A stretch of DNA of 64,000 bases from a virus. Location of the stretch: IMG/VR virus record IMGVR_UViG_3300024319_000005, positions 35,223-99,222 of that record. The stretch is one strand, 5' to 3'. A program made the position numbers and the translations under genes. This document shows positions 1 to 64,000 of this stretch, piece after piece. The notes beneath the pieces are model-generated. The model did not search any database. It was given only the letters and a program-made list of their open reading frames with translations, and was not told the origin of the DNA. Numbering within the stretch: position 1 is the stretch's first letter; every line of letters begins with the position of its first letter.

Positions 1-3000
1 TTTCCATTAGAGTCTATCCGTACTTGTTCAGCTCCTGCTGTATATAAACGCATAGCATCAACACTATGTGTATATCTAATCTGTCCTGCAGTACTTGATG
101 CGGAATCCCCAAAGGCAACAATGCTAGATGCAGTAGCTCCCCCAATTCTTATTCTAACTAAAGCATCATCTGAAGTTCCTGTGCCTGAAGACCGAACTCT
201 AATAGAAGGATCAGTAACAGCTTGTACATCAAGAAGATGACCAGGGTTAGTAGTTCCTATACCTAAATAACCTGATGAATCAATACGCATCTTTTCAGAT
301 GTGCCTGAGTCAAATATTAGCTCACCTGCATCTGTATAAATACTTGCGCTAGTTGCTCCACTTTCTCTAAATCTTAGTCTTGGATTATCTGTTGAGTCTG
401 TATCATTAATAACTATTTCAGCACCATCTCCTGACACTACCAATAGTTTATCTGGATTTGTAATCCCTATACCTACGTTGCCTGTAGTGTATACTGCATC
501 GTTAGTGTCTGTACCATCTACGAACTTACCTCCACCTCCGCTACCATTAGCAGCAGCAGTTATTCTACCCTGTGCATCTACAGTAATATCAGCAGCAGTG
601 TAAGAACCTGCAGTTACCGCAGTATCATCAAGGTTTACTGTCAAAGTGGTAGATCCCCCAGCAGTAGATATTCCTGTACCCCCAGCTATGTCTACAGTAG
701 CATTATTTGTTATAAAAGTAGGAAGTCCAGTATCTCCTTGTAATCGCCAACTATAAGAACCAGCAGCATCTATCCAATCTGTACCAGTTGCGGTAGAAGA
801 TAATACTTGACCGCTTGTTCCTGGTGAATTGCTTGAGTCATAGTAACTACCTGTTATTCTAGCGTTACCTTGTACGTCTAATTTATGTATAGGGCTTGTA
901 GTTCCTATACCTAACTTTTCATCCTTCCAAGTAGATCTTTGGGTAAATTCTCGTTGTGTATACCCAGTGTCTATAGTTAATTGATCACTAGCTGTAACTG
1001 TATTGATTGAAACGTTGGCTTTGTCAGCAGAACTCCTGGAGTTGATCATTAAATCTGCAGTTACACTTCCATATATAGTTATACCTGCTAATACTTCAAA
1101 ACCAAATATAAAACCTGCGGTAGTTGTTTCCTTTGTCCATAAGAAAGGTTTAATAAACCTATTCCCATTATTGTCCTCTTTGTAATATATTTCCCATGCT
1201 AAATCTGGCAAAGTCCCAGATCTAAGAACAACGTCAACATCAATTACTTGAACCTGCTGTGCACTCTGAGCATAAAGTTTCCCAACAATTTGATAGTTCT
1301 TAGAAGCACCACTTGGGATAATAGTAACAACTTTTTGGTAATCTCCAGCTACAAAGTAAGAGCCTACTAAATTCCCACTATATGCTTGGTTAGCACTAAT
1401 AAAATTAGATCCAACATACTCTTGTCTTGGACCATTAAATAAAGTGCCACTATATTGAATGTCTCCAGTTACATCTAATTCGTAATCAGGACTTGTATTG
1501 TTTATTCCTACATGACCATCGTTTTGAATCCTCATCTTCTCATTACCACCAACGCCAATTCTAATAGGGTTTCCTTCCCCTTCATATAAAAGAACATCAC
1601 CAGACCTAGCGGATATATCAAAGTCAGAACCAGTAGTATCAGTAAGGCGTAATCCAGCAGTATCTGTATTCTGAATCTGTAACCCTTTACCACTATAGGA
1701 TAATGAAGGACTCATTGTCCCTATACCTACGTTGCCACCATTAAAATAAGAATTTCCAGTTGATGAGTCTAGATGTATAGTAGTTGTATTACTACTATTC
1801 CTAATATCCACATATCCATTATTTGAACCATCTTCGATAACCTTAAAAATTTCAGATGTATTTCCAGCGTTTTTTACAGAAATGCCCTCAACTTCTGTAG
1901 CACTTGTTTGGATGGTAAGTTTTGCGGTTGGAATAGTAGTTCCTACTCCGACATTTCCTGTAGTATATACTGCATCTGTAGTAGTTGTTCCATCTACAAA
2001 TTTATTATTTGGAATAGCATCTACTAAGTCTTTTAAAACTTTGCCTTGTGCTGCTGTTAATCCTTCTGTTGTAGATGTACTTGTTAAAGTATTGTTTAAT
2101 GTAATTGCATCTAAAAATGCAGACATATCAATAGTAAATGTACTTGCATCATCTCTTGTAAACGTAGCTACACCTGTTGAACTATTTAATGAACCACTAG
2201 TTAGTCTAGCTAGGTTTGTATCATCTAAATACAAAGATAAATCTATATCAGTATCAGTACCATTTTCATCTGTATATGTAAGGATGTTTGATGCAATAGC
2301 AATACTTGTTACAGTTTCTGGTATGTTTACTTGCGCTCCAGCTTGTATACTATTTAATTTAGATTTTTCTGTTGGTAAAAATACTCCAGCAGTACTTGTA
2401 GTAGCGGCTGGAATAATACCATTATTTCCATCGCTTGATAATACTGTCACGCTAGTTGTTCCAGTAGAAACTGCTATGTTTGTAGATACGTTTGATACTT
2501 TTGCAGTATTAGCAACGACATCAGTATTAGCTGATACCCTAGCTTCTGTATAATATAAATTAGTAGTACCTTCTAATAAATCATCTGTATCAGTTGGTGT
2601 ATTTAATATGTCTGTATACGTTAATTGCCTTCTGTCTGGAGCAGTAGTATTACCAATAAATACATGAAGTGAATCTAAGTTTGGAATATCATTTGCACGA
2701 CCAGCACCTTGAATAATTATTGTTCCATTATTATCGCTTCTAACTACTCTACCAATATTTTGAACAAACTGCGTTTCTGCACTTGGTCTAACATTAGTTA
2801 GTTGTCCTGCCGTATTACTAAGATACAATGTATCGTTTTCTGAATACGCACTTGTGTTAAAACTGCCAATTTCACCACCAATAATCATTACACCATTTGA
2901 GTTATGATTAATGCTAGAGGTTGTTACACCCATTGCAGGGTTTGTTCCAGTATTAACTGCTAATGCTATTAAGTCATTGTTTCCACTAACTCCACTAATG

Positions 3001-3362
3001 TATACTGCACTATTAGCTGGAATAGTTGAACCAGTTGTATTACGTACTTCAATTTCTATATGACTTGCTGCTACTGGTGATCCAGTTGGATCTGTGTATG
3101 TAAAAACACCAGTTGCATTATTATAATTTAATGATGAAGAATCAGATGTTAAACTGATTGCATTGCGTGATTTAGTGTCTGTATAATACTCATTAGTAGT
3201 TCCTTCTGCAATGTCATCTGTATCTAAAACAACAACTCCTGTTTGACCATTAACTGAATCAACATCTCCAACATTAGTTGTTACTGTACCATCTGCAAGT
3301 AAAAACTCTGAAGATGTACCGCCTATTACTTGAAATTTATCTGCTATATACTTCTTGCTCAT
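1..3362 (-). CDS. Large repeat-built tail fibre protein (partial, C-terminus off the left edge)
   Basis: The reading frame starts with ATG at 3362, directly after the stop of the upstream fibre gene, and is still open at base 1, so at least 1120 residues are present and the C-terminus is missing. The N-terminus reads MSKKYIADKF. The body is low-complexity Thr/Ser/Gly/Asn-rich sequence with repeated NVGVGTT-x-P-x-KL units and pieces such as VRIDSNG near the left edge. The same repeat type fills the neighbouring 1453-residue protein, so these are paralogous tandem fibre genes. Such repeats are typical of long trimeric phage tail fibres that bind the host surface. The fibre role is inferred from repeat type, size and place in the virion block. 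Confidence 0.8.
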   Translation of the reverse strand, partial: MSKKYIADKFQVIGGTSSEFLLADGTVTTNVGDVDSVNGQTGVVVLDTDDIAEGTTNEYYTDTKSRNAISLTSDSSSLNYNNATGVFTYTDPTGSPVAASHIEIEVRNTTGSTIPANSAVYISGVSGNNDLIALAVNTGTNPAMGVTTSSINHNSNGVMIIGGEIGSFNTSAYSENDTLYLSNTAGQLTNVRPSAETQFVQNIGRVVRSDNNGTIIIQGAGRANDIPNLDSLHVFIGNTTAPDRRQLTYTDILNTPTDTDDLLEGTTNLYYTEARVSANTDVVANTAKVSNVSTNIAVSTGTTSVTVLSSDGNNGIIPAATTSTAGVFLPTEKSKLNSIQAGAQVNIPETVTSIAIASNILTYTDENGTDTDIDLSLYLDDTNLARLTSGSLNSSTGVATFTRDDASTFTIDMSAFLDAITLNNTLTSTSTTEGLTAAQGKVLKDLVDAIPNNKFVDGTTTTDAVYTTGNVGVGTTIPTAKLTIQTSATEVEGISVKNAGNTSEIFKVIEDGSNNGYVDIRNSSNTTTIHLDSSTGNSYFNGGNVGIGTMSPSLSYSGKGLQIQNTDTAGLRLTDTTGSDFDISARSGDVLLYEGEGNPIRIGVGGNEKMRIQNDGHVGINNTSPDYELDVTGDIQYSGTLFNGPRQEYVGSNFISANQAYSGNLVGSYFVAGDYQKVVTIIPSGASKNYQIVGKLYAQSAQQVQVIDVDVVLRSGTLPDLAWEIYYKEDNNGNRFIKPFLWTKETTTAGFIFGFEVLAGITIYGSVTADLMINSRSSADKANVSINTVTASDQLTIDTGYTQREFTQRSTWKDEKLGIGTTSPIHKLDVQGNARITGSYYDSSNSPGTSGQVLSSTATGTDWIDAAGSYSWRLQGDTGLPTFITNNATVDIAGGTGISTAGGSTTLTVNLDDTAVTAGSYTAADITVDAQGRITAAANGSGGGGKFVDGTDTNDAVYTTGNVGIGITNPDKLLVVSGDGAEIVINDTDSTDNPRLRFRESGATSASIYTDAGELIFDSGTSEKMRIDSSGYLGIGTTNPGHLLDVQAVTDPSIRVRSSGTGTSDDALVRIRIGGATASSIVAFGDSASSTAGQIRYTHSVDAMRLYTAGAEQVRIDSNG

Positions 3363-6300
3363 TTAATAGTTGTTTTGTACTAAATTAATCCATGCATAGG
3401 TAGTGGCTCCTGTTTGCATACACATGTCTGCATAACTATTGTTTCCACTTGTTCTATATCTTATTGTTCCTACTTTACTTGCTGATGCTGTATCTGTGTC
3501 ATTGGCAATTTGAACTCCCCCATCTACTTGTAATTTAGAAGAAGGATTTGCAGTTCCTATTCCTACGCTACTAGTTGTACCGTCTATTCTTAACATTTCA
3601 GTACTGCCAATATTAAAAGTAATATCAGGCTCTACAAAACCATTAGCTTCAGTAGTAAAAACTGTTCCTCCAACGTTTGAAGATATTTCAACATAGTTAT
3701 TATCATCTGTTCCTATAGTAGCTGAACCACCTGAAACTTGTAACTTTGAATCAGGACTCTCAGTCCCTATACCTAAATTACCATTTGAATCAAATACTGC
3801 TATAGCAGTACCATTTTTGTGGTATCTTAAATCTCCTGCATTATTTGCATCTAATGTCCACTTACTAGTACCGTCTGCGCTCTCTATAGCTAACCCTTCT
3901 GCTATACCATCTACACTAGCTTTTACATGTAACTTAGAAGATGGGTTAGTAATACCAGATCCTATTTTTCCAGCAGCAGTAAAATTAGTAGATACAGCTC
4001 CTGACCCAGTAACATCTAAAGTTACAAGAGGATTAGTATTATTAATACCTACTTGACTACCTTTTATAGTCATTGTAGTATTTATAACTCCAGACTGTGC
4101 GGTATTAAAGTTTAATTGACCTCTTTCATTACCATCTGTGTATACACTTGTTACACTATTTATAGAAGAAAAAACTTCACTGCTTGCTGCAGAATTTAAA
4201 GCTTTAAACTCTATTAAACCGCTTGTAGTATTATTGCCAGTTACTCCACTGTCTGCTATTGTTATTTTAGGGTCAGCGTTAGTTGTAACTAATAAATCTC
4301 CTGTAGTTGTTTCTCCTGTAATTTCAAAATCCCCATCTACTCCTAAATTGTTTATTACAGTTACATCACCATTAGTATCTATTCTTAACAACTCATTACC
4401 GTGAGCATCAAGATTACCATCTTTTATAGATAGCCCACTAGCATCAGTTAATATTGTCCCTTGACCTCCTGATGTTGTATCAAAAGAAAGTATAGGACTT
4501 TGCCCATTAAGTGTTAATGAAGCTCCATCTGCAATATTAGAAATAGCTACTGTAGGCTTTATAGTAGTAGATGCATTATCTCCTACTGTTATTTCAGAGT
4601 TAGGGCTTGAAACTCCTACTCCTAAGTTTCCATCTGATGTTATACGTACACGCTCTGTAGGCGTGTCTGAGTCAGTTCCATTACCAAATACAAGGCTACC
4701 TGCTCCATCATTATATATTCTTGAATCTAAGCCACCTGCAGGTACAGATAAAATTAGTTCAGGAGTAGCTGATGTTATTTTAACAGAACCCTGTACTAAA
4801 GCATCTCCTACTACTTCTAATTTTTCACTAGGTGTAGTTGTTCCTATACCTACATTAGAAGTAGAATCATCTACTACTAAACCTGAGCCATTAGATCCTC
4901 CTACAGTATAAAAATTAACTGCCCCATCAGCATCTCCATCAGCATATAAACCACCATAAAAAGTACCATTAGAAGATTTAAAACTATAAACTTTATTCCA
5001 ATCTGCATTTGGACTTCCTGTAATAGTTACACGCCCTCCTCCAGTTACTGAAAATGATCCATTTTCATTATTTTCACCTATTTGTAAAGGGTATATTGGA
5101 ATACTAGTACCTATTCCTAGATTACCTTCGTTATTTATTCTTACAACTTCTCTATTCTGTGGAGAAACATTTCCTGTAGTATAAAATGCTAGTGCGCCTT
5201 TTGAGCCAAAAGCATTGTCTGATACTGAAGCAATTCTTGCCATAATATCATTAGTACTTCCTGGTGCAGTAGAGTTAGCTTTAAAATCAAGTGAGCCTGT
5301 AATATCTCCTTCAGACATAGCAAATAATCCTCCAGTAGCTCCTCCTGTTATTGTTACAGTTGAAGTTGTACTGTCGTTTACTATTTCTAATTCTGTTAGT
5401 GGGGTAATAGTTCCTATGCCAACATACCCTTGACCATTAATAGACATTTTCTCAGTTCTATCTGCAGGTAAAAAAGTATTATTATCTTGAGTAAAGAATC
5501 CTAGTCTAGGGTTTAAAGTAGCAGGGTCACTGTCAGTATTAATGTTTCTTATTTCTGAACCATACCACTCAACACCTGCACTATTTTTACTATTTAAAGT
5601 AATACCTACATACTCACCGTCAGCATCTGCTCCACTAGTAAAAGTTGCTATATTACCATTAGTTCCTGCGTTATCTACAGATAACTTTGATGTAGGAGAA
5701 GAAGTACCTACTCCTAAGTCTCCTTCTATAATAGCTCCATTTGTAGGAGCTGCAATATTATTATATCCAGTACCTACTCTTAAGTTACCTTCTATGTCTA
5801 GTTTAGAAGTAGGACTTGAATCTCCTATTCCTATATTATTGTTATTTTCAGTTACAACGCTGTCTTCAATTGTGTTTGAATCAGCCCATTTAGTTAATTT
5901 ACCTGCAGTACCAGTACCGTCTATTTTTTCATCTATTAAAATCTGTTGAGCATCTTGCTCATCCTTTAGTACTTTACCTTGACTAGCAGCTAAACTAATA
6001 GTGTTATCAGTTGAATCTAAACCATCATAAACATCTCTTTGTGCTATAGTAGTATCAACTGCATTACCATTATAAGTAGGTAAGCCATTTACATCTTCAC
6101 CAAAGTTATCTAAAACTGATTTATTAGCATGGGTGTGTGTACCTAATCCTATATAAGAAGTTACAGTACCATCAGCTAATAGTATTTCATCTACAGTTCC
6201 TCCATCTTTAATAAAGGCATTACTTTTTATATTGCCATCTACTTCTAAAGCTTCAGATGGACTTTGAGTTCCTACTCCTACATTACCTCCTAAAGGGTTT

Positions 6301-7724
6301 AATAGTAGTTCGTGGGAATTTGCATTAGTTACACTTTGAGATTGTAGCCAAGCTTTGTTAGAATTAAGTACTCCTACTTGTAATCCATAATAAGCAGGAT
6401 CAGTATCTGAATTACTTATAAATACACTACCTGTAGCAGCACCTAATGTAGGTATATCAGATGCATTACTTGATTCAACGTGTAGTTTTGTTTTTGGGTC
6501 TGTTAGTCCAACTCCTACTTTACCATCAAATGTAAGAGCTAAAGTATCATTAGTAGCTCCTGTTCTAAATTCTAATCCACCTATTGTGGAGTTATTAGCA
6601 ATAGTACTTACTCCTGGTCTACTAAAATACATATTAGCACCAGTGTTTTCTATACTTACATTACCTAAAGAGCCATTAACCTGAAAATCCCCAGCTACAT
6701 TTAAAGTTGTAGAAGGGGTAGTTGTATTAATACCAACATTACCAGTATTTGCTTGTACAGTAATCTTAGCATCTGTTAAATCAGCGTCTGTGTTATCTAA
6801 GTCAGAGTTATTGAGTATGTGTACATCACCAGTACCAAAGTTTCCTTTTGTGTCTAGTACTATACCTCCTTTTACTGCTCCATTTTGATCAATAAATCCA
6901 GTTAATCCTACTCCTGTAAACTCATTAGTGTCATTGTTTTGCCCTGCCACTATAGCAAAAGAATCTGTAGTAGTGTTATTATAAACTGTAGCTCTGTATC
7001 CAGGAGTGTCAGTACCAACTCCTAAGTAACCTGCTACATATGCATCCCCATCTAACTCAGTGTCTCCGCTAACTACTGCATCTCCTGATACTAGTAAGTC
7101 GTTAGTTACATCTAAACTATCTATATTTGCATGTCCAGTTACAGTTAACTCTTGAGAAATTACTTCTCCAGTTACATTTACATTTCCACCAACAAATAAG
7201 TCATTAGAGATTTTAGCATCGCCACCTACATCTAATTTTTTTGTAGGAGTTGTTACGTTTATACCTACGTTTCCGTTAGCGTAGTTTACAGCTATACTTG
7301 AAGGGGTAGCAGTAGATCCATCAGGGTTTTGCCATATACTACTATCAGAACTTTTTCTAATTAATGTAATATCATTGTTTGTTAACTCCCAGACAAAATC
7401 AGGAGTATTGCTATCTCCTAAAAATAAAAGGGCATTTACTTTTTGAGGCTCAGTTAAGTTAGCGTTAATCCAAGTTTCTACTTCTAGAATTTGTGGATCA
7501 TTTGTTACAGCAAAGGCTGATAAAGGTATTTCAATTTTTTCTACAGCATAGTCATTAGCAGTACCATAACCTAAAAACTCCATTGCTTTATCTACTAAAC
7601 CAATGAAACTTTGATTATAATTTGCTAAACCTCCTGTTGTTTCCTTAGACCCTCTAATATCTTTTCTTCCAAAGATTGTATTTTGAGACTTAAAGACTTT
7701 TATGAAAACCTTTTTAATATCCAT
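3363..7724 (-). CDS. Giant tail fibre protein (1453 aa)
   Basis: The first 120 or so residues are non-repetitive (start MDIKKVFIKVF) and probably anchor the fibre to the tail. The remainder is about two dozen irregular repeats around a GIGT-x2-P-x2-KL core followed by short beta-strand segments. The last residues (near AWINLVQNNY) form a short non-repeat cap. Repeats of this sort build slender trimeric fibres. The gene follows a terminator hairpin at 7778-7813 and is immediately followed by a second fibre gene, so the two are likely co-transcribed. No endosialidase-type chaperone or reverse transcriptase/variable repeat pair was seen. Receptor binding is inferred, not shown. Confidence 0.82.
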   Translation of the reverse strand: MDIKKVFIKVFKSQNTIFGRKDIRGSKETTGGLANYNQSFIGLVDKAMEFLGYGTANDYAVEKIEIPLSAFAVTNDPQILEVETWINANLTEPQKVNALLFLGDSNTPDFVWELTNNDITLIRKSSDSSIWQNPDGSTATPSSIAVNYANGNVGINVTTPTKKLDVGGDAKISNDLFVGGNVNVTGEVISQELTVTGHANIDSLDVTNDLLVSGDAVVSGDTELDGDAYVAGYLGVGTDTPGYRATVYNNTTTDSFAIVAGQNNDTNEFTGVGLTGFIDQNGAVKGGIVLDTKGNFGTGDVHILNNSDLDNTDADLTDAKITVQANTGNVGINTTTPSTTLNVAGDFQVNGSLGNVSIENTGANMYFSRPGVSTIANNSTIGGLEFRTGATNDTLALTFDGKVGVGLTDPKTKLHVESSNASDIPTLGAATGSVFISNSDTDPAYYGLQVGVLNSNKAWLQSQSVTNANSHELLLNPLGGNVGVGTQSPSEALEVDGNIKSNAFIKDGGTVDEILLADGTVTSYIGLGTHTHANKSVLDNFGEDVNGLPTYNGNAVDTTIAQRDVYDGLDSTDNTISLAASQGKVLKDEQDAQQILIDEKIDGTGTAGKLTKWADSNTIEDSVVTENNNNIGIGDSSPTSKLDIEGNLRVGTGYNNIAAPTNGAIIEGDLGVGTSSPTSKLSVDNAGTNGNIATFTSGADADGEYVGITLNSKNSAGVEWYGSEIRNINTDSDPATLNPRLGFFTQDNNTFLPADRTEKMSINGQGYVGIGTITPLTELEIVNDSTTSTVTITGGATGGLFAMSEGDITGSLDFKANSTAPGSTNDIMARIASVSDNAFGSKGALAFYTTGNVSPQNREVVRINNEGNLGIGTSIPIYPLQIGENNENGSFSVTGGGRVTITGSPNADWNKVYSFKSSNGTFYGGLYADGDADGAVNFYTVGGSNGSGLVVDDSTSNVGIGTTTPSEKLEVVGDALVQGSVKITSATPELILSVPAGGLDSRIYNDGAGSLVFGNGTDSDTPTERVRITSDGNLGVGVSSPNSEITVGDNASTTIKPTVAISNIADGASLTLNGQSPILSFDTTSGGQGTILTDASGLSIKDGNLDAHGNELLRIDTNGDVTVINNLGVDGDFEITGETTTGDLLVTTNADPKITIADSGVTGNNTTSGLIEFKALNSAASSEVFSSINSVTSVYTDGNERGQLNFNTAQSGVINTTMTIKGSQVGINNTNPLVTLDVTGSGAVSTNFTAAGKIGSGITNPSSKLHVKASVDGIAEGLAIESADGTSKWTLDANNAGDLRYHKNGTAIAVFDSNGNLGIGTESPDSKLQVSGGSATIGTDDNNYVEISSNVGGTVFTTEANGFVEPDITFNIGSTEMLRIDGTTSSVGIGTANPSSKLQVDGGVQIANDTDTASASKVGTIRYRTSGNNSYADMCMQTGATTYAWINLVQNNY

Positions 7725-7770
7725 TCAGATAAACGTTTAAATCTAAGAAAAAATATATTGTAACTTTACA

Positions 7771-7813
7771 TTAAAAAAATGCAAGCATATCCGATTAAAG
7801 ATACACTTGCATT
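7771..7813 (-). terminator. Intrinsic terminator after the 482-aa virion gene
   Basis: Read on the minus strand, AATGCAAG pairs with CTTGCATT and the helix continues inward with wobble pairs to about 14 base pairs around a short loop. It is followed directly by seven T residues (plus-strand A run at 7771-7777). It lies between the stop at 7830 and the fibre start at 7724. Confidence 0.85.
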
Positions 7814-7829
7814 AATTATTTTATAAAGT

Positions 7830-9278
7830 CTAGAGTGCTCCTGTTACGACAGCATCTGTACTTGCAACCCAAACTCCAAGAACTGCATCAAAGTCAGTTT
7901 TGAAAGGTGTGTTTAAAGTAGCTCCATCTGCACTTACAGATATAACTGGGAAAAGATCAGCATTATCAGCAGTATATGCTGTTAGTACTGCGTCTACATC
8001 AGCAGTTGCATCCATAGCTGCAGGCATTAACATAACTAGTTGCTTAGGAGAAACTTCTTTTCTAGTAAGAGTTTCTTCAAAATCAACATAATCAAGAATA
8101 GCTGAAGTATATGGTGTGTTTTCAGCTACATAGTTGTAACCTTCAACAACATTAAATGAAGGATAATCTGTTGCTACAAAAAGATTGTGTACATTTCTTT
8201 GTGCACTTCTTCTGTTAGCCATATCCCAATTCATGTTTACAGCTTCTTCGTTACCAGCTTTAGTTGAACTAAATCCTTCTGATACTCTGAAACCGTCAGT
8301 TAAGTTTACAGTAATGTCAACTGTAGTCTTAGGGTTAGTATTTACTCCTAAAGGAATAGAATCTCTTTCTCCTAATACAATAAAAGCATCAACCTTAGCT
8401 GCAGCACCTGCAGTAGTAAGATCAATTACTTCAACAGTAGTAGCAATATCAATTGCTTCTGTAGCCTTACCTGCTGCTACGTCTTCAGCTTGAAGCTTAA
8501 GAAGTTTAGCAAGACCTGCAACCATTTCTGGTGTTATTGTTACTGAAGATGTAATACCTTTATAATCCATAAATGGAACAGAATCTCCTGCTGCAATACT
8601 ACCAATTGCTACTCCACCTGAAACTGTACCTGCAATATTTACTGCTAAAGCTACAAAAGGCTTCTTTCCTTTCATGTCTCCGTTCTCTCCTGAAAAAGTA
8701 AAAGAGCTACGGTTTAATTTATAAAGCATGTTTTGGATAACGTAATCCTTAGCATTAACTGTACCTAAAGCTGTAAAGTCAGGAGCAAGAATTTTACTTG
8801 TTACTGAGTTAGAGTTAAATCCGTGAGTCTTCTCTATCTGAGCAGAATCCATCTCAACTATAATACCGTATTCAGTACTATCAACAGGAGCTGGAAAATC
8901 AGAACAAGAAACTGCAGAATAAACTGCTGTTCTAGGTTTAGTAATAGTTAATGATCGTACATTATCTTTCTGAATATCATCAGAAGATACATATACTGGA
9001 TCTGCTACTTTCCAAGGATCTGCAAGAGCTAAGTTTGAGCTTGCAGGAGTTCCTTGCATTACTCTAATTGCTCTTACGTTACTTGCTACCTCACCACCAG
9101 CTAGAAAATTGTTAGCTGCTACTGTCCCATAAAAATCTGCGGAAGCAACTCCGAACTGACCGTCAGCCAAGTTTACATTGCTTGCACCTAGTACTGCTTG
9201 ATTTTTAGAAAAAGCTTGAGGTTTAGATACTAGAATTTCTTCTATATCACGCTTGTTACTTCTTTTAAATTGTGTCAT
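7830..9278 (-). CDS. Putative virion structural protein (482 aa)
   Basis: I do not recognise a named family. The protein is soluble, rich in Ala, Val, Thr and Asp, without signal peptide or membrane segments, and has the beta-rich look of a capsid, head-fibre or tail component. It lies between the capsid/connector genes and the fibre genes in the minus-strand virion block and ends at a strong terminator. Position makes a tail or head-decoration protein the most likely role. The N-terminus MTQFKRSNKRDIEEILVSK is basic and could be a docking segment. Confidence 0.6.
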   Translation of the reverse strand: MTQFKRSNKRDIEEILVSKPQAFSKNQAVLGASNVNLADGQFGVASADFYGTVAANNFLAGGEVASNVRAIRVMQGTPASSNLALADPWKVADPVYVSSDDIQKDNVRSLTITKPRTAVYSAVSCSDFPAPVDSTEYGIIVEMDSAQIEKTHGFNSNSVTSKILAPDFTALGTVNAKDYVIQNMLYKLNRSSFTFSGENGDMKGKKPFVALAVNIAGTVSGGVAIGSIAAGDSVPFMDYKGITSSVTITPEMVAGLAKLLKLQAEDVAAGKATEAIDIATTVEVIDLTTAGAAAKVDAFIVLGERDSIPLGVNTNPKTTVDITVNLTDGFRVSEGFSSTKAGNEEAVNMNWDMANRRSAQRNVHNLFVATDYPSFNVVEGYNYVAENTPYTSAILDYVDFEETLTRKEVSPKQLVMLMPAAMDATADVDAVLTAYTADNADLFPVISVSADGATLNTPFKTDFDAVLGVWVASTDAVVTGAL

Positions 9279-9299
9279 TTTAAAAATATTAATTTGAAA

Positions 9300-10046
9300 T
9301 TATAAATTAGAAACTATTTGATTTTGAGCTACTTGATAATCTGTAGTCTGCATAGCTTCCCATTCTCGAACAACAAAGTTAACTAGAACATCAATGAATG
9401 TTTCATCTATTTCTGGGTTAACAGCGTTGTCTGTTAAAGAATAACCATCTAAGCCTTTACTAGATTCTATACTATTATAGCCTCCTATAAATGCTCTTCT
9501 TGGTTGTTTAATATACTCAACATCAACTGTTGAGATTGTAAATTTGTTATTTGTATATAAATATATAGAAGAGCCTAAGCCTGTACTAGCCCTTGCAATA
9601 GTAAATGGAATTCTTTTCCACTTTCTAGAAGGCTTAGAAAATGCGTCTCCTAAAATAGTATTTAGTTGTGTGTGCTTATCTAAATTTAAGTTAATAGGTC
9701 CACAGTCAGTATTAATACTAACTCTAACTAAATGCCTGTACTTGTGCTCTAAAAAAGTAAATGGTATTTCAAATACACCATCTTTGTGAGCTAATGGAGT
9801 CAAAGGTGCTTGCTCTGGTTGCTTTACTAAAAGATTAGATATCATATCTATTCTCATTTGTGTAGCTTCAAAGCCCATACCTTGAGTAAGTGCAGTACCT
9901 GCAAAAGCAGCATCTACGTAGTTGTCTTGACTAATGTTAATCAATTCATCTATTATAGCAGGAGGTAAATCATATCTAGAATTAGAATCTAATTTTTCTA
10001 CCTTTGCTTTTACTAATACGTGTACTCTTTCAATTAATGCATCCAT
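9300..10046 (-). CDS. Putative head-tail connector / tail-stub protein (248 aa)
   Basis: The N-terminal 60 residues are helical (MDALIERVHVLVKAKVEKL) and include a segment of the kind PPAIIDELINISQDNYVDAAF, resembling the start of P22 gp4-like ring proteins in podophage connectors. The rest is mixed beta structure. The gene lies two bases downstream of the 376-aa gene and just upstream of the 482-aa virion gene. Size and position after the capsid gene fit a ring protein below the portal. This is an inference from weak resemblance and gene order. Confidence 0.5.
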   Translation of the reverse strand: MDALIERVHVLVKAKVEKLDSNSRYDLPPAIIDELINISQDNYVDAAFAGTALTQGMGFEATQMRIDMISNLLVKQPEQAPLTPLAHKDGVFEIPFTFLEHKYRHLVRVSINTDCGPINLNLDKHTQLNTILGDAFSKPSRKWKRIPFTIARASTGLGSSIYLYTNNKFTISTVDVEYIKQPRRAFIGGYNSIESSKGLDGYSLTDNAVNPEIDETFIDVLVNFVVREWEAMQTTDYQVAQNQIVSNL

Positions 10047-10047
10047 A

Positions 10048-11178
10048 TTATTCTACCCAAATGTTTTTAGATTTCACTTCGTCAAATAAAATTTTATACC
10101 AGTTTTGTGATTCACTCTTTTCTGAGTAGTTTTCATATTCTGATAACATAAAGTTTTTAAATGTTAAAGATGAAGTAAATTCTCCAACATTAGGATCTTG
10201 TATTTGTGAATGCCAAGTATATCTACCGTCTCTTGCAGTAATAACATTACCGTTAAGAGCTTGCTGTATCAAGTACTCAATATCTATTTTATAAGATTCT
10301 TCAGCAACTGACATTCTTTCTACTAAACTAGTCAACCTTTCGCTGTTAGCAAGTTGATGTCTGTTAGAGCTAGAAATATACTCAAGTAAAACTTCTTTTA
10401 CTTTATCATCTGTAGCTTTACCTTTTAGTATATTGTTTCCAACATTATCTTTAAGAATAATAGCTGCTTTGTATCTATCATAAGCTTCAAACTTACGCTT
10501 TAGAGTTTCATAGTTATATGCTGCTTCAGTTATAACTTCTCTCCTCTTAATCTTTCTTTCTTGTGCCTCATTTTCTTCTGAGATAAAAAATCTGTGACTA
10601 ACAGGATTAATGTCATCTATTGACTCTGCAATTCTATTGTGATTTTTTATAAGTTGCATTGACAACCTCCCTCGTGGGGTATCACTAGAAAATCTATTTG
10701 TTCTAGGATATAATACTAACTTAAAGTTCTGTAAGTATGTTGGAACTTCTGCATCTAAATGCGTTCCTTTTCCAGCACTTAATAAGGTAGAACCTTTCAT
10801 TTCTGAAGTATAAAAATCTGGATCTACTCCATCTCTTACTTCGTATTCTCTTTGTTTAGAAATTTTATCTTCTCCTACTAATGAGTCTAATAAAGAATCC
10901 CATAGTTTAGATAGACCAAATTCTACTTGCAACTCTGTTGCTTTTTTACCTTTAAAAGGATTTTCAACTAATTCATCTAGCCCAGTGATTAATCTACGTT
11001 TAGCGTAATCTGCTTTGAACTTATAAATATCGTGAACTTTTGAACCTCTTGATTGATTTAGTGGAGAACTATTTACTTCTTCACCTGTAACAGGATCAAA
11101 TGTTTTATACTGTCTTGTGTGTCTTCCTTGTACACTTGTTCCTTGTACAGGGTTAACGAATAATACATGATTTTTCAT
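10048..11178 (-). CDS. Putative virion structural protein (376 aa)
   Basis: No family recognised. The sequence is charged and largely helical in its middle third (around residues 190-300), with no signal peptide or membrane segment. It is the first gene downstream of the major capsid gene, separated by about 115 bases that hold a possible terminator, and it is followed after one base by the connector-like gene, so the two are translationally close. A head-completion or tail role is likely from position only. Confidence 0.55.
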   Translation of the reverse strand: MKNHVLFVNPVQGTSVQGRHTRQYKTFDPVTGEEVNSSPLNQSRGSKVHDIYKFKADYAKRRLITGLDELVENPFKGKKATELQVEFGLSKLWDSLLDSLVGEDKISKQREYEVRDGVDPDFYTSEMKGSTLLSAGKGTHLDAEVPTYLQNFKLVLYPRTNRFSSDTPRGRLSMQLIKNHNRIAESIDDINPVSHRFFISEENEAQERKIKRREVITEAAYNYETLKRKFEAYDRYKAAIILKDNVGNNILKGKATDDKVKEVLLEYISSSNRHQLANSERLTSLVERMSVAEESYKIDIEYLIQQALNGNVITARDGRYTWHSQIQDPNVGEFTSSLTFKNFMLSEYENYSEKSESQNWYKILFDEVKSKNIWVE

Positions 11179-11206
11179 ATCATTTTAACTTTTTCGTGGT
11201 TAAATT

Positions 11207-11241
11207 AAAAAAAATAGGTTCCTTTTTAATGTTGTCACCTA
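11207..11241 (-). terminator. Weak candidate terminator downstream of the capsid gene
   Basis: On the minus strand TAGGT pairs with ACCTA around a 17-base loop that itself can form GTTGT/ACAAC with flanking bases, and a run of eight T residues follows (plus-strand A run 11207-11214). The stem is short, so it may only partly stop transcription between the abundant capsid mRNA and the genes below it. Confidence 0.4.
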
Positions 11242-11294
11242 CAACCAATCTCCAGTTTGATCATCTATATATAATCAAAAACAGATAGCGAATT

Positions 11295-12923
11295 TTAATA
11301 TGCTAGTGTAGGATCGAATTCTACTCTACCAATTCTTTCTGTATCCCATACACAAAGTCCACCAGACATTTCTCTGTACATACCCATTTTTTTGTTGTTT
11401 GAGTAAGCATTTGAACCGTCAGTAATAGCACCTGTTACAGGGTCATATATGTTAGAAACAGTGTAGTATGATTCTACTCCACCTTCTTGAACACATGTAA
11501 TGTTTGCATTGTTTGCTGCTGCAGCTTTTTGATCAGTTGCACCAAAATCAAAGATATCATAAGCGTATGACTCTAAAGTTCTATCAACTCCTGGAGCCAT
11601 TTCTGGGAATAAGTTTCTGTCATCTTTGATTGGGTCATGTTGTACTTGAATTACTAGACCATTTGTTAGTCTAATAGAAGTAAACTGTGATCCGTACTCT
11701 AATGCGTTCTGGTGAAATCTTGAATCAACATTACGGATAAATTTATCATCAACAGTAACGTATTGGAATTGAGAAGCTTCCTTAGCAATTAGTCTGTGGA
11801 AGAAATCAACACCTGCTTCACCTGTAGAAAGAATAATCAATCTATCAGAGAAATCACGTCTTGTGATAAATACAGACATTAAGTATTCAGAAAGATCTGA
11901 AAGAGTTAATGAACCGTTGTGTGAGTAGAAGTTACCATCTTTCACTAACTGTCTCCATCCTGGAGGAGTTTTGATTGGTCTTCCTGAATCATGATCTTGA
12001 GAAAACTGTAAACGACCCCATTCCATGCTGAATTCTAAATCTCTGTGGATTCTTTCTTCAAGGATTCCTTCCATCTTAGTAATATATGTTCCAGCCATTA
12101 CTTTCGTAGACTGTCCACCTTTACCTGTGTTTCCTAGATTCTTTAGTTCAGAGTAATACATGTACCCAACTCCTAGAGCTTCTCCAGTGTGAGTACCTGT
12201 TCCGTCTGAATAAGACATACCTGCAGAAGAACCTCCATCTCTACATCCCATTTCTAGTCTGATAAATTTGTCAGTTACCTCTACCTTTCTTGCAAATGCT
12301 CCTGTCACAGATGACAATTCAAACATTTGGTTAAAGATAGGTGCAGAATATTTTGTGTTAAGCTCTGTTGCTACTTGTGTAGTTGCATCAATAACTTTTC
12401 TACCTGGCATAATGTACTTAATGTCTACCCAAGAATTTGGATCTCCATCTTGTAACTCAACTACGTAGTGGTAGTTATTATCAGATACTCTTTTACCGTG
12501 TCCTACTATCTTTAGCATAGGAGCATCAGCACTTTCTGTTTTAAGAACAGTTGGCTCATGTACGTTCGGTGTATCAAGACCGATCATAAATGACATTCCT
12601 CCTCTTCCTGGCTTACTATCAAGAGGTACTAATACGTCTGTGATAGTAAATGAAGTCTCAGTTTCACTAATTAAAGCCCACTTATAATCATCAACCCCTG
12701 GTCGGAGTGTATGAACATTATTATTTCCTTTAGTCATATAAAGGAATTTTTTGTTTAATAGGTGTGTTCCTGGCTTAGATGAAAAAAGTTGCGCTCCTCT
12801 AACACCGAAGTTATGAGGTCCGTACTTTTTAAACATCTGCGCGTGTGAAAACGAGTCTTGAAATGAACCTCCTAGAGTTTCTCTTCTTGTAAACTCTAAT
12901 GCAGTTTTTCTAAATGTACTCAT
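11295..12923 (-). CDS. Major capsid protein, HK97 fold, crAss-like
   Basis: At 542 residues it matches the size and position of crAss-like major capsid proteins: right after an acidic scaffold-like gene and two genes after the portal. The N-terminus (MSTFRKTALEFTRRETLGGSF) and a Gly/Ser-rich mid-region (GCRDGGSSAGMSYSDGTG, about residues 225-245) are followed by a helical spine-like stretch with EERIHRDLEFSMEWGRL, as expected for the HK97 backbone helix and loops. No protease or signal peptide is fused. Family assignment rests on my reading of sequence and order, not on a search. Confidence 0.85.
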   Translation of the reverse strand: MSTFRKTALEFTRRETLGGSFQDSFSHAQMFKKYGPHNFGVRGAQLFSSKPGTHLLNKKFLYMTKGNNNVHTLRPGVDDYKWALISETETSFTITDVLVPLDSKPGRGGMSFMIGLDTPNVHEPTVLKTESADAPMLKIVGHGKRVSDNNYHYVVELQDGDPNSWVDIKYIMPGRKVIDATTQVATELNTKYSAPIFNQMFELSSVTGAFARKVEVTDKFIRLEMGCRDGGSSAGMSYSDGTGTHTGEALGVGYMYYSELKNLGNTGKGGQSTKVMAGTYITKMEGILEERIHRDLEFSMEWGRLQFSQDHDSGRPIKTPPGWRQLVKDGNFYSHNGSLTLSDLSEYLMSVFITRRDFSDRLIILSTGEAGVDFFHRLIAKEASQFQYVTVDDKFIRNVDSRFHQNALEYGSQFTSIRLTNGLVIQVQHDPIKDDRNLFPEMAPGVDRTLESYAYDIFDFGATDQKAAAANNANITCVQEGGVESYYTVSNIYDPVTGAITDGSNAYSNNKKMGMYREMSGGLCVWDTERIGRVEFDPTLAY

Positions 12924-12936
12924 TATAATTATTTAT

Positions 12937-13968
12937 TTAAGGATTAACAAATTGAACATCATCCATTAGGTTTTTGTTACGCTTAGTTCCAGAGCTTTTT
13001 CGTGACGAGGAGCTGTAATTCTGTCTAATAGAATTGTCTTTTAATTTTTCTACCTGTTTAGAGGCTGCAACTTTTGCAAACTCTGTAAGGTCAAATGTTT
13101 TAGTTTTAGCATCATAGTACTGACTTAATGTAATTAACTGTACTAATGATTCAGGATTAGTAAATGCTTCTGTAAATCTTTCTACATATGCATTACTTCT
13201 ATAGTTAGCTTTAATAGCCTCCTTTGTTCTTTTAGGAAATTTATTATTATCTATAGTATCATATAGACTAGTAGTAAATTCTCGTTGAGCTTCCTGTTGC
13301 TCCATCTCTTGTAACCTTTGTTGTTCCAAGATTTCATCAGGTGTAGTCTGAGATGCTTTTTGGTATTTAGAAGCTAGTTCTTTTAATGCCTTACCTTCTT
13401 CATCTCTTGATTCTAATAGGTCAATGTTAGACTCTATTAGATCATCATCAAGCCCTTGAGCTTTTAGATGGTTACTTACTATTTCTCTTGCACCTTCTAA
13501 AGAGTCAACTGATACTGGTTGGTTATATAAGTTTAAAAATCCAACTACATCTTGATCAGTAAGTTCGTGACCTTTATTCATAATATACTCCATTATCTGT
13601 TTACCTTTTTCATTGGTATTAGATAGTAAGTTATCTTTTACACTTTCAGGAATCTCTTCAAAAATTTCATCAAGTTTTTCAAATGTACCATCAAAGTCAT
13701 CTCTGTCTGTAATATAACCTTTGTCAAGTAAAGTTTTATAAGTACCTACTGCGGTAGGATCTTCTTCTACTTGTTCAGGAGCATCGTTAACATCAACTTC
13801 TTCTTCTTCTTGTACATTTTCTCCAGCAGGATCATACGTTGATTCTTGTACTGGGGTGGAATCCTCTCCTTCTGTTTCTACTTTATAGAAATCTGGATCA
13901 GATATAATTTCGACATTTTCATTGTCAAGTAGGTCATCCATAGCAGGGACCTCAAACGTTTTAGCCAT
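12937..13968 (-). CDS. Acidic scaffold-like protein upstream of the capsid gene (343 aa)
   Basis: The first 90 residues are extremely acidic and Pro-poor (for example VQEEEEVDVNDAPEQVEED), the middle is helical with a Gln/Glu-rich coiled-coil segment (about residues 205-235), and the C-terminus is basic (SSSRKSSGTKRNKNL). A strongly polar protein with acidic N-terminus and basic C-terminus immediately before the capsid gene is the usual signature of a scaffolding protein that directs capsid assembly. Thirteen bases separate it from the capsid gene. A perfect Bacteroidetes-type promoter lies just upstream at 13990-14020. Confidence 0.7.
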   Translation of the reverse strand: MAKTFEVPAMDDLLDNENVEIISDPDFYKVETEGEDSTPVQESTYDPAGENVQEEEEVDVNDAPEQVEEDPTAVGTYKTLLDKGYITDRDDFDGTFEKLDEIFEEIPESVKDNLLSNTNEKGKQIMEYIMNKGHELTDQDVVGFLNLYNQPVSVDSLEGAREIVSNHLKAQGLDDDLIESNIDLLESRDEEGKALKELASKYQKASQTTPDEILEQQRLQEMEQQEAQREFTTSLYDTIDNNKFPKRTKEAIKANYRSNAYVERFTEAFTNPESLVQLITLSQYYDAKTKTFDLTEFAKVAASKQVEKLKDNSIRQNYSSSSRKSSGTKRNKNLMDDVQFVNP

Positions 13969-13989
13969 AATTTTTCTTTTTATGTTCTA

Positions 13990-14020
13990 CAAATATACTA
14001 ACATATGTTGAAACTTCAAA
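13990..14020 (-). promoter_or_regulatory. Bacteroidetes-type host promoter for the scaffold/capsid genes
   Basis: On the minus strand the sequence is TTTG (14020-14017), exactly 19 bases, then TATATTTG (13997-13990). This matches the Bacteroidetes primary-sigma consensus TTTG-N19-21-TAnnTTTG at every fixed position. Transcription would begin near 13984, about 16 bases before the scaffold start codon. Confidence 0.75.
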
Positions 14021-14054
14021 ATGTAAATTAGATACTTTCTGAAGTTTCATACAT
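14003..14054 (-). repeat. Long inverted repeat overlapping the capsid promoter
   Basis: TGAAACTTC (14009-14017) and GAAGTTTCA (14041-14049) form a perfect 9-bp inverted repeat that extends outward through one A-A mismatch by about three more pairs. One arm covers the -33 element of the promoter. It could be an RNA hairpin at the 3' end of portal mRNA, a terminator-like barrier without a T run, or a regulator site. Confidence 0.6.
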
Positions 14055-14083
14055 AGTTATATTTAATTAAAAAATATTTAAAA

Positions 14084-16672
14084 TTAATTAGTTTCCGATT
14101 TAGATTTGGAAGTTGCAATCCTTTCTTTAGACTCAATGTCCTTTTCTTTTAGAACTTTTTCATTCTGAAGTTTAGATTCTTTAATATCCATATCTCTTTC
14201 TTTAATGTTTAATTCTCTAGTTTTAATGTCAGCGTCTTGCCCTAATTTAAGCACTTCCATATAATCAGGTACTCCATCATTATCAGCATCTTTATCTTCA
14301 GCTCTAGCTGTGTTATTCATGGCAGCTATCTTTTCACTAGATGCATTACGCATTCCCATTAACTGTACTTCATGAGCTTGTGAATCTTCAACTTGCTCTT
14401 TTTGCATTTGTGCCATTTTTTCTTGTGACTCCATACTAGCTTGTTGCTGTGCTTGCGCTCTTTCTTGTTGCTTTTGTACTTCTACTTGAATTAACTTATG
14501 AGTTTCTTCAGCTGATTGACCTGACGTAATTGATTTTAATAACGTAGATACTGCAGCCATTCCTTGTGGATTCTGCGAAAACGCTTGAGAGTTTTGCTTC
14601 ATATAGTTTTGATACTCAATATTGTTTCCAGTATTAGTAACAAATACCATTGTGTTTAGCATTTCTACAGATTTATGGCTTATCTTAAATAATTCTCTAG
14701 TTCCATCTTCAAGTAGATACTCTAATGAGTGTTCTTCTTCATCTTCAAGTAATACTCTTTCTGCAAAAGTTCTAAAGTTAATTAAATAATCATTAAATAC
14801 ATCTGCCCATATTTGAGAGTGTGCAAAAAACAAAGGCTCTGTAATATGGTGAGACTGTGCAATTGCTTGTCTATTATCAGCCACATTACTTCCTGAACTA
14901 AATGCTGCTTGTCTTTGTGGGCTAATACCCATCGCCATAGACATTTCTCTTTCTAGCAACTCTAGTAATTGTTGTAGTAGATATATTTCGTTAGCTGTTG
15001 ATAACATCATCCCATGCCCTCCAGGTGTTCTTTGGGGATTTGGTAAGCCAGACACTCCAACTTGCGACCCTGAGTAAAAGTTTTTACCTAAGTACCTTTG
15101 GTATACTAATGCAACCTTTAGTGGGTCATTTATTGTTTCTCCATCTACATCTTTACCTAGTGATTCTGGTATTTGGTCTATGTCTATGTTTTGTACATAC
15201 CCTTCGTATTTTGATAACTCTCTATTTTGTATATTTTTAATAAATAAATATTGCAAGTATAACGGCAATGCTCTTTCAAACATAGACACAGAAGCTGCGT
15301 TTCTAGCAGTTAATACTATACCTTTGGTAGACAATGAAAAATTAGAAAATGGATTTTCTAAATTAGTTACTTGATAAGGTACTTCTCTATACTTTACAAA
15401 TTTGTTAGAGTCTAATCTAGTTACTTCATACTTACGTGGAACCCATAACGGCTCTACTGAGTATTCTGAATCTTCATCCATCCACACAAACTTATGTGTC
15501 TTATGTCCAAATTTGTTTGTAAACTTAACTTTTTCTGCAGTTTTAGGTATATCAAAATCGTTTCTAACTAGTAATGTTACTTTTTCTCCTAATTCATTAA
15601 TATAAGACATAAAGTATACAGGCTTAAACGCTTTAAACTCAAATCGAGTTCTAGTTACTAACTGATCATCTCTATGTCCTGTTGTTTGATAAAGCCCATC
15701 AGTCTTTTCTCTTTTACCTCTAGCATCGTCATAAAAATCTTCTAGTATAGAATAGTCTTTTTCTGTGTTCTGTATATTCCTAGATCCTACCCCTAAACTA
15801 TTACGTTTATCTCTAATTGATGCATTGATAAAAGAATAATCTGCTATTTCTTCATCACTAAGTACGTCTATATATTCTTCTATAGCTTGTGCTGGTGTAA
15901 TAGTATCTATATGTGCAATCCAATCTCCTTTGTGTATTCTAGGTTCATTAGGTGATTTATGAAACTTAGTATTCATTGGGTTCCACACTTCTACCATAGG
16001 TGCTCCATGTTTCCAGCCAGAGTGAATAAAGCATCTATCATTTATAATAAGATCTGCTATTGTATCTAGCTCTTTGGCTTTAGTGTCTTGAGTAGCTTTA
16101 CAGAACTTAAGTGCATGTGAGTAAAATATTTCCCACTCAGAGCTAAAGTTTTTTGCATTAATATCTTCAGGCTGCTCTTGTGTAGTAAGCTCTTGGATCA
16201 TTTGATCTATCTCTGTAGGCTTCATTCCAGCCATCTTACCTTGCATTTCCTGTATCTTTATAGCTACCTTTTCCTCAACCGAGGCTGTAAGTGCAGCTAA
16301 AAGCTTTTCATTCTTATCTTTTATTGCTTTAGCAGATAAGATCATTACTTTAAAGTCTTCTACCCTCTTAAGCTTCTCTCCTTTTAATATGTTAACTAGG
16401 TTATGTAGTTTTGGATAAGATATTAAATCTTCTTCTACATTAAAGTCGGTATATACACCTAGTGGGTTACATATTTTCTTAGTTTCTTCTTTTATACTAC
16501 TAAGGTCACCGTTATATATTTGGTAATTTTTATGTAATCTATCATAGTCATCTACATAACTATCTTTATAGGGAACACAATATTCCATATAGTCTACATA
16601 CCAGTCTTTAGTTTTCTTAGAGTCTGGTACTTTTAAGTTTAACGGTATTTCCGTATTTTTAAATGCCTTCAT
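14084..16672 (-). CDS. Portal protein, crAss-like, with coiled-coil C-terminal tail (862 aa)
   Basis: Size, position between TerL/chaperonin and scaffold/capsid, and a helical core fit the dodecameric portal through which DNA is packaged. The last 150 residues are Gln/Glu/Lys-rich coiled coil (around QKQQERAQAQQQASMESQ), likely extending into the capsid as a barrel. Within this tail sits DADNDGVPDYMEVLKLG, a thrombospondin type 3 / dockerin-like calcium loop pattern. The start overlaps the end of the chaperonin gene by 14 bases. The portal call is by gene order and overall look. The calcium loop is directly visible. Confidence 0.8.
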   Translation of the reverse strand: MKAFKNTEIPLNLKVPDSKKTKDWYVDYMEYCVPYKDSYVDDYDRLHKNYQIYNGDLSSIKEETKKICNPLGVYTDFNVEEDLISYPKLHNLVNILKGEKLKRVEDFKVMILSAKAIKDKNEKLLAALTASVEEKVAIKIQEMQGKMAGMKPTEIDQMIQELTTQEQPEDINAKNFSSEWEIFYSHALKFCKATQDTKAKELDTIADLIINDRCFIHSGWKHGAPMVEVWNPMNTKFHKSPNEPRIHKGDWIAHIDTITPAQAIEEYIDVLSDEEIADYSFINASIRDKRNSLGVGSRNIQNTEKDYSILEDFYDDARGKREKTDGLYQTTGHRDDQLVTRTRFEFKAFKPVYFMSYINELGEKVTLLVRNDFDIPKTAEKVKFTNKFGHKTHKFVWMDEDSEYSVEPLWVPRKYEVTRLDSNKFVKYREVPYQVTNLENPFSNFSLSTKGIVLTARNAASVSMFERALPLYLQYLFIKNIQNRELSKYEGYVQNIDIDQIPESLGKDVDGETINDPLKVALVYQRYLGKNFYSGSQVGVSGLPNPQRTPGGHGMMLSTANEIYLLQQLLELLEREMSMAMGISPQRQAAFSSGSNVADNRQAIAQSHHITEPLFFAHSQIWADVFNDYLINFRTFAERVLLEDEEEHSLEYLLEDGTRELFKISHKSVEMLNTMVFVTNTGNNIEYQNYMKQNSQAFSQNPQGMAAVSTLLKSITSGQSAEETHKLIQVEVQKQQERAQAQQQASMESQEKMAQMQKEQVEDSQAHEVQLMGMRNASSEKIAAMNNTARAEDKDADNDGVPDYMEVLKLGQDADIKTRELNIKERDMDIKESKLQNEKVLKEKDIESKERIATSKSKSETN

Positions 16673-18068
16673 TATTTATTATATAATTTGTGTTTAGGAG
16701 TAGCTCATATGATGCAAATGCATTTTTTAAAGATTGTACTATTACTCGTGTTGGATCTATAATACCTTCTTCTAATAAGTTACATGCCTTTTTGGTTAAA
16801 ACGTTAATTTCTTCTACAGTCTGTTCTAATTCAGCATTACTTTTAATTTGATATGCAGGTGCAAAGCCTATATCTTCGATTAGAGAGCCTTTTGCAGCCT
16901 CTGCTAGGGCTATACCTCCCCCCTTAACATATCCTCCCTCTATGGCAGCCTGTACGGCTCCTAGGGCATCTTCTATCCTATCGTATTCTTCCTGTCTGTT
17001 CTTTTCGGTTGCACCTCCTACATAAATAATAGCAGTAGAGCCTCTTAACTTATTTATTCTAATCTCAGCAAATCTTTTTTCGTGGTCTTCTATATACCCA
17101 TCAAACGTTGCTTCTACTTCCGCTATTCTTTTTTCTATACCTTCTTTACTTTCTGTAAAAATAGTAAATGCTACTGGAGTTATAATAATCTTATCAACCA
17201 ACCCTTGCTCATTACGTAGTGCTTCTATATCTCTATAATTCTCTACCATATTTCTACCCCAACCTGGAGCTTTAACTAAACAAGCTTTTAGTCCTTTAGT
17301 CATGTTACCGTAAACAGTAGATATAACTGCAGGAGAAAATCCTGGAGAAATAATTACTAATGGTGCATTTAATTTATTAGCGTGCTCTATAGCTTGTATG
17401 TATAAGGATGGATCAGACGATTTGTTTTCATCGATAACAACTAAAGCGTTTTCTAGGTTACAGTACCCATTACGTTGATTCTTAAACTTTTCAGAGATAT
17501 ACCCTGTGTTACCAATAAATTCTACACCACTTGCTACTTCGTAGTAAGTCTCAATAGACTCTTCATCTTCTTCTAGTGTTACTCTAGACTCTAGACCTAC
17601 TTGCTCGTATACTGTCTTTAGTATTTTTCCTACTTCTTTAGAGTTACCTGACGTAGATGCAATTGCCTCTAGTTCATCTAGTGTAGTAAGTTCTTTTGAG
17701 CTTTCTAGAACTTTATCTATTACTGTTGCTATTTCTGTTTGCAATGTAGTTACATACTCTCTTGTATTACTAGGGATTTCCCTATTAGCCATTGCTTTTA
17801 ATAATACTGACGTTGATGTAGTACCATCACCACATTCTTCTACTGTTTTCTGAGCTGAGTTAATTACTAACTGAGCACCTATATCTTCTATAGGGTTTCT
17901 TAACTTTATTTCTCTTGCTACTGATACTCCATCTTTAGTAAATCTAGAATATCCATTTCTGTTAATTAAAACGTATTTACCGTGAGCACCCATTGTTGAG
18001 GATACTACATCGGCAGCCTTAGACAAGCCTACTAATACTTCTTTTTTTGTGTCTATGATTCTGGTCAT
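16659..18068 (-). CDS. groEL-like: Phage-encoded group I chaperonin (GroEL-like)
   Basis: The 469-residue protein aligns by eye with GroEL along its whole length. ATP-site motifs are intact: STMGAHG (24-30), TKDGVSVAREI (44-54), ECGDGTT (78-84), and the catalytic Asp in RIEDALGA (D367, equivalent to GroEL D398), followed by GGGIALAEA. The apical domain is recognisable (VKAPGWG). It is about 80 residues shorter than E. coli GroEL, with shortenings in the apical/intermediate part, the second equatorial part and the missing Gly-Gly-Met tail. It overlaps TerL by 50 bases and portal by 14, so it is expressed with the packaging genes. Folding of capsid or tail proteins is inferred. No GroES-like gene was seen. 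Confidence 0.93.
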   Translation of the reverse strand: MTRIIDTKKEVLVGLSKAADVVSSTMGAHGKYVLINRNGYSRFTKDGVSVAREIKLRNPIEDIGAQLVINSAQKTVEECGDGTTSTSVLLKAMANREIPSNTREYVTTLQTEIATVIDKVLESSKELTTLDELEAIASTSGNSKEVGKILKTVYEQVGLESRVTLEEDEESIETYYEVASGVEFIGNTGYISEKFKNQRNGYCNLENALVVIDENKSSDPSLYIQAIEHANKLNAPLVIISPGFSPAVISTVYGNMTKGLKACLVKAPGWGRNMVENYRDIEALRNEQGLVDKIIITPVAFTIFTESKEGIEKRIAEVEATFDGYIEDHEKRFAEIRINKLRGSTAIIYVGGATEKNRQEEYDRIEDALGAVQAAIEGGYVKGGGIALAEAAKGSLIEDIGFAPAYQIKSNAELEQTVEEINVLTKKACNLLEEGIIDPTRVIVQSLKNAFASYELLLNTNYIINNEGI

Positions 18069-20400
18069 GTATTGCGCTATTTGTTGATAAAAACTGTAAT
18101 CTGTTTGATTCTTTTTTTCTTCTGACTTGTGTCATAAAAGATTCTTGTTCTGATAAAAATGTAGGAACTAGTATTAACGATGATACTGCATCAAAGTTAC
18201 CATCTAGTGTAAACTGAGCAATTTGCCGTACTAAAAATATACAAGGTAGTGTTTCTATTAATTTAACTTCTCCGTTACCTCGTGTTACGTCAGTAAGTAA
18301 TAAGTCATTTGTATCATCTACCATTGTCATTTTACCTATAGCTCCTCTAGCACCTACCATATACCCAAACTGGGTTACTTTCTTTTCGTAGATACTGTCT
18401 CCTTTTGCATGCTGGGGTCTTAATGCTAGTAAATGTAACTTACTCTTTTTCTCAAAGTAAGACCTACAAAATTCCCCTCTGTTTGCTTCATATACTAACC
18501 CTCTAAATGGGTTACCATAGAATGCTAACAACTTTTCTAAATTCTGATAGTATTGTTTCTTACCTCCTTTAGGTTTACCTATGTAAGAACAAACTAGTTG
18601 GTTACCATCATGTGTAACACTGTACTTAGGATTTAAAAATCCATAGGTTACTCCTAACGATGCTCCGTCTTCTTGGTTATCTGATACATAAGGATCATGT
18701 ACAAAAAAATACATATCGTTAGGTACTGAACCTCTAACTTCTTGCGGTGGCTGGTACATCATTACTTCACCATCCATTCTTTCCATGTCTTTTCTAATTG
18801 GAAAATCATAAAAAGGATTAGGATTATGCACTATATCATAAGTTACTCCGTTAGGTTTAGCACTATCCCACCTTAACTCTATAGCTGTACCAATAGTTTG
18901 ATAGAGCTTTCTGTCCATTAATTGTCTCTCCCTTTCTACTGCTTCTTCATATGGTAGTAAATACTGTGCATCTGTAACCCACATGTGTGATGGTATATCA
19001 GGGTAGTTCATACAGTGCATTCTAAGTGTTTTGGGATTTGCAGACTGTGCTGCTTCCATATACTCACTTAACCAATGTTCTCGTGCTGCTTTTACATCTG
19101 TATTACCATTTCTATCCTTAAACTGTCTATAAGTCATGTATGCAGGAATAAAAAACCCTATATTACCAGTGTTCTCCCAAACGTCTTCATATTCTACTAT
19201 ATTAAATTGTGCAGGGTTAGTAAACATTTCTTTTGACTGCAATACTAACTCTACGTTTCCTGATGTACCTAGTAGATACTGTATCCCAAACTGTACACCA
19301 TTTCTTGTTACTGTTGCTTTATTAGAGTTCCATACTTCTATAACGTTATCACTTAATCCAACCTCCTCAAAGGTACTTACGTTATAACGACCTCCTGCTG
19401 CTGCTTCTGCTCCGTCTTTCTTGTTAGATGAATAAGATACATGAAACATTCTTGTACCTGTACCAAAACCACCTACCCAACTACCATTAATCTTTTGCTC
19501 ATATAAGTGTGCCCAACCACCAACTTGTTTGTTACCTGGCTTGATAGGACCATTCATATCTCTGTAGAATGGGTTAGGAGTCCAATCCGAACCACCTTGT
19601 TGCCCCCATACTCCTAGCCTTGGGTTAGTTGCAAACTCATTCATTGCATCTACAAGCTTCTGTATAAGTTCACCAGATTTATCTGTCTGCCCAGATCCTA
19701 TAGCTATTTCTATTTTTTGTACAACTTCTTTGTCATACTTTACTGCTCCATCAAAGCATATCTGATAAAGGTTAACTGCTATTGCAGAAAAAAAACTTTT
19801 ACCTGAACCCCTTGATCCAAATACAAACTGGTTACTAGCTGGGTTTTGAAACAAAGGTATTCCTAACGGTTCGTCAGTTACTCTTCTAAGGTTTTGTCTT
19901 GGGGGTAAGTATTTCTTTAACTTTCCTTTTTTGTTTATTACATTTAGTAATGCTTCTTTTAAGTCTGGATCCATGTCTTCAAACTCTGCAGTGTTAGGAA
20001 CTCCTTTTTCTACATAATCAAAATACAAACTATCAGAAGTATACTCATCATCATTCTTATATCCTGAAAACCCCCTTGCTTCCCAATGATGAAAAGCTTG
20101 TTCCCACTCTAAGTCTTGTATCTTTGGTGCAGTCTTCTTAGTTACTTTAGTAAACTTGTTAGTATCTACAATAATACCAAATTTACCATAAAAGTACAAA
20201 CAACCTGGCATATGCATCCATTTACCAAACTGCTGTGTCCATTTACCTTCTATACAGTATTTTTTTTCTTGTTGCCAATATTCTATGTATCTTGGGTCAC
20301 TAGGGTGAAATATTTTTATTTCATCTAAGTTAAATGCTTTTATATTATCTATTTTTACCCAATTAGGCTGACCACAAGTCCAATGTTTATATTCTGTCAT
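18019..20400 (-). CDS. terL: Terminase large subunit (TerL), crAss-like (793 aa)
   Basis: The ATPase domain carries a Walker A at residues 195-202 (GSRGSGKS, Lys201) and a Walker B-like TFEEVGL. The C-terminal nuclease half begins with FVHDPYVSD, an Asp-containing strand as in RNase H-fold TerL nucleases. The protein packages DNA through the portal. It starts 14 bases after a hairpin plus T-run that looks like an intrinsic terminator in its own leader (20411-20444), preceded by a Bacteroidetes-like promoter (20476-20508). Its C-terminus is basic and overlaps the chaperonin start by 50 bases. No small terminase gene was identified. Confidence 0.9.
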   Translation of the reverse strand: MTEYKHWTCGQPNWVKIDNIKAFNLDEIKIFHPSDPRYIEYWQQEKKYCIEGKWTQQFGKWMHMPGCLYFYGKFGIIVDTNKFTKVTKKTAPKIQDLEWEQAFHHWEARGFSGYKNDDEYTSDSLYFDYVEKGVPNTAEFEDMDPDLKEALLNVINKKGKLKKYLPPRQNLRRVTDEPLGIPLFQNPASNQFVFGSRGSGKSFFSAIAVNLYQICFDGAVKYDKEVVQKIEIAIGSGQTDKSGELIQKLVDAMNEFATNPRLGVWGQQGGSDWTPNPFYRDMNGPIKPGNKQVGGWAHLYEQKINGSWVGGFGTGTRMFHVSYSSNKKDGAEAAAGGRYNVSTFEEVGLSDNVIEVWNSNKATVTRNGVQFGIQYLLGTSGNVELVLQSKEMFTNPAQFNIVEYEDVWENTGNIGFFIPAYMTYRQFKDRNGNTDVKAAREHWLSEYMEAAQSANPKTLRMHCMNYPDIPSHMWVTDAQYLLPYEEAVERERQLMDRKLYQTIGTAIELRWDSAKPNGVTYDIVHNPNPFYDFPIRKDMERMDGEVMMYQPPQEVRGSVPNDMYFFVHDPYVSDNQEDGASLGVTYGFLNPKYSVTHDGNQLVCSYIGKPKGGKKQYYQNLEKLLAFYGNPFRGLVYEANRGEFCRSYFEKKSKLHLLALRPQHAKGDSIYEKKVTQFGYMVGARGAIGKMTMVDDTNDLLLTDVTRGNGEVKLIETLPCIFLVRQIAQFTLDGNFDAVSSLILVPTFLSEQESFMTQVRRKKESNRLQFLSTNSAIHDQNHRHKKRSISRLV

Positions 20401-20410
20401 ACGCTATTCT

Positions 20411-20444
20411 AGTTTAAAAAGAAGAGAGAGCTTCGGGCTCCCTC
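20411..20444 (-). terminator. Intrinsic terminator or attenuator in the terL leader
   Basis: On the minus strand GAGGGAGC pairs with GCTCTCTC (one mismatch) around a CCGAA loop, followed by TTCTTTTT. It ends only a dozen bases before the terL ATG. An upstream small hairpin (CCAAT/ATTGG, 20446-20461) lies in the same leader. Confidence 0.65.
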
Positions 20445-20475
20445 CCCAATTCACCTATTGGATTGTCTTTATTTA

Positions 20476-20508
20476 CAAGGGTACAATCTTAAACCCTCTC
20501 TGCACAAA
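20476..20508 (-). promoter_or_regulatory. Candidate host-type promoter for terL
   Basis: On the minus strand TTTG (20508-20505), 21 bases, then TACCCTTG (20483-20476) matches TTTG-N21-TAnnTTTG with one mismatch. A 6-bp inverted repeat GATTGT/ACAATC (20461-20466 and 20483-20488) overlaps the -7 region and could be an operator. The start would place the terminator-like hairpin inside the leader. Confidence 0.5.
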
Positions 20509-20516
20509 GTGTAATC

Positions 20517-20789
20517 TTAAGAGTACTTTCTTAACCACTCTTCTATATGCTCATGCCTAAGTGTTATAGGAGGATCTATTTGCTTTTTATTTTTAAAAAA
20601 CGCAGGTATGCCCTTACGTGTAAATACGTAACCTTGGTCTTCTAATCTACCTTTGTTCTCATTAAAGTTTTCTCTCTTGCCCATATCTTCTACTCCTAGT
20701 TGTATTCCTAGTATGTAAGCTATTTTTCCTATTTGTTCTTTAGCTGTTCTACATGGGCTACACCATTCCGCGCCTGCTATTACTATCAT
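20517..20789 (-). CDS. Thioredoxin/glutaredoxin-like redox protein (90 aa)
   Basis: A WCSPC active site lies at residues 9-13 after a short first beta strand, and a cis-proline loop is visible as KGIPAFF. This is a minimal thioredoxin-fold protein with two redox cysteines. It could re-reduce the phage ribonucleotide reductase (which ends in CYGCEA), but that enzyme is in the opposite-strand early block and this gene lies in the virion block, overlapping its upstream neighbour by 4 bases. A role in disulfide handling during virion assembly is equally possible. Confidence 0.85.
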   Translation of the reverse strand: MIVIAGAEWCSPCRTAKEQIGKIAYILGIQLGVEDMGKRENFNENKGRLEDQGYVFTRKGIPAFFKNKKQIDPPITLRHEHIEEWLRKYS

Positions 20790-21166
20790 GAGTCTATTTC
20801 TTCTTTTAGTAAATCCATAAGTTGTTCCATTCTTTTTGCATAGTATGTTTCAAAAGATTCATCTATGTTATTGTTTTTGTATACTACGTATAAGGTATTT
20901 CTCATTCTTTTAGATAAAGTCTTACCAAACGTTGTATCTGATTTCATTTCATCTAACTCACTAAGCTCCTTTGCTGTAAAAACTTCTGGTTTCATTGTTA
21001 TATAACAGAAGTCACTCATTCCTAGTATTTCTCCTGCTACATTAGGCTCTAGTTCATCTGTATTAAACGATATATTTACTGTTCTATTTTTTAATCTTTG
21101 TACTTTTGTTATTTCTGCTGGTATAGTTACCATAAATTTATATTTATTAGATAAGCCCTCTTTCAC
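20786..21166 (-). CDS. Conserved-looking phage protein of unknown function (126 aa)
   Basis: It begins MKEGLSNKYKFMVTIPAEI and has a beta-strand-rich first half (TVNISFNTDEL) and a helical, charged second half. I do not recognise a named domain. It overlaps the 189-aa gene upstream by 20 bases and the thioredoxin-like gene downstream by 4, so it is one link of a translationally coupled minus-strand chain from 23732 to 20517. Confidence 0.65.
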   Translation of the reverse strand: MKEGLSNKYKFMVTIPAEITKVQRLKNRTVNISFNTDELEPNVAGEILGMSDFCYITMKPEVFTAKELSELDEMKSDTTFGKTLSKRMRNTLYVVYKNNNIDESFETYYAKRMEQLMDLLKEEIDS

Positions 21167-21716
21167 TAGCTGTAAGCTTTCTACCGCCCTTTAGTTGAGC
21201 TTCTGCTTTTTCTAACTGCCACATTTCTTCTAAGTCTTTTAATTCTTTAAACAAACTTGCTATGGTCTTAGATAAAGTTGCTACCTGCTTTATAGTTCCT
21301 GGTATAACTCTTACTTTATTAGTTTCATCTACAGTATCTAGAGTTAGAGTAGTACCATCTATAAACTTTTGGTATCTTTTAATCTGATCTTGGTGTTTCT
21401 TTACAGCTCTTTGTGCAAAGGTCATTGTTAGATCTGTATACTCGCCTCTTCCTACTATATATAAAGGAAAATCTATATTAAAATTAGGAAAGAACTTATC
21501 TTTTGCATTGTCTATCCTTACTTCCTCTGGTAATGAGTACTGAGGATTTATTTCCTCGTCATTCTCTTCCATTAGAATAATCATCCACATATATTTACTT
21601 GAAAGCTCTCCACCTTCGTCAGTAGCATGTAACTCTGAATAAGGCTTTATCATAACAAATTGAGGGTTAACTTCCCAACAATTTGTGTCAGGAGACCACG
21701 GTCTAATAGCTTGCAT
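21147..21716 (-). CDS. Unknown protein with C-terminal coiled coil (189 aa)
   Basis: The first half is rich in aromatic and acidic residues (YMWMIILMEENDEEINPQY), the second half is helical (AQRAVKKHQDQIKRYQKFI, then KELKDLEEMWQLEKAEAQL). No signal peptide or membrane segment. Overlaps both neighbours by 14-20 bases. Position close to TerL suggests a packaging or head role, but nothing in the sequence proves it. Confidence 0.65.
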   Translation of the reverse strand: MQAIRPWSPDTNCWEVNPQFVMIKPYSELHATDEGGELSSKYMWMIILMEENDEEINPQYSLPEEVRIDNAKDKFFPNFNIDFPLYIVGRGEYTDLTMTFAQRAVKKHQDQIKRYQKFIDGTTLTLDTVDETNKVRVIPGTIKQVATLSKTIASLFKELKDLEEMWQLEKAEAQLKGGRKLTASERGLI

Positions 21717-21906
21717 TAGTAAACCCTTTTATTTCTCCTGTATTCTTTTTATCTTTATCTGATAGTACTTCCCAGTTTTTATTTTTAGTAGAATTTACTA
21801 CACTTTTATAATTCCATCCCAAAAAAAAAGATTTAATTGTCTGTTTTGTATTTGCAATACTGTCTGTCTTCCACTCTATCTGATTAATTATCTCCTGTCT
21901 GTACAT
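21703..21906 (-). CDS. Small unknown protein (67 aa)
   Basis: A 67-residue basic protein starting MYRQEIINQIEWKTDSI, no recognised motif. It overlaps the DUF1573-like gene upstream (23 bases) and the 189-aa gene downstream (14 bases), which supports it as a translated member of the same mRNA. Confidence 0.55.
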   Translation of the reverse strand: MYRQEIINQIEWKTDSIANTKQTIKSFFLGWNYKSVVNSTKNKNWEVLSDKDKKNTGEIKGFTNASY

Positions 21907-22171
21907 TTGATTGAAATTTTAAATGTTGAATTGTATTATCAGAAAAAGTCACTGTTATAGTACCATTTTTCTTATATACTCTACTGTTGCTTCTTGGTGT
22001 AAAACTAGCTGTTATTACATACCCTGTTTCTGTTTTAGGATACTCAGCTACCGTACACCCACATGAAGTCTTTACTGATTTTATTGTTAGAGGTCCTGTA
22101 TAGGTAAATACAACTGGTATTGGACTGCCTGATTGTACATCCCCTAAGTCTTGTATTGTTTTGTCCCACAT
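21884..22171 (-). CDS. DUF1573-like (HYDIN/ASPM-type Ig) domain protein (95 aa)
   Basis: The order FTYTGPLTIKSVKTSCGCTVAEYP, then a long beta segment ending in a Lys-x2-Gly-Thr strand and a final beta hairpin, is that of DUF1573 domains common in Bacteroidota, including the family's Ser-Cys-Gly-Cys-Thr signature at residues 36-40. There is no signal peptide, so it acts in the cytoplasm or in the virion. A small Ig-like module in a late gene block could be a head decoration or tail protein. The similarity suggests acquisition from a Bacteroidota host. Confidence 0.75.
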   Translation of the reverse strand: MWDKTIQDLGDVQSGSPIPVVFTYTGPLTIKSVKTSCGCTVAEYPKTETGYVITASFTPRSNSRVYKKNGTITVTFSDNTIQHLKFQSNVQTGDN

Positions 22172-22172
22172 A

Positions 22173-22433
22173 TTAATAACATGATTTTTCGTAGGGGTAG
22201 TACTTTCTTTTAGGACATGGTTTAGATGAGAGTAACATCAAGTCTGTGTCGCATCCACATTCTAAACATGGTCCATTTTCAAAGCATTCCTTAGCCCCTG
22301 TCTTTTTTCTTAAATATTCTTTTCTGTTTATTGTCTTACCTGTTATATACCTAAAAGCGTAATGCAAACATCCTTGGATAAAATACAATACGTCTTTAGG
22401 GTTATACCAAGCGTGTTTTAGCTTGTCGTACAT
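22173..22433 (-). CDS. Cysteine-rich small protein, possible metal-binding domain (86 aa)
   Basis: The C-terminal half is cysteine-rich (CFENGPCLECGCDTD, then KPCPKRKYYPYEKSCY), spaced like a small zinc-binding knuckle. The N-terminal half is aromatic and basic (MYDKLKHAWYNPKDVLYF). I recognise the general pattern from other phages of Bacteroidota but no function. It overlaps its upstream neighbour by 16 bases. Confidence 0.65.
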   Translation of the reverse strand: MYDKLKHAWYNPKDVLYFIQGCLHYAFRYITGKTINRKEYLRKKTGAKECFENGPCLECGCDTDLMLLSSKPCPKRKYYPYEKSCY

Positions 22434-22981
22434 GTAAATAGTAGTTGTGATAAAGGAACTAAAAAATAACCGTGATGAGGGTTAGTTGAATCTGTCGGCA
22501 TACCTTCAAGCCCTGACTCTGGGTGAATAAAGCTGTTAGTTAGATTTAATGTAGCTTCGTCTGCGTTACCTGAAGGCGTAATCTGTATCATTGCTTTGCC
22601 AATTATAATTTCATCTCCTGCTTTAATATCAATAGCATCTGTTTTTAAGTTAGATACTGCTACTGCTTTTTGACTAAACAACCAAGGATCAGATACTGTA
22701 GTCCATTTGCCATGCCCTGCATGTGTTGGAATCTCTATTAGCCTTAGTGGTGGTACAAAAACTCCATCTCTTTCTTCTGGCTCAGTCTTATAAGCTCTTA
22801 CTAGCAAAGAGTAGTTTACGCTATTTAATCCCTTATACATAGGGTCAATGTTTTTGATGTTGGCATTATATTCCTTAACATCTTGTATATCTTGGGTAGT
22901 AAATACTTGATCATCTACATAATCTCTTTGATCAGCTACTTCCCCTAGATGAAGACCATCTAGCATGTTGTTCTTTTTCAT
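22418..22981 (-). CDS. Unknown late protein, probably virion-associated (187 aa)
   Basis: No named domain. The second half is beta-rich and includes a possible small barrel segment (DIKAGDEIIIGKAMIQIT). No export signal. It overlaps the HU-like gene by 50 bases and the Cys-rich gene by 16 bases. Assigned to the virion block by position only. Confidence 0.6.
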   Translation of the reverse strand: MKKNNMLDGLHLGEVADQRDYVDDQVFTTQDIQDVKEYNANIKNIDPMYKGLNSVNYSLLVRAYKTEPEERDGVFVPPLRLIEIPTHAGHGKWTTVSDPWLFSQKAVAVSNLKTDAIDIKAGDEIIIGKAMIQITPSGNADEATLNLTNSFIHPESGLEGMPTDSTNPHHGYFLVPLSQLLFTCTTS

Positions 22982-23153
22982 TGTCTTTAAATTTTAAAAA
23001 TTTTTCTAATTTAATTACGTCAGCTACCCTGTTGGTTAGGTAATATCTGAGCGTTTTGTAAAAGTTACTATATACAACTTCTACTAATTCTTTAGAATAA
23101 CCAGTTTCCTTAGTCACCAAAGTAATAATTGTCTGTTGGTTGGTAAGTTTCAT
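22932..23153 (-). CDS. HU/IHF-like DNA-binding protein, short (73 aa)
   Basis: The first 50 residues follow the start of HU/IHF proteins: a helix (NQQTIITLVTKETGYSKEL), a second helix (VEVVYSNFYKTLRYYL) and a strand (VIKLEKFLKFK), but the long DNA-binding beta arm is missing or very short. IHF-like proteins are known in crAss-like genomes. It may bend DNA for packaging or regulation. Overlaps the genes on both sides by about 45-50 bases. Confidence 0.55.
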   Translation of the reverse strand: MKLTNQQTIITLVTKETGYSKELVEVVYSNFYKTLRYYLTNRVADVIKLEKFLKFKDNEKEQHARWSSSRGSS

Positions 23154-23361
23154 AATTTTCTAATCTTGTATCTCCGTTCTCTACTATATTTATTACCATA
23201 CCATGGTAAAATTGTATATCCTGAAGAAAGTTTAAACCTAACTCTGTTTTTAAAGCTAAATAGTCATAATGATCCATAACTAATATTGTAGGTATTGCTT
23301 GATGGTCTAATTGATACTCTCTATATAAGTCATCAATTTCATCTCTTATACTTGTATTCAT
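23110..23361 (-). CDS. Small unknown protein (83 aa)
   Basis: Reads MNTSIRDEIDDLYREYQLDHQ, then a hydrophobic strand ATPILV-like segment (AIPTILVMDHYDYLAL) and an acidic, tyrosine-rich C-terminus ending YYFGD. No known domain. It overlaps the HTH gene by 4 bases and the HU-like gene by 44, so it is part of the same coupled chain. Confidence 0.6.
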   Translation of the reverse strand: MNTSIRDEIDDLYREYQLDHQAIPTILVMDHYDYLALKTELGLNFLQDIQFYHGMVINIVENGDTRLENYETYQPTDNYYFGD

Positions 23362-23732
23362 TGTTTAATCTTTATTGGTAATGTTAATTTAATTTCTTTT
23401 TTTTGCGCTATTAAATGTACTAAAGGAGAAAATATTCTAGATAAAGTACCATCTTCACCTATGATTTGCTTTTTAATAAGTTGCTTTCTAACATTAGCTA
23501 TATGCTGCTTACTCATATACATTTCTTTACTTATCTCATCTAAAACACCTACTCCCTTACATTTAAACTCCGTACCTTTAGACATTAAATATGCTGTCAT
23601 GTCAAGTTGCTTGTCTGTTAGTATGTTTTGCGTTTCATTTAAAATAAGTAAGTAATACCTGTAAAATTGTAGCTCAGTAGTTTCTTTACTAGCTGTACTA
23701 CTAAGCGTTGGTTGTAATAAGTTTAATTCCAT
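23358..23732 (-). CDS. Helix-turn-helix protein, first gene of the late operon (124 aa)
   Basis: Residues about 38-95 form a winged-helix-like unit: LTDKQLDMTAYLMSKG, then VLDEISKEMYMSKQHIANVRKQLIKKQII, which is a clear helix-turn-helix followed by a turn. As the promoter-proximal gene of the minus-strand virion block it is a plausible regulator of late transcription or a DNA-binding packaging helper. A leader of about 340 bases precedes it. Regulation is inferred from fold and position. Confidence 0.65.
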   Translation of the reverse strand: MELNLLQPTLSSTASKETTELQFYRYYLLILNETQNILTDKQLDMTAYLMSKGTEFKCKGVGVLDEISKEMYMSKQHIANVRKQLIKKQIIGEDGTLSRIFSPLVHLIAQKKEIKLTLPIKIKQ

Positions 23733-24077
23733 AATCTTTTGTTTTGTTAGTTCCTAGGTATACCTATCCCCCTGGAAATTTTGTCTTTCTTGAGAGATAC
23801 TCTCGTAACTCCGTTATTAACCTGTAACTTCTACTCACTGTACGTCACCACTTACGTGGTTACACCCTTGAAGGTACGTCTATATCAACCCTTAGTATTA
23901 TTCCTTCCTAAGTTTTATATACAGGCAATTTTTGTTATTATCGGGGACATTTCAACCATTATGTTTCTCTGTTATCTCAAGAGCATAGTCTATAACCCAA
24001 CGTCTGAACTTGTGCTTTCTATAAGGATAGATGCTATTAACCAAGTTGTAATTAGTAGTTGAACTAATATAACAATG

Positions 24078-24085
24078 CAAATATA
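24078..24085 (-). promoter_or_regulatory. Candidate -7 element for the late (minus) block
   Basis: On the minus strand TATATTTG matches TAnnTTTG perfectly, but no good TTTG is present 19-21 bases upstream. If used, transcription starts near 24071 and gives a 340-base leader before the HTH gene. Confidence 0.4.
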
Positions 24086-24291
24086 AAACGAATATCTGGA
24101 TTATCCTAATTTTTTAGCACTTATTTTTAAAAAACTTTTAATCGAAGGAGAGTACTTATAAATAAGGGGTTGGGTTCATTTGAGGGTAGTGCATTAGAGC
24201 TTAAATATAAATTACATTATTTAAAAAATGGAAATATGGCGTAAAAAGTTGCCTAAAATAAAAAATTTTTTTTTTTAAAAAAATGGATTTG

Positions 24292-24342
24292 CGTATAGAT
24301 AACCTCCGTCGATGTATACAAACAATTACCCCAAACTAATTA
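24292..24342 (+). repeat. Hairpin-plus-tail motif, copy 1
   Basis: A 5' arm TTG(CG)TATA pairs with TATACAA, followed by ACAATTACCCCAAACTAATTA. The tail matches copies at 25615-25652 and 30231-30276 (consensus CAAACnAnnnCCCCAATCTAATTA), while the stem sequence differs but still pairs. It lies 75 bases before the first early gene. Confidence 0.6.
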
Positions 24343-24371
24343 TTGACAGAATTGTACCCCCAGGGTACGAT
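24343..24371 (+). promoter_or_regulatory. Sigma-70-like early promoter
   Basis: A perfect TTGACA (24343-24348), 17 bases, then TACGAT (24366-24371) forms a classical -35/-10 pair, unlike the Bacteroidetes TAnnTTTG type. It would start transcription near 24378, about 40 bases before the 107-aa gene. Confidence 0.5.
24354..24368. promoter_or_regulatory. 15-bp palindrome (operator-like) inside the early promoter
   Basis: GTACCC-CCA-GGGTAC is a perfect 6+6 inverted repeat lying between the -35 and -10 boxes, where a bound dimeric repressor would block the promoter. Confidence 0.6.
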
Positions 24372-24416
24372 TCATAATTTTTATCGAAAGCTTTCTGCTT
24401 TCAAAAATTTCGTACT

Positions 24417-24740
24417 ATGACTTTTAATGATTTGTTAGACACTCTTAACGTTAACTCTCTTTCTTTAACAATGCAGAAAGATTTAGACGGTATTGAGACT
24501 GGGTATGCTACTCAGTGGGATGCTTCTACTCGTACGAGAGTAGTTATGTCTCCTGAAGCCCTTGCAGGTGCTTCAGACCCTTCTGTTAACAACTTCGTTG
24601 TTATTCCTTCTTCATTAGTTTCTAAGGACAAGACTGTCCTTAACAAAGAGACTGGTGCTGAAGAAACTATTAAGGGACAACCTTATGTGAATAACTTCGT
24701 TATTCTCGGTGAGCCAACTATTACGTTTGGCAGACACTAG
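24417..24740 (+). CDS. First early protein, unknown, biased to C-ending codons (107 aa)
   Basis: The protein (start MTFNDLLDTLNVNSLSL) has no known domain. It is acidic-neutral, with a repeated short phrase VNNFV at two places (about residues 58-62 and 91-95). Codon use differs from neighbours: Asn is AAC six times and AAT twice, and Phe TTC and Asp GAC are frequent, whereas the replication genes prefer AAT and TTT. Together with a strong promoter this suggests very high early expression. A host-takeover role is a guess. Confidence 0.65.
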   Translation: MTFNDLLDTLNVNSLSLTMQKDLDGIETGYATQWDASTRTRVVMSPEALAGASDPSVNNFVVIPSSLVSKDKTVLNKETGAEETIKGQPYVNNFVILGEPTITFGRH

Positions 24741-24754
24741 ACTTTGATACACTT

Positions 24755-24776
24755 CCTCTGAGCTTCGGCTCAGGGG
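24755..24776 (+). other. UUCG-tetraloop hairpin after the first early gene
   Basis: CCTCTGAGC-TTCG-GCTCAGGGG gives a 9-bp stem with one G-T pair and the very stable UUCG loop. There is no T run, so it is more likely an mRNA 3'-end protector or processing product than a terminator. Confidence 0.65.
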
Positions 24777-24786
24777 ATTAAAGCTT

Positions 24787-24820
24787 GACCTGAACATGTC
24801 GCAAACTGTTCTATTTTTTT
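24787..24820 (+). ncRNA. Hairpin with conserved 12-base loop, copy A
   Basis: TTGACCT then GAAC (24792-24795), loop ATGTCGCAAACT, GTTC (24808-24811) and a T-rich run. A second copy at 25193-25231 keeps the flank and loop core ATGTCGCAAA but changes the stem to GAGT/ACTC, a two-pair compensatory change. Confidence 0.65.
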
Positions 24821-24821
24821 G

Positions 24822-24927
24822 TAGTACATTGGAGATAATACATACGACGGTATGAATCCATAGCATAACTGGGGTCGAAAATGATAAGTCAACGATGTAC
24901 TTATTGATGCGCCAATGTACTATTTTT
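24822..24927 (+). ncRNA. Candidate structured non-coding RNA closed by an 11-bp helix
   Basis: TAGTACATTGG (24822-24832) pairs perfectly with CCAATGTACTA (24912-24922). Inside are two more helices, CATAC-GACG-GTATG (24841-24854) and ATAAGT/ACTTAT with a 9-base loop (24884-24904), leaving an unpaired core around CTGGGGTCGAAAATG. Five T residues follow the closing helix, like a terminator. No sizeable ORF runs through it on the plus strand. It resembles no riboswitch or ribozyme I know. Confidence 0.65.
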
Positions 24928-24962
24928 ACCTAACGGTAAAAACTTGTCACTTTTAAAAAGTG
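24923..24962 (+). other. Two back-to-back hairpins
   Basis: TTTTTACC-TAAC-GGTAAAAA (24923-24942) and CACTTTT-A-AAAAGTG (24948-24962) follow the structured RNA. The first overlaps its T run, so it could extend or compete with termination. Confidence 0.6.
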
Positions 24963-24963
24963 T

Positions 24964-24979
24964 TATGACATCGTAGTTA
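24964..24979 (+). repeat. ATGACATCGTAGTT motif, copy 1
   Basis: TATGACATCGTAGTTA is shared, with one or two changes, with 25364-25380 and 25404-25420. Here it precedes the 56-aa gene by about 40 bases. Confidence 0.55.
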
Positions 24980-25019
24980 TAATTACGTTACGGTACATTT
25001 ACTAATCTTTAAATAATTC

Positions 25020-25190
25020 ATGATTATGATGCATTTGGATACTGTTATTAAACTAGACAGTTTACAAGACCTTTGGACTATTGACACTAATGCTCAGTTT
25101 GAGACTATGAGTGGTATAGATACTGAGGGTACTTACATAGTCTTTTATAAGATAGGTAAGCAATACTACAGTGTAAGACTAAACTCTTAA
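25020..25190 (+). CDS. Small early protein (56 aa)
   Basis: ATG at 25020 (further in-frame ATGs at 25026 and 25029) opens a 56-residue frame, MIMMHLDTVIKLDSLQDLW through YYSVRLNS, ending in TAA. It is compact, soluble and without a known motif. It is followed after two bases by the second copy of the conserved-loop hairpin, as the 107-aa gene is followed by the first, so gene plus hairpin looks like a repeated unit. Confidence 0.5.
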   Translation: MIMMHLDTVIKLDSLQDLWTIDTNAQFETMSGIDTEGTYIVFYKIGKQYYSVRLNS

Positions 25191-25192
25191 TA

Positions 25193-25231
25193 AGCTTGAC
25201 CTGAGTATGTCGCAAAAGACTCAATTTTTTT
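25193..25231 (+). ncRNA. Hairpin with conserved 12-base loop, copy B
   Basis: Flank AAGCTTGACCT as in copy A, then (T)GAGT (25203-25206), loop ATGTCGCAAAAG, ACTC(A) (25219-25222) and a T-rich run. The stem bases differ from copy A but still pair. Confidence 0.65.
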
Positions 25232-25254
25232 CTTAACCTTTAGAACATTACGTT

Positions 25255-25326
25255 ATGGAATACACAATAGAAGAACTCATTGCAGAGGTACAAGCTTTAA
25301 CTGATTACTTAACTTGGCTAGATTAG
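25255..25326 (+). CDS. Possible 23-residue peptide
   Basis: ATG at 25255 to TAG at 25324 encodes MEYTIEELIAEVQALTDYL-TWLD, an acidic amphipathic helix. Its stop codon lies inside a hairpin TGGCTA-GAT-TAGCCA. Too short to be sure it is translated. Confidence 0.3.
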   Translation: MEYTIEELIAEVQALTDYLTWLD

Positions 25327-25361
25327 CCAGGTTAAACAGTTGGTTAAATACCTTTAGAAAG

Positions 25362-25444
25362 AGTCATGATATCGTAGTTTTTGGTTAACATCTTAACCAG
25401 GAATCATGACATCGAAGTTTCCTGACTCCTGACTCCTGACTCCT
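25362..25444 (+). repeat. Motif copies 2 and 3 with a 7-base tandem repeat
   Basis: TCATGATATCGTAGTTT (25364-25380) and TCATGACATCGAAGTTT (25404-25420) repeat the motif seen at 24964. Between them is hairpin GGTTAA-CATC-TTAACC. The third copy sits in the loop of CAGGAA/TTCCTG. It runs into three TCCTGAC units (25420-25440). Confidence 0.6.
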
Positions 25445-25473
25445 TATTCTTTTACTTGCTAAATTATATAATT

Positions 25474-25653
25474 ATGTTACACCTAAAAATTGTATTCTTT
25501 TTCTATCTTATACTATCTATATGCTGCTTTACTACAATATTCGTAGGAGATTTACCTTATATAAGCCTTACCGCTACAATAGGACTAACCGTAGTCACTG
25601 TTACCGTAGGTCAATGCATCCAACGATGCAAACAACCTCCCCAATCTAATTAA
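25474..25653 (+). CDS. Small membrane protein (59 aa)
   Basis: From ATG 25474 the protein MLHLKIVFFFYLILSICCF continues into a second hydrophobic stretch (LTATIGLTVVTVTVG), so two short membrane segments are likely with a Cys-containing polar tail. A TTG at 25456 in the same frame is a less likely start. The last dozen codons are made by hairpin-motif copy 2, so the C-terminus may be under RNA/DNA-structure constraint instead of protein constraint. A membrane role such as exclusion is possible but unproven. Confidence 0.5.
   Translation: MLHLKIVFFFYLILSICCFTTIFVGDLPYISLTATIGLTVVTVTVGQCIQRCKQPPQSN
25615..25652 (+). repeat. Hairpin-plus-tail motif, copy 2
   Basis: TGCATC-CAAC-GATGCA hairpin followed by AACAACCTCCCCAATCTAATTA. 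The tail also pairs with downstream TGGGG. It overlaps the 3' end of the membrane peptide gene and lies ahead of the next small gene by about 160 bases. Confidence 0.65.
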
Positions 25654-25671
25654 TGGGGTTCGTCCTTGAAT

Positions 25672-25696
25672 AATTCTACTGGATTTACGTAGAATT
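25672..25696 (+). terminator. Intrinsic terminator
   Basis: AATTCTAC pairs with GTAGAATT around a 9-base loop, followed by TTTAATTTTT. It separates the first small-gene group from the next. Confidence 0.65.
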
Positions 25697-25811
25697 TTTA
25701 ATTTTTGTTGGTAAATAGGTTACGTTGGGATTAGTACCAACCATACCTTTTACCCTCTTTTTGACACTTACTTATAATCACATTCCTAATGAATAATTAA
25801 ATTCTTTTAAA

Positions 25812-25970
25812 ATGAAAGACTTTCTATCAATCCTATATTTAGTTATAGCTCTATCAATACTTCTTATTGGTTCTTTAACTATTATACTTATACTTTCAGA
25901 TTATCCAGAGATGATATTTGCTAGTATAGCTGTATATTTTACTTTCAACTATTTAGTAGACAAGGTCTAA
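25812..25970 (+). CDS. Small membrane protein (52 aa)
   Basis: ATG at 25812 to TAA at 25968 encodes a protein with one or two membrane helices (ILYLVIALSILLIGSLTIIL, then IFASIAVYFTFNYLV). No domain known. It is preceded by alternative hairpins (TTGGTA/TACCAA and GTTGG/CCAAC, about 25706-25741). Small membrane proteins in early regions often modify the host envelope, but no evidence here fixes the role. Confidence 0.5.
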   Translation: MKDFLSILYLVIALSILLIGSLTIILILSDYPEMIFASIAVYFTFNYLVDKV

Positions 25971-26020
25971 GTTCTAACCTAGTAATAGAACGTAATTATA
26001 ATATCAAAATATATTTTCAA

Positions 26021-26521
26021 ATGAAATACTTTATAACAATACTTACATTATTATCTATTACTAATTTCACTTATTCTCAAGACTATAGTTATGTAGATAA
26101 ACTATCTAACACTAACTATACTGAGTGGAATGGTCAAGTAGGACATACTAGTATAGAAAAACCTGTACGAGCTGTAATAGAATACCAAGGCAATTACAAT
26201 TTTATATTTAACTTAGTATTAAGTTTAGAAACTAAAGACAAAGGGTTTTTTACTTTACCTTTTAAAGCTACACATAGCACTGCTTTTGATGGCGAAAGTG
26301 GAACAGTTATCCTTAAATTAAAGGATTTTGGTAGTCCAGCTTTGTTTATAAAAATACAAATACCAAACAAGCATGGCTTTCAATGTATAGTACATTACTT
26401 ATACATTAAATCTTTTATAAATGATGTACCTCTTAGAATAGTAATAAAAGATCAAAAGATTATAGACATAATAGATACTCTTACTTCTTCAATAAATAAA
26501 CAAGAGTATTATGGTATATAA
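26021..26521 (+). CDS. Secreted or periplasmic early protein (166 aa)
   Basis: A clear signal peptide (MKYFITILTLLSITNFTYSQ, cleavage after about residue 19) is followed by a beta-rich domain without known family. The mature part has one Cys. An exported phage protein made early may act at the periplasm or outer membrane, for example in superinfection exclusion, but this is inference. It overlaps the following 52-aa gene by 11 bases. Confidence 0.65.
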   Translation: MKYFITILTLLSITNFTYSQDYSYVDKLSNTNYTEWNGQVGHTSIEKPVRAVIEYQGNYNFIFNLVLSLETKDKGFFTLPFKATHSTAFDGESGTVILKLKDFGSPALFIKIQIPNKHGFQCIVHYLYIKSFINDVPLRIVIKDQKIIDIIDTLTSSINKQEYYGI

Positions 26522-26669
26522 AGGATGGCAGATAGAAGAAGATGATTGGTTCAAAGACAATTATGTTGCTTGGGATTTAAATGATTGTGATAATCACAAT
26601 ATACTGCACAGTATTTCTCTAGAATCTATTAAAATAGAAATAGATGAGTACATTGACGATTATAATTAA
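26511..26669 (+). CDS. Small acidic protein (52 aa)
   Basis: ATG at 26511 lies inside the end of the secreted-protein gene, and TAA is at 26667. The sequence MVYKGWQIEEDDWFKDNYVA is acidic and aromatic, with no recognised domain. The overlap start suggests translational coupling. Confidence 0.5.
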   Translation: MVYKGWQIEEDDWFKDNYVAWDLNDCDNHNILHSISLESIKIEIDEYIDDYN

Positions 26670-26788
26670 TGCCTTGAAATAACAGGCGAGTTTGGCAACT
26701 ACTCTAAATAAGTTGCATTTACCTCAGTACAACATAGCTTAAGTAATCGTTAAGTAATATTGTTGTACTGGGTATTTTAAACAACAGT
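26670..26788 (+). ncRNA. Structured RNA leader upstream of the tRNA-like element
   Basis: No ORF. Helices: GCAACT/AGTTGC (about 26696-26715), and a long hairpin in which ACC-CAGTACAACA (26721-26734) pairs with TGTTGTACTG-GGT (26762-26774), with an inner CTTAA-GTAATCG-TTAAG helix. The 12-mer TTGCATTTACCT here recurs at 30220-30231. Confidence 0.6.
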
Positions 26789-26926
26789 ATAGCGTCTCTT
26801 TTATGAGTGAGGTTAGATAGATAGGTAAGGTAACTATGTTACGTGAGCATGGAGTAGGATTGCAATTAAGCAATAAACTGAAATACGCTTTACTTACTAA
26901 TGAGAGTTCGAGTCTCTTGCGCTATA
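26789..26926 (+). ncRNA. tRNA-like RNA with intact T arm and acceptor stem but oversized body
   Basis: The 3' part is textbook tRNA: GAGAG-TTCGAGT-CTCTT forms a T arm, followed by GCGCTAT that pairs with ATAGCGT at 26790-26796. The distance between the acceptor arms is about 136 bases instead of 75-90. Inside, GTAAG pairs with CTTAC just before the T arm and two further hairpins (GTAAC/GTTAC, ATTGC/GCAAT) can form, but I cannot place a normal D arm or anticodon loop. A T-rich run follows. It may be an insert-bearing tRNA, a tRNA remnant, or a tRNA-mimicking stable RNA. Confidence 0.5.
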
Positions 26927-26967
26927 TTTTTTTATTTCCTAACATCATTATTAAATTTATATAAAAA

Positions 26968-27342
26968 ATGAAACTTATTGACTATATCGTAATACTTTAC
27001 ATTATAATTTTTCTAACTTATGTACCATACAAATCTTACTGTATGTATTTAGATAATTTACCAACTAAGAGTTCTGTAGAATATTCATATACAGAACAAG
27101 CAAAAGTGTACATAGGAAAAGATAAATTAGAGCTTGAAGTTACATATTGTAACGACAATACTGAAATAAACTCTATGAAATCTGAAATAATAGGTGACTA
27201 CGTATTTGTAGGGTCATATGAAGATATGGAATCTATTATTAATTTATGTTTAGAGAACCAACCTATCGATAATACTGTTACATATCTTAGAGATTACTAT
27301 AAAAATATAGTAATAACATCATTAAATAACATTAAAATATAA
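26968..27342 (+). CDS. Membrane-anchored early protein (124 aa)
   Basis: An N-terminal hydrophobic segment (YIVILYIIIFLTYVPYKSYCMY, residues 6-27) can be a membrane anchor. The remainder is a soluble acidic domain with no recognised family. It is the first of a run of closely spaced genes to 29873. Confidence 0.55.
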   Translation: MKLIDYIVILYIIIFLTYVPYKSYCMYLDNLPTKSSVEYSYTEQAKVYIGKDKLELEVTYCNDNTEINSMKSEIIGDYVFVGSYEDMESIINLCLENQPIDNTVTYLRDYYKNIVITSLNNIKI

Positions 27343-27347
27343 CAAAA

Positions 27348-27896
27348 ATGAGTAAACTATTTAATTTTAAAGCAACAGTATGGGAAACAGTAGTTGTACC
27401 TGAACATTTAGAAGATAAAATTGCAACTTTAATTTCTAATGGTATTATACAATCTAGAGAAGAGCTAGAAAACTATCTAAAATCAGTAGGTGAAACTGCT
27501 GAGGTTTACTTTGAATCTTCATTTAATGATAGTCCGTTACCACCTTCATTTACACAAATGAGTGTAGCGCAAAATAGTGGTGACCCTACAATAGAAGTTC
27601 TTCACGATAATAAAATCATCTGGGATAATACTTTACCACTTACTACAGATAGTTATAAAATATGTATACTTACAAAAACAATTAAAGGATTGTCAGAAGA
27701 AAGTATATATGGTACTGAAGAGCAAGCACTAGAGTCAGCATACAAAGATGTAATGAATCCAGTGTATTTTAGAGCTCCTAATAGCAATGATACTCTATCA
27801 AATTACATAGATGAATACTACGAGTATGTATCTACAACGTTAGACAATCTAACTGATTACAATATATCTGTTAGATACTTAAACATTAACCTTTAA
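27348..27896 (+). CDS. Unknown protein (182 aa)
   Basis: Starts MSKLFNFKATVWETVVVPEHL, a pattern of beta strand then helix with a short basic N-terminus. No known domain, signal peptide or membrane segment. Five bases separate it from the preceding gene. Confidence 0.6.
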   Translation: MSKLFNFKATVWETVVVPEHLEDKIATLISNGIIQSREELENYLKSVGETAEVYFESSFNDSPLPPSFTQMSVAQNSGDPTIEVLHDNKIIWDNTLPLTTDSYKICILTKTIKGLSEESIYGTEEQALESAYKDVMNPVYFRAPNSNDTLSNYIDEYYEYVSTTLDNLTDYNISVRYLNINL

Positions 27897-27909
27897 AATT
27901 TATATACAA

Positions 27910-28170
27910 ATGGATAGAAATAATTTTCATACTAAGACTGACTTAACTTATGATTGGATAATAAAGTCAAAGATAGCTACTGAGCAAGAAATTAGATTAG
28001 TTACTTCTATAATAGGTTATAATTTAGATTCTTTAAATGATATTATATTTGCTAGAACAGCTTATAAAGATATGACACAACATCCAGCAGGAGAAATACA
28101 GTCTGTAACAGAAGATCAAATATCTTCTCTATCTGAACCTATTAATAACATAGAATTTATAGCATGGTAA
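27910..28170 (+). CDS. Small unknown protein (86 aa)
   Basis: Soluble, helical in the middle (EQEIRLVTSIIGYNLDSLND). No named family. It overlaps the kinase-like gene by 7 bases, so the two are translationally coupled. Confidence 0.55.
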   Translation: MDRNNFHTKTDLTYDWIIKSKIATEQEIRLVTSIIGYNLDSLNDIIFARTAYKDMTQHPAGEIQSVTEDQISSLSEPINNIEFIAW

Positions 28171-28769
28171 ATATAAAACACAATCTTATCGGAATCTCTG
28201 GCAAAATCAGCTCAGGAAAAGATTTAGCAGGTAAGATATTAAACGATCTTTCAGGAAATATTTTTGAAAACAAAAAATTTGCAGATAAACTTAAAGATAT
28301 AGTTTGCTTACTTATTGGATGTACTAGAGAGCAATTAGAAGATAGAGAGTTTAAAGAAAAAGAACTCGGTGAAGAGTGGAGGCAATATTTTAATGACGAT
28401 TATGATTTAGTTTATGAAAAAGAAAGCACATTTTCTTCATTATTAACACCTCGTAAACTTCTACAACTTTTAGGTACTGAATGTGGTAGACAAATTATCC
28501 ATCCTAACATTTGGGTAAATGCTTTGTTTGCTGATTATACTCCTTTAACATCTTGGCTAGTAACAGATGTTAGATTCCCTAACGAATGCCAAGCTATTAA
28601 AAATAGAGGTGGTATTGTTATAAAAATAAATAGAGACTTTGATGTAGTAGACAACCATTCATCGGAAACAGCTCTAGACAATTACAATGGATTTGATTTT
28701 GTTGTAGATAACAATGGAAGTATAGATGACCTTACTAATAACTTAATAAAAATAATTAACAATGATTAA
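28164..28769 (+). CDS. Deoxynucleoside monophosphate kinase-like P-loop protein (201 aa)
   Basis: A P-loop-like motif is present at residues 13-20 (GKISSGKD) after a beta strand (NLIGIS). Further down, RKLLQLLGTECGRQI and WLVTDVRFPNECQAI match the T4 gp1/dephospho-CoA-kinase-like dNMP kinase group, in which VTDVRFPNE is a hallmark. It would phosphorylate dNMPs for DNA synthesis, in step with the ribonucleotide reductase genes at 48.5-52.1 kb. Overlaps both neighbours by 7-8 bases. Confidence 0.8.
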   Translation: MVNIKHNLIGISGKISSGKDLAGKILNDLSGNIFENKKFADKLKDIVCLLIGCTREQLEDREFKEKELGEEWRQYFNDDYDLVYEKESTFSSLLTPRKLLQLLGTECGRQIIHPNIWVNALFADYTPLTSWLVTDVRFPNECQAIKNRGGIVIKINRDFDVVDNHSSETALDNYNGFDFVVDNNGSIDDLTNNLIKIINND

Positions 28770-29031
28770 TTTCAAAAAGTATGATGTAGAAAATCCACAA
28801 GTGTGGTCACAGTTCAAAAGATTTGCATTTGAAGCTAAAGAAAAAGGCTTTAATAATTACTCTGCAAAAGGTATATTTGAATTGATTAGATGGCATACAG
28901 GAGTAAAAGGTACAGGTAATTATAAGTTATGTAATAACTATACACCTGATTATGCTAGAAAGATGATGAGAGAACACCCTGAGTTTGAGGGTTTCTTTAG
29001 GGTTAAACAACTTAAAGCTAAAAGATCGTGA
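28762..29031 (+). CDS. Conserved small phage protein (89 aa)
   Basis: The order VWSQFKRFAFEAKEKGFNNYSAK, then FELIRWHTGV, then NNYTPDYARKMMREHPEF, is a pattern I recall from many phage proteins without assigned function. It is basic and all-helical and could bind nucleic acid. It overlaps the kinase gene by 8 bases and the radical-SAM gene by 4. Confidence 0.65.
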   Translation: MINFKKYDVENPQVWSQFKRFAFEAKEKGFNNYSAKGIFELIRWHTGVKGTGNYKLCNNYTPDYARKMMREHPEFEGFFRVKQLKAKRS

Positions 29032-29873
29032 AGATAGTACCTTGGGTTAACAAAACGATAACACCTAAACCAAACGGTAGGAGCAGTGATTTTATTTCTG
29101 CTTCCTACATTTGGGGATGTAACGGTGGTTGTAAAAACTATTGTTATGTCTATCGTAATCAGAAGCAAACAGTAAATGTTGCTACCAATTTAGATCAAAT
29201 TGAAGCGGCTGTTACCAAACTAGCAAATAAATTGCCTTTGCACAAGCCACCTAATCAAATATCACAGAATGGTTTGTATTATCTTGATATTGGGTGTAAT
29301 TCTGATGTAGCACTATACAGTAAAAGAATTGAATTAGAAAGAATACTTAAATTTTATGACAATAATTTAAAACTTAACACTACTTTTGCTACTAAATACT
29401 CTAAATTACTGACACTAGATGTAAATCATTTTAATAAAAAACCTAGAGTTCGTGTATCATTGATGCCTGAACGACTAGCTACTGTATTAGAAAGTGGTTG
29501 TACATCAGTACCTGAACGTATTACTGACATAAAAAGATTACAAAGTCTTGGTTGGGAAGTACAGATTAATTTTAGTCCAGTTGTATTATATAATAACTGG
29601 CAAAGAGACTACAATGAGTTGTTTAAGATTATAGCTAATCAAGATATAGATGTACCTTGTGAAGTTATTATGTTAACAGGATCTGTAGCACCAAATATTC
29701 CTGAGTTTGAGCATAATTACTTGTTAAGTAATGAATTTCAAGAAGAAAAAATAACAAAATATGGTTCTAAAGCTAAAAGATATAACTATCATATGAAAAA
29801 AGGAGCTATAGAAAACTTTAAAACTATTTATTCAAAGTATTGGGATGTAAAAAACATCAGATACATTTTTTAA
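29028..29873 (+). CDS. Radical-SAM protein related to spore photoproduct lyase (281 aa)
   Basis: The cluster motif WGCNGGCKNYCYVYR at residues 29-43 places cysteines at 31, 35 and 39. The rest follows the spore photoproduct lyase group: RVRVSLMPERLA, a later Arg-Ile helix (ERITDIKRLQSLGW), VQINFSPVVLYNNW and QRDYNEL. Such enzymes use a 4Fe-4S cluster and S-adenosylmethionine to make a 5'-deoxyadenosyl radical, and the lyase repairs thymine spore photoproduct. The Cys spacing is C-x3-C-x3-C instead of the usual C-x3-C-x2-C. DNA repair or base modification is plausible, but the substrate is unknown. Confidence 0.8.
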   Translation: MKIVPWVNKTITPKPNGRSSDFISASYIWGCNGGCKNYCYVYRNQKQTVNVATNLDQIEAAVTKLANKLPLHKPPNQISQNGLYYLDIGCNSDVALYSKRIELERILKFYDNNLKLNTTFATKYSKLLTLDVNHFNKKPRVRVSLMPERLATVLESGCTSVPERITDIKRLQSLGWEVQINFSPVVLYNNWQRDYNELFKIIANQDIDVPCEVIMLTGSVAPNIPEFEHNYLLSNEFQEEKITKYGSKAKRYNYHMKKGAIENFKTIYSKYWDVKNIRYIF

Positions 29874-29918
29874 TTTAAAAAATATTAATTAATCTTAAAC
29901 TTTAAAAATTACCACATT

Positions 29919-30125
29919 ATGAAAATATCTATATTGAAAGAATTAAATCAATATGTAAACGATTTGATAAAAGATAAAGTACTAACAAAAGAAAATTTTG
30001 ATGATTGGCATTATATCGCATTTAATCATTTAGATCCATTTGGAGCGGTTCAAATATGCAATAAGTACGAAATATACGGCAAAGAAGTTATTTCTTCGAT
30101 ACAAGACAATTTTCACAAATATTAA
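29919..30125 (+). CDS. Small unknown protein (68 aa)
   Basis: MKISILKELNQYVNDLI begins a helical, charged protein ending DNFHKY. No domain known. Followed by about 200 non-coding bases that hold hairpin-motif copy 3. Confidence 0.5.
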   Translation: MKISILKELNQYVNDLIKDKVLTKENFDDWHYIAFNHLDPFGAVQICNKYEIYGKEVISSIQDNFHKY

Positions 30126-30213
30126 AATATTAAAATGTCTTTACTTTAGCTATAGGCTAAACTGGGAGTCCATCATAAAGGTACAAAGAATTTTTGATAT
30201 AACCATTTGGAAC

Positions 30214-30276
30214 GTGGCTTTGCATTTACCTTGCATCATTGTACAGTTGATGCAAACCACACCCCCAATCTAATTA
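30214..30276 (+). repeat. Hairpin-plus-tail motif, copy 3, with an alternative fold
   Basis: TTGCATCA (30231-30238) pairs with TGATGCAA (30248-30255), then ACCACACCCCCAATCTAATTA. Alternatively GTGG-TTTGCAT (30214-30225) can pair with ATGCAAA-CCAC, excluding the first helix. It is about 55 bases before the next gene. A weak CTCT/AGAG hairpin with a T run follows near 30284-30310. Confidence 0.65.
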
Positions 30277-30330
30277 CAGGTTATCTCTGACCTTAAACAG
30301 AGTCGTTTTTAATTTAAATATTATATTATT

Positions 30331-30588
30331 ATGAATAATCGTACAAAAGAAGAGTTGTGGTCTTGTAAATCTAAAGACTCATTTAGAAAAATGGTAAGTA
30401 GATTAGAAAACAAATTTAGAAGTAGAAAAGACCTACTAGCTAGATTACATAATATTACAGATAATATCTATATGGTTAAGCAGCTTGGATATAATGTATG
30501 TGGTGTCTACTCTGAAAAAGAGTTAATCCAAAGATTACAAGGAGTAACAACTTCTTTTGATCTAAAAAGCCCTCTAACTGAGGCATAA
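30331..30588 (+). CDS. Small basic protein (85 aa)
   Basis: Helical, rich in Arg and Lys in the first half (RKMVSRLENKFRSRKDLLARL), no named domain. It lies just downstream of hairpin motif copy 3 and starts the block that leads to the polymerase. Confidence 0.55.
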   Translation: MNNRTKEELWSCKSKDSFRKMVSRLENKFRSRKDLLARLHNITDNIYMVKQLGYNVCGVYSEKELIQRLQGVTTSFDLKSPLTEA

Positions 30589-30625
30589 TATTAAAACCTT
30601 TTATTAATAATTAAAATTTTTACAA

Positions 30626-31042
30626 ATGTATTTAGAAATCGTAAACAAGGGAGAAATTAAAACTTCCGAAAAAATTAACAAAAATTACAGAACTGTCTCA
30701 GTAAGAGAAAATCAAATGTCTCAATTTACTAAGCCTGACGGAACACAAGGTATTGCTAAAGGAGTAGCAAAAACAGGTACAATAGTAGTTTGGGAAAATA
30801 GATGGGATGATGGATTCAATGACTTAGGTTATGATGAAACTGTTGGTTCTTATCTAATGGGTAGTGTAGTAAGACGTAAAGTATTACCTTATGCACTTCC
30901 TGATGGACAAGTAGTAAACTCATATAAGACTGTTGTTTTAGGTGATACTACTGACCCTTCTTTTGAGCTTAATATTGAACGTGCATTTAAACGTGCAAAT
31001 CATGAAATTATGGAAGAAACTGCTATGCCAGTAATGTCATAA
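30626..31042 (+). CDS. Unknown early protein followed by a strong terminator (138 aa)
   Basis: Beta-rich N-terminal two thirds (YLEIVNKGEIKTSEK, later TGTIVVWENRWDDGF) and a helical end (FKRANHEIMEETAMPVMS). It could be an OB-fold-like nucleic-acid protein, but I see no firm family. It ends at an intrinsic terminator, so it is probably expressed in excess over the polymerase gene that follows. Confidence 0.55.
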   Translation: MYLEIVNKGEIKTSEKINKNYRTVSVRENQMSQFTKPDGTQGIAKGVAKTGTIVVWENRWDDGFNDLGYDETVGSYLMGSVVRRKVLPYALPDGQVVNSYKTVVLGDTTDPSFELNIERAFKRANHEIMEETAMPVMS

Positions 31043-31062
31043 AATGTTTATAATGTAATTTA

Positions 31063-31104
31063 AATAGTTCTGCTGTATTAATTTATAGCAGAGCTATTAT
31101 TTTT
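31063..31104 (+). terminator. Intrinsic terminator before the polymerase gene
   Basis: AATAGTTCTGCT (31063-31074) pairs with AGCAGAGCTATT (31087-31098), one G-T pair, with up to three more inner pairs, then ATTTTTAA. Confidence 0.85.
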
Positions 31105-31121
31105 AACATAAAAACATTCTA

Positions 31122-33344
31122 ATGAAATTTATAGGTAAATACATAGTAGAGGGTATAAAAAATACTACAATATCTGAATGTTTAGCTTATTGTAAATCTA
31201 AAACTATACTAGGTATAGATATTGAGACAACACCAAAATATAAACAAGGTACGTTTGATGAAACAATATACCGTGGTGGTTTAGATCCTTATCTTACTGA
31301 GATAGTTATGTTGCAGATAGGTGACTTAGATATGCAATACATCATAGATGTCAGAGATTTTAGTAAAGAAGAGTTACAACCATTAATAGATTTTATACAT
31401 TGGAATGAAGATGTTACATTTATAGGTCAGAATTTAAAGTTTGAAGGTAAGCACCTAAGACACAATTATGACATTAGGCTTAAACGAGTTTATGATACAA
31501 TGTTAGCAGAAATTAGTTTGTATAACGGTCTTAACATTGGTTTATCAATGGAAGCTATGTCTAAAAAATATCTAAATTATAAATCTTCTAACTCTTTTGA
31601 TTTGTTTAATCAAATAAAAGTTAAAAGTATATCTAGTATTAATGAGCATAGTGACTATAGTATTACTCCTTTTGAGTTAGAAGAGTTAAATATTATAGAC
31701 AAATCTATAAGATTAGGTTTTTTAAAAATAGAAGACAATCCATTTACATATGAACAATGCAAATATGGTGCTGAAGATATTGTAATACCTTTTCAAATTA
31801 GAGAAGAACAATTAAAAGGTCATGATTTGTTAGGTTTTCATTTTTGTAATGAATCTAACATAAACTTTGAGTCTACATATACGCAAGTAGTAGCTGATAT
31901 GGAGTTAAATGGTATGCCTTTTAATGTAGAAAAATGGAAAGAGTTACATGCGAAGAATAAAAAAATTTATTATAATAGATTAGACATACTAAATAAATAT
32001 GTTGTTTCTAATTATCCTAAGTTTGGACAAACATCATTGTTTAATCCATTAGGTGATTGTATAATAGATTGGAGTAGTCCTTCTCAAGTAATAGCATTCT
32101 TTAGAAGTTTAGGTATCTGCGATAAAGAGAAATCTAAACAAACTAAACGTATGGAGTGGTCTGTAGGAGCTAAAGCAGTTCTTGCTACTTCACCGTTTAA
32201 AAAGAATTATCTTACTGATACTGACATTGAAATTGAGTGTTTAAATAGCTTAAAAATGGCTTATTTGTTAGTCAGAAAGTCTCAAATGAATATTACTACA
32301 TATGGTTTAGATTTTCTAAAGTATGTACATCCTATTACTGGTAGATTGCATCCTAATTATAGGCAACATCTTATTAGTTCTCGTACAGCAACTACTAAAC
32401 CAAATCTTTTAGCAATACCTGGGTCTCATAGAGATGCATTTCATGCTGGAGATAAATGTTTAGTAGTTAATGACTATAGTTCTCAAGAATCTGTAGTTAT
32501 TGCAGCATTGTCGCAGGATGAGTCTTTATTAGATTTCTTTAACAATGGTCACGAGTTATTTGGATCTGATTTTCACAGTTATACTGCTCAATTAGTAGGT
32601 GAAGTTAGTGATCCTGACTTTAAAATTTATCCTGATAGTCATGATAAGTATGAAAAGTGGATGAAAGGTGTAAGACAAAATACAAAAAGTATTAATTTTG
32701 GTCTTGCCTATGGTATTACAGCTATTAGTTTATCTAAACAGCTCGGTATATCAAAAGAAGAAGCAGAAGAATTAGTAAAAGATTACTTTTCTGCTTTTCC
32801 TAAGCTAGAAAGCTTTATTAAAAATTCTATGGACAACGCTTTAAATGATGGTTACGTTATATTTGAACCTAATTTAAAAGCTATATATATACAAGATGGT
32901 TATAAAGACATAAAAGAGAAAGAAGAATACTGTAGGTCATTTTTCTTTAACGATATGTACAAAGCTTTATTACCTTCACAGAGAGAACTGTATAAAACAA
33001 AACTGTACAAAGATAAACCACATATTAAAGAATATTATACTGATATTGGTTTGTTTAAATCTAAATTAGGTAACAGAGGTTGTAATTTAAAAATACAAGG
33101 TACCTCTGCCAAACAATCAAAGTTAGCTCAGATCAGATGTAGAATTCATTCTATAGAACATCCAGAGCTTGACTGGGATATCTTATTGTTATTACACGAT
33201 GAAATAGCTAGTGAGACTACTTGGGATAATGCAGATACAGTTAAAGACTTACAAAATACTTATATGGTGCAAGCAGCTAATTTCTTTTGTCCTGATCTAT
33301 CATTTAGAACATCAGGAGAAACATCTTACGTTTGGGAGCATTAG
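31122..33344 (+). CDS. polA-like: Family A DNA polymerase with 3'-5' exonuclease (740 aa)
   Basis: The exonuclease domain shows DIET at residues 33-36, a middle motif around IGQNLKFEGKHLRHN, and YGAEDIV as exonuclease III. The polymerase domain has motif A at DYSSQE (Asp451), motif B RQNTKSINFGLAYG (Arg518, Lys522, Tyr530) and motif C HDE (692-694). All catalytic residues are present, so it is an active replicative polymerase. It lies after a terminator and starts the replication block. No 5'-nuclease domain is fused. Confidence 0.96.
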   Translation: MKFIGKYIVEGIKNTTISECLAYCKSKTILGIDIETTPKYKQGTFDETIYRGGLDPYLTEIVMLQIGDLDMQYIIDVRDFSKEELQPLIDFIHWNEDVTFIGQNLKFEGKHLRHNYDIRLKRVYDTMLAEISLYNGLNIGLSMEAMSKKYLNYKSSNSFDLFNQIKVKSISSINEHSDYSITPFELEELNIIDKSIRLGFLKIEDNPFTYEQCKYGAEDIVIPFQIREEQLKGHDLLGFHFCNESNINFESTYTQVVADMELNGMPFNVEKWKELHAKNKKIYYNRLDILNKYVVSNYPKFGQTSLFNPLGDCIIDWSSPSQVIAFFRSLGICDKEKSKQTKRMEWSVGAKAVLATSPFKKNYLTDTDIEIECLNSLKMAYLLVRKSQMNITTYGLDFLKYVHPITGRLHPNYRQHLISSRTATTKPNLLAIPGSHRDAFHAGDKCLVVNDYSSQESVVIAALSQDESLLDFFNNGHELFGSDFHSYTAQLVGEVSDPDFKIYPDSHDKYEKWMKGVRQNTKSINFGLAYGITAISLSKQLGISKEEAEELVKDYFSAFPKLESFIKNSMDNALNDGYVIFEPNLKAIYIQDGYKDIKEKEEYCRSFFFNDMYKALLPSQRELYKTKLYKDKPHIKEYYTDIGLFKSKLGNRGCNLKIQGTSAKQSKLAQIRCRIHSIEHPELDWDILLLLHDEIASETTWDNADTVKDLQNTYMVQAANFFCPDLSFRTSGETSYVWEH

Positions 33345-33380
33345 TTTTGGAACAATTTAATTAATCATCAAAAAATAGAA

Positions 33381-34061
33381 ATGATGAGCAATAGTAATTT
33401 TAAATTTGAAAAAATAGAAAATTTTGTTTGGGCAAACCAGTCCTGCAGCTATAATGTTATTTTTTCATTAGGTAATAGTACAGCGTATTCTGATATGTTT
33501 AGACATAATCTACGTGATATTCCATATTCTTATAATGGAACTTATGAAAGCAAAAATACTAAACGAGAAATAATTTTAACAACAAAAGACTCTGCTTGTT
33601 TTTCTATGTTGTTTAATAGTATTGATTCAACTGAATTTGAGGATTTTGTAACTAAAATTGAGTATAAAATATTACAAGTAAAAAGACTTTCTGATAAAGT
33701 TGTAAAAACTTATATTAAACAGATGTGTAAAGTATTTGGATATAAAGCTAGATTTAAAAAAGACTATATAGTTTTATATAATTGTAAAAATAAGTATTTA
33801 ACATTAGCTTTGTTAAGTATGTTGCGTATGGTTTATGAATACTACAGATCTAATACAAGAACAGAACAAGTAGCGTTTATAAAATCTGCTAAAAAGTGGA
33901 AAACATTTGAAGATATGTTAACGCAGTACAAAACTATACAGCCTGATGATTCTTACGGTACTGGACATGCTCCAGCATGTGAAAAAGTAGTTGTAAAATC
34001 TTTATCTGAGTTTATAAAATGTACTGAATATATAAGCAGTGTAAATGAATTATTTTATTAA
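33381..34061 (+). CDS. Unknown protein between polymerase and amidotransferase (226 aa)
   Basis: No recognised domain. The N-terminal half is mixed beta (NVIFSLGNSTAYSDMFRHN), the rest helical and Lys-rich. Two adjacent ATG codons start the frame and the second could be used. It precedes a class I glutamine amidotransferase and may belong with it. Confidence 0.6.
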   Translation: MMSNSNFKFEKIENFVWANQSCSYNVIFSLGNSTAYSDMFRHNLRDIPYSYNGTYESKNTKREIILTTKDSACFSMLFNSIDSTEFEDFVTKIEYKILQVKRLSDKVVKTYIKQMCKVFGYKARFKKDYIVLYNCKNKYLTLALLSMLRMVYEYYRSNTRTEQVAFIKSAKKWKTFEDMLTQYKTIQPDDSYGTGHAPACEKVVVKSLSEFIKCTEYISSVNELFY

Positions 34062-34081
34062 ACTTTATTAAATAAATAAAT

Positions 34082-34723
34082 ATGAAAGTATACGTAATAG
34101 GTGGAGCTTTAAGTTACGCCAATATAGTAGATGAACCTAATATAGTTAATAATCCTGAAGATGCTGATGTAGCAATACTAACAGGTGGAGAAGATGTAAA
34201 TCCTGAACTTTACAATGAAATAGCACATTACACAACAAGCTTTAATACTAGTAGAGATGCTTATGAAATTTCTGAAGTAAATAAATGCTTAAAATTAGGA
34301 TTACCTATTATAGGTGTTTGTAGGGGTAGTCAATTAACTACAGTTATAAACGAAGGTAAATTAATACAAAATGTGGCAGGTCAACCTTATATTCATAAAG
34401 TAGTAGATGTACATTTAAATAAAGCTTATGAAGTAACTAGTACTCATCATCAAATGATGTTTCCTTTTAACTTAAATAGGACTAAGTATAAAGTTTTGGC
34501 TTTTGCTAAAAACTTAACTCATACATTTGAAGGACTACCTAAAGGCTTTAATAAGCCAGAAATAGAACCAGAGATTGTATATTATCCAGAAACTAATATG
34601 TTAGCAATTCAATCACATCCCGAGCATCTTGATGTAGGGAGTGAATTAAGAAATGTTTCTAACTATTATGTTTCAGCTTTAATTAAAAATGAGTTAAAGA
34701 ATAAATATACCATTGTTAATTAA
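34082..34723 (+). CDS. Class I glutamine amidotransferase-like / peptidase C26 protein (213 aa)
   Basis: The fold of gamma-glutamyl hydrolases is visible: TGGEDVNPELY (34-44), the nucleophile elbow GVCRGSQ with Cys80, and the His/Glu part SHPEH with His179 and Glu181. This is the PuuD/C26 type that cleaves gamma-glutamyl amide bonds or supplies ammonia. A second member of the same type lies at 40783, next to two amidoligases. A gamma-glutamyl compound is the likely substrate, which one is unknown. Its stop overlaps the SF2 helicase start. Confidence 0.85.
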   Translation: MKVYVIGGALSYANIVDEPNIVNNPEDADVAILTGGEDVNPELYNEIAHYTTSFNTSRDAYEISEVNKCLKLGLPIIGVCRGSQLTTVINEGKLIQNVAGQPYIHKVVDVHLNKAYEVTSTHHQMMFPFNLNRTKYKVLAFAKNLTHTFEGLPKGFNKPEIEPEIVYYPETNMLAIQSHPEHLDVGSELRNVSNYYVSALIKNELKNKYTIVN

Positions 34724-35828
34724 AAATAATATTATCGCAAAGAAAAAGAATATTAGAGACACAAGACAGTCTGAAGCAGTAAAAGCTTTTAAGAGAGGAG
34801 GCATACTTTTAGCTTCTCCTAGATTTGGAAAAACTAAAGTGTGTCTCGAAACTCTTAAAGGTAAGAACATTTTAATTATTATTCCAAACAATGATTTAAA
34901 GATTGGTTGGAAAAATGAAATTGAAAAGTGGAAATTTAAAGGTACTTATAAGATTCTAAACAAATCTAGTATTAAAAAAATTACCAATGACTACGATGCA
35001 ATCCTTATAGATGAAATAGATACTTTAAGCCCTGCTAATATAAAAGGGTTAAAGAAATACAAAAAGATCTTATATGGTTGCACAGGTAGTTTAGGTGAAA
35101 AGTCACAGGAAGCATTATCTAAAGAGTTAGGTATGAACATTGTATATGAGTATTCTATAGAACAAGCAGTTACTGAAGGTGTAATTGCAGACTACAGAAT
35201 ATATGTACACCCTGTTGATTTAGATAAGACAGACAACTATGTAGAAATAGGAAAGTGGACTACCACAGAAGAAAAGTCTTATGAATACTGGACTAAAAAA
35301 CTTAAAGAAGTATCTGCTAAAATTGCAAACTCATATAACAATCCATATAACTCTTTTAATATGAGACAACTTATTCAAGATAGAATGAGGTTAGGATTAA
35401 TGAGATCACAATATATTAGTAGATATTTATCTAAATTAAAAAAAGCTAAAGAAATAGTTGATAGTTTAGATAGATGTATTATCTTTACATCTAGAACAGA
35501 TAGAGCTGATTATCTTGGTAATGGTTATCATAGTAAATCAAAAGATGTTTTAGATAAGTTTTTATCAGGAAAATTAAGTAATATAGCAGTATGCAAATAT
35601 CTTAGTAGAGGATTTACAGATCCTACATTAAAGAAAGCAGTTATACACCACTTAACAAGTTCTCAAGAAGATGCAATTCAGAAGATTCTCAGGACTATGA
35701 ATTTAGATCCTGAAGGCAATGTAGCAGAGATTCATGTGTGTACTTATAGAAATACAAAAGACACAGATTGGACTACTAATGCATTAAAACTATTTAATCA
35801 AGATAAAGTTATATGGCTTGATAAATAG
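34713..35828 (+). CDS. SF2-type DNA helicase/translocase with TTG start (371 aa)
   Basis: Motif I reads SPRFGKT (residues 35-41) and motif II DEID (100-103). Motif Ia-like IIIPNNDL, a GCTGS motif III-like segment and C-terminal IIFTSRTDRADYLG, VCKYLSRGFTDP and LRTMNLDPEG-like motifs V-VI are visible, so both RecA-like lobes are present in compact form. No ATG lies in frame before the motifs. TTG at 34713, overlapping the upstream stop by 11 bases, is the best start. It probably remodels replication or recombination intermediates. Confidence 0.85.
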   Translation: MLIKNNIIAKKKNIRDTRQSEAVKAFKRGGILLASPRFGKTKVCLETLKGKNILIIIPNNDLKIGWKNEIEKWKFKGTYKILNKSSIKKITNDYDAILIDEIDTLSPANIKGLKKYKKILYGCTGSLGEKSQEALSKELGMNIVYEYSIEQAVTEGVIADYRIYVHPVDLDKTDNYVEIGKWTTTEEKSYEYWTKKLKEVSAKIANSYNNPYNSFNMRQLIQDRMRLGLMRSQYISRYLSKLKKAKEIVDSLDRCIIFTSRTDRADYLGNGYHSKSKDVLDKFLSGKLSNIAVCKYLSRGFTDPTLKKAVIHHLTSSQEDAIQKILRTMNLDPEGNVAEIHVCTYRNTKDTDWTTNALKLFNQDKVIWLDK

Positions 35829-35855
35829 TATTACGTAACCCTTAAAAGCAAAATT

Positions 35856-36359
35856 ATGAATTTAAACGCTGATTTAGAAATTAAGTTTTTAGAATGTGGT
35901 ATAGATATTGATGTAGGCTATAGTACTTTGCTTGGTGTACATTTCGACTTAAATGTAGAAACGTTTACATCTCAGCAGACTTTAATAAAGTTAGATCAAT
36001 GTAACCTTATTAATAAAAACTATAAGACAGGTCTATATGAAATAAATGTAGACATATTCAAAGAGCCAAATTTAGATTGGCTAGATGATTACAGAGGATT
36101 GTTTAGAGGTATCAGTCCTGGGTCGATGGGAGATCGACAAGGTGTTGCTAAAAAAATGAAAAAGTTCATGAAGACTAGCAAATATACACCAGAAGAAATA
36201 CTAGCGGCAACTAGCTGGTATATTAATAATACTGATCCTAGATATGTTATGAGAGCACATTACTTTATTGATAAGAATGGTAGTTCTACTTTAGGAGCAA
36301 CATTAGAAGAAGCCGATTTTGGCGAATTAACAGATGATCTATTTAATAATACATTATAG
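35856..36359 (+). CDS. Unknown protein in the replication block (167 aa)
   Basis: No named domain. The middle part (YRGLFRGISPGSMGDRQGV, then a Lys-rich helix) and the C-terminal SWYINNTDPRYVMRAHYFI could hold a helical DNA-binding unit. Sits between SF2 helicase and the DnaB-like helicase, where a helicase loader would be expected, but the sequence alone does not establish that. Confidence 0.6.
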   Translation: MNLNADLEIKFLECGIDIDVGYSTLLGVHFDLNVETFTSQQTLIKLDQCNLINKNYKTGLYEINVDIFKEPNLDWLDDYRGLFRGISPGSMGDRQGVAKKMKKFMKTSKYTPEEILAATSWYINNTDPRYVMRAHYFIDKNGSSTLGATLEEADFGELTDDLFNNTL

Positions 36360-36400
36360 ACTAACTTTAGATTGGAAGGAAAATTAGACATTAATATATT

Positions 36401-37444
36401 ATGGAAAGAATTAATCAGTTACAGGAGATTCATGTAAAGAAAAAAGATGGTATAAAAAATTATATACCTTTTGCTTTTCCTAAGATGTCATCCATGATTC
36501 CAGGTATTATAAAAGGTACTCCTTATATAATATCTGCAGGTACTGGTGTCGGTAAGACCCAGTTAACAAAATACTTAGCTGTCATTAACTCTATAGAGTA
36601 CGCTATAGAAAATAATGTAGATCTAAAAATATTATACTTTGCACTTGAAGAATCAATAGAAGAGTTTACAGATTCTCTGTTAACTTATCTTATACAAAAA
36701 GATTCAGGTGTACAGTATTCAGTATTAGATTTACAAGGTATTAGTGATAACGAAGTAGATTTTAATATAGTAAGAAAAAGTCAAGCTAAACTTGAACAGT
36801 TTTTAGACTATCTTGAAATTGTAGATTTTATATACAATCCTACTGGAATATTTAAGTATGTATATAACTACGCAGAAGCTAGAGGAACCCATGTTAAAGT
36901 AAACAAAGAAGGTGAAGAATATTATGACCATTATGTGCCAAATAACCCTGATGAGCACATTATTATAATATGTGATCACGTTAGTTTACTTAATACAGAA
37001 AAAGGTAACTCACAAATGCAGACTATTTTAAAATATTCTGTAGATTACTCTAGAAAAATGTTTACTAAAAAATTCAATTACTCATCAGTTATTGTACAAC
37101 AACAAGCAAACGTAGGTGAAGATATTGCCCATGCTAAAGCAAATGCTTTAGAGCCAAGGCTAAACAATCTTGCAGATGCTAAGTCAACAAAGAATGATGC
37201 ACTAATTGTATTAGGGGTCTTTGATCCTTTTAGACACGATAGTATAGTTGTAAAAAATAATTTTAGAAACATTAACTTAAAAAAATGGGCTTTTGATCAT
37301 GGTACAGATGCTCTTAGATCTATTAACATTATGAAAAACCGTTATGGTAATTCTAATAAGGTCATACTTTTTAAGTTTAATGGTGCTACAAATAATTTTA
37401 TTGAACTTACTAACGAAGATAGAGAAAAGTACAAATTTATTTAA
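36401..37444 (+). CDS. dnaB-like: Replicative DnaB-like helicase, RecA-fold only (347 aa)
   Basis: Walker A is GTGVGKT (Lys52, residues 47-53) following TPYIISA. Walker B is HIIIICDHVSLL. Downstream, VQQQANVGED and KNDALIVLGVFDP fit the DnaB C-terminal ATPase core, including the Gln sensor. The usual N-terminal primase-binding domain is absent. It is followed by a Sak4-like ATPase and an SSB-like protein. A replisome role is well supported by motifs and neighbourhood. Confidence 0.85.
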   Translation: MERINQLQEIHVKKKDGIKNYIPFAFPKMSSMIPGIIKGTPYIISAGTGVGKTQLTKYLAVINSIEYAIENNVDLKILYFALEESIEEFTDSLLTYLIQKDSGVQYSVLDLQGISDNEVDFNIVRKSQAKLEQFLDYLEIVDFIYNPTGIFKYVYNYAEARGTHVKVNKEGEEYYDHYVPNNPDEHIIIICDHVSLLNTEKGNSQMQTILKYSVDYSRKMFTKKFNYSSVIVQQQANVGEDIAHAKANALEPRLNNLADAKSTKNDALIVLGVFDPFRHDSIVVKNNFRNINLKKWAFDHGTDALRSINIMKNRYGNSNKVILFKFNGATNNFIELTNEDREKYKFI

Positions 37445-37459
37445 TTTAACAACAAACTT

Positions 37460-38137
37460 ATGACAAAAATCAAAAGTATTTGTGTAGACACATTAACGGC
37501 TATACAAGAACGTCAGTATGCAGCAGACAAGAAAAAGCCAGGTCACGATCAGTGGTTTGACTACGGAGTGACTATTGCTAATTTTGTAAATGAGCTAGGT
37601 AATCTTGGGTTTGAGATTGTCTTAGTACTAGGAGAACCTGGTACAGGAAAAAGCTCAGGTATGAGAACATTAGATCCAGGTACTAATATCTGGTATAATG
37701 CTGACAAGAAAAATCCTACTTGGATTGGTGGTAGAGAAGAGTATGGTAAGAAATTTAAACCTACTCCAAGACTACATCAACTTCCAAACACTTATGCTGA
37801 CATTATTAACCATCTTAAAGCTGGTATAGAAGCTGATATGTTTGATGATGAGAAAGTAGCATTTGTTAGTGGTCATACAGAAACTTACAAATCTGGTTTA
37901 GAAACTAGAGTAAGACTAAAAACCCTAGGTAAATTAGCAAACAAAATGCAGATTGAAGGTAATTTAGAACATGTACTATACTCTGTAGTTAAAAAGAATG
38001 ATTCTACAGGTGATGCAGAATTTTTACTAGAAACTCAAAACAACGGTAGTAATACTGCACGTAGTTCTCAAGGTATGCTTGAAGGAGTAATACCTAACGA
38101 TTACAAACTAATTCTAGAAGCAATTAGAAATTATTAA
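37460..38137 (+). CDS. AAA_24 / Sak4-like P-loop ATPase (225 aa)
   Basis: VLVLGEPGTGKSSG contains the Walker A (Lys64, Ser65). A later strand VAFVSGHTET is in the Walker B position with an acidic/His variant, and the overall length fits the RecA-like single-strand annealing ATPases of the Sak4/AAA_24 type found in phages. It lies directly before an SSB-like gene, a typical pairing since Sak4 acts with SSB. Recombination or replication restart is the likely function. Confidence 0.75.
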   Translation: MTKIKSICVDTLTAIQERQYAADKKKPGHDQWFDYGVTIANFVNELGNLGFEIVLVLGEPGTGKSSGMRTLDPGTNIWYNADKKNPTWIGGREEYGKKFKPTPRLHQLPNTYADIINHLKAGIEADMFDDEKVAFVSGHTETYKSGLETRVRLKTLGKLANKMQIEGNLEHVLYSVVKKNDSTGDAEFLLETQNNGSNTARSSQGMLEGVIPNDYKLILEAIRNY

Positions 38138-38160
38138 TTAATATTTAAATTTAGAAAAAT

Positions 38161-39006
38161 ATGATAGAAGGAATAAACACTTCAACAGCCTCAAGTGGAG
38201 GCTCTTTTGACTTATACACAGGGTTAGGTCAAGTAACAATTAAAAAAGTAAATCCAACTTCAGAAGAGTTTGAAGCAATTACAGGGTATGCTAGAAATAT
38301 TAATTATAATCCTATTGGCGAAAACAATCTTATGCCAGTAAGAATCTTAGTACACAATGAAGACGCAGGTTTTCAATTAGTAGACTTTTTACTTGGTAAT
38401 ACTCCAGTAGTATCTAGTACAGGTAAAACTCAATACATTAGTACCAAAGGTAACTTTACATATGGCGCAAGTGAAGATGCGATAACTTCTAACCCTAATA
38501 TGTCTTGGTTTGGTGAAATAGCAAGACCAGCATTTGTAGGTGAAGAAAATATTATTTCATTTTTCAAGCAAGGTCTTGGTATTGATAAAGATACTGAGTT
38601 TTTAAATGAAATTATTAACAAAGCACAGTATAACCCAGCAAGTGTATATTCGGGAAATGCTGATAGTTTAAATTTCTTAGCTAACATTTTTACACAAAAT
38701 CAAATGTCAGTTATTGTACCTTTTGGTGTAAAAGAAACTGTAAACTCAGAAGGACAAAATAGAAATTACCAACAAGTAGTAACTAAAGGTAATTGCTTTT
38801 TCCACATGAGCAGTATGAATTATGCTAAGAAGACTTACCAGAAAATGCTTGCAAGACAAATTGAAGCTGGTTACCCTATTAAATTAGCAACTACAGTAGA
38901 TTTTGAAGTATATACTCCAGAAGCTCCAAAAGTAGGACCAACATTAGGGTCTGTAGATGTAACACCATCATCAGTAGGGCAAGACTTTTCTAATATTCCA
39001 TTTTAA
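38161..39006 (+). CDS. Single-stranded-DNA-binding-like protein with SSB tip (281 aa)
   Basis: The C-terminus ends DFSNIPF, preceded by a flexible Pro/Gly/Ser-rich linker (TPEAPKVGPTLGSVDVTP). This closely resembles the SSB tip (acidic residues then IPF) that recruits partner enzymes. The body is beta-rich, with no OB-fold that I can align with confidence. It is between a Sak4-like ATPase and the primase, and is followed by a strong terminator, as expected for a protein made in excess. Confidence 0.7.
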   Translation: MIEGINTSTASSGGSFDLYTGLGQVTIKKVNPTSEEFEAITGYARNINYNPIGENNLMPVRILVHNEDAGFQLVDFLLGNTPVVSSTGKTQYISTKGNFTYGASEDAITSNPNMSWFGEIARPAFVGEENIISFFKQGLGIDKDTEFLNEIINKAQYNPASVYSGNADSLNFLANIFTQNQMSVIVPFGVKETVNSEGQNRNYQQVVTKGNCFFHMSSMNYAKKTYQKMLARQIEAGYPIKLATTVDFEVYTPEAPKVGPTLGSVDVTPSSVGQDFSNIPF

Positions 39007-39017
39007 TTAATTAACAT

Positions 39018-39053
39018 ATAAGAGAGAGGGGTAACTCCCTTTCTCTTATTTTA
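39018..39053 (+). terminator. Strong intrinsic terminator after the SSB-like gene
   Basis: ATAAGAGAGAGGG pairs with the mirrored CTCCCTTTCTCTTAT over 13-14 pairs (one G-T), loop GTAA, then TTTT. Confidence 0.85.
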
Positions 39054-39065
39054 AAAAACTTATTT

Positions 39066-39581
39066 ATGACAACAATTTTTATGTTAATTTTAATAATAGT
39101 TGTAATTCTAGCAATTACTCGTATTTTTATGAGTAGGAAAATAACAAACCCAGAAGAACCAATAGTACCTTCTGATTGGACTGGAGATACACCTTTATTT
39201 GAAGGAGTCCCTATAGTAAAGAAAATGCCTACTCAAAGGTATATGCCTATTACTAAAAAAACTATAGTTTTAAAATGTGGACTTACACCTTCTGAATTTG
39301 AAAAAGCTTTTATAGACGGAGACGTAAGAAATAGTAATGCAACAGTTATTAAATGCATTGCTATTGAAATTAAAAATATAGTTTTAGACTATAGAAGTAA
39401 AGCAATAGAACCTATTTATTTAATGTGTACTAAAAAAGATTTAGCTGCAAAATTAGGAGTTAGCACTACTAGTTTAAATAAATACTTTAAAGGTGATACG
39501 CTTAGTTTAAATTCAGAAATAGAAAAATTATTAGAATACGATGATCAATGGAATATCTTTAAACTTAGACTCCCTACTTAG
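39066..39581 (+). CDS. Membrane-anchored helix-turn-helix protein (171 aa)
   Basis: The N-terminus is a single membrane helix (IFMLILIIVVILAITRIFM, residues 4-22). The C-terminal third has a helix-turn-helix pattern (KKDLAAKLGVSTTSLNKYFKG). A DNA-binding domain tied to the membrane could tether phage DNA or sense the envelope. It overlaps the primase gene by 41 bases. Domain calls are by pattern only. Confidence 0.65.
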   Translation: MTTIFMLILIIVVILAITRIFMSRKITNPEEPIVPSDWTGDTPLFEGVPIVKKMPTQRYMPITKKTIVLKCGLTPSEFEKAFIDGDVRNSNATVIKCIAIEIKNIVLDYRSKAIEPIYLMCTKKDLAAKLGVSTTSLNKYFKGDTLSLNSEIEKLLEYDDQWNIFKLRLPT

Positions 39582-40479
39582 GAAGTACCAAGAAGATATA
39601 TTTGCTCAATACTTAGGAGAATATCCTAATCTTTCTAAAAGATACAAAAGTTTATTGAGATCAGGTGATCATAAATCAGGATGTAGGTTAAATTACCACC
39701 AAGGTATATTGTTTTTTATAGACAATGCTACTTATAATGGTAAATTAGCATTTACTGCATTTGATATAATAAAAATAAGAGAAGGACTTACTGGTGTACA
39801 AGAACTAATTGATACAGTTGTAAACACCTTTAAACCTTCCCTTGTTACTCATACAACAGAGAAAGAACAAAACATTAGTATTTTTACTAAAGATGTTCCT
39901 TTTACTGATAGTAATAATTTATTATCTCATTTACAATTAACTCCACATATTTTAAACTCTGATCCTGAAATACATTTAGTAAAAGCGTACTGGACTAATA
40001 CAAAAAGTGACAATGAAATTTTAAAAAATAGATTTCATGATCCTAATGTAATACCCACTTTAGCTTATAAGTTCCCTAATGGAGCTGTAAAATTGTATTT
40101 TAGAGGTCAAGAGTTTAAATGGTGGAGTAATTGTACTGATGAAATATTTAACAGTTGTTACTTACCTGAGTTTAATGATTCACACATTGTTGTTACTAGC
40201 AGTAAGTTAGATGCTCTTATACTATATAAAGTATTTGGAGTACAAACTATTGCAAAACAACAAGAGTACGGCAGTCTAAATTTAGATATTAGTAATTTTA
40301 AATCTAGATATGTGCTGTATGATAATGATAGAACTGGTATGGTTGAAGGAGGCAAATTAGCTTCTTCTTTAAACGCAGTACAGTTATTTTTACCAAAAGG
40401 TAATGATACTGCAGATTTAATTATAAAAGATTTTATAACACTAAAAACATTTACAAATGATATATTATGTAAAATATAG
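39541..40479 (+). CDS. dnaG-like: DnaG-like primase with TOPRIM domain (312 aa)
   Basis: The N-terminal part has the pattern SLLRSGDHKSGCRLNYHQG followed by LFFIDNAT, as in DnaG-type primases of Bacteroidota phages, but without the zinc-binding cysteines. The TOPRIM half shows VVTSSKLDALILYKVFG, AKQQEYG and VLYDNDRTGMVEGGKLA, which carries the DxD-type acidic residues. It likely makes RNA primers for the polymerase encoded at 31122. It overlaps genes on both sides. Confidence 0.82.
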   Translation: MINGISLNLDSLLRKYQEDIFAQYLGEYPNLSKRYKSLLRSGDHKSGCRLNYHQGILFFIDNATYNGKLAFTAFDIIKIREGLTGVQELIDTVVNTFKPSLVTHTTEKEQNISIFTKDVPFTDSNNLLSHLQLTPHILNSDPEIHLVKAYWTNTKSDNEILKNRFHDPNVIPTLAYKFPNGAVKLYFRGQEFKWWSNCTDEIFNSCYLPEFNDSHIVVTSSKLDALILYKVFGVQTIAKQQEYGSLNLDISNFKSRYVLYDNDRTGMVEGGKLASSLNAVQLFLPKGNDTADLIIKDFITLKTFTNDILCKI

Positions 40480-40795
40480 AGATAAGTATGCTTCTGTTAC
40501 TAATTTAAGAGGCGATATTGAAGATTATTTAGAAAGAAGAGATTGGAATTTAGATATTTATTGTGAATTACGTAAAAAGTCAATTAGTTTACAAAAAGAA
40601 GACTTAGATGGTCCTGAAATTTATACAAGAGAAATAGACAGACCAAATTTTGAGATACAAGTCCCTGTAAATATAGATAATTTAAACTTAGTCAATGGCG
40701 ATGATTTTGAGTTAACTAGAGATGATGCAAGGATTACAATATTAAAATTAAACAATTATTTAAAAACTATAACAAATTTCGTATGTGTAAAGTAG
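40457..40795 (+). CDS. Unknown small protein (112 aa)
   Basis: Starts MIYYVKYRDKYASVTNLRGDIEDYL, ends in a helix (LKLNNYLKTITNFVCVK). No known domain. It overlaps the primase by 23 bases and the amidotransferase by 13, so it bridges the replication genes and the amide cassette. Confidence 0.6.
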   Translation: MIYYVKYRDKYASVTNLRGDIEDYLERRDWNLDIYCELRKKSISLQKEDLDGPEIYTREIDRPNFEIQVPVNIDNLNLVNGDDFELTRDDARITILKLNNYLKTITNFVCVK

Positions 40796-41487
40796 GACTA
40801 ATTTACCCTAATTTAAATTATCAAGGAAAGTATGAAGTTAATGGTGCTTATGTAGATTATTTTTCTAAGTTTGGAGAAATTGTACCTATAACACCTGAAT
40901 GTCCATACGTAGAAGACCTAGATGTCTTAGTTTTGACTGGAGGTGCTGATATTAATCCTATTAGATATGGTGATTTTCCGAAAGAATCAGGAGCACCTAA
41001 TCTAGAATATGATTATTTTGAACAAGTAATGCTAAGTTTGTATATAGATGCTAATATTCCTATTGTAGGTATATGTAGAGGTATGCAAGCTTTGTTTGTA
41101 CATTACGGTGGTAAATTAAATCAACATGAAGATTTACCAACAAGTACATCTAAAGGTAATTATCTTACCCAGCATTTAAATATGGGGAGTAGAGGTAAAA
41201 TTGTAGAACACTTAAAGCTAACACCTAGCTTTAACCACTTGAAGAAACTAAAGAAAGTTAATCTAGGAATTAATTCTTTACATCATCAGACTGCAAATTT
41301 AAAAACTATGCCTAAAGAGATAGTTCCTATTGGTTATTCTGAAGAGAATAAAAACTTAGAGCTATTTACAGTAAAGAATAAAAACATTTTAGCTTTTCAA
41401 GGACATGTTGAAGAGTTAAGCAATACAAAATTATTTGATCATTTAATAAAAAATACTATCAATGGAAAATTGGCTAATTGGAACTGA
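40783..41487 (+). CDS. Class I glutamine amidotransferase / C26 protein, first gene of the amide cassette (234 aa)
   Basis: TGGADINP (52-59), nucleophile elbow GICRGMQ with Cys98, NSLHHQ, and QGHVEE with His208 and Glu210 match the gamma-glutamyl hydrolase type. The gene overlaps the following amidoligase by 26 bases. Together with the second C26 gene at 34082, this suggests a pathway in which a gamma-glutamyl amide is made and trimmed or in which ammonia is delivered from glutamine to a ligase. Confidence 0.88.
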   Translation: MCKVGLIYPNLNYQGKYEVNGAYVDYFSKFGEIVPITPECPYVEDLDVLVLTGGADINPIRYGDFPKESGAPNLEYDYFEQVMLSLYIDANIPIVGICRGMQALFVHYGGKLNQHEDLPTSTSKGNYLTQHLNMGSRGKIVEHLKLTPSFNHLKKLKKVNLGINSLHHQTANLKTMPKEIVPIGYSEENKNLELFTVKNKNILAFQGHVEELSNTKLFDHLIKNTINGKLANWN

Positions 41488-42304
41488 TTATGAATTTGGA
41501 ATCTCTAAAAATGGAGAACCTATTTCAATCGTAGGGAAAATAGGAGGTACAAAAAACGAACCTCTAGATATTGGGAATGGATGTGCAAGACAAGAAGATA
41601 ATGTAAATGCAGAGGTAACACAACCCCCTGTTAATAATTTTAAAGATTTTGTTAAGTACATTGAATATGGACTAACGACTATTAAGTCAATGGTTCCTAG
41701 TCACGACCTTAACTTTAATTCATTAGAGATATACTCCGATGAAGAATTAAACACGTATGAAGCGCAAGTATTTGGCTGTGAAAGCAGTTTTGATGTCTAC
41801 GCTAGAGGATTAAGCAAGCCAGCAGTGGCTACTAACCCTAATTTAAGAAGTGCTGGTTTTCATATACACTTTGGTAATGACAAAATAGCTAATAACAATC
41901 AAGAAATGGAAAAGCTTGTAAAGTTATTTGATAAATATGTTACTATACCATCTATGTTAATAGACCCTGAAAAAGGTCGTAGAGAACTTTATGGTAGAGC
42001 AGGTGAATTTAGAATGAAATCATACGGTTTAGAATGTAGACAACTTGGTTCATTCTTTTTATCTGATTTTAGACTTATTGAATGGGTATGGGAAGGAGTT
42101 CAAAAATGTATTACTCAGTATGAGCTTGGAGAAGATTTAAATTTAGATTCTATGTTTAATAGAAATGATATAAATGATTCTTGTATTGCTGAAGATATTA
42201 TTAATGGATATGATTTACAAGCTGCTAAAGAGTTTTGTGACGCTAATAATATTAATTATTTAAAAAAAGAAATATGCAAAGAGCTTATGTCTATGGTAGC
42301 TTAA
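41462..42304 (+). CDS. Phage COOH-NH2 ligase type 2 (phiEco32-like amidoligase, 280 aa)
   Basis: The family's glutamine-synthetase-like signature is present: GTDYEFG with Glu11, NVNAEVTQPP with Glu51, RSAGFHIHFG with His134 and His136, and RELYGRAGEFRMKSYGLE around 174-191. Such enzymes use ATP to join an amino group to a carboxylate. Overlaps both the C26 amidotransferase and the cyclotransferase-like gene, indicating one translational unit. Known relatives are in phages predicted to modify peptides or cell-wall components. The real substrate is unknown. Confidence 0.85.
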   Translation: MENWLIGTDYEFGISKNGEPISIVGKIGGTKNEPLDIGNGCARQEDNVNAEVTQPPVNNFKDFVKYIEYGLTTIKSMVPSHDLNFNSLEIYSDEELNTYEAQVFGCESSFDVYARGLSKPAVATNPNLRSAGFHIHFGNDKIANNNQEMEKLVKLFDKYVTIPSMLIDPEKGRRELYGRAGEFRMKSYGLECRQLGSFFLSDFRLIEWVWEGVQKCITQYELGEDLNLDSMFNRNDINDSCIAEDIINGYDLQAAKEFCDANNINYLKKEICKELMSMVA

Positions 42305-42612
42305 GAAAAGGACACTATAATTTTAAAAGCTTTTCAGGTATTTCTTATATTAAAACAACTAAACTAAAAGGATGGGATTTATTTTCATTAGGCTCTTATC
42401 CTGGAATAAAACCAGGTAAGGGTACTTTAGTTGTTGATTTAGTAGAAATGGATAATGAAACTTATAAACAAGTCTTAAAAATGGAATTAGGAGCAGGCTA
42501 TTCAGAAATAGATATTACTATTGATGGAATATCAGGTAAATTTTTCCCTTATAATTATAATTTAACAGAGTTAGTACCATCAGGAGATTGGTCTGACTAT
42601 AAAAAATATTAA
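42274..42612 (+). CDS. Gamma-glutamylcyclotransferase-like (AIG2-type) protein (112 aa)
   Basis: AYVYGSLRKG near the N-terminus is the YGSL substrate-binding loop, and MELGAGYSE carries the catalytic Glu in the family's LE-x-GY context. These enzymes release 5-oxoproline from gamma-glutamyl amines or peptides. It overlaps the amidoligase by 31 bases and is one base from the class II amidotransferase, so it is probably a pathway partner, perhaps removing gamma-glutamyl caps made by the ligases. Confidence 0.83.
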   Translation: MQRAYVYGSLRKGHYNFKSFSGISYIKTTKLKGWDLFSLGSYPGIKPGKGTLVVDLVEMDNETYKQVLKMELGAGYSEIDITIDGISGKFFPYNYNLTELVPSGDWSDYKKY

Positions 42613-42613
42613 A

Positions 42614-43981
42614 ATGTGTGGAATTAGTGGAGCTATAGGCTCTAAAATAGACATGGAAAAAGTTAAACTATTAGGTTTACTTAATGAAGATCGAGGCGGT
42701 GACGCTGTAGGTATTTATGCTAATAAAACAGTATCAAAAACAATTAAAAGTTATTATCATCTATTACAACAAGATGACTTTCCTAAAAAAGCAAAGGGGA
42801 TAGCCTTAAATCACTCTAGAAAAAGCTCTAGTGGAGGTAATAACATATTAAATGCACAGCCATTAATGGTAGATAATGATGTATTTGTATTAAATGGTAC
42901 TGTAAAAAATATAAATACTTTAGAAAGAATTACAGGAATAGAAGAAGAGCAGTTAGATAATGATACAGCTTATTTGTTTAGGTTAATGAGAGCTGGTAAC
43001 ACTGAATGGTTAAAATACTATACAGGTGGAGCTACTTTTGTATACAGACATAAAACTAAAACTACGTTTTGGGTCGGTGCTGCTAATGGAAAAGTAGAAA
43101 GACCTTTAAGTTTTTGTTATGTAAATGGTACTATGTATTTTTCATCTTTAGAACGAGATTTAAAATTAGTATCAGGAAATAATAAGATTACTCATTTTAA
43201 AGTAAATACATTAATTACTGTAGATAATGAAGGTAATATTGTATTAGAAGAACCTATTGATAGAACTATACCTCATATTGAGCTTAGTAATTTACAAAAG
43301 AAACTTCTTGCTTGTCCTTATAATGAAAGCTATTCTACTTTAGAGTCTTTAAACGCTGGTAATAATGTAGTAATATTTTGTGGAGGTGCTTATTATTTAA
43401 ATAATGAGTTTTATACAGGTAAAGCTAAACTTGATAAGCATTCTAAACTTATTAAAACTACTATGCAAGACTCTATGGCAACTTATTTCTTTAAAAATGG
43501 CATATTAGTAAAAGACAATTTCTTTAAAAGTGGGTATAATAACAGTCATTTAGCATTGTATTCTAATACAGGTTATGACGAACCTACAATTGAAGATAGA
43601 ATTGTATCTAATGCTCATACTATTGGGTTAAGTGATTCAGATTATGGATTAATACAAGATTCTATGAGTTCAGAAATGTTATATTATAGTGCAGATTTAC
43701 ATAGTCATTTTTACAATGGAGCTTTAGCTGATGGAATTATTAGTCCTATTGGTTCTTCAACTCATTACCATTTTAGTAATGGTCATTTTGTAAAGATGTC
43801 TTATTACTCTCCAGAAGAATTTATGGACAAAGTAGAAGATCTACATAATGATATAGATAATTTACTATATGAATTTGATTTAGAAGATTTAGATGTCGAA
43901 GGAGCATCAATATTTGAAACTTTAAAACAATACAAACAATATGTTAAGAATAGTAACGAAGAGTGGAAGAGTATTACTTAA
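42614..43981 (+). CDS. Class II (Ntn) glutamine amidotransferase with long C-terminal domain (455 aa)
   Basis: It starts MCGISGAIG, with Cys2 as the N-terminal nucleophile after Met removal, then NHSRKSSSGGNN and VLNGTVKN, the substrate and oxyanion loops of GlnB/GatA-type glutaminases. The first 200 residues are this domain. The remaining 250 residues are not familiar. It would hydrolyse glutamine and pass ammonia to a ligase. The 41-base overlap with the amidoligase that follows fits a two-protein complex. Confidence 0.88.
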   Translation: MCGISGAIGSKIDMEKVKLLGLLNEDRGGDAVGIYANKTVSKTIKSYYHLLQQDDFPKKAKGIALNHSRKSSSGGNNILNAQPLMVDNDVFVLNGTVKNINTLERITGIEEEQLDNDTAYLFRLMRAGNTEWLKYYTGGATFVYRHKTKTTFWVGAANGKVERPLSFCYVNGTMYFSSLERDLKLVSGNNKITHFKVNTLITVDNEGNIVLEEPIDRTIPHIELSNLQKKLLACPYNESYSTLESLNAGNNVVIFCGGAYYLNNEFYTGKAKLDKHSKLIKTTMQDSMATYFFKNGILVKDNFFKSGYNNSHLALYSNTGYDEPTIEDRIVSNAHTIGLSDSDYGLIQDSMSSEMLYYSADLHSHFYNGALADGIISPIGSSTHYHFSNGHFVKMSYYSPEEFMDKVEDLHNDIDNLLYEFDLEDLDVEGASIFETLKQYKQYVKNSNEEWKSIT

Positions 43982-45383
43982 AAGTGCTTGTACTCTAATT
44001 AATAATGAATGGTATGAAGTAGGTAACCGTAATAAATTTGAAAGTGGTGAAGTATATCAAATTGGAGCAAAGTTTAATTTTGCTAATGAACTATACTGGA
44101 ACGCTAATAAGAAAAGATATTACAGACTTACTGAAAATATAGCATATGGGTATAGCAAAACTTTTAATAATTTATGCCATTTTAAAAAGACAAAGTATAC
44201 AGTTAAAATAGATAGGTATAAAGAGTTGTTTCTAGAAGATTATAGAGATTTTCCTACTATGAACTATAATGGTAGATTTAACATTTTTATGGAAGGTGAA
44301 CCATCTGCTTATGTAGTAAGTTATGATGATTACAATACAAGGCTGTATGGTGCTGATGATAACATAATGTTTGATAAAGCTTGGGCAGCATACCAAATAA
44401 AAACTCAAGTAGCTGCCGCAGAAGAAAATGTACCTAAAGTTAACATAGTGCCAGAACTATTTGATTATAGTTTTGGAGTAGAGTTTGAAACTTCTTCAGG
44501 ATCATTACACAGTACTATGTTAGAAGATTCTTTCTTAATACCTGTAAAAGATGGTAGTATTGATGGCTATGAGTATATTAGTGTGCCTATGCAAAATGAA
44601 TTAGACACTTTAAAAACTCAATGCCACTATTTATCTAGACAATGTAATGTAAATAAAAAGACAAGTACTCATATACACTTAGGTAACTTACCTAGAACTA
44701 AAGAGTTTGCACTTTCTTTTTACATACTTATGTATAGATTTCAAAATGAGATCAATGCAATGTTTCCACCACTTAAAAAGTTACTTAGATCTTTAGATGA
44801 TCACGGTAACAAAGAAGCAAAGGATTACTGTAAGTTTCTACCTGAGTTAAATTTAATGTATGGTAGGCATTATATAGATAGAAATGGAGAAATTGACCAA
44901 GATGAGTTAGATGAAGGATACAGAGATCTTTGGACTTTCTGGAATGATGGAGAAGCTCCTAGTGAAAATTTCAACCCACAAAATAGAACACACCGCAAAG
45001 CTCATTTAGCTAAATGGAACTATGTAAATAGGTATTCTATTGTGAATATGAACAATTATTTTTTTACTAATTCTAGAACTATTGAGTTTAGATACCATGA
45101 AGGTACATTAAACTTTGGTAAAGTTAGTAATTGGATTTTATTGAACATAGCGTTTGTAAAATTTGCTGAAAATCATGCAAAAGAAATACTTAGTAGTAAT
45201 ACTAAGATTACATTTAAGGATATTTTATCCGAACTAGGTAATAAAAGCCTAGAAACACATTTAAGTGATTATATTTACGAAAGAAAAACTGAAATGAGTA
45301 GACATTACTCTGCACAGAATCCTTTTTATCAAATATATGACTTAGATAAAACAAAAGAATGCACATGGCAAAATCTGAAGTAG
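43941..45383 (+). CDS. Amidoligase type 2 (GCS/GS fold, 480 aa)
   Basis: The catalytic part begins near residue 175: FGVEFET (Glu181, Glu183), DGSIDGYEYIS (Asp204), TSTHIHLGN (His244, His246), and RTIEFRYHEGTLN, the Amidoligase_2 signature. The first 170 residues are an extra N-terminal domain. The fold is that of glutamine synthetase/gamma-glutamylcysteine synthetase, forming amide or isopeptide bonds with ATP. Its direct partner is the class II amidotransferase upstream. Confidence 0.87.
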   Translation: MLRIVTKSGRVLLKSACTLINNEWYEVGNRNKFESGEVYQIGAKFNFANELYWNANKKRYYRLTENIAYGYSKTFNNLCHFKKTKYTVKIDRYKELFLEDYRDFPTMNYNGRFNIFMEGEPSAYVVSYDDYNTRLYGADDNIMFDKAWAAYQIKTQVAAAEENVPKVNIVPELFDYSFGVEFETSSGSLHSTMLEDSFLIPVKDGSIDGYEYISVPMQNELDTLKTQCHYLSRQCNVNKKTSTHIHLGNLPRTKEFALSFYILMYRFQNEINAMFPPLKKLLRSLDDHGNKEAKDYCKFLPELNLMYGRHYIDRNGEIDQDELDEGYRDLWTFWNDGEAPSENFNPQNRTHRKAHLAKWNYVNRYSIVNMNNYFFTNSRTIEFRYHEGTLNFGKVSNWILLNIAFVKFAENHAKEILSSNTKITFKDILSELGNKSLETHLSDYIYERKTEMSRHYSAQNPFYQIYDLDKTKECTWQNLK

Positions 45384-45823
45384 CAGCCAAAAGAGGTAGA
45401 GTAAATAGGAGAAAAGGACACGATTATGAAAGACTAATTGTGAGAGTACTTAAAGATTTAGGCTGGACTAAAGCAATGTCTACAAGAGCATGTAGTAAAC
45501 TACTTGACGATTGTAAAATAGATATTGCACCTAATGGTCCAGTTACTGATAATTTAGATTTTCTAATACAATGTAAAGCAGGGTATATAAAGCAAAGACC
45601 CAAAGCTGATGTTGAATTTAGAAAAATGCTTGAAGGTTTGAGCGAGTATTTTCCTTCCGATCATACAATATTTAAAGCAAAAAAGTTTTTAATGCACAAG
45701 TTTGGCAGAAAAGATGAAGAACATCTTGTCACAATGACATTTAAAGACTGGGTTGCAATAATGCAAGAGTTAGTCTCATTAAGAGAAAAACATGTGGAGC
45801 AAGAAAAACCAGATAACAATTAA
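45359..45823 (+). CDS. PDDEXK-type nuclease, Holliday-junction-resolvase-like (154 aa)
   Basis: The pattern KGHDYERLIVRVL, then KLLDDCKIDIA and DFLIQCKAGYI matches a PD-(D/E)XK fold (Glu in helix 1, Asp in strand 2, Gln-x-Lys in strand 3). ATG codons at 45359 and 45365 are both possible starts, the second giving MAKSEVAAKRG. It may resolve branched DNA in recombination, and it interrupts the amide cassette between an amidoligase and the ATP-grasp gene. Confidence 0.75.
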   Translation: MHMAKSEVAAKRGRVNRRKGHDYERLIVRVLKDLGWTKAMSTRACSKLLDDCKIDIAPNGPVTDNLDFLIQCKAGYIKQRPKADVEFRKMLEGLSEYFPSDHTIFKAKKFLMHKFGRKDEEHLVTMTFKDWVAIMQELVSLREKHVEQEKPDNN

Positions 45824-46451
45824 ACCAGGCATTCAATATCAAAACAAAAGCTTACAATACCTATACCCTAGTATTAGATTAACTAACAAAAGCATTTATG
45901 CTTACTTGTTAAATAATTTTGAAATACTAGGGGTAGGTGTAGGCGATTTGGCATACGATATTAAATCTACTTTAGACGATACTTTTTATATCCTTGTTGA
46001 TGTTTATGGAGTCTATAAAAATGGATCCTACATACAAGAAGATTACTATAGAAGAAAGTTTGAAACAGGATTAGCTATGATTAAACAAAAAAAAGGGTTT
46101 GTAACAGACTATACTTTTAAAGATAATCAACATATGATAGTAATAAATTTACCATACTCTAATATGAAGATTGATTTTTTACAAGGTAACTATAGTTGTA
46201 TTTACCCAGAGCCTCAAGAAATTGATTTATTATTTCCAAAAAGTAGAATGCTAAAAAAGATTGAAGTTAGAAATCAAGATAATTTAGTACTGCATAAAGA
46301 CGTACAAGCTAGACCTAAGTTTAGGGAGCTGTTACGCAATGAATTTGGATTTACTGAAGATGTTGAAAGAGATGTCGAATTTGATTTACCACCTTTATTT
46401 AAAGAAGAGGTGTTTAATCACCATTTATTAACAGAATTAATGACATTCTAA
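45792..46451 (+). CDS. Unknown protein before the ATP-grasp ligase (219 aa)
   Basis: No recognised domain. Mixed alpha/beta with a conserved-looking centre (FLQGNYSCIYPEPQEIDLLFP) and acidic C-terminus. Overlaps the nuclease by 32 bases and shares a base with the ATP-grasp start, so it is probably a partner or substrate-binding protein of that ligase. Function unknown. Confidence 0.6.
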   Translation: MWSKKNQITIKPGIQYQNKSLQYLYPSIRLTNKSIYAYLLNNFEILGVGVGDLAYDIKSTLDDTFYILVDVYGVYKNGSYIQEDYYRRKFETGLAMIKQKKGFVTDYTFKDNQHMIVINLPYSNMKIDFLQGNYSCIYPEPQEIDLLFPKSRMLKKIEVRNQDNLVLHKDVQARPKFRELLRNEFGFTEDVERDVEFDLPPLFKEEVFNHHLLTELMTF

Positions 46452-47419
46452 TGAACCAAAATATAATGCCTAATAAAGAAAAGCTAATACTAACTGGTAA
46501 GCATGGAAGACCTTCTACTATAGAAGCTTTTAAAGATTGCCAGTTAGGAGAATTAGTACAGCGTAGGCAGTTTACAAAGAAAAATGGAAAGTTTGTTAAG
46601 TACTATAGAGTATTTGATCAGCTAAACAAAATTAATTACAGAAAGCATAAAACAAATAGAATAAATGCAAAAGATTCTATAGTTCTTAGGTGGGGTACAC
46701 AAGAACCTTTTGATACTAATAACAAATCAATAGTTTACAATAAGATACCTGGTCTACAAAATGCAACTAATAAAGGCTTATCTAGAGTCTTAATGCATAA
46801 AGCAGGAGTTAGAGTACCTACAATTATTACACCTAAAAATATAACAGAAGATCATCTACCTATTATTAGTAGACCTTTTGTACATAGTAAAGGTAAAAAC
46901 TTTATAGTATTAAATACTATTAAAGAATTCAATGCACATTATAGTCCTGCAACTCATTACTATGCAGAGTTTATAGATAAGCAGTTAGAATTTAGAGCTC
47001 ATGTTGGTCATGGTAAAGTACTAAGGCTAATGGCAAAGCAAAATCCTAACAATGGTAACTTAGCTTGGAATATTGCCGCCAATAGAGGAGGTAATGTAGC
47101 AGAAGATGTAGGAGGGTTTAAAGTTATTCGTTGGAATAACGCAGAACCTTATTTAGATGTGCTAAAACAATCAGTACATGCAGTTGAAGCTTTAGGATTA
47201 GACTGCGGTGGGGTAGATGTAATGTTTAAAGATGGTAAAGCTTATGTTCTTGAAGTAAATACAGCTCCTACTTTAAACTCATGTCCTACAACAGCTAAAC
47301 GATGGGGCATGTATTGGAATTGGTTATTTAATTCTGAGTCTAGAAGAGATCATTATGATTGGAGAATATGGCAAAAAGCTAAATCTTTCTTTTTTAAAAA
47401 CGAACAATTAATAAATTAA
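46451..47419 (+). CDS. ATP-grasp ligase, RimK-like (322 aa)
   Basis: The ATP-grasp core is visible as GLSRVLMHKAG, then YAEFIDKQLEFRAHV, and GGVDVMFKDGKAYVLEVN, with Asp256, Glu268 and Asn270 as metal-binding residues. These enzymes activate a carboxylate as acyl phosphate and join it to an amine, as RimK does with glutamate. It ends the amide cassette. Phages with COOH-NH2 ligases often carry a similar ATP-grasp gene. The acceptor is unknown. Confidence 0.88.
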   Translation: MNQNIMPNKEKLILTGKHGRPSTIEAFKDCQLGELVQRRQFTKKNGKFVKYYRVFDQLNKINYRKHKTNRINAKDSIVLRWGTQEPFDTNNKSIVYNKIPGLQNATNKGLSRVLMHKAGVRVPTIITPKNITEDHLPIISRPFVHSKGKNFIVLNTIKEFNAHYSPATHYYAEFIDKQLEFRAHVGHGKVLRLMAKQNPNNGNLAWNIAANRGGNVAEDVGGFKVIRWNNAEPYLDVLKQSVHAVEALGLDCGGVDVMFKDGKAYVLEVNTAPTLNSCPTTAKRWGMYWNWLFNSESRRDHYDWRIWQKAKSFFFKNEQLIN

Positions 47420-47420
47420 T

Positions 47421-47825
47421 ATGATTTCAGAAATAGAATTAGAAGAAAAAATGAGTAATACTTCTAAAATTGCTTTAGATAACGTAATAATAGCAGAATT
47501 TGAAAAATTAAATACTAAAAAATTTGTAAATTCAGGTATTTTAAACTATCTTTACGTTAATAATAATAATTATGAAGTATGGTGTGAACCACATGAACTA
47601 TCTTATGATAAAGATTGGAATTGGCTAATGAAAGTAGTGGATAAGATAAACACTATGGATAATTATAAATTTTCTGTTAATATTCATTATCATTTTACTA
47701 CAATAACAAATAACTTTACTTTAATGGATATAGTAGATGAAGGTATAGACCACGACACAAAGACTAGTTGTTACAGAGCAGTAGTAGAATTTATTAAAAA
47801 ATACAATAATAAAAATAATGGCTAA
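47421..47825 (+). CDS. Unknown protein (134 aa)
   Basis: Charged, soluble, no known motif (N-terminal MISEIELEEKMSNTSKIALDN). It overlaps the next gene by 8 bases and starts one base after the ATP-grasp stop. Confidence 0.6.
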   Translation: MISEIELEEKMSNTSKIALDNVIIAEFEKLNTKKFVNSGILNYLYVNNNNYEVWCEPHELSYDKDWNWLMKVVDKINTMDNYKFSVNIHYHFTTITNNFTLMDIVDEGIDHDTKTSCYRAVVEFIKKYNNKNNG

Positions 47826-48036
47826 AAATAAAACACGTAAACAAAGTACTGGTAGAGTAACCAATACTTTTAATAGTTTAAAGTCTGATAATATAGTTCT
47901 TACAAGAGATCTATACATAGCTGCTGGTATAATTGACAAGCAACAAGCTGAAATTAAAAGCAAAGATGATCAGATAGTAAGACTAAAGAAAAGACTTCAA
48001 ATTGCAAATATAGAAGATTTAGGAGAAGATGAGTAA
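47818..48036 (+). CDS. Small basic coiled-coil protein (72 aa)
   Basis: The N-terminus is basic and unfolded (MAKNKTRKQSTGRVTNTF) and the second half is a coiled coil (KQQAEIKSKDDQIVRLKKRLQ). Such shape suits a DNA- or RNA-binding oligomer. Overlaps the PNK-like gene by 8 bases. Confidence 0.6.
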   Translation: MAKNKTRKQSTGRVTNTFNSLKSDNIVLTRDLYIAAGIIDKQQAEIKSKDDQIVRLKKRLQIANIEDLGEDE

Positions 48037-48511
48037 GCTAATATTAACTGTTGGTATTCCTGGTAGTGGCAAATCTACTTGGAGCCAGCAGTACATTCGA
48101 GAAAATCCTAATACTGTTAGAGTAAATTCTGACAGATTAAGAGAAATGTTATTTGCCTATAATCCTGCTAAAATAAAAGAATATTGGAAAAATAGTAATT
48201 TACAAGATACAGAATCAATTGTAAGAAAAGTTGTAAGAAACATAACAACTAATCTACTTAATAAAAATATTAATGTAATTGTAGATGCTATGAATTTAGA
48301 TGAAGCTGTAATTACTAAATTTATTAATATAGCTAAATTAAACCAATCTTCTGTAGTAATTAAAGAATTTAATACCCCACTAGATACATGTGTAAGAAGA
48401 GATCAGCAAAGAGAAAGATATGTGGGTAAAATTTATATAACTAAAAAACAAGAGCAATTTACAAAATTAAAAAATACTGAATTTTACATTGCTCTTCCTA
48501 AATTAATTTAA
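48029..48511 (+). CDS. Polynucleotide 5'-kinase-like P-loop protein (160 aa)
   Basis: Walker A GIPGSGKST (Lys15), then VNSDRLREMLF, VIVDAMNLDE and CVRRDQQRERYVG are the order of T4 polynucleotide kinase-type kinase domains. The 3'-phosphatase domain is missing. It likely repairs nicked RNA or DNA ends, but no RNA ligase partner is seen in this window. Confidence 0.82.
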   Translation: MSKLILTVGIPGSGKSTWSQQYIRENPNTVRVNSDRLREMLFAYNPAKIKEYWKNSNLQDTESIVRKVVRNITTNLLNKNINVIVDAMNLDEAVITKFINIAKLNQSSVVIKEFNTPLDTCVRRDQQRERYVGKIYITKKQEQFTKLKNTEFYIALPKLI

Positions 48512-48526
48512 AAACAAATAAACTTA

Positions 48527-49438
48527 ATGAGATATTCAATATTACCAGTAGAACATATAGATATTTGGGACAGATATAAATCTGCAGAAGCTCAGAGATG
48601 GGATGCCCAAGAAGTTGATCTTAGTAAAGATAAATTTGATCGACTGTCTGATAGAGAACAAGATGTATTAAAACAAATACTAGCGTTCTTTGTAGTTAGT
48701 GATGGTATTGTAAATGAAAATTTAGCAGATAACGTATGTCCAGAGATAAATATACCTGAAGCTACTTTCTTTTATGATTATCAAAGATATAATGAAAATG
48801 TGCATAATGAAACATACGGTCTACTTATTGATTCTTATATTAAAGATCCAGTAGAAAGAGACAAAATGTTTTCTCCTATAGAACATATGGAAACAGTAAA
48901 GAAAAAAGCTCAATGGGCTTTAGATTGGATTGGAGAAGACTCTAGTTTAGAAGAAAAAATAATATCTTTTGCATGTGTAGAAGGTTTAGCTTTTCAAGTA
49001 TTATTTTCTTATGTATTTTATTTTAGAGATAAAGAGTTTATGCAAGGTTTATGCCAAGCTAATGAGCTAATCCTAAAAGATGAGCAAAGTCACTATGAAT
49101 TTGCAGTACATATGTATAAAAATCATTTAAAAAAAATAGACGCTGATACAATTAAAAAGATAATTATGTCTTGTTATGATGTAGAAGTTACTTTTATTAA
49201 AGAAACTTTAGGCGTAGGATTACCAGGATTATCTCCTGAAATGATGAATCAGTTTTTACAATTTGTAACTGATAGAGTGTTAGTTGATTTTGGATTACCT
49301 AGAGAGTTTAATGTTACACAACCTCTTGCTTATATGGATAAAGTACTTATGGAAACTAGAAGTAATTTCTTTGAAGCTAAGTCAGGTACATATACTCAGG
49401 TTACAAGGTCAGAGACTAAATTTGATGAAGATTTTTAA
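48527..49438 (+). CDS. nrdB: Ribonucleotide reductase class I beta subunit (303 aa)
   Basis: Dinuclear metal ligands can be traced: Glu90-x2-His93 followed three residues later by Tyr97 (the radical Tyr position), then FACVEGLAF and ELILKDEQSHYEF with Glu and His. This is a complete ferritin-like R2. With the alpha subunit at 50026 it reduces ribonucleotides to deoxyribonucleotides for phage DNA synthesis. The pair is split by an unrelated gene at 49455. Confidence 0.93.
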   Translation: MRYSILPVEHIDIWDRYKSAEAQRWDAQEVDLSKDKFDRLSDREQDVLKQILAFFVVSDGIVNENLADNVCPEINIPEATFFYDYQRYNENVHNETYGLLIDSYIKDPVERDKMFSPIEHMETVKKKAQWALDWIGEDSSLEEKIISFACVEGLAFQVLFSYVFYFRDKEFMQGLCQANELILKDEQSHYEFAVHMYKNHLKKIDADTIKKIIMSCYDVEVTFIKETLGVGLPGLSPEMMNQFLQFVTDRVLVDFGLPREFNVTQPLAYMDKVLMETRSNFFEAKSGTYTQVTRSETKFDEDF

Positions 49439-49454
49439 ACTAAAAATATAAAAT

Positions 49455-50045
49455 ATGGCAAATTATTGTTATAACTCACTTAATATACTTGATGCAGATA
49501 GAACAAGCATTAATTTTATTACTAATTGGTTAAATAAATATAGAGAATTTAATACTATGAAAGAATGGTACGATGAATTATTATCTGTACAAAATAAAAT
49601 AGACGAACCTTGTACTAGATGGTTTGAATTTGAGTATTCAATTGATGTAAATTCTGATAATTCTCAAGAATTATACATTTCAGGAGACACAGCTTGGGCT
49701 CCTACTGAAAAATTAGCATTAGCCATCTCTAAAGAATTTAACTGCTGTGTAAATTTAGTATATGAAGAGTCAGGTAATGACATAGGTGGAGATATAATTT
49801 ACGAAAATGGAGAAATAAGACCTTTATATCAAGGTACTTATCATGGATATAGACTTTGGGATGAAGGTGTAGATTATTTATACAGAGAGATAGATAATTA
49901 CTTTGATGACGGCTCAGAGCCTACAGAAGCTGTAGAATTTTTAGAAGATATTGTATCAAGAGGAGGAGTAAAAGTAAGTGATACTGATCTTGTTAAAATA
50001 TTTACACATATAAAAGATAAGATAGATGAAAATAACAAAAAGTAA
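49455..50045 (+). CDS. DUF1281/YubB ferredoxin-like-type protein (196 aa)
   Basis: MANYCYNSLNILDADRTSINF followed by TRWFEFEYSIDV, ISGDTAWAP, VYEESGNDIGG and GTYHGYRLW is the pattern of the YubB-like alpha+beta proteins common on plasmids and phages. Function unknown. It lies between the two reductase subunits and overlaps the alpha-subunit start by 20 bases. Confidence 0.75.
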   Translation: MANYCYNSLNILDADRTSINFITNWLNKYREFNTMKEWYDELLSVQNKIDEPCTRWFEFEYSIDVNSDNSQELYISGDTAWAPTEKLALAISKEFNCCVNLVYEESGNDIGGDIIYENGEIRPLYQGTYHGYRLWDEGVDYLYREIDNYFDDGSEPTEAVEFLEDIVSRGGVKVSDTDLVKIFTHIKDKIDENNKK

Positions 50046-52101
50046 TAGTACAAAACAATCTTTTAACCCTAATAAAATACTAAAAAGAGTCCAAGATCAA
50101 AGTAAAAATCTTAATGTAAATCCAACTATAGTAGCACAAAAAGTAATTGCAGGAGTGATGGATGATATGGAAACAAAAGATATTGATGCTCTTATTGCAA
50201 CTACTGCTGTAAATTTAATTTTAGAAGATCCAGATTATAGTTATCTGGCTTCTAGAATTTTAATTACTAGACATGCTAAAATTATTGGTGTAGAACCAGT
50301 AGAAACTGACTTTTTATTTGATTATAAAGGATTTAAAAGCTATTTATATAAGTACTCTAAGAGAGACGATTTAGGTTTCCCTATAGAGTTACCTCATATG
50401 TCTTACAAAAGGGTCACTAAGGCTCTTAAAATGGACTCTGAGTTCTATAATGCTTTGTGTAATCACGAGATTTCTATGGCTACACCTATATCTGTAAATG
50501 CAGGTAGAGATTCTGGTGCAATGATTTCTTGTAACTTAACAACTTTAGTGGAAGATTCTAGCGAAGGTATTTTAAAAACATTAGAAGATATATCACAAAG
50601 CTCTAGAGATGGTGCAGGAATAGGTTTACATATACATAGTCTAAGATCTAAACATTCTTTAGTTTCTTCTTTTAAAGGAAAAGCAGGCGGAGTTGTAAGA
50701 TTTTTAGATATGGTACAAAGTCATATGAGATTCTTTAAACAAGGTAACAGATCAGGTAGTGCTGCTGCTTATCTTGGTGTATGGCATAGAGATGTAGAAG
50801 AGTTTTTAGAATTAAGATTGCACGCAGGAGAGCAAAGAATGAGAACTCCAGATTTATTTACAGCAATATGTTTACCAGATCTTTTCTGGGAGAAATATAT
50901 TAATGATGATGAAGATTGGTATTTGTTTTGTCCTCATGAGGTACAGAAGGCTGGCTTTGAAAACTTATATAAGTTTCATGGCTCTGCTTTTACAGAGCAA
51001 TACAATAAGCTTGTAAATGCAGGATTAGGTTTTAAAGTAAAAACTTCTGATATTTTATACAAAATACAAAAGAGTATGGCTGAAGCAGGTCTACCTTATG
51101 TAATGAATTGGTGTAATGCAAATAAAAATCATCCTCAAAGTCATTTAGGAACTTGTACAGGAAGTAACTTATGTATTGAAATATATCAAATGTCAAGACC
51201 TAATTATACAGCTCAGTGTGCTTTATCTAGTATACCTCTGCATAATTTAGAGCTTGATGACTTTGAAGAGCTAGGTAGAAGAGCTAAGTTAGTTACTAGA
51301 GCTTTAAATAGCGTAATAGAAAACAATAACTGGTCAACAGAGGGTGCTGCTAGTGCAGGTAAAGAGCAACGAGCTATTGCAGTAGGTATAGCAGGATTAG
51401 CTGACTATATGGCTAAACACAAGATTGACTTTACAGGATCAGAAGCACAAAGGTTTAATAGAAAAATGGTAGAGACAATTTACAATTCTTCATTAGAAGA
51501 AAGTTGTAGGTTAGGTAATGAAGGTATCTATAAACCAGTATTTCCTAAGATTTATAAAGATGGTAGAGTAAATTCTACGTTTGTAGCATTAATGCCAACA
51601 GCTAGTTCTGCTACATTAGTAGGTTGTTATGAATCTTTTGAACCAGTCCAAGCAAATATTTTCCAAAGAAGAATAGATGCAGGTGAGTTTACTATTGTTA
51701 ACAAGTATATGATTAAAGAGTTACAAGAACGTGGTATGTGGAATTTAGATACTAGAAATCAAATACTAGCAAACAATGGCTCTGTACAATCTTTAATTAT
51801 TGATGATGACTTTAAACAAAGATACAAGACTATATGGGAGCACTCTCAAAAGTCTTTAATTAATCTTGCTGGTATTAGACAAGAGTTTGTAGATCAAGGA
51901 CAGTCAATGAATTTGTATTTTCAAGATGCTACAACTGGTAAAATAGGTGCAGCATTAAAATATGGTTGGAATTTAGGATTACCTACAGGTAGTTATTATA
52001 CTAAAACACAATCAAAGATTGATGCTCCTGTTAGTCTAGTACAGACTAAATCAGAAGTTAGTCCAGGGTGGGAAATATCCTGCTATGGGTGTGAAGCATA
52101 G
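50026..52101 (+). CDS. nrdA: Ribonucleotide reductase class I alpha subunit (691 aa)
   Basis: An ATP-cone at the N-terminus (residues 1-90) is followed by the catalytic barrel with ISCNLTT, GSNLCIEIYQM, AQCALSSIPLHN, LMPTASSATLVGCYESFEP, and the Tyr-Tyr pair of GSYYTKT. The protein ends EISCYGCEA, the redox Cys pair that passes electrons from thioredoxin or glutaredoxin to the active site. It is complete and ends at an intrinsic terminator. Confidence 0.95.
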   Translation: MKITKSNSTKQSFNPNKILKRVQDQSKNLNVNPTIVAQKVIAGVMDDMETKDIDALIATTAVNLILEDPDYSYLASRILITRHAKIIGVEPVETDFLFDYKGFKSYLYKYSKRDDLGFPIELPHMSYKRVTKALKMDSEFYNALCNHEISMATPISVNAGRDSGAMISCNLTTLVEDSSEGILKTLEDISQSSRDGAGIGLHIHSLRSKHSLVSSFKGKAGGVVRFLDMVQSHMRFFKQGNRSGSAAAYLGVWHRDVEEFLELRLHAGEQRMRTPDLFTAICLPDLFWEKYINDDEDWYLFCPHEVQKAGFENLYKFHGSAFTEQYNKLVNAGLGFKVKTSDILYKIQKSMAEAGLPYVMNWCNANKNHPQSHLGTCTGSNLCIEIYQMSRPNYTAQCALSSIPLHNLELDDFEELGRRAKLVTRALNSVIENNNWSTEGAASAGKEQRAIAVGIAGLADYMAKHKIDFTGSEAQRFNRKMVETIYNSSLEESCRLGNEGIYKPVFPKIYKDGRVNSTFVALMPTASSATLVGCYESFEPVQANIFQRRIDAGEFTIVNKYMIKELQERGMWNLDTRNQILANNGSVQSLIIDDDFKQRYKTIWEHSQKSLINLAGIRQEFVDQGQSMNLYFQDATTGKIGAALKYGWNLGLPTGSYYTKTQSKIDAPVSLVQTKSEVSPGWEISCYGCEA

Positions 52102-52108
52102 AGTAAAG

Positions 52109-52141
52109 CCCTAGTAACATAATAGTTGCTAGGGTATTTTT
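52109..52141 (+). terminator. Intrinsic terminator after nrdA
   Basis: CCCTAG-T-AAC pairs with GTT-G-CTAGGG (one T-G) around ATAATA, then TATTTTTAAA. Confidence 0.85.
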
Positions 52142-52159
52142 AAATAAAATTAAATTAAA

Positions 52160-52426
52160 ATGAAAATATTATTTGAAGGTACAGAAGAACAAATAAAGTT
52201 ATTAGAGTCAGAATTTGAGATGCTTATAATAGAGCATGGAGATGAAGAATTACCTACTATAAGAAAAGATTACCAAACTAAAAATCTTTGGTCCGTAAAA
52301 GATGTACAATCTAAGTTTAACTGTACAGATGAAGCTGCATTATTAATTTTAGAAAATGCATTAACCAATGAAGCTACTATGGAACAGATTTGGTATGCAA
52401 TAGAATCTTATAGTGACGTTAATTAA
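52160..52426 (+). CDS. Small unknown protein (88 aa)
   Basis: Acidic N-terminal half (EGTEEQIKLLESEFEMLIIEHGDEE) and a C-terminal helical unit (VQSKFNCTDEAALLILENAL). First of a string of small genes downstream of the nrdA terminator. No domain known. Confidence 0.55.
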   Translation: MKILFEGTEEQIKLLESEFEMLIIEHGDEELPTIRKDYQTKNLWSVKDVQSKFNCTDEAALLILENALTNEATMEQIWYAIESYSDVN

Positions 52427-52444
52427 ATTTTAAAAATAAAATAT

Positions 52445-52624
52445 ATGAGAGAAGATAATAAAATATTAAATACTTTAGCTGAAACAATGTTTTCTACGTT
52501 AAATAGGCAAAGAGTAACTATTGATGAAATAGAATTTATTATAAATAATACTAGAGAAAATGGGTATAAAAACTTTAAAGTTGCTTTAGAGAGTATTGCT
52601 TTATTAATTCAAGAAAATAATTAA
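52445..52624 (+). CDS. Small unknown protein (59 aa)
   Basis: ATG at 52445 to TAA at 52622. MREDNKILNTLAETMFSTL continues to IALLIQENN, acidic and helical. Ends two bases before the next start, so it looks like a real member of this gene string. Confidence 0.5.
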   Translation: MREDNKILNTLAETMFSTLNRQRVTIDEIEFIINNTRENGYKNFKVALESIALLIQENN

Positions 52625-52626
52625 AA

Positions 52627-52812
52627 ATGGATTTAAATAAAATAAAAAACATTGAAGTAGATGGAATAGACACAGCAGACTATCCAGATTTTTGTGATGC
52701 TTATATAGCTGCTGCAGAGTACAATGGTAAAGAACTAACTGACGAACAGTTAGATGTTTTAAATAATAATAGTAATTTTGTATATTCTTGTGTTGTTGAT
52801 TTAATTTGGTAA
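52627..52812 (+). CDS. Small unknown protein (61 aa)
   Basis: Acidic helical protein (MDLNKIKNIEVDGIDTADY) with C-terminal VYSCVVDLIW. No domain known. Such short proteins, starting DL-KI-and-rich in Asp, are common in crAss-like and other phages. Confidence 0.5.
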   Translation: MDLNKIKNIEVDGIDTADYPDFCDAYIAAAEYNGKELTDEQLDVLNNNSNFVYSCVVDLIW

Positions 52813-52827
52813 TTAAAATTAAAGTAT

Positions 52828-53058
52828 ATGAAAACTAAAAAAGAAGTTAACACAAGAATTAGACAAGCAAGAGAAGTAGATGACTTAGATTTAGTTGTAA
52901 TGTTAGAACACTATCATCAATTAAGATTTAATTGGATACCACAAGTTAAAGAAAGATTTTTAGAGCCTAATAATAATGGAGATTTTACACCACATCAATG
53001 CCAACTAAAAGAAAGTGCAGTTAAAAGTTGGATAAAGAATTATAAAACAATAAAATAA
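52828..53058 (+). CDS. Small unknown protein (76 aa)
   Basis: Basic-acidic mixture with a short helix (REVDDLDLVVMLEHYHQLRF) and C-terminal SAVKSWIKNYKTIK. No domain known. Confidence 0.5.
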   Translation: MKTKKEVNTRIRQAREVDDLDLVVMLEHYHQLRFNWIPQVKERFLEPNNNGDFTPHQCQLKESAVKSWIKNYKTIK

Positions 53059-53064
53059 AATATT

Positions 53065-53577
53065 ATGAAAAAGTTATTTATAGCATTACTATTTTTACTA
53101 CCCATACTGTGCAATGCTCAATTAAACAAAAATATATGGAAAGTATCTGCAATTCAATTTTTTGCTGGGGCGACTGATGGAGCTAATCAAGCATATCTAT
53201 TTCATTATAACAATAGCGGTAAATTTGAAAAGTGGGGTATAGCTCCTAACGAAGTAGCTTGGAAAAACAAATGGGCAACAGACATTAATGGTAATGTAAT
53301 TGTAGGACAAGAAAGGTTTTGGCTTTCTAGTAGCTCTTTAGTTTTTTTGACTGACTTTCATCACGCAACTAGATTTGTAAAACATAGACTTAATGAAACA
53401 TCTTTATTGTATTACGCTACAGGACATAGGACTAAAAAGTTTTATTGGAGTAATGGTAATAAAGAATCTAGAAAAATAAAAAAGAAAGAGTGGTATTGGT
53501 ATGTGGCAGATATAGCAATATCTTTTACTGTTAGGTCTATTGGATTTTATATTACTTATGATGTAATTTTTAAATAA
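53065..53577 (+). CDS. Exported protein with signal peptide (170 aa)
   Basis: A strong signal peptide (MKKLFIALLFLLPILCNAQ) leads to a mature protein with aromatic motifs such as ERFWLSSSSLVFLTDFHHATRF and a C-terminal hydrophobic helix (VADIAISFTVRSIGFYITYDVIF). It may sit in the periplasm or span a membrane. Possible roles are lysis accessory or envelope protein, but no known lysis family is recognised. Confidence 0.65.
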   Translation: MKKLFIALLFLLPILCNAQLNKNIWKVSAIQFFAGATDGANQAYLFHYNNSGKFEKWGIAPNEVAWKNKWATDINGNVIVGQERFWLSSSSLVFLTDFHHATRFVKHRLNETSLLYYATGHRTKKFYWSNGNKESRKIKKKEWYWYVADIAISFTVRSIGFYITYDVIFK

Positions 53578-53583
53578 TTAAAA

Positions 53584-53661
53584 ATGGGATCTATAGCAAT
53601 AATAATAACTATAATACTTTTTTTTAGTTTATTTTTTGATGAAAGTGAAGAAGTAATTTAA
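53584..53661 (+). CDS. 25-residue membrane peptide
   Basis: ATG at 53584 to TAA at 53659 encodes MGSIAIIITIILFFSLFFD followed by ESEEVI, one membrane helix with an acidic tail. Its start is six bases after the exported protein's stop. Short but convincingly membrane-like. Confidence 0.4.
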   Translation: MGSIAIIITIILFFSLFFDESEEVI

Positions 53662-53687
53662 TTAAAATATTTAAAAATATAAAATAA

Positions 53688-53948
53688 ATGATACCTCAAC
53701 AATTAGAAGACAGTTTAGATATGATACAAGAGTGTATAGACTGTGAAATGTTAATGTACTATGAAATAGAAACATATAATCAACTCCATGGTACTTTTTA
53801 TGATGCACAAACATTAATAGATGAATACAGACAGAAATACGGTATTAAATCTTTTACAGAGAAACAATATAGGGAAGCTTATGGCGTTGTATTTGTGGGA
53901 GATGAAAGGCATACGGATAACACATTACGAGTTACAAAACATCTGTAA
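53688..53948 (+). CDS. Small acidic protein (86 aa)
   Basis: MIPQQLEDSLDMIQECIDC and YNQLHGTFYDAQTLIDEYRQKYG are helical. No domain known. Last or next-to-last gene before the bidirectional terminator. Confidence 0.5.
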   Translation: MIPQQLEDSLDMIQECIDCEMLMYYEIETYNQLHGTFYDAQTLIDEYRQKYGIKSFTEKQYREAYGVVFVGDERHTDNTLRVTKHL

Positions 53949-54042
53949 ATATCCTTATTTTGTAGAATACTTAATAAGTTATATATATTGGAAATACAAA
54001 ATAATTGATATAACATTTAAGAATAAAAGGTTTTTAGTATAA
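53902..54042 (+). CDS. Last early-strand gene, overlapping start (46 aa, start uncertain)
   Basis: The frame ending at 54042 carries ATG at 53902 (MKGIRITHYELQNICKYPYF) and at 53881. A longer version from 53821 would overlap the previous gene by 128 bases, so the shorter start is preferred. A basic, aromatic peptide with a possible short membrane helix (YLISYIYWKY). Confidence 0.35.
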   Translation: MKGIRITHYELQNICKYPYFVEYLISYIYWKYKIIDITFKNKRFLV

Positions 54043-54047
54043 ATAAC

Positions 54048-54081
54048 AGACCCCCTACCAAAATTAATCAGTAGGGGGTCT
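54048..54081. terminator. Bidirectional intrinsic terminator between converging blocks
   Basis: AGACCCCCTAC (54048-54058) and GTAGGGGGTCT (54071-54081) form a perfect 11-bp stem with a 12-base loop. It lies where plus-strand genes (ending 54042) meet minus-strand genes (ending 54129). T-rich stretches are present on the plus-strand side only in part, but the stem is G/C-rich. Confidence 0.9.
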
Positions 54082-54128
54082 TTACAAATATGAGTGGAAC
54101 TTTTTTTTATCAGCTTGAAGAGTCTTGC

Positions 54129-57100
54129 CTAATCGTTTGTACTCCACAAACTATACTTTAGTGGTCCTTGCTTTAACCATCTGTTAGCGTACTTAGGATC
54201 TTTACTAGCCATTATACCTTTTACTCCAGGTATTAGCTTCATAAAAGCTCTTTGATTCTTTTTCCATCCCTTATAGTTACCTGATTCTATTTCATCAGTG
54301 TCCCATATCTTGATAGTATCAATTATGTTTTGTACTTGTCCTGTTGCAACCATTGGGTTTTTTAGAATCTCTGTAGTTTCTACAAGTCCAATGTGAGTAG
54401 GAGATAGTGCAGTTAACTCTAGAAATACTCTGTTAAATAAATACAGTGTATATGGTGCTATACCTTCTTCTTCATCTTCAAATAAATTATTAAATATAGA
54501 TGCTGCTGCAATCATAGCAAAAGTCATCGTAAATTCTATAAGGAATTTTTTAACTGCTACTTGATCTTCTGCAGGTAATTCAGGATATGCTTCTAGCATA
54601 TACTTAATCATATTTATGTTTTCCTGATTCCAAGAAGAAGCAAAGAAAGCAGCAGTAGATCTCCAGTACCCAACATCTTTTTTGTCTAACTCATAGTTAT
54701 ATGATTTACCTCTAAATCGTTTAGATAAACCTTTTATAATCCAAGACTTGTGTGTTAGTAATAAACTTGCCCAAGCATTCTGCTGTGCTGCAGTTTTATC
54801 TGTAGGATTCATACCCCCTTCAAATACTGCAACTTGATTACCAATTAAAGCTCCCATATAAGCCATATTAGCTTGGTGCTTTGCTTTAGTACTACCTATT
54901 TTTTTACCATTTAACAGTAACTCATGTAGCGGAGTAGCATTTTTATAATTAGGATTTCCTGGTTTTATTATTTCATTTTTATATAATCGGTAATGATCTA
55001 AAGCTGCTAAAGTTACACTAGACTTTACACTATAAGCACCTAGTTCAAATCCAGCCATTGTAGGATTGTCTGCTAGTAGTCTAGTAAACTTGTTTTTGTT
55101 TAAGTTATCAAATATTTGTTCAGTACTTCCGTAAATACCTAAATCTTGTAGTATTACATTTAGTTTAGATTTCTTTCTTTTATTACCAATCTCACCTACA
55201 GCTTCTAAATATAACTTAGGTAATGTCTTTGCTGCAAACTTTTGTGACTTAGTAGAACTATGCTCTTGTAAATAACTATCTAGTTTTGCAAAAGTTTTAG
55301 CAGAAATATATCCTGCTGCTTGTGTAAAAAATGATGCTGCTAAGTTATTCTGTGTTACATAGCTTTTAAACTTGTCAACTATTTTAGAAAGACTATAACC
55401 ATTAATTTCTATTAGCTCTGATTTAGTTTCCCCATAGACAAACATATCTAACATGGTCCTCATCTTTGCAAAATCGTTAGTTGCTGTACCTTTTTTAAGG
55501 TTACCATCTTTACTTAACTCACTTCTACCAAAAGCTCCTAGTATATTCTCAAATACAAAAGAAGATTTTTTCATCTGCTTGTTATTTTCTGACATCTTTT
55601 TAAACGCCATTATACTTTTAATAGCATCGTTAGTTATCATACTTGGATCTTCTAATCTTGCAGTATAGTATACAGGTACTATTCTTTCTGATGAACCATC
55701 TGGTCTACTCCCAATTGCTTTAATAAAACCTACATCATCATTAGTATTAGCTTTTATTGAATCTTTAGCTGCAGCAAATAAACTACCTATAGTGCTATCA
55801 TTAGAACGCATAGCTATATCTAAAGTAGATGCAGTCATCTGAGGTGCTAGACCTTTATACTTTTTACCTACATCTCTGTACATACTAGTCATAGTGTTTT
55901 CTACTATAGTAGCAAACTCTTGTTGCTTACTAGTTAAATACTTAAACTCTTGATCTGTAGGTCTAACAAAGTACCCTGTAGCATTTTTACCTTTTTTATG
56001 GTATAAGAAATCAGTATTAGTAATGCCTAATCTTTCTGCGTTATCTAAGAAATCTCTACTAAAGTCCATAACTTCCATGTTAACTTTTTTAAATAGAGTA
56101 GTTATCATATAAGATAATATTCTAGCAATAGGGTTTGCAGAATCTGCTCCTGACATAAACCATTTATTAAGAAGACTAGAGTCTACAGATATTTGAGAAA
56201 ATTCTTTTCTTAAAGCGTCTACATCTTCTTTGCTAACACCTTCTAGACTATTTAGTGCTGTATCTATACTAAATCTATCCCTCATACTTTCCATAGTAAA
56301 GAACAAAGTGTTTAGTTCTTCTATTGATTTGTGTAAAGGGTGGTTAGGAGCTAACATACCTTTTATTTGAGTAACATAAGGTTTGTAGTAAGCAAAGAAG
56401 GTATCTAAATCGTTTACTTGCTCTGCAGTTAGACTTTCTTGATTTTCTAATTTCTCTAAAGCCTCTTTAGTCTGAGTAGCTAATGTTTGTATAAATGCTA
56501 TAAATGCTGGATCTTCTGTTGTTTGATCTTTATTAGCATTGTTTATTGCAGTTAACATAGAAGTAACTTGTCCTGCTGCAACCTTTTTATTTTTTCTTTT
56601 TAATAAAGCATCTTGGTATTGTGTAATCTTTACTAACATCCTATCTAACAATGTATCTGAACTATCGAAGAATACATCTCCTGTAGGTACATTATTAAAA
56701 GCATTCTTATCTGCTTTGTTTACAAACTTAGCTATTTGATTAGCTATATTTTTGTGCGTAGGATTAAACATTTCTTTAATCTTAGCAATAATAGCATTAA
56801 TAACACCTCTAAAACCTTTAGGGTATGTGTTATTATTAATAGCTTGTCCTACATACTTTCCAAAGATTTCTCTTCTTACTTTAGTATCTACCTCTTCTTG
56901 TGTTAATCCAAACCTACTATACTTACTACTATAGTGTTCAGCATGTTCTTTATACAGTTCAGTCTTATCAATATTTGCTAGAGCCTTATCTACCATATCT
57001 TGATTAGTAAAGAAATCTACAGCCATGTGTCCAGCTTCCTCTGTAAGAGTCTGTGCATTATTACCTTTGTCAGATAGTGCAATAATTCTGTTAGCAGTAT

Positions 57101-57674
57101 CTGCTAGTCCTACAACTCCTTGTAATCCTGAATTTCTATATCCTATGTTAGTAAGATAAGAATCCATATGCTGTACACTAACTCCTACACTATGAAAGAA
57201 ATTAGATACTTTATCCATAGCCGTTCCATAACTAGGAGAAGTTTCTTTTTTAAATTCACTCTTTATAGTAGTTGGTCCAGGTTTAGTTACATATACTTTA
57301 CCATTAGACTCACCAGAAACATTAAATGTTTCTTTTATAGCTTTAAGATCTTCAGAATTACTGTCTACCTTTTTACTATGTTCACTTACTCTAACACCAT
57401 CTACTTTATTAAATAGTTTAGTTACAGTACTATAATCTGATAATACTTTTCTAGGGTATAGACTAGACCCATCAGAAAACCTATCGTTAGTTACAATAGG
57501 CTCTCCTTGATCATTTAAATCTATATCTTTCTTAGAATAAGCATGTTTAAAAATCTGATCTGCTTCATGAGAATTACTAGTTAAACTAGAAATCTTATTA
57601 TACAGTTTAGATTCAGTTCCTTCTGGAGTAAGGTAAGTTTTCTTACCATCCACCATTTTAATTTGACAACTCAT
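54129..57674 (-). CDS. Giant virion cargo protein with degenerate zincin motif (1181 aa)
   Basis: The N-terminal 300 residues resemble the start of the neighbouring RNA polymerase protein: GLADTANRIIALSDKG and TLTEEAGHMAVDFF at 209-222, then VRREIFGKYVGQ and a helix ending IIAKIKEMF. The polymerase protein has HEAMH in the matching place. Here the first His is Glu, so peptidase activity is probably lost. The rest is helical, with a single membrane segment near the C-terminus (FLIEFTMTFAMIAAASIFNNLF). In related phages such large proteins are packed in the virion and injected. Cargo/ejection is the likely role. Confidence 0.72.
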   Translation of the reverse strand: MSCQIKMVDGKKTYLTPEGTESKLYNKISSLTSNSHEADQIFKHAYSKKDIDLNDQGEPIVTNDRFSDGSSLYPRKVLSDYSTVTKLFNKVDGVRVSEHSKKVDSNSEDLKAIKETFNVSGESNGKVYVTKPGPTTIKSEFKKETSPSYGTAMDKVSNFFHSVGVSVQHMDSYLTNIGYRNSGLQGVVGLADTANRIIALSDKGNNAQTLTEEAGHMAVDFFTNQDMVDKALANIDKTELYKEHAEHYSSKYSRFGLTQEEVDTKVRREIFGKYVGQAINNNTYPKGFRGVINAIIAKIKEMFNPTHKNIANQIAKFVNKADKNAFNNVPTGDVFFDSSDTLLDRMLVKITQYQDALLKRKNKKVAAGQVTSMLTAINNANKDQTTEDPAFIAFIQTLATQTKEALEKLENQESLTAEQVNDLDTFFAYYKPYVTQIKGMLAPNHPLHKSIEELNTLFFTMESMRDRFSIDTALNSLEGVSKEDVDALRKEFSQISVDSSLLNKWFMSGADSANPIARILSYMITTLFKKVNMEVMDFSRDFLDNAERLGITNTDFLYHKKGKNATGYFVRPTDQEFKYLTSKQQEFATIVENTMTSMYRDVGKKYKGLAPQMTASTLDIAMRSNDSTIGSLFAAAKDSIKANTNDDVGFIKAIGSRPDGSSERIVPVYYTARLEDPSMITNDAIKSIMAFKKMSENNKQMKKSSFVFENILGAFGRSELSKDGNLKKGTATNDFAKMRTMLDMFVYGETKSELIEINGYSLSKIVDKFKSYVTQNNLAASFFTQAAGYISAKTFAKLDSYLQEHSSTKSQKFAAKTLPKLYLEAVGEIGNKRKKSKLNVILQDLGIYGSTEQIFDNLNKNKFTRLLADNPTMAGFELGAYSVKSSVTLAALDHYRLYKNEIIKPGNPNYKNATPLHELLLNGKKIGSTKAKHQANMAYMGALIGNQVAVFEGGMNPTDKTAAQQNAWASLLLTHKSWIIKGLSKRFRGKSYNYELDKKDVGYWRSTAAFFASSWNQENINMIKYMLEAYPELPAEDQVAVKKFLIEFTMTFAMIAAASIFNNLFEDEEEGIAPYTLYLFNRVFLELTALSPTHIGLVETTEILKNPMVATGQVQNIIDTIKIWDTDEIESGNYKGWKKNQRAFMKLIPGVKGIMASKDPKYANRWLKQGPLKYSLWSTND

Positions 57675-57708
57675 ATTTGTATTTTGTTATTTAATTAAAT
57701 AAATATTA

Positions 57709-60700
57709 TTATGATTTAGAGCAATCTTCTGCGTTAGACGTATCTTCATTAAAGGCTTCTCCAGGATTTACGTGCTCTACATCAAAGTAAGAATCATAGT
57801 CTTGAAAACCTGACACCTGTGAATCTTCTAAAGAAGCTATAGATTCTTTAGTCTCTTGCACACTTGACTGTCCTTTACTACTTGCCTTAGTTCCTATAAA
57901 AGTATGTAGGTTTGCGTCTTTACTTTGATACATAGGAAATTCAATTCCTCTACCTCCACTAAAAGTTTTTGTATCTGCTACTACATATACTCCATTACCA
58001 TTGTGAATCAATGGGTAAGTTACACGTTTACTAGTTTGTTTATTATTTATAATATCATCAAAAAATACTTGTTTACTAGCATAAGCATAGTCTGGTAAAA
58101 ACCCCTCACTATCTTGCATTGCTCTTTTTTCTGCATCATCCATTATAACTCGTTGTGTACCAGTTTCAGTTTTTACTATATTACCTCGTAACATATAAGT
58201 AAATTCTGGAGCATACTTTCTTACTATATCTAACGCTGAATCACTACCACTTAGTTCCCCAAAACTCGTTTTATATTTAGATCTTAGCTTTAAAGGCATA
58301 ATACTCCAGAACGATCCTGGTAATATTTCAAACCCTTGCTTTAGCATTTGATAATCTGCAAGTAATTCTGCAAATCTTCTAGTTTCAGAATTCTCATACA
58401 TCTCAGACCACATATCCATAAGCATAGTAGTAGTAGTTGGATCTGCATTTCCTAAACTAAATGAATACATTTTATCTGTACCTCTTTTTACTAATCTCTT
58501 TTTAATACGTTTAGTAAAATCATTGTGCTTACCTCCTTCTACTATTTTTTTATACTCTGCTTCTAGATCAGGAATAGTATTCTTAAAGTAATTAGGGTCT
58601 TGCATTTCCATAGATTTAACAACTAGCCTTGTATTTAACCTTGAATATAACGCTCTTAAAGATTTTTCATTTAAAGGCTTATTTGTCACCTTTTTCATTT
58701 GTTCTATAGCGTTCCTAAAATACTTGTGATCATAAGGTAAAATACCATCTAAATGTTTTTTACCTTCAACTAACCCTTGCTCTATTTTATTAATAACCCA
58801 AGGTGCTATTTTCTGTACTGTTACATGTTTAAACTTATTCTCTTGCATTTTAGCATTGAACTTATCGTACTTTTCTTTATTTAAATAAGTCTGAGCATAA
58901 GATGGAGAAACTCCAGTATCTGCTAATTTAGTAATTGCTAATACATCAGATATTTCAGAAGCCATTGCCATTAAAGCAAAAGTAGATTCTAGATTTCTTT
59001 TACCATCTTTAAAATCTTTTATTACATCCATATCAAAAGTTGGAGTATAACTGTCAGGTAAGTTCTTTGCAATGAAACCGTAATCTTGAGCTAATATTTC
59101 CATAACTTCTTGTCTGCTTTTACCTTGAGCTTTTCTAGCAAACTCTTTAACTGCAGGTTGATTAACTATAAACAAAGCTTCATTCATACTTCTACCTAAA
59201 CTTAGTAATACATTAAGTACAGGTAAAGTTACTTGGTTTATATTTAACTGAGCAGCTAAAGGATCTTTTACATTATCTACTGCTTGTGCTAGAGGTTCTG
59301 CTCTATTTCTAGATACTTTTTTACCTTCAGTATCTTCTGTTGCAGATAAACTCTTAATCCTTTCAGACATCTCACCATTTTCTATAAACCTAACTCCAGT
59401 TTTTAACCCCATCTGTACTAATGGAGCTCCAGTGTTAAAGTTAGCAGATATACCAATATTGTTTGCTCCTGTAAGAGTATTCTCTAAAGCATTAGCATTA
59501 GCAGATACTCCTAAGAAAGCTTCTTTATCGTACTTTGGATTTGTTTCTGCTAATTTAGCTTTATGTTCATCTCTAAAACTTTGTAGCTGTTGGTATCCTC
59601 CAGGATTTAATCCTTCAAGTGGAGTAGCGTGCTTAAATTTAATCATAAGATCTAATATAGTGTTATCTATACTTTCAATCTTGTTTCCATTTGCGTCTAC
59701 TTCATATTGGAATCCAAATAGTTTATCAATATCATAATCAAAACCAGAAATATCTGGAGATTCTGCAGGCATTATAATACCATTAGCCATACTTTCTGGT
59801 AGTATACCTATAGGTCTAATTACAAACATAGAGTATTTATCCTCAGTAGGTATTCTATACATAAGCATTTCTTTAAATCCTTCTGGAATTAAATCTAATG
59901 GGATTCTCTCACCAAAGTTATCTTTTAAAAGAGCATCCATAGATGGGTGCATACCTTCAGGTATCCAAGCTTCAAATATTACTTTTGTAATATTACCATC
60001 TTTATCTTTTTCTATAATTACTTCTGGCATATTTTTCTTAGACAAACCATATGAAGATACGTTATACATTGAGTTACCATTTACTTTCTGTATTGTAACG
60101 TTGTTACGTACTATAGAAGATAGTACAGGCTCTATAATACTTAACAACTGAGGATCATCTATACTTAATTCATTTTCTTTAATTGCTTCTTGTATCTCTA
60201 AAGGAAATTTATCTAAGTGAGTTAAAATAGTTTTTCTTAATGATTCTTTATCTTTAAATATTTCTTTTACTTTGTTACTTGCAGCATTAGTCTTTGCTTG
60301 TAAAGCTTCTTGGTATTGCTTCTTTTCTTCTGCCATACCTTGAACATCATTAGCTATTAGCTTAGTTAATTGTATAGCTAACTTCTGCACTTCATTTGGA
60401 CTAATGTGCGGAGTAGTATCAAGTTGTGCTTTCCAATTAGTCATATCCATAGTTCCTCTACCATCCATAAGACCAATCTTAAACACAGAGTGAGGAGCAT
60501 ATAAATCTATATACTTTGGATTAGTTTCTGATTGGATAGATGCAACTCTACCTTCAAAATCAAAATCAAACTTTCCTTTACCTGTAATAGTCCATCCAAA
60601 CTTTTTTAATATATCCTTCATCATTTGATTAGTAGCTGCAAACGTAGGGTCTAATACTATTTCAGAATCTTTCTTCTGTATAGGATTTAATAATCCAGAT

Positions 60701-63700
60701 GCATTTTCATGTAGCCCAAAGTAATGTGGCTTATAGATTACGTGCTTATGCTTTTTTATTAGAGTCATAAACTCTTCTTTTGTTTGTGGCATGTCTAACA
60801 CTCCCATACCTGCTAAACGTACTATAGAAGCAAAAGGATCTATCATAGATTGACCATCTTGTACTGTAGCATAGTATTTATATATAGGGTTACCACTTTT
60901 GTCTGTACCTACTTGTTTTTTCTTTCCTATACCTAAACCTAAAGCTTGTAAGTCTTTACTTACTTCTACGTCTAAGCCAGGTAATGTAGTAACACCAGGC
61001 GTATCATTATAAGACTCTACATGTATTCTTGTAATAGGCTTACCCCCTACTTGCATTGCAGATTTACTAAGAAATTCTCCTGGAGAATATACTTGCTTAA
61101 ATCTTTTTACAAAGTCAGTAGCTAACGTACTATCAATACTTTTAAAGTTAGCAGGATCTCCTGTGTAAAGTAAAGTGTACTTAGCTTGTGTTTCTAAAGT
61201 TTGAGCTACAAATAATTTTAATTCTAAATCACTATAAGTATCTTTAATATCTGCTTCTTTTAGTTCTTTCTTTAGATTTGCAGTTAAGTTAGCTATTTCG
61301 TTCTTTACACTACTTGCAGCTTTACCAGTACCATCATCTTTAATTAAGTATCTTCCAGATTTGTTTTTATTATAATTATCACTACCACTTACAGTAGTAT
61401 CTTTCATTCTAATACTCTCTTGCTCAAATATATTAATTAAATTTTCTTCTACTACTTCTAAAGACTCAGCAATATTATTTCCTTTAGGTACTTCAATAGC
61501 AATCATAGTATGACCATCTCCCATTACAGGAGTTGGAATTGCTCTAGCATTTTTCTTAGATGTAAAGTTAAAGAATAAAGCTAATGATGTTTGTAAGTAT
61601 TCTTTCTTTGTCATTTGATCATAATCAGAAGACAAACCCTCAGTCTTAATACTATCTATTTCATATAGAGTTGCTTCTGCTAAAGCTTTTGCACCTCCTA
61701 ATTGATCTAATACTTTACACATAGGGTCATTAGAATATCTGTCAGCATATCCATTTTCATTTTTAATTAACCTTGACTGCTCCATATAAATAGAAGAGGT
61801 ATATCTATGTGCATATTTTAATTTACCATTTACTCTATATGCTGATTGATAGTAATTAGGTAGTAATATTACAAGCCTATCTAAGAATGCGTTTACATTC
61901 TCAAAATTAAATTTAGTATCTTTCCCTCCTTTCCCTGTTTTTCTACCAAGTATAAGACCATTTAACTTATCAACTTGTTCTGTATTAACAATTATACCTG
62001 CTTTAGCAAGTGTAGCTTTTAATTCTTCACCTTCTAATAACTTATATGGATCTGAACCATAACCAACACTTTCAACTAAATCTATTAACTGCTGCCTCAT
62101 AATACTATGCATAGTGTTGTTATTAGCATTAAGAGCTTTTAACTCTTTCTTATCATTAACCATAACTAAAATAGGATTTACTTTCCTTTTCTGTGCTAGT
62201 CTAAAGAATGTAGCTTGTAGCTTAGGCTCACCTACTAATTCACTGTATACTTGCTCTAATACCTCTACTTTATTACTATAGTATTTTGATTCTGGATGTG
62301 GATTTAATCTTTCCATCATATCAGCTTCACTAATACTACCATGGGTAACTTGTAAAAACTTATTATAGATATTTAAAAAATCTTCTTTTACATCAAACCC
62401 AAAAGAATCTATCTCACCAGAGTTAGAATCTACGTTTTGCAGTATGTGCATTGCATCTTCTGATAATGATGTAGTTGGATTTTCTTCTGCTTTCATCCAA
62501 GACTGAGTTTGTCTACCACTAATATCTCTACTAGCAGAACCTTCAGTAACATTGTCAGCTTCTTGAGCATCCGCAGTAGCTTCATTTATTTCTTTAATAA
62601 TAGTACTTAACCTTACTCCTCTTTCTTTTAGCCTTGCTTGCATAGCTATTAAGAAATCATTTTTATGGTTATTATAAGCATCAGCTATTACTTGATAATC
62701 TGCATCGTATGTTACTAGATCTTGTAATACTTTCTCCATATTAGTGTCAGAAAGAGCTTTAACTAAGGTTGTGTCATTTCTCTTTGCCCAACCTCTAATA
62801 CCATCTACTAAAGTTATTACAGAATCTTTTAGTCTTTTTGCTTTAGACGTTCCTGCAGGTGCTCCTGCCATTAAAGCATCTTTTAAAGTACTAATACTAT
62901 ATAGTGCAGTTCCTTCAGTCATTGCTGGGTGTGCAGCTACAGTACCTAAACCTAAAGATAGTTTATAGTTAAGAGTATCTAAATCATTAATGTTATCAGT
63001 AAATAAACCTCTAGTCATGTGATATACTTTCTTAAAGAAATTATATATCTGAGCACCTAATCTTTTTAGTATATTACCATTAGATAAACCTGCTAGTCTA
63101 TTTATTTCAAAAGTCTCGTATTGCTCTGCTAAAAATTCTAAGATTCTAGTAGTAGGATCTAAAGCTGCATCTTGAGATTGTTTACTTATATTTTTATTTG
63201 TCGTACTCTTAGGAGTAGCAGTCGTTAAACTTGTATTAAACGCTTCTTGAGTAATCTTATTATTAGGGTTAGCTTTGTTATAAGCTTTAAGTCCTGCTCT
63301 TAATACTTGCTCTCTTTGTTTAGGAGTTAATACTACTTCAGTAAGTACATGCATAGCCTCGTGATAAACAGTACTACTGTTAGCACCTTCTCTAATACGT
63401 ACTAAAGCTTTAGTAAATACACCCCATGCATTAGTACCCCCTATATTATTTAAATCTTTTACTAAAGATATAGGGAAATTAGGAAACCTAGATTTAAACC
63501 AATCTAAAGTTTCTTTAGTTACTACATTACCTTTACCTTTATCTAATGTACTTAAATCCCTTCGACCTTTTCTTTTTTGTGTTGTTGGTTGACCAAGACT
63601 TAAAAAGTTTTTAGCCTCAACACCTAACTGACTTAATACAGAATCTATTTCCTTCTGAGAAATAGCAAGGCCACTCATTTTACCAGGTACTCCTTCAAAA

Positions 63701-64000
63701 TTACCAGTTAAAAAGAATTTTACAGACCCATCTGGTTTTGTTACCTTTATTATTTCAGAACCATTTTCATTGTTTTTAATTGTTTGATTTATAATTCCTC
63801 CTTTTATTGTTTTTTGCTCTAAAGTGTACTTGCCTTTAACTTTAGTAAAAGTAACAACCTCACTAGCTTGTTTTGTTGGTTGTATTTCTGAAAAGTATTT
63901 GTCAGTATTAATTACTTTGCTAGAATCTACACTGCTTACAGTTTTATCTATATTGCTTTTCCAAGAATCTAATCCTTTAGTATTATCACCTCTTTTAGTA
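57709..64000 (-). CDS. vRNAP: Virion RNA polymerase, crAss-like giant protein (partial, N-terminus off the right edge)
   Basis: An ATG at 63678 would give 1989 residues, but the same frame is open to 64000 (at least 107 more codons, including FFLTGNFEGVPGK just before that Met), so the true start is outside the window. The catalytic DYDID is at residues 1314-1318 counted from that Met, inside SGFDYDIDKLFGF, fitting the DxDxD motif of the phi14:2 polymerase at a similar place. Near the N-terminus there is HEAMH (106-110) with a later Glu (FLAEQY, Glu185), a gluzincin-like pattern. It is injected and transcribes early genes in phi14:2. Here this is inferred. Confidence 0.9.
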   Translation of the reverse strand, partial: TKRGDNTKGLDSWKSNIDKTVSSVDSSKVINTDKYFSEIQPTKQASEVVTFTKVKGKYTLEQKTIKGGIINQTIKNNENGSEIIKVTKPDGSVKFFLTGNFEGVPGKMSGLAISQKEIDSVLSQLGVEAKNFLSLGQPTTQKRKGRRDLSTLDKGKGNVVTKETLDWFKSRFPNFPISLVKDLNNIGGTNAWGVFTKALVRIREGANSSTVYHEAMHVLTEVVLTPKQREQVLRAGLKAYNKANPNNKITQEAFNTSLTTATPKSTTNKNISKQSQDAALDPTTRILEFLAEQYETFEINRLAGLSNGNILKRLGAQIYNFFKKVYHMTRGLFTDNINDLDTLNYKLSLGLGTVAAHPAMTEGTALYSISTLKDALMAGAPAGTSKAKRLKDSVITLVDGIRGWAKRNDTTLVKALSDTNMEKVLQDLVTYDADYQVIADAYNNHKNDFLIAMQARLKERGVRLSTIIKEINEATADAQEADNVTEGSASRDISGRQTQSWMKAEENPTTSLSEDAMHILQNVDSNSGEIDSFGFDVKEDFLNIYNKFLQVTHGSISEADMMERLNPHPESKYYSNKVEVLEQVYSELVGEPKLQATFFRLAQKRKVNPILVMVNDKKELKALNANNNTMHSIMRQQLIDLVESVGYGSDPYKLLEGEELKATLAKAGIIVNTEQVDKLNGLILGRKTGKGGKDTKFNFENVNAFLDRLVILLPNYYQSAYRVNGKLKYAHRYTSSIYMEQSRLIKNENGYADRYSNDPMCKVLDQLGGAKALAEATLYEIDSIKTEGLSSDYDQMTKKEYLQTSLALFFNFTSKKNARAIPTPVMGDGHTMIAIEVPKGNNIAESLEVVEENLINIFEQESIRMKDTTVSGSDNYNKNKSGRYLIKDDGTGKAASSVKNEIANLTANLKKELKEADIKDTYSDLELKLFVAQTLETQAKYTLLYTGDPANFKSIDSTLATDFVKRFKQVYSPGEFLSKSAMQVGGKPITRIHVESYNDTPGVTTLPGLDVEVSKDLQALGLGIGKKKQVGTDKSGNPIYKYYATVQDGQSMIDPFASIVRLAGMGVLDMPQTKEEFMTLIKKHKHVIYKPHYFGLHENASGLLNPIQKKDSEIVLDPTFAATNQMMKDILKKFGWTITGKGKFDFDFEGRVASIQSETNPKYIDLYAPHSVFKIGLMDGRGTMDMTNWKAQLDTTPHISPNEVQKLAIQLTKLIANDVQGMAEEKKQYQEALQAKTNAASNKVKEIFKDKESLRKTILTHLDKFPLEIQEAIKENELSIDDPQLLSIIEPVLSSIVRNNVTIQKVNGNSMYNVSSYGLSKKNMPEVIIEKDKDGNITKVIFEAWIPEGMHPSMDALLKDNFGERIPLDLIPEGFKEMLMYRIPTEDKYSMFVIRPIGILPESMANGIIMPAESPDISGFDYDIDKLFGFQYEVDANGNKIESIDNTILDLMIKFKHATPLEGLNPGGYQQLQSFRDEHKAKLAETNPKYDKEAFLGVSANANALENTLTGANNIGISANFNTGAPLVQMGLKTGVRFIENGEMSERIKSLSATEDTEGKKVSRNRAEPLAQAVDNVKDPLAAQLNINQVTLPVLNVLLSLGRSMNEALFIVNQPAVKEFARKAQGKSRQEVMEILAQDYGFIAKNLPDSYTPTFDMDVIKDFKDGKRNLESTFALMAMASEISDVLAITKLADTGVSPSYAQTYLNKEKYDKFNAKMQENKFKHVTVQKIAPWVINKIEQGLVEGKKHLDGILPYDHKYFRNAIEQMKKVTNKPLNEKSLRALYSRLNTRLVVKSMEMQDPNYFKNTIPDLEAEYKKIVEGGKHNDFTKRIKKRLVKRGTDKMYSFSLGNADPTTTTMLMDMWSEMYENSETRRFAELLADYQMLKQGFEILPGSFWSIMPLKLRSKYKTSFGELSGSDSALDIVRKYAPEFTYMLRGNIVKTETGTQRVIMDDAEKRAMQDSEGFLPDYAYASKQVFFDDIINNKQTSKRVTYPLIHNGNGVYVVADTKTFSGGRGIEFPMYQSKDANLHTFIGTKASSKGQSSVQETKESIASLEDSQVSGFQDYDSYFDVEHVNPGEAFNEDTSNAEDCSKS

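Follow-up and report, generated by a model that had tools for sequence, protein, structure and literature searches.

A repeated C-rich CTAATT element upstream of early genes is a candidate start signal for the virion RNA polymerase of a crAss-like phage

CrAss-like phages count among the most abundant human gut viruses, and their giant RNA polymerase represents a class that is linked to the eukaryotic RNA-interference polymerases. The early genes of phage phi14:2 are transcribed by the gp66-type polymerase in a rifampicin-resistant manner (PMC10136315), and the early arm of crAss001 is switched on within 10 min (PMC8375218). In the sources consulted, we found no account of how the crAss-like giant RNA polymerase chooses its start sites and no mapped transcript 5' end for these phages. 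The virion RNA polymerase (vRNAP) of phage N4 is T7-like and requires a stem of 5-7 bp with a 3-nt loop at -11 (PMC4496689). Thermus phage P23-45 possesses a single-chain two-barrel RNA polymerase that recognises a short linear promoter motif of its own upstream of early genes; the motif of its vRNAP (gp96) is AT-rich, that of its nvRNAP is GC-rich, and the relatives devoid of the polymerase are also devoid of the motif (PMC10770324).

The window analysed here, a stretch of 64,000 nucleotides belonging to a 99,222-base record, contains three copies of the consensus CAAACnAnnnCCCCAAwCTAATTA, all on the plus strand: copy 1 at 24319-24342 (CAAACAATTACCCCAAACTAATTA, one base different from the tail given by the sequence-only reading), copy 2 at 25629-25652 (CAAACAACCTCCCCAATCTAATTA, overlapping the 3' end of a 59-aa ORF read by eye at 25475-25653) and copy 3 at 30253-30276 (CAAACCACACCCCCAATCTAATTA). 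Both strands of the entire record were scanned with a 14-mer allowing 2 mismatches and with the pattern CAAAC...CTAATTA allowing 3; each scan returned three matches on the plus strand and none on the minus strand, and dinucleotide shuffles of the window gave no match at 1-2 mismatches. The three-copy motif announced from the sequence alone is thus real, and the 99-kb genome holds no further copy. The signal is carried by the full 24-mer; the 14-mer tail alone was dropped as evidence, since at 3 mismatches it falls to chance level, and its 99 matches in IMG/VR are nearly all unrelated.

Copy 1 lies at the opening of the rightward early arm, 75 nt upstream of the first early gene (24417-24740, plus strand, 107 aa, without family match), and is preceded by an A/T tract (24260-24283) comparable to the one found before the first early gene of L106, crAss001, cr85, cr128 and FpV4. 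Copy 2 precedes an early gene of 52 aa (25812-25970, plus strand). Copy 3 stands 55 nt upstream of an 85-aa gene (30331-30588, plus strand), which is followed by the gene at 30626-31042 and by a family-A DNA polymerase gene (31122-33344). The association of the element with early plus-strand genes, also proposed beforehand, is supported: the copies reside in early-gene leaders and only on the early strand. Each gene has a single copy, and the distance from it to the ATG varies (about 40-170 nt), which disfavours a translation signal. The first-gene copy alone, in the window and in its relatives, is followed by a second C-run with a hairpin (GAATTGTACCCccaGGGTACGATTC, 24349-24373, plus strand). 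The confinement of this C-run to the copy at the divergent junction, together with the cumulative GC-skew minimum at about 24-26 kb where copy 1 is located, would suit a replication origin or another DNA-processing signal; we regard such a function as very improbable, given that copies 2 and 3, and the additional copies of FpV4, G003 and cr106_1 described below, precede separate genes away from the junction.

The window also encodes a homologue of the phi14:2 gp66 virion RNA polymerase (57709-63999, minus strand, its frame still open at the end of the record), as the sequence-only reading had maintained. A search of the PDB sequences with this protein returned no match; the relationship came from the direct comparison with gp66 (blastp E 2e-10), in which its DYDID catalytic motif is aligned with DFDID of gp66. 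Judged from this comparison, the polymerase is of the two-barrel, DxDxD phi14:2/crAss type and not of the T7-like N4 type.

Short hairpins adjoin the three copies. They are found at 24293-24319 (GTATA/TATAC, 5 bp, loop of 17 nt), 25615-25630 (TGCATC caac GATGCA, 6 bp, loop of 4 nt) and 30231-30255 (TTGCATCA ttgtacagt TGATGCAA, 8 bp, loop of 9 nt), all on the plus strand, and in each of the three the 3' arm adjoins AAAC. As a perfect stem of at least 5 bp is expected at a given base in 2-4% of cases per copy, three stems out of three are not attributable to chance. Copies 2 and 3 have a stem in common and may be duplicates. The locus thereby resembles the P1-P3 promoters of N4 (Schitoviridae), which are few in number, on one strand, upstream of early genes in a phage that packages an RNA polymerase, and formed by an inverted repeat adjoining a conserved tail; the earlier proposal, taken literally, would have the polymerase recognise a hairpin extruded on single-stranded DNA. 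That analogy did not survive the comparison, and we give it hardly any credence: the polymerase belongs to a different class, the stems of 5, 6 and 8 bp carry loops of 17, 4 and 9 nt instead of the fixed 3-nt loop of N4, and of the 12 elements outside the window only 3 have a stem of at least 5 bp, which is absent from L106, crAss001, cr128, cr114_1 and four of the five FpV4 copies. The 3' arm of the copy 1 hairpin itself belongs to a conserved GATGTATACAAAC string, which reads GATATACACCAA, GATGTACACCAAC or GTATATACAAAC in other crAss-like phages. On the sequences compared, the conserved feature is linear, a C-rich stretch and CTAATT, and not the hairpin, which is mostly peculiar to this single phage.

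When more than 60 distant TerL loci were scanned with a position weight matrix, only L106 exceeded the reversed-sequence control; the link had to come from synteny. Degenerate pattern scans of IMG/VR retrieved only the species of the window and L106, plus unrelated coding matches; the gut-core pattern gave two Steigviridae matches there, the remainder being mostly chance, and the genome contig search yielded two distant relatives only. Part of the matches in relatives was picked by eye once the pattern was suspected. A G-free C-rich stretch was abandoned as a defining property, C-rich and G-poor stretches being common elsewhere in these genomes.

In L106, a relative at 77-82%, CAAACAATAGCCCATTGCTAATTA is kept before the first early gene, the protein of which is only 29% identical, and copies 2 and 3 are missing. 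Strand-specific repeats of a similar core are confined to the early arms of three other phages. In Flavobacterium phage FpV4, whose gp32 contains the DYDID motif, CAAAACCCtCACTTATT occurs five times, always on the early strand and never on the opposite one (0.07 in shuffles). The five copies of TCATTACTCCCCCTT in cr106_1 lie upstream of tandem early genes, with 4-5 on the early strand versus 0-1 on the other, depending on the mismatch limit. G003, which encodes a vRNAP homologue (E 1.7e-31), displays five TTTCTAATyyTTGAC units, one upstream of nearly each small early gene, in an arrangement less clean than those of FpV4 and cr106_1; as a bare 17-mer with 4 mismatches the unit does not exceed chance, and it is distinct only by its clustering and a common upstream box. 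Multi-copy elements of this kind occur in phages equipped with the same class of polymerase. The anchored alignment of 11 elements yields C-N5-CTAATTnnTG, which corresponds in copy 1 to positions 24336-24347 (CTAATTATTGAC, plus strand), and copy 1 can be aligned with phi14:2 and with G004 (p 0.003 each versus shuffles). The layout GTATAcAmAC / C-run / C-run recurs in the first-early-gene leaders of crAss001, cr128, cr10_1, cr114_1, cr106_1, FpV4 and phi14:2, partially in some of them. The core varies from clade to clade (CTAATT, CTTAG, CTTATT, CATTACT), the form relevant to phi14:2 and crAss001 being C-rich/CTTAG (or CCCCCACTC). The sequence-only reading had named as its refutation a motif missing upstream of early genes in related phages; this was not observed, since L106 has the element and FpV4, cr106_1, G003, crAss001, cr10_1, cr114_1 and phi14:2 have related ones. 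The leader of crAss001 and other Steigviridae shares GTATATACAcCAAC, the C-runs and the A/T tract in front of its first early gene; unlike the element of the window, it is present in one copy per phage and carries the core CATCACTTAGCC in place of CTAATT. This leader bears no annotation in the records examined.

The main competing explanation is that the element belongs to a conserved 5' leader RNA. Transcription would then begin further upstream, the A/T tract being one possible site, while the C-rich stretch and the hairpins would act in the early mRNA through stability, attenuation or the binding of a phage protein. The hairpins at all three window copies, the stable C/G-run hairpins downstream of the core at first genes, the CCCCAT/GTGGGG stem kept in seven of seven gut Steigviridae and the start-codon distances are compatible with it. 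We nevertheless consider it unlikely, though deserving attention, because RNAalifold on the gut phages found no pair changed on both sides, the folds differ among copies 1-3 and L106, and the additional FpV4 and cr106_1 copies retain the linear core and not the hairpins; moreover, Rfam 15 gave no match above the gathering score in the whole window. ARAGORN and Rfam matched nothing in the early region.

The elements might also be promoters read by the host RNA polymerase with the help of an alternative sigma factor or of a phage factor. The Bacteroidetes sigma-A promoter (TTG...TAnnTTTG) likewise has an AT-rich box with TA and TTG at a similar distance from the gene; the core TAATnnTTG recalls its -7 box, of which F. 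psychrophilum possesses variants that differ in spacing (PMC9723704). The step from TA to TTG is however one base longer here (TA-N4-TTG versus TAnnTTTG), the upstream part is C-rich, no -33 element exists, TTG not occurring at a fixed distance, and the consensus TAnnTTTG (PMC9723704) is absent within 60 nt 5' of every copy. With the rifampicin resistance of early transcription in phi14:2 (PMC10136315), these features make a host promoter quite improbable.

The comparison between phages thus favours a signal for early transcription. As the first early genes of many crAss-like phages are marked by related signals, the three copies are good candidate start sites for the particle-borne RNA polymerase of this group. 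In our estimation it is somewhat probable that the crAss virion RNA polymerase uses the repeated core as an element of its early promoters. A parallel is offered by P23-45, with its two-barrel polymerase and short linear motif; the motif sequence differs, and that of P23-45 was defined by TSS mapping and ChIP-seq, ours by comparison only. In the model we propose, the polymerase would enter with the DNA and start at copy 1, at the opening of the early arm, while copies 2 and 3 would serve later early operons, replication genes included. Transcription would be initiated at the elements by the phage's own two-barrel enzyme, whose specificity would depend not on an N4-type hairpin but on a short sequence, which consists of a C-rich stretch and then CTAATTnnTG in the clade of the window and takes CTTAG/CTTATT/CTCATT or TTGA forms in other clades. 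The second C-run after the first-gene core, found once per genome, may play a separate role in the leader RNA, entry or replication.

More tentatively, and with a confidence that stays short of probable, we suggest that the first-early-gene leader, made up of an A/T tract, GTATAcACCAAC, a C-run, the CTAAT/CTTAG core and a second C-run, could be the place where the ejected giant RNA polymerase loads and starts throughout the order Crassvirales; some lineages would have copied only the core of this leader to further early genes. If so, phage promoters would gain a new class, and this polymerase family its first promoter. The candidate sites present in isolates (phi14:2, crAss001, FpV4) make the choice of start sites directly testable.

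The phage under study is an IMG/VR record of 99,222 bases, of which the window covers 35223-99222. It matches crAss-type families in its TerL, portal and major head protein, and by TerL its nearest isolate is the Cellulophaga phage phi14:2 (29% identity). The TerL of a close relative (L112 10001-13393) bears, with respect to that of the window, a large in-frame insertion of ~338 aa, possibly an intein. The structural, late genes left of ~23.7 kb run leftward, those from 24417 to ~54 kb rightward (small genes, then DNA polymerase, helicase and ribonucleotide reductase), and the leftward RNA polymerase genes begin at ~54 kb; the skew reaches its minimum at 24-26 kb. Between the leftward late arm and the rightward early arm is a non-coding block (~24012-24085), part of a 434-nt stretch sharing 83% identity with the close relative L106; the block has a host-type TATATTTG box (minus strand, 24085) that could drive the late arm.

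Three plus-strand copies of the element precede early genes, at 24319-24342 (CAAACAATTACCCCAAACTAATTA), 25629-25652 (CAAACAACCTCCCCAATCTAATTA) and 30253-30276 (CAAACCACACCCCCAATCTAATTA). Searches of the whole record revealed no further copy, shuffled sequence gave 0 matches, and the tail taken alone was not significant. Each copy is preceded by a perfect stem, of 5, 6 and 8 bp respectively, that adjoins AAAC; for stems of at least 5 bp the background is 2-4% per site. The three copies noticed in the sequence-only reading are thus confirmed. That reading had also proposed candidate hairpin promoters by analogy with N4. The stems are indeed present at the window copies, but outside the window only 3 of 12 elements have a stem of at least 5 bp that ends at the matching position (to within 2 nt), and the L106 element does not retain it. 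TATAC, the 3' arm of the copy 1 stem, belongs to a conserved GATGTATACAAAC string, and GATGC is common to the stems of copies 2 and 3. In this phage the hairpin is genuine, yet it is not the property that is conserved.

The early region contains other repeated or structured sequences. By eye, copy 2 forms the final codons of a small membrane-like ORF (25475-25653). Two repeats of AAGCTTGACCTGA..ATGTCGCAAA..TC.ATTTTTTT (24781-24820 and 25192-25231), each directly after an early gene, have stem letters that differ yet pair (GAACA/TGTTC, GAGT/ACTC), an identical loop and then T7, and appear terminator-like. ATGAcATCGtAGTT occurs three times in small-early-gene leaders (24965-24978, 25366-25379, 25406-25419). 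A tRNA-like non-coding element (~24824-24940), closed by GTACATTGG/CCAATGTAC, gave no match with ARAGORN or Rfam; its L106 counterpart (4726-4817) is 76% identical while early proteins have diverged. Another tRNA-like stretch, ~26815-26935, with a GAGAGTTCGAGTCTCTTGCGCTAT end, is not called as a tRNA.

L106 (IMGVR_UViG_3300025652_000047; 77% identity in DNA polymerase, 82% in TerL) has a single element, CAAACAATAGCCCATTGCTAATTA, 58 nt upstream of the first early gene, and lacks copies 2 and 3. It retains ATGTATA(A)CAAACAAT..CCC....CTAATTA despite no more than 29% identity in the first early protein. Several of the relatives compared are metagenome contigs, among which the more distant L170, G003 and G004 (IMG/VR) were found through portal and TerL synteny. 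The early arm of G003 (108,763 bases, 127-base terminal repeat) carries five units in 2.2 kb, ahead of successive small genes: four consist of TTAAAAACTATTTCC, 12-36 variable bases and TTTCTAATyyTTGAC or a close form, and the first is the second half only. The G003 unit is convincing by its clustering, not by sequence score alone. L170 carries CTCCCCCGGAACTTTTTCTAATTTTTGCTACCCCCGG upstream of an early gene. A CTAAT-anchored alignment of 11 elements from the window, L106, L170, G003 and G004, chosen partly by eye, yields C-N5-CTAATTnnTG. Local alignments of the window first-gene leader with those of L106, phi14:2 and G004 beat shuffles (p 0.003 each), as does that between L170 and G003.

Once the idea had been formed, FpV4 (a Flavobacterium phage), cr106_1, cr10_1 and cr114_1 were examined as tests. 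FpV4 has five CAAAACCCtCACTTATT copies, on the early strand only (shuffles 0.07), the first of which, ACAAAACCCCCACTCATTATTAGTAATCCAATATCCCCC, lies at the late/early junction; cr106_1 has five TCATTACTCCCCCTT copies ahead of tandem early genes, the first reading TAATTACTCCCCCCTTGTTCTTGAGTTTTGGGTTGTACCCCC. Upstream of early genes, the element is present in L106, and related ones in G003, FpV4, cr106_1, crAss001, cr10_1, cr114_1 and phi14:2. The Suoliviridae leaders read GTATATACAAACCCCCTCCCCCATCA...CACCCCC (cr10_1) and GATATACACCAAAACAAATCCCCCA...GTCCCCC (cr114_1). The pattern of two C-runs 12-36 nt apart (chance expectation 0.35-0.7 anywhere) has its sole match at the first-gene leader, across the entire FpV4 genome as well as within the cr10_1 and cr114_1 stretches. 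In the gut Steigviridae this leader, nearly invariant from crAss001 to cr128_1, comprises an A/T tract, TATGAG, ACACCAACnnCACCtCCCCCATyACTTAGCC and GGGG-N5-CCCC. In Kehishuvirus 'tikkala' (L224 7261-8261) the first early gene exists in two copies, the second retaining just the downstream leader half, from CATCACTTAGCC; in the crAss001 record (NC_049977.1 102510-87) it is broken and frame-shifted at the ends of the sequence, and is annotated as 48 aa versus 86 aa in relatives. On the strength of the FpV4, cr106_1, cr10_1, cr114_1 and Steigviridae comparisons, the first-gene leader is a feature common to the order, divided into a core, repeated at other early genes in some lineages and with letters varying from clade to clade, and a second C-run found at the first gene only.

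The leftward frame at 57709-63999, which is still open where the record stops, can be aligned by blastp with phi14:2 gp66 across the catalytic region (E 2e-10), with DYDID in place of the DFDID of gp66; G003 encodes a homologue (E 1.7e-31) and FpV4 gp32 contains DYDID. The window polymerase belongs to the two-barrel class and differs from the N4 enzyme, which is T7-like. Published work describes rifampicin-resistant transcription of phi14:2 early genes by that phage's virion enzyme (PMC10136315), and the crAss001 early genes, located at the same genome end, are on within 10 minutes (PMC8375218). In the sources consulted we found no statement on the promoters of this polymerase.

The main rival explanation is that the element acts in the leader RNA, as the strong C/G hairpins of first-gene leaders would suggest; these hairpins, however, are not kept at the extra copies, and both-sided covariation was not seen. 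No host -7 box (consensus from PMC9723704) was found within 60 nt upstream of the window copies. This absence is one reason why the repeated core most likely serves the virion polymerase as a linear promoter element, at which transcription would start and from which that enzyme would transcribe. In addition, the core occurs solely in the leaders of early genes and on their strand, recurs ahead of one gene after another and has changed less than the protein encoded next to it, and other phages whose polymerase is of this class have similar multi-copy elements.

Follow-up and report, generated by a model that had tools for sequence, protein, structure and literature searches.

A compact stop-proximal RNA pseudoknot in a crAss-like phage and its relatives in many other phages

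Introduction

The window analyzed here, a stretch of 64,000 nucleotides from the IMG/VR virus record IMGVR_UViG_3300024319_000005, belongs to a crAss-like phage whose terminase shares 29% identity with its counterpart in Cellulophaga phage phi14:2. At the start of its rightward early gene block, beside the divergent region bordering the leftward structural genes, an initial annotation had marked two hairpins with a conserved loop and flank and a stem that changes from GAAC/GTTC to GAGT/ACTC. It took the two coordinated changes as direct evidence for selection on RNA or ssDNA structure and suggested that the loop is recognized by a protein or another RNA. The locus raises the questions of what kind of element this is, how widely phages carry it, and what it might do behind the genes that it follows.

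Results

Two copies behind small early genes

The sequence at both sites is exactly as annotated, and each copy indeed lies behind a small gene (stops ending at 24740 and 25190) and before a T-run (T7). The locus comprises the following features, where S1 and S2 are the two helices described below and scores refer to model R2:

24417..24740, + strand: first gene of the rightward (early) block, 107 aa, without family match; its stop lies 46 nt before copy 1
24752..24779, + strand: UUCG-capped stable hairpin between this stop codon and copy 1, identical in the related contigs L004 and L005
24787..24812, + strand: pseudoknot copy 1 (24.6 bits, E 0.00095)
24787-24789 with 24798-24800, + strand: S1 of copy 1, GAC with GUC, supported by covariation in relatives
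24792-24796 with 24807-24811, + strand: S2 of copy 1, GAAC(A) with (U)GUUC
24801-24806, + strand: loop GCAAAC of copy 1
24813..24820, + strand: T-run directly 3' of copy 1
25020..25190, + strand: 56-aa gene 5' of copy 2, with its stop codon 7 nt before S1
25198..25223, + strand: pseudoknot copy 2 (14.2 bits, E 0.43)
25198-25200 with 25209-25211, + strand: S1 of copy 2, GAC with GUC
25202-25206 with 25219-25223, + strand: S2 of copy 2, (U)GAGU with ACUC(A)
25224..25231, + strand: T-run directly 3' of copy 2

The stretch around copy 1 (24781-24820) reads AAGCTTGACCTGAACATGTCGCAAACTGTTCTATTTTTTT and the one around copy 2 (25192-25231) reads AAGCTTGACCTGAGTATGTCGCAAAAGACTCAATTTTTTT. Two base pairs differ between their stems (A-U to G-C and C-G to U-A), and the joint pattern, found twice in the window, never occurred in 100 shuffles; the whole 99,222-nt record holds just these two copies. 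Folded alone, the stems are weak (z around 0), so thermodynamics offers no argument here. In copy 2, AG replaces CU just 5' of the 3' arm, and the low R2 score of this copy is due to this rarer form, which elsewhere appears in 3 of 214 copies among the matches listed.

Covariation among crAss-like relatives

Taken alone, the two coordinated changes are thin evidence, but selection on RNA structure is a firm conclusion once relatives are added. A scan of IMG/VR for exact matches to the 23-nt core gave just seven crAss-like phage contigs including the window, with the stems AAUC/GAUU (L002; L003 is nearly the same phage), GAGU/ACUC (L004), GAAC/GUUC (L005), AGGU/GCCU with a U-G pair (L008) and AGGC/GCCU (L018); relaxed searches near this exact core yielded no further copies. 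Two-sided changes affect four of five S2 pairs among the seven copies, the covariation score was reached in none of 500 shuffles, and sliding the partners destroyed the pairing. The element lies 3' of the first early-block gene in L018, L008, L004, L005 and the window, though the gene differs. Outside the stem arms, 19 bases are invariant across the seven contigs, which are therefore silent on the role of flank and loop; the GAC/GUC pairing in these copies alone is at chance level (P 0.64). Their copies form a variant that is one base shorter in front of AAAC. Between the close relatives L004 (9958-10030) and L005 (240-330), the 5' flank is identical while the whole stem and the CU/AG dinucleotide differ, as though recombination had exchanged the pseudoknot as one piece.

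A wider family in unrelated phages

A BLAST search with copy 2 against annotated phages gave weak intergenic matches in Lactobacillus and Bacillus phages. In the Lactobacillus phages phig1e, JNU_P7 and CR191, the element starts 4-8 nt past a stop codon and precedes the gene for head scaffolding; further searching then turned up copies in many Staphylococcus phages. The consensus of the Lactobacillus and Staphylococcus copies, GACCTNNNNANGTCNNTAAACTG, matched at least 120 contigs of IMG/VR; for two versions of 30 nt, the matches numbered 133 and 61 phage records, some weak BLAST matches included. Hundreds of phage contigs, and named phages as well, contain the looser core GNCCU-N4-AN-GN'C-NN-UAAACU-N4' (with up to 120 contigs listed per IMG/VR scan, the numbers for the broad patterns are lower bounds; counts are of distinct sequences, not of independent events). 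Hosts, as assigned from record names, are Mycobacterium, Arthrobacter, Synechococcus, Roseobacter, Lentibacter, Bacillus, Staphylococcus and Lactobacillus, alongside the gut crAss-like phages. Further copies and pairing in related phages, whose absence would have spoken against the initial annotation, are thus plentiful. Several records of Staphylococcus phages, L388 (908-944; Staphylococcus phage B166) among them, list the pseudoknot as a BPROM promoter, possibly a false call on its sequence.

The cellular genomes sampled are nearly devoid of the element. No exact core with a pairing stem occurs in 84,980 species genomes, and of 235 bacterial genomes sampled for the broad core, it was found in two of the 121 from Bacilli and in none of the 114 from Gammaproteobacteria; one copy from a bacterial genome, G081 (L640), fits the family, and a CM scan of six bacterial genomes came back empty. 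A host origin was rejected because the exact core is absent and the broad core almost absent from the cellular genomes sampled.

Two interleaved helices

Since the flanking GAC is one strand of a second helix, the element exceeds the annotated hairpin and starts at 24787 and 25198, respectively. S1 has three pairs, mostly GNC with GN'C, L1 is CU, and S2 has four to six pairs of variable sequence. Two unpaired bases follow S1 and lead into UAAAC (AAAC in the crAss-like copies), which would cross S1. Although S2 pairing was not part of the search pattern for 127 copies, all four positions pair in 108 of them and three of four in another 17 (among the matches listed). Two-sided cells in S2 number 97 versus 35 in shuffles, and slid structures fail.

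S1 was challenged in an unbiased design, by a scan with GBCCTNNNNANGVCNNTAAACTG, which forces its middle pair away from A-U and allows nine combinations. The 109 distinct copies with full S2 listed have U-A (95), C-G (11), G-C, U-G and C-C (one each) at this position, so that S1 still pairs in 108 of 109 (among the matches listed). Its outer pair flips as well, with CAC/GUG in Roseophage SIO1 and Lentibacter ICBM1 and CUC/GAG in a Vibrio phage. The invariant bases of alignment A4 were left out of the evidence because they are partly invariant by construction of the pattern.

Each helix thus shows compensatory change, S1 in relatives only, and since the two interleave, comparison across phages establishes the element as a compact H-type RNA pseudoknot spanning some 26-27 nt. 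RNA is favored over ssDNA, given the frequent G-U pairing (at one S2 pair, 27 of 70 sequences have it). Recognition of the conserved loop by a protein or another RNA, as initially proposed, is not required to account for its conservation: Loop and flank pair with each other as S1, with covariation in other phages, and no antisense partner of the whole loop or the whole flank was found in the window. A plain hairpin with a protein-recognized loop is insufficient for the same reason, though a protein may still bind the element. We also rejected a coding reading with ATG TCG CAA as a start, since the frames, read by eye, share only MSQ and the flank is invariant too.

Position behind stop codons

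Half of 214 distinct copies among the matches listed start 5-12 nt past a stop codon (counted as the end of an ORF of at least 50 codons), compared to 3% of random same-strand positions. The distance has its mode at 6 nt (45 of 214 listed copies), a single copy of 214 lies at 4 nt or less, and about half of the copies are more than 12 nt from a detected stop. UAA makes up 73% of the stops upstream of the element versus 48%. Downstream gene starts are spread (quartiles 28, 85 and 190 nt), and the genes on both sides are diverse, with minor head, Hsp20, DNA polymerase and RNR upstream and scaffold (the commonest family), endonuclease, endolysin, PhoH and RtcB downstream. The anchor is therefore the upstream stop, and the element belongs to the upstream mRNA. 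Altogether, the element is phage-borne, tied to the stop codon and on the strand of the upstream gene.

T-runs directly follow 57 of 195 listed copies versus 19 of 195 when measured 30 nt further. Behind 9 of 214 listed copies, a tRNA gene starts within 60 nt (0.85 expected), in seven cases at 3-6 nt; Arthrobacter phage Amigo and the crAss-like cr124_1 carry the element directly before tRNAs. Contig L411 (IMGVR_UViG_3300028914_000337) packs 16 or more tRNA genes into 6.7 kb, one of which has a pseudoknot 6 nt ahead of it.

Relation to known RNA elements

Neither the window nor the element in eight loci with copies of the wider family has a match in Rfam 15, and no description of such an element was found in the openly accessible literature searched. 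The closest layout is that of GP20-b RNA (Rfam RF03003), a cis-regulatory candidate of the phage scaffold gene GP20 that reportedly goes back to Weinberg et al. 2017. Copies in Lactobacillus and Staphylococcus phages sit just 5' of scaffold genes, the alignment of the CR191 copy spans the full GP20-b model, and the GP20-b consensus GUC...GgC could form an S1-like helix, with UAAAA in the same place. However, GP20-b has a second hairpin, whereas the present element is shorter, is not tied to GP20 and is stop-anchored in many phage lineages; the copies in the window lie by small early genes, and most others, too, are not upstream of scaffold genes. The best-scoring relative, Lactobacillus CR191, reaches 24 bits against a gathering score of 36.2, and the window and the other crAss-like copies have no match. 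On sequence grounds, the GP20-b consensus is compatible with both helices, and together with the sub-threshold CR191 match, this suggests that GP20-b is probably a specialized relative of the present element.

The coremin/xrRNA_C element of beny-, cucumo- and related RNA viruses is a small 3'-UTR or intergenic element with a 3-bp GUC/GAC helix followed by GUUAAACU (PMC10520033). In that element, the helix encloses a tetraloop (YGAD) or a hexaloop (YGNNAD) and a separate hairpin comes next, whereas the 8-nt loop here, CU-N4-AN, follows neither loop rule and carries the 5' arm of S2, which pairs downstream and makes a pseudoknot. Intrinsic terminators and REP-type 3' hairpins similarly lie past the stop codon, sometimes with a T-run, and have been proposed to protect against 3' exonucleases, but they are G+C-rich hairpins instead of a pseudoknot with a near-invariant core, which does not require the T-run. 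A scan for intrinsic terminators (G+C-rich stem, loop of 3-8, T-run) called neither copy in the window, though both have a T-run. The lambda nut sites (boxA/boxB) and HK022 put combine a linear conserved flank with a small variable-stem hairpin near gene ends. Our element resembles them in this respect, but its flank is base-paired, similarity to boxA is absent, and the element is stop-anchored.

Discussion

A proposed 3'-UTR cap and its rivals

From position and covariation we infer, with confidence and doubt in even balance, that the pseudoknot may serve as a portable, general-purpose, stop-proximal 3'-UTR cap for the upstream phage mRNA. It would be placed as close to the stop as possible without being melted by the terminating ribosome, a notion that fits the sharp lower limit of 5-6 nt, and almost no naked RNA would be left 3' of the coding sequence. 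There it might block 3'-to-5' exonucleases that start at ends which termination or RNase P/tRNA processing creates, such that intact coding sequences with their stop codon would persist; the frequent T-run or tRNA right behind fits an element at the mature mRNA 3' end. In this phage, the short transcripts of two small genes, located where the early block begins, would end with the element. Since many copies lie inside operons with a gene behind them, it could also act downstream. What speaks against a cap is that about half of the copies lie beyond 12 nt of a detected stop, that the AG form and the one-base-shorter loop lower the match of the crAss-like copies (E 0.43 for copy 2) and that S1, invariant in these, has no support on their basis alone (P 0.64).

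The main rival to a cap is a block of the opposite polarity, in which the RNA would stop RNase J or a similar 5'-to-3' exonuclease so that downstream RNA survives, like viral xrRNAs. This reading, though unlikely in our analysis, owes its standing to the position before scaffold genes of Firmicutes phages and to the spacer GACGUUAAACU, identical to that of the plant-virus coremin xrRNA (PMC10520033). The H-type pseudoknot fold, the copies between minor head and scaffold/capsid genes of Staphylococcus and Lactobacillus phages and the rank of scaffold as commonest downstream family are also in line with it. Yet the anchor is the upstream stop and not the downstream start, the T-run or tRNA often directly behind leaves little downstream RNA in need of protection, and the YGAD loop rule of coremin is not followed. 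T-run enrichment could instead point to a factor-assisted transcription terminator, or to an antitermination or RNAP-binding element like lambda nut or HK022 put, given that the L008 and L018 copies adjoin intrinsic terminators and that linear flank and variable-stem hairpin recall boxA/boxB. We consider this even less probable: T-runs follow only the minority of copies counted above, the stem is short and A+U-rich, the terminator scan passes over both window copies, and an RNAP element would not need the sharp 6-nt distance from the stop.

That same distance equals the spacing of about 6 nt known for frameshift-stimulating pseudoknots, which brings recoding or translation coupling at the stop codon into play (read-through, frameshift, or a block of re-initiation or scanning). 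Coremin RNAs indeed stall scanning ribosomes (PMC10520033). Nevertheless, such a role is improbable: At least 50 codons past the stop are open in frames 0, -1 and +1 in 12, 13 and 7 of 95 cases, respectively, versus 12%, 27% and 20% in controls. With no excess of open frames in any frame and with UAA enriched, we rejected read-through and frameshift, while a block of re-initiation is the part of this reading that is possible. Least credible, and very improbable in our view, is a DNA-level element such as a virion RNA polymerase promoter hairpin, a replication initiation hairpin or a recombination site. It would suit the location after the first early gene near the divergent region in five crAss-like contigs and the stem exchange within identical flanks between L004 and L005, but frequent G-U pairs in S2, the pseudoknot covariation, and the conservation of strand and stop-codon spacing across many phages without such promoters all argue against it.

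The cap reading has a broader form that we put forward tentatively, as somewhat doubtful: that one portable, exonuclease-proof pseudoknot of ca. 26 nt, so far undescribed, caps mRNAs behind the stop in dsDNA phages of at least five phyla. If true, this would be a DNA-phage counterpart of viral xrRNAs. It was not to be expected that unrelated phages of Bacteroidota, Firmicutes, Actinobacteria, Cyanobacteria and Proteobacteria share a near-invariant, stop-anchored pseudoknot. This points to one shared way of dealing with mRNA ends during infection; it also provides a short, testable RNA part and should make 3' ends and gene boundaries of phages predictable from sequence.

Other features of the window

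Between the two copies, window positions 24822-24922 (+ strand; z -2.3) contain a perfect 11-bp inverted repeat, TAGTACATTGG...CCAATGTACTA, around two hairpins and then T5, a candidate second structured RNA. Its structure is common to L004, with compatible changes there, and its 13-mer AATCCATAGCATA is repeated in L008, 3' of the L008 pseudoknot. This region has no Rfam match, and the idea of a Y RNA (the Ro60/TROVE partner) was rejected because 13 records contain no TROVE protein gene. Behind copy 2, a very stable hairpin, TTAACTTGGCTAGATTAGCCAGGTTAA (25308-25337, + strand; z -5.0), ends a 23-codon ORF. The sequence ATGACATCGTAGTT occurs three times (24965, 25366 and 25406, + strand), each time before one of consecutive small genes, and these repeats, together with pseudoknots at a spacing of ca. 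400 nt, suggest that a small-gene cassette was duplicated. Further downstream (42614-47419, + strand), genes for a glutamine amidotransferase-like protein, an amidoligase (PF12224) and an ATP-grasp protein cluster in a possible peptide or cell-wall modification cassette of this crAss-like phage.

All element-bearing crAss-like phages examined have TACCCCC (TATCCCC in phi14:2) roughly 60-330 nt 5' of an early gene, and in several of them a following GGGTA could close a hairpin. The motif is a candidate for a leader element or for an early promoter (virion RNA polymerase). The sites are:

Window, 24355: TACCCCC
L004, 9162: TACCCCC
L005, 1119, - strand: TACCCCC
L379, 6160, - strand: TACCCCC
L382, 2179, - strand: TACCCCC
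L383, 5479, - strand: TACCCCC
L077, 1597, - strand: TATCCCC variant

Follow-up and report, generated by a model that had tools for sequence, protein, structure and literature searches.

The window analyzed here, a 64,000-nucleotide stretch of a 99-kb crAss-like virus record, carries seven cassette-family genes between positions 34082 and 47419. All of them belong to named families and have intact catalytic residues. The set is a crAss-like example of a phage amidoligase cassette that is already known, and not a new kind of system. We tentatively read it as a complete, probably active copy of this widespread amidoligase/peptidoglycan-modification cassette, with a cell-envelope peptide as the likeliest target. 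A COOH-NH2 ligase, an Amidoligase_2 enzyme, a class II glutamine amidotransferase (GAT-II), and an ATP-grasp ligase form a cluster within the early region of this tailed phage. Nine ORFs were confirmed at the positions given in Table 1, all on the plus strand. Neighboring ORFs of the cassette (40783–47419) overlap by 1–41 nt or sit 1 nt apart, which bears out the tight packing reported in a preliminary description of this DNA.

Table 1. Genes of the cassette and its neighborhood, in window coordinates.
Feature	Position	Strand	Family matches and remarks
Peptidase_C26 copy 1 / class I glutamine amidotransferase-like hydrolase, 213 aa	34082..34723	+	PF07722, PHROG 7218; detached from cassette
Peptidase_C26 copy 2, predicted gamma-glutamyl-amide hydrolase, 234 aa	40783..41487	+	PF07722
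phiEco32-type COOH-NH2 ligase, 280 aa	41462..42304	+	PF14395, PHROG 3815
GGACT/AIG2-like gamma-glutamyl(amine) cyclotransferase, 112 aa	42274..42612	+	PF06094
Class II glutamine amidotransferase (Ntn-type GAT-II), unassigned C-terminal domain, 455 aa	42614..43981	+	PF13522
Amidoligase_2 enzyme, 480 aa	43941..45383	+	PF12224, PHROG 2443
RusA-like nuclease, 154 aa	45359..45823	+	PHROG 244
Uncharacterised protein, 219 aa	45792..46451	+	PHROG 14962
ATP-grasp ligase, 322 aa	46451..47419	+	ATP-grasp_3, PHROG 2599; nearest RimK/alpha-L-glutamate ligase branch

The families named in the preliminary description were confirmed by the curated Pfam cut-offs for both C26 proteins, COOH-NH2_lig, GGACT, GATase_6, and Amidoligase_2, and the catalytic residues aligned in every family. 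The COOH-NH2 ligase scored 37.1 bits against PF14395 (cut-off 25) and matched PHROG 3815 (COOH.NH2 ligase) at 1.6e-60. Its alignment had 26 invariant columns, including D9, E11, H134, H136, R184, E191, and R193, and the protein is predicted to be a carboxylate–amine ligase with a gamma-glutamylcysteine synthetase (GCS)-like fold. Amidoligase_2 reached 35.8 bits with PF12224 (cut-off 22) and 6.7e-21 with PHROG 2443. The ExE, HxH, and EFR motifs were kept (invariant G179, E181, E183, H244, H246, and E382-F383-R384). The alignment of this family was too divergent to serve as a search query.

The third ligase had been described as a RimK-like ATP-grasp. Its ATP-grasp character held, with a score of 23.3 bits that barely reached the ATP-grasp_3 cut-off of 23.2, a match to PHROG 2599 (‘ribosomal protein S6 glutaminyl transferase’, 9.9e-23), and invariant E180, R182, H184, D256, E268, and N270. 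An assignment as RimK proper was rejected, as both Pfam RimK (16.3 vs. 21) and TIGR00768 (33.3 vs. 143.4) remained below their cut-offs. The best solved relatives were alpha-L-glutamate ligases (2e-10), followed by D-Ala-D-Ala ligases. Judged from these similarities, the protein may work like RimK, though it is not classed as such.

Among the putative trimming enzymes, C26 copy 1 gave 62.9 bits with PF07722 (cut-off 20.5) and 1.8e-34 with PHROG 7218; GVCRG at 78 and QSHPE at 177 provide an intact Cys-His-Glu triad. Copy 2 scored 76.3 bits, and its triad is likewise intact (GICRG at 96, QGHVE at 206). Its nearest solved chains were Lin1909, the ‘probable glutamine amidotransferase’ 7d4r, and PuuD. 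The C26 proteins are nearest to gamma-glutamyl hydrolases. Their assignment as PuuD or gamma-glutamyl-CDP-amidate hydrolase was rejected at the equivalog cut-offs (24.0–24.5 vs. 266 bits; 36.3–38.9 vs. 250 bits). Since the PuuD-type and RimK NCBIfam models fell far below cut-off, substrates are not readable from the nearest named enzymes. GGACT scored 42.2 bits with PF06094 (cut-off 22.8), and its nearest solved structure was YtfP. It contains YGSLRKG at 7 (YGxLR) and the Glu-containing MELGAGY at 70, with the Glu assigned from a four-row alignment.

GAT-II gave 34.4 bits with PF13522 (GATase_6, cut-off 27). The family signature was present, with a Cys right after the initiator Met, Arg and Asp residues for the amino-acid moiety of glutamine, and an Asn-Gly oxyanion hole; C2, R69, N94, G95, and D117 were invariant in the alignments. 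The AlphaFold model (pLDDT 79.8) matched the glutaminase domains of GlmS, PurF, and EgtC (Ntn fold) in Foldseek. The PDB matches rested on the glutaminase domain; the C-terminal domain is unassigned.

Two genes inside the cassette are probably replication or recombination genes that stand outside it. One encodes a RusA-like nuclease (PHROG 244, RusA-like resolvase, 1.4e-7), and in Cellulophaga phage phi14:2 the replication region likewise has a RusA-like gene close to the cassette. The nuclease had been considered the only interruption, but the 219-aa protein looks like another. Its relatives were found in only three cassette loci, two of them on the same contig, and also, adjoining an exonuclease, in Fpv-type phages of Flavobacterium. 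In Fpv1, the homologue has an exonuclease on one side and a DNA-binding protein on the other, and no gene of the cassette lies within 6 kb of it. A wider profile search yielded no further relatives of the 219-aa protein, and its AlphaFold model (pLDDT 44) was too poor for use.

The linkage of the cassette genes is nearly obligate. In 35 non-redundant, complete viral loci, the COOH-NH2 ligase, Amidoligase_2, and GAT-II occurred together without exception (35/35), accompanied by the ATP-grasp in 31, C26 in 29, and GGACT in 16. Gene order was shuffled among these loci. This linkage is far above chance, and chance clustering was rejected as an explanation. Carriers include Cellulophaga phi14:2, cr108_1, phage tf, Cronobacter GAP52, Citrobacter CVT22, CW02, RIO-1, and others; isolated lytic phages of different families have the same gene set. 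The coexistence of three ligase types in one phage, highlighted in the preliminary description, is not peculiar to this virus; it is the standard make-up of the cassette and was in print before. The near restriction of the COOH-NH2 ligase to viruses is an addition of this analysis. By itself, this gene was found in 306 phage records and 348 matching viral stretches, as against two loci among 84,980 cellular species genomes. Both cellular loci lie on MAG contigs with the whole cassette, so the gene is probably of phage origin there too. As an anti-phage defence system the set was rejected, with no PADLOC model matching any of the nine proteins.

A putative peptidoglycan modification module acting against superinfection has been described for RIO-1, PSA-HP1, and LUZ24-like and phiEco32-like phages (Hardies et al. 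2013; Iyer et al. 2009; both cited via PMC5498523, PMC11945000, and PMC10580990). The window shares with this module the enzyme families, the tight early-region cluster, and the proximity to replication genes. It differs in its order (C26, COOH-NH2 ligase, GGACT, GAT-II, Amidoligase_2, the nuclease and the uncharacterised protein, ATP-grasp), in the second C26 gene 6 kb upstream, and in lacking the phrog_4877 protein. This protein of about 200 aa recurs in podovirus-type cassettes, and it matched no Pfam family and resembled none of the six enzyme families in profile comparisons. The cassette was also found in the crAss-like genomes phi14:2 and cr108_1 (Crassvirales, Steigviridae), where the COOH-NH2 ligase, GAT-II, Amidoligase_2, and ATP-grasp adjoin the primase. 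Their proteins are 22–32% identical to those of the window. In the loci examined, phi14:2 is without C26 and cr108_1 without GGACT.

The gene set fits the earlier suggestion that the enzymes would jointly make and trim gamma-glutamyl or isopeptide bonds. Early in infection, the COOH-NH2 ligase, Amidoligase_2, and ATP-grasp would spend ATP to activate carboxylates and would join amino-acid units, probably glutamate and partly via its gamma-carboxylate, to an amine-bearing acceptor. GAT-II and C26 would release ammonia from glutamine or cut gamma-glutamyl amides, and GGACT would take off a gamma-glutamyl cap as pyroglutamate. Most likely, the acceptor would be a peptide of the cell envelope, either cytoplasmic or membrane-bound (a precursor of peptidoglycan), and its alteration would block superinfection or ready the cell for lysis. 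It is in this conditional sense that we infer the order of the reactions, a gamma-glutamyl linkage, the nature of the acceptor, and the gain for the phage. The cell-wall reading is suggested by the similarity of C26 to gamma-glutamyl hydrolases and of the ATP-grasp to alpha-L-glutamate and then D-Ala-D-Ala ligases. Against it counts that, in the loci examined, no cassette gene lay next to one for peptidoglycan synthesis. No demonstrated substrate or product of the cassette was found in the literature. The distances of Amidoligase_2, GAT-II, and ATP-grasp were correlated (rho 0.70–0.80), but co-evolution was rejected as proof of one pathway. The phage primase correlates equally with the same genes (0.79–0.85); the values therefore show only long vertical residence and give no independent evidence for a joint pathway.

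The same ligases could instead tag a protein of the host or phage, such as a ribosomal protein, RNA polymerase, or a capsid protein, with glutamyl or other aminoacyl units, and the hydrolases would then edit this tag. The similarity of the ATP-grasp to RimK/alpha-L-glutamate ligases and its S6 glutaminyl transferase label point this way, as does a proposal that other phage ATP-grasps tag host proteins with aminoacyl groups (PMC4431377, PMC7824862). We nevertheless regard protein tagging as unlikely. The ATP-grasp is below the RimK cut-offs, and a RimK-type reaction needs neither two GCS-like ligases nor gamma-glutamyl hydrolases. Nor does a constant substrate gene travel with the cassette, phrog_4877 being present in only 10 of the 35 non-redundant loci.

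An acceptor of macromolecular size would be dispensable if a gamma-glutamylated amine or peptide metabolite were built and deprotected. The pairs EgtA/EgtC (ergothioneine), PuuA/PuuD (putrescine), and BtrJ/BtrG (butirosin) work on this principle: one enzyme, an ATP-dependent ligase, forms a gamma-glutamyl amide, which its partner, a hydrolase or cyclotransferase, takes off again. A GCS-like ligase paired with a GAT-II hydrolase follows the EgtA/EgtC logic, and EgtC is among the structural neighbors of GAT-II. C26 resembles PuuD and the gamma-glutamyl-CDP-amidate hydrolase, and GGACT, of the AIG2-like family, resembles YtfP. The likeness is one of principle, as every equivalog score is far below cut-off where models exist. 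A dedicated amine source or transporter was not seen, and GGACT is absent from about half of the cassettes (present in 16/35). Such a pathway appears improbable, to the same degree as protein tagging. Far less probable is the attachment of amino acids to a modified base of the phage DNA, which we consider very unlikely. Amino-acid-bearing bases exist in other phages, and the same arm encodes proteins that resemble a dNMP kinase (window 28164) and a spore photoproduct lyase (window 29028). However, no thymidylate synthase/hydroxymethylase-family gene was found in the virus record, which is possibly incomplete. Moreover, phage tf carries the COOH-NH2 ligase, Amidoligase_2, GAT-II, ATP-grasp, and GGACT, and its DNA is cut by RsaI, HpaI, EcoRV, SmaI, and HaeIII and was cloned (PMC3517423).

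An envelope acceptor is further suggested by the published cell-wall predictions (PMC5498523, PMC11945000, PMC10580990) and by GAT-II of the relatives. In about 15 crAss-like relatives, GAT-II has a predicted N-terminal transmembrane helix just before the catalytic Cys, with K/R on its C-terminal side, an orientation that puts the enzyme on the inner side of the membrane. The helix ends about 10 residues before the nucleophilic Cys. A lipobox was rejected for this N-terminus on two grounds: basic residues lie between the hydrophobic segment and the Cys, and the conserved Leu occupies –2 instead of –3. Whereas GAT-II of phi14:2 has the helix, none was predicted in that of the window, and no other cassette protein was consistently predicted to be membrane-bound. 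A doubtful model is that, in one branch of crAss-like phages, the cassette enzymes assemble on the inner side of the cytoplasmic membrane, with GAT-II as a membrane-anchored pro-enzyme. Cleavage between x and C in the motif L-x-C-G would activate and may release it, coupling the cassette to lipid-linked envelope precursors; the window would then encode a soluble variant.

The cassette is present in hundreds of phage genomes and nearly absent from cells, and its cultured carriers include phage tf, LUZ24-like and phiEco32-like phages, and Cellulophaga phi14:2. The membrane-anchored GAT-II predicted for crAss-like phages offers a specific clue to where the cassette acts.

ORF listing and translation confirmed the gene positions, strand, and tight packing described in the preliminary description. 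All named cassette genes lie on the + strand between 40783 and 47419 (second C26 gene at 34082), and most of them overlap, by 1–41 nt. Pfam and PHROG scans backed the proposed families Peptidase_C26 (34082 and 40783), COOH-NH2 ligase, GGACT (gamma-glutamylamine cyclotransferase-like), GATase_6 (class II glutamine amidotransferase, GAT-II), and Amidoligase_2. The expected catalytic motifs were found in each of these proteins and in the ATP-grasp, and the C26 at 34082 is a genuine family member. The putative RimK-like protein was recovered as a generic ATP-grasp scoring under the RimK cut-offs; therefore, "RimK-like" denotes resemblance only. No Shine–Dalgarno motif was visible 5' of the cassette genes in the window. 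Judged from its sequence, this is a genuine and intact copy, well supported, of an already known cassette of predicted function.

The window comprises bases 35223–99222 of the 99,222-base record, and the cassette is located in the early/replication arm. The best full-length matches of the DNA polymerase were crAss001, other crAss-like phages, and also Leptolyngbya phage Lbo-JY46. A 312-aa homologue of crAss-like DNA primase lies immediately upstream of the cassette; inspection of the ORFs showed ribonucleotide reductase-like genes downstream. IMG/VR contained one near-identical contig and one relative (Amidoligase_2 59% identical). The nuclease within the cassette span is RusA-like by PHROG scan, and phi14:2 also has a RusA-like gene near its cassette, among replication genes. 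Among cassette loci, only three contain a relative of the 219-aa unknown protein, and two of those three are a single contig; further relatives occur next to an exonuclease in Flavobacterium Fpv-type phages, and in Fpv1 no cassette gene lay within 6 kb. For these reasons, both are probably bystanders outside the cassette.

Coordinates of features in the window and in other cassette loci
Feature	Location	Remarks
Deoxynucleoside monophosphate kinase-like	window 28164-28769	phrog_139, 7.9e-49
Spore photoproduct lyase-like	window 29028-29873	PF20903, 50.7 bits; GTG start; cysteine cluster near N-terminus
171-aa protein	window 39066-39581	very strongly hydrophobic helix at the N-terminus (KD 3.0); adjoins primase-like gene on its 5' side
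phrog_4877, ~200 aa, conserved	L008 6777-7358; L007 6798-7376	R.p.rQwkRg motif; between two amidoligases in podovirus-type cassettes
PncB- and PrsA-like genes; three C26-family genes	L006 (Lbo-JY46) 1-7983	PncB/PrsA directly upstream of amidoligase cassette
GAT-II, predicted N-terminal transmembrane helix	L005 7811-9727	
Same	L022 4318-6201	
Same	L053 10779-12806	
Same	L068 10805-12772	
Same	L074 10782-12902	
Full cassette on bacterial MAG contigs	L094, L095	Pseudomonadota, Patescibacteria

Annotated neighbourhoods and locus counts showed co-occurrence of these genes in other phages. A COOH-NH2 ligase protein search returned 306 phage records, every one below 60% identity. This ligase, GAT-II, ATP-grasp, and Amidoligase_2 occur together, in varying order, in cr108_1, phi14:2, Lbo-JY46, GAP52, tf, CVT22, CW02, and RIO-1. 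A profile scan of viral contigs gave 348 matching stretches, 80 of which were read as loci using iterated family profiles; 57 had enough flank, and 35 non-redundant loci were counted. Among the matches listed, Amidoligase_2 and GAT-II were present in 35/35, as was the COOH-NH2 ligase, whose own count, unlike the others, follows from its use to select the loci. ATP-grasp occurred in 31 and C26 in 29 (12 of these with at least two copies), followed by GGACT (16) and phrog_4877 (10). Additional C26 copies are frequent in crAss-like cassettes. The phrog_4877 protein, with no known domain, is possibly a substrate or scaffold, and the PncB-/PrsA-like genes of Lbo-JY46 may represent an NAD-related pathway. 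A one-pattern scan of species-representative cellular genomes, which distant relatives may escape, found only two loci, both on MAG contigs with the entire C26, ligase, Amidoligase_2, GAT-II, and ATP-grasp set; these contigs probably represent phage DNA, either misbinned or associated with the host.

The COOH-NH2 ligase and Amidoligase_2 families retain acidic residues, His, and Arg at positions characteristic of carboxylate-amine ligases resembling gamma-glutamylcysteine synthetase, whose mechanism we take to apply from the established fold; neither matched a solved structure convincingly by sequence. The nearest relatives of the C26 proteins are gamma-glutamyl-amide hydrolases. GAT-II retains the residues that, as established for GlmS/PurF, recognize the amino-acid part of glutamine/gamma-glutamyl, and its modelled N-terminal domain resembles the glutaminase domains of GlmS, PurF, and EgtC (whole-model pLDDT 79.8), which makes it possible that GAT-II would supply ammonia or, like EgtC, cut gamma-glutamyl bonds. 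GGACT would release pyroglutamate. We infer that gamma-glutamyl chemistry is the common theme.

Possible alternatives are protein tagging by these enzymes and a free metabolite as their product. DNA hypermodification is unlikely: the virus record lacks a thymidylate synthase-family gene, and in phage tf, whose cassette has no C26, the DNA was digested by five restriction enzymes and was also cloned (PMC3517423). PMC5498523, PMC11945000, and PMC10580990 name the cassette a putative peptidoglycan modification module, tied to superinfection exclusion or lysis preparation. In the phiEco32 relative SU10, mass spectrometry detected the ATP-grasp, GAT-II, and YtfP-like proteins in a preparation precipitated with PEG rather than purified on CsCl (PMC4281155); thus, they are made during infection.

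A further clue to function came from approximately 15 crAss-like loci, including phi14:2 and the examples tabulated. Their GAT-II starts from an ATG that in most cases lies no more than ~50 nt from the ligase gene before it. The protein opens with a predicted hydrophobic helix of ~19 residues, followed by basic residues and, directly at the catalytic Cys, L-x-C-G. No initiator Met directly precedes this Cys, and therefore propeptide removal is needed to free its amino group. The window GAT-II starts with MCGISG and lacks the helix. Abstracts and selected passages of the literature did not mention such a helix. The positive-inside rule predicts a cytoplasmic enzyme domain, and the arrangement as a whole favours, though it does not establish, action close to the inner membrane. 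The interest of the window cassette lies in its so far only predicted function and in the membrane-anchor clue from its relatives, rather than in the gene combination.
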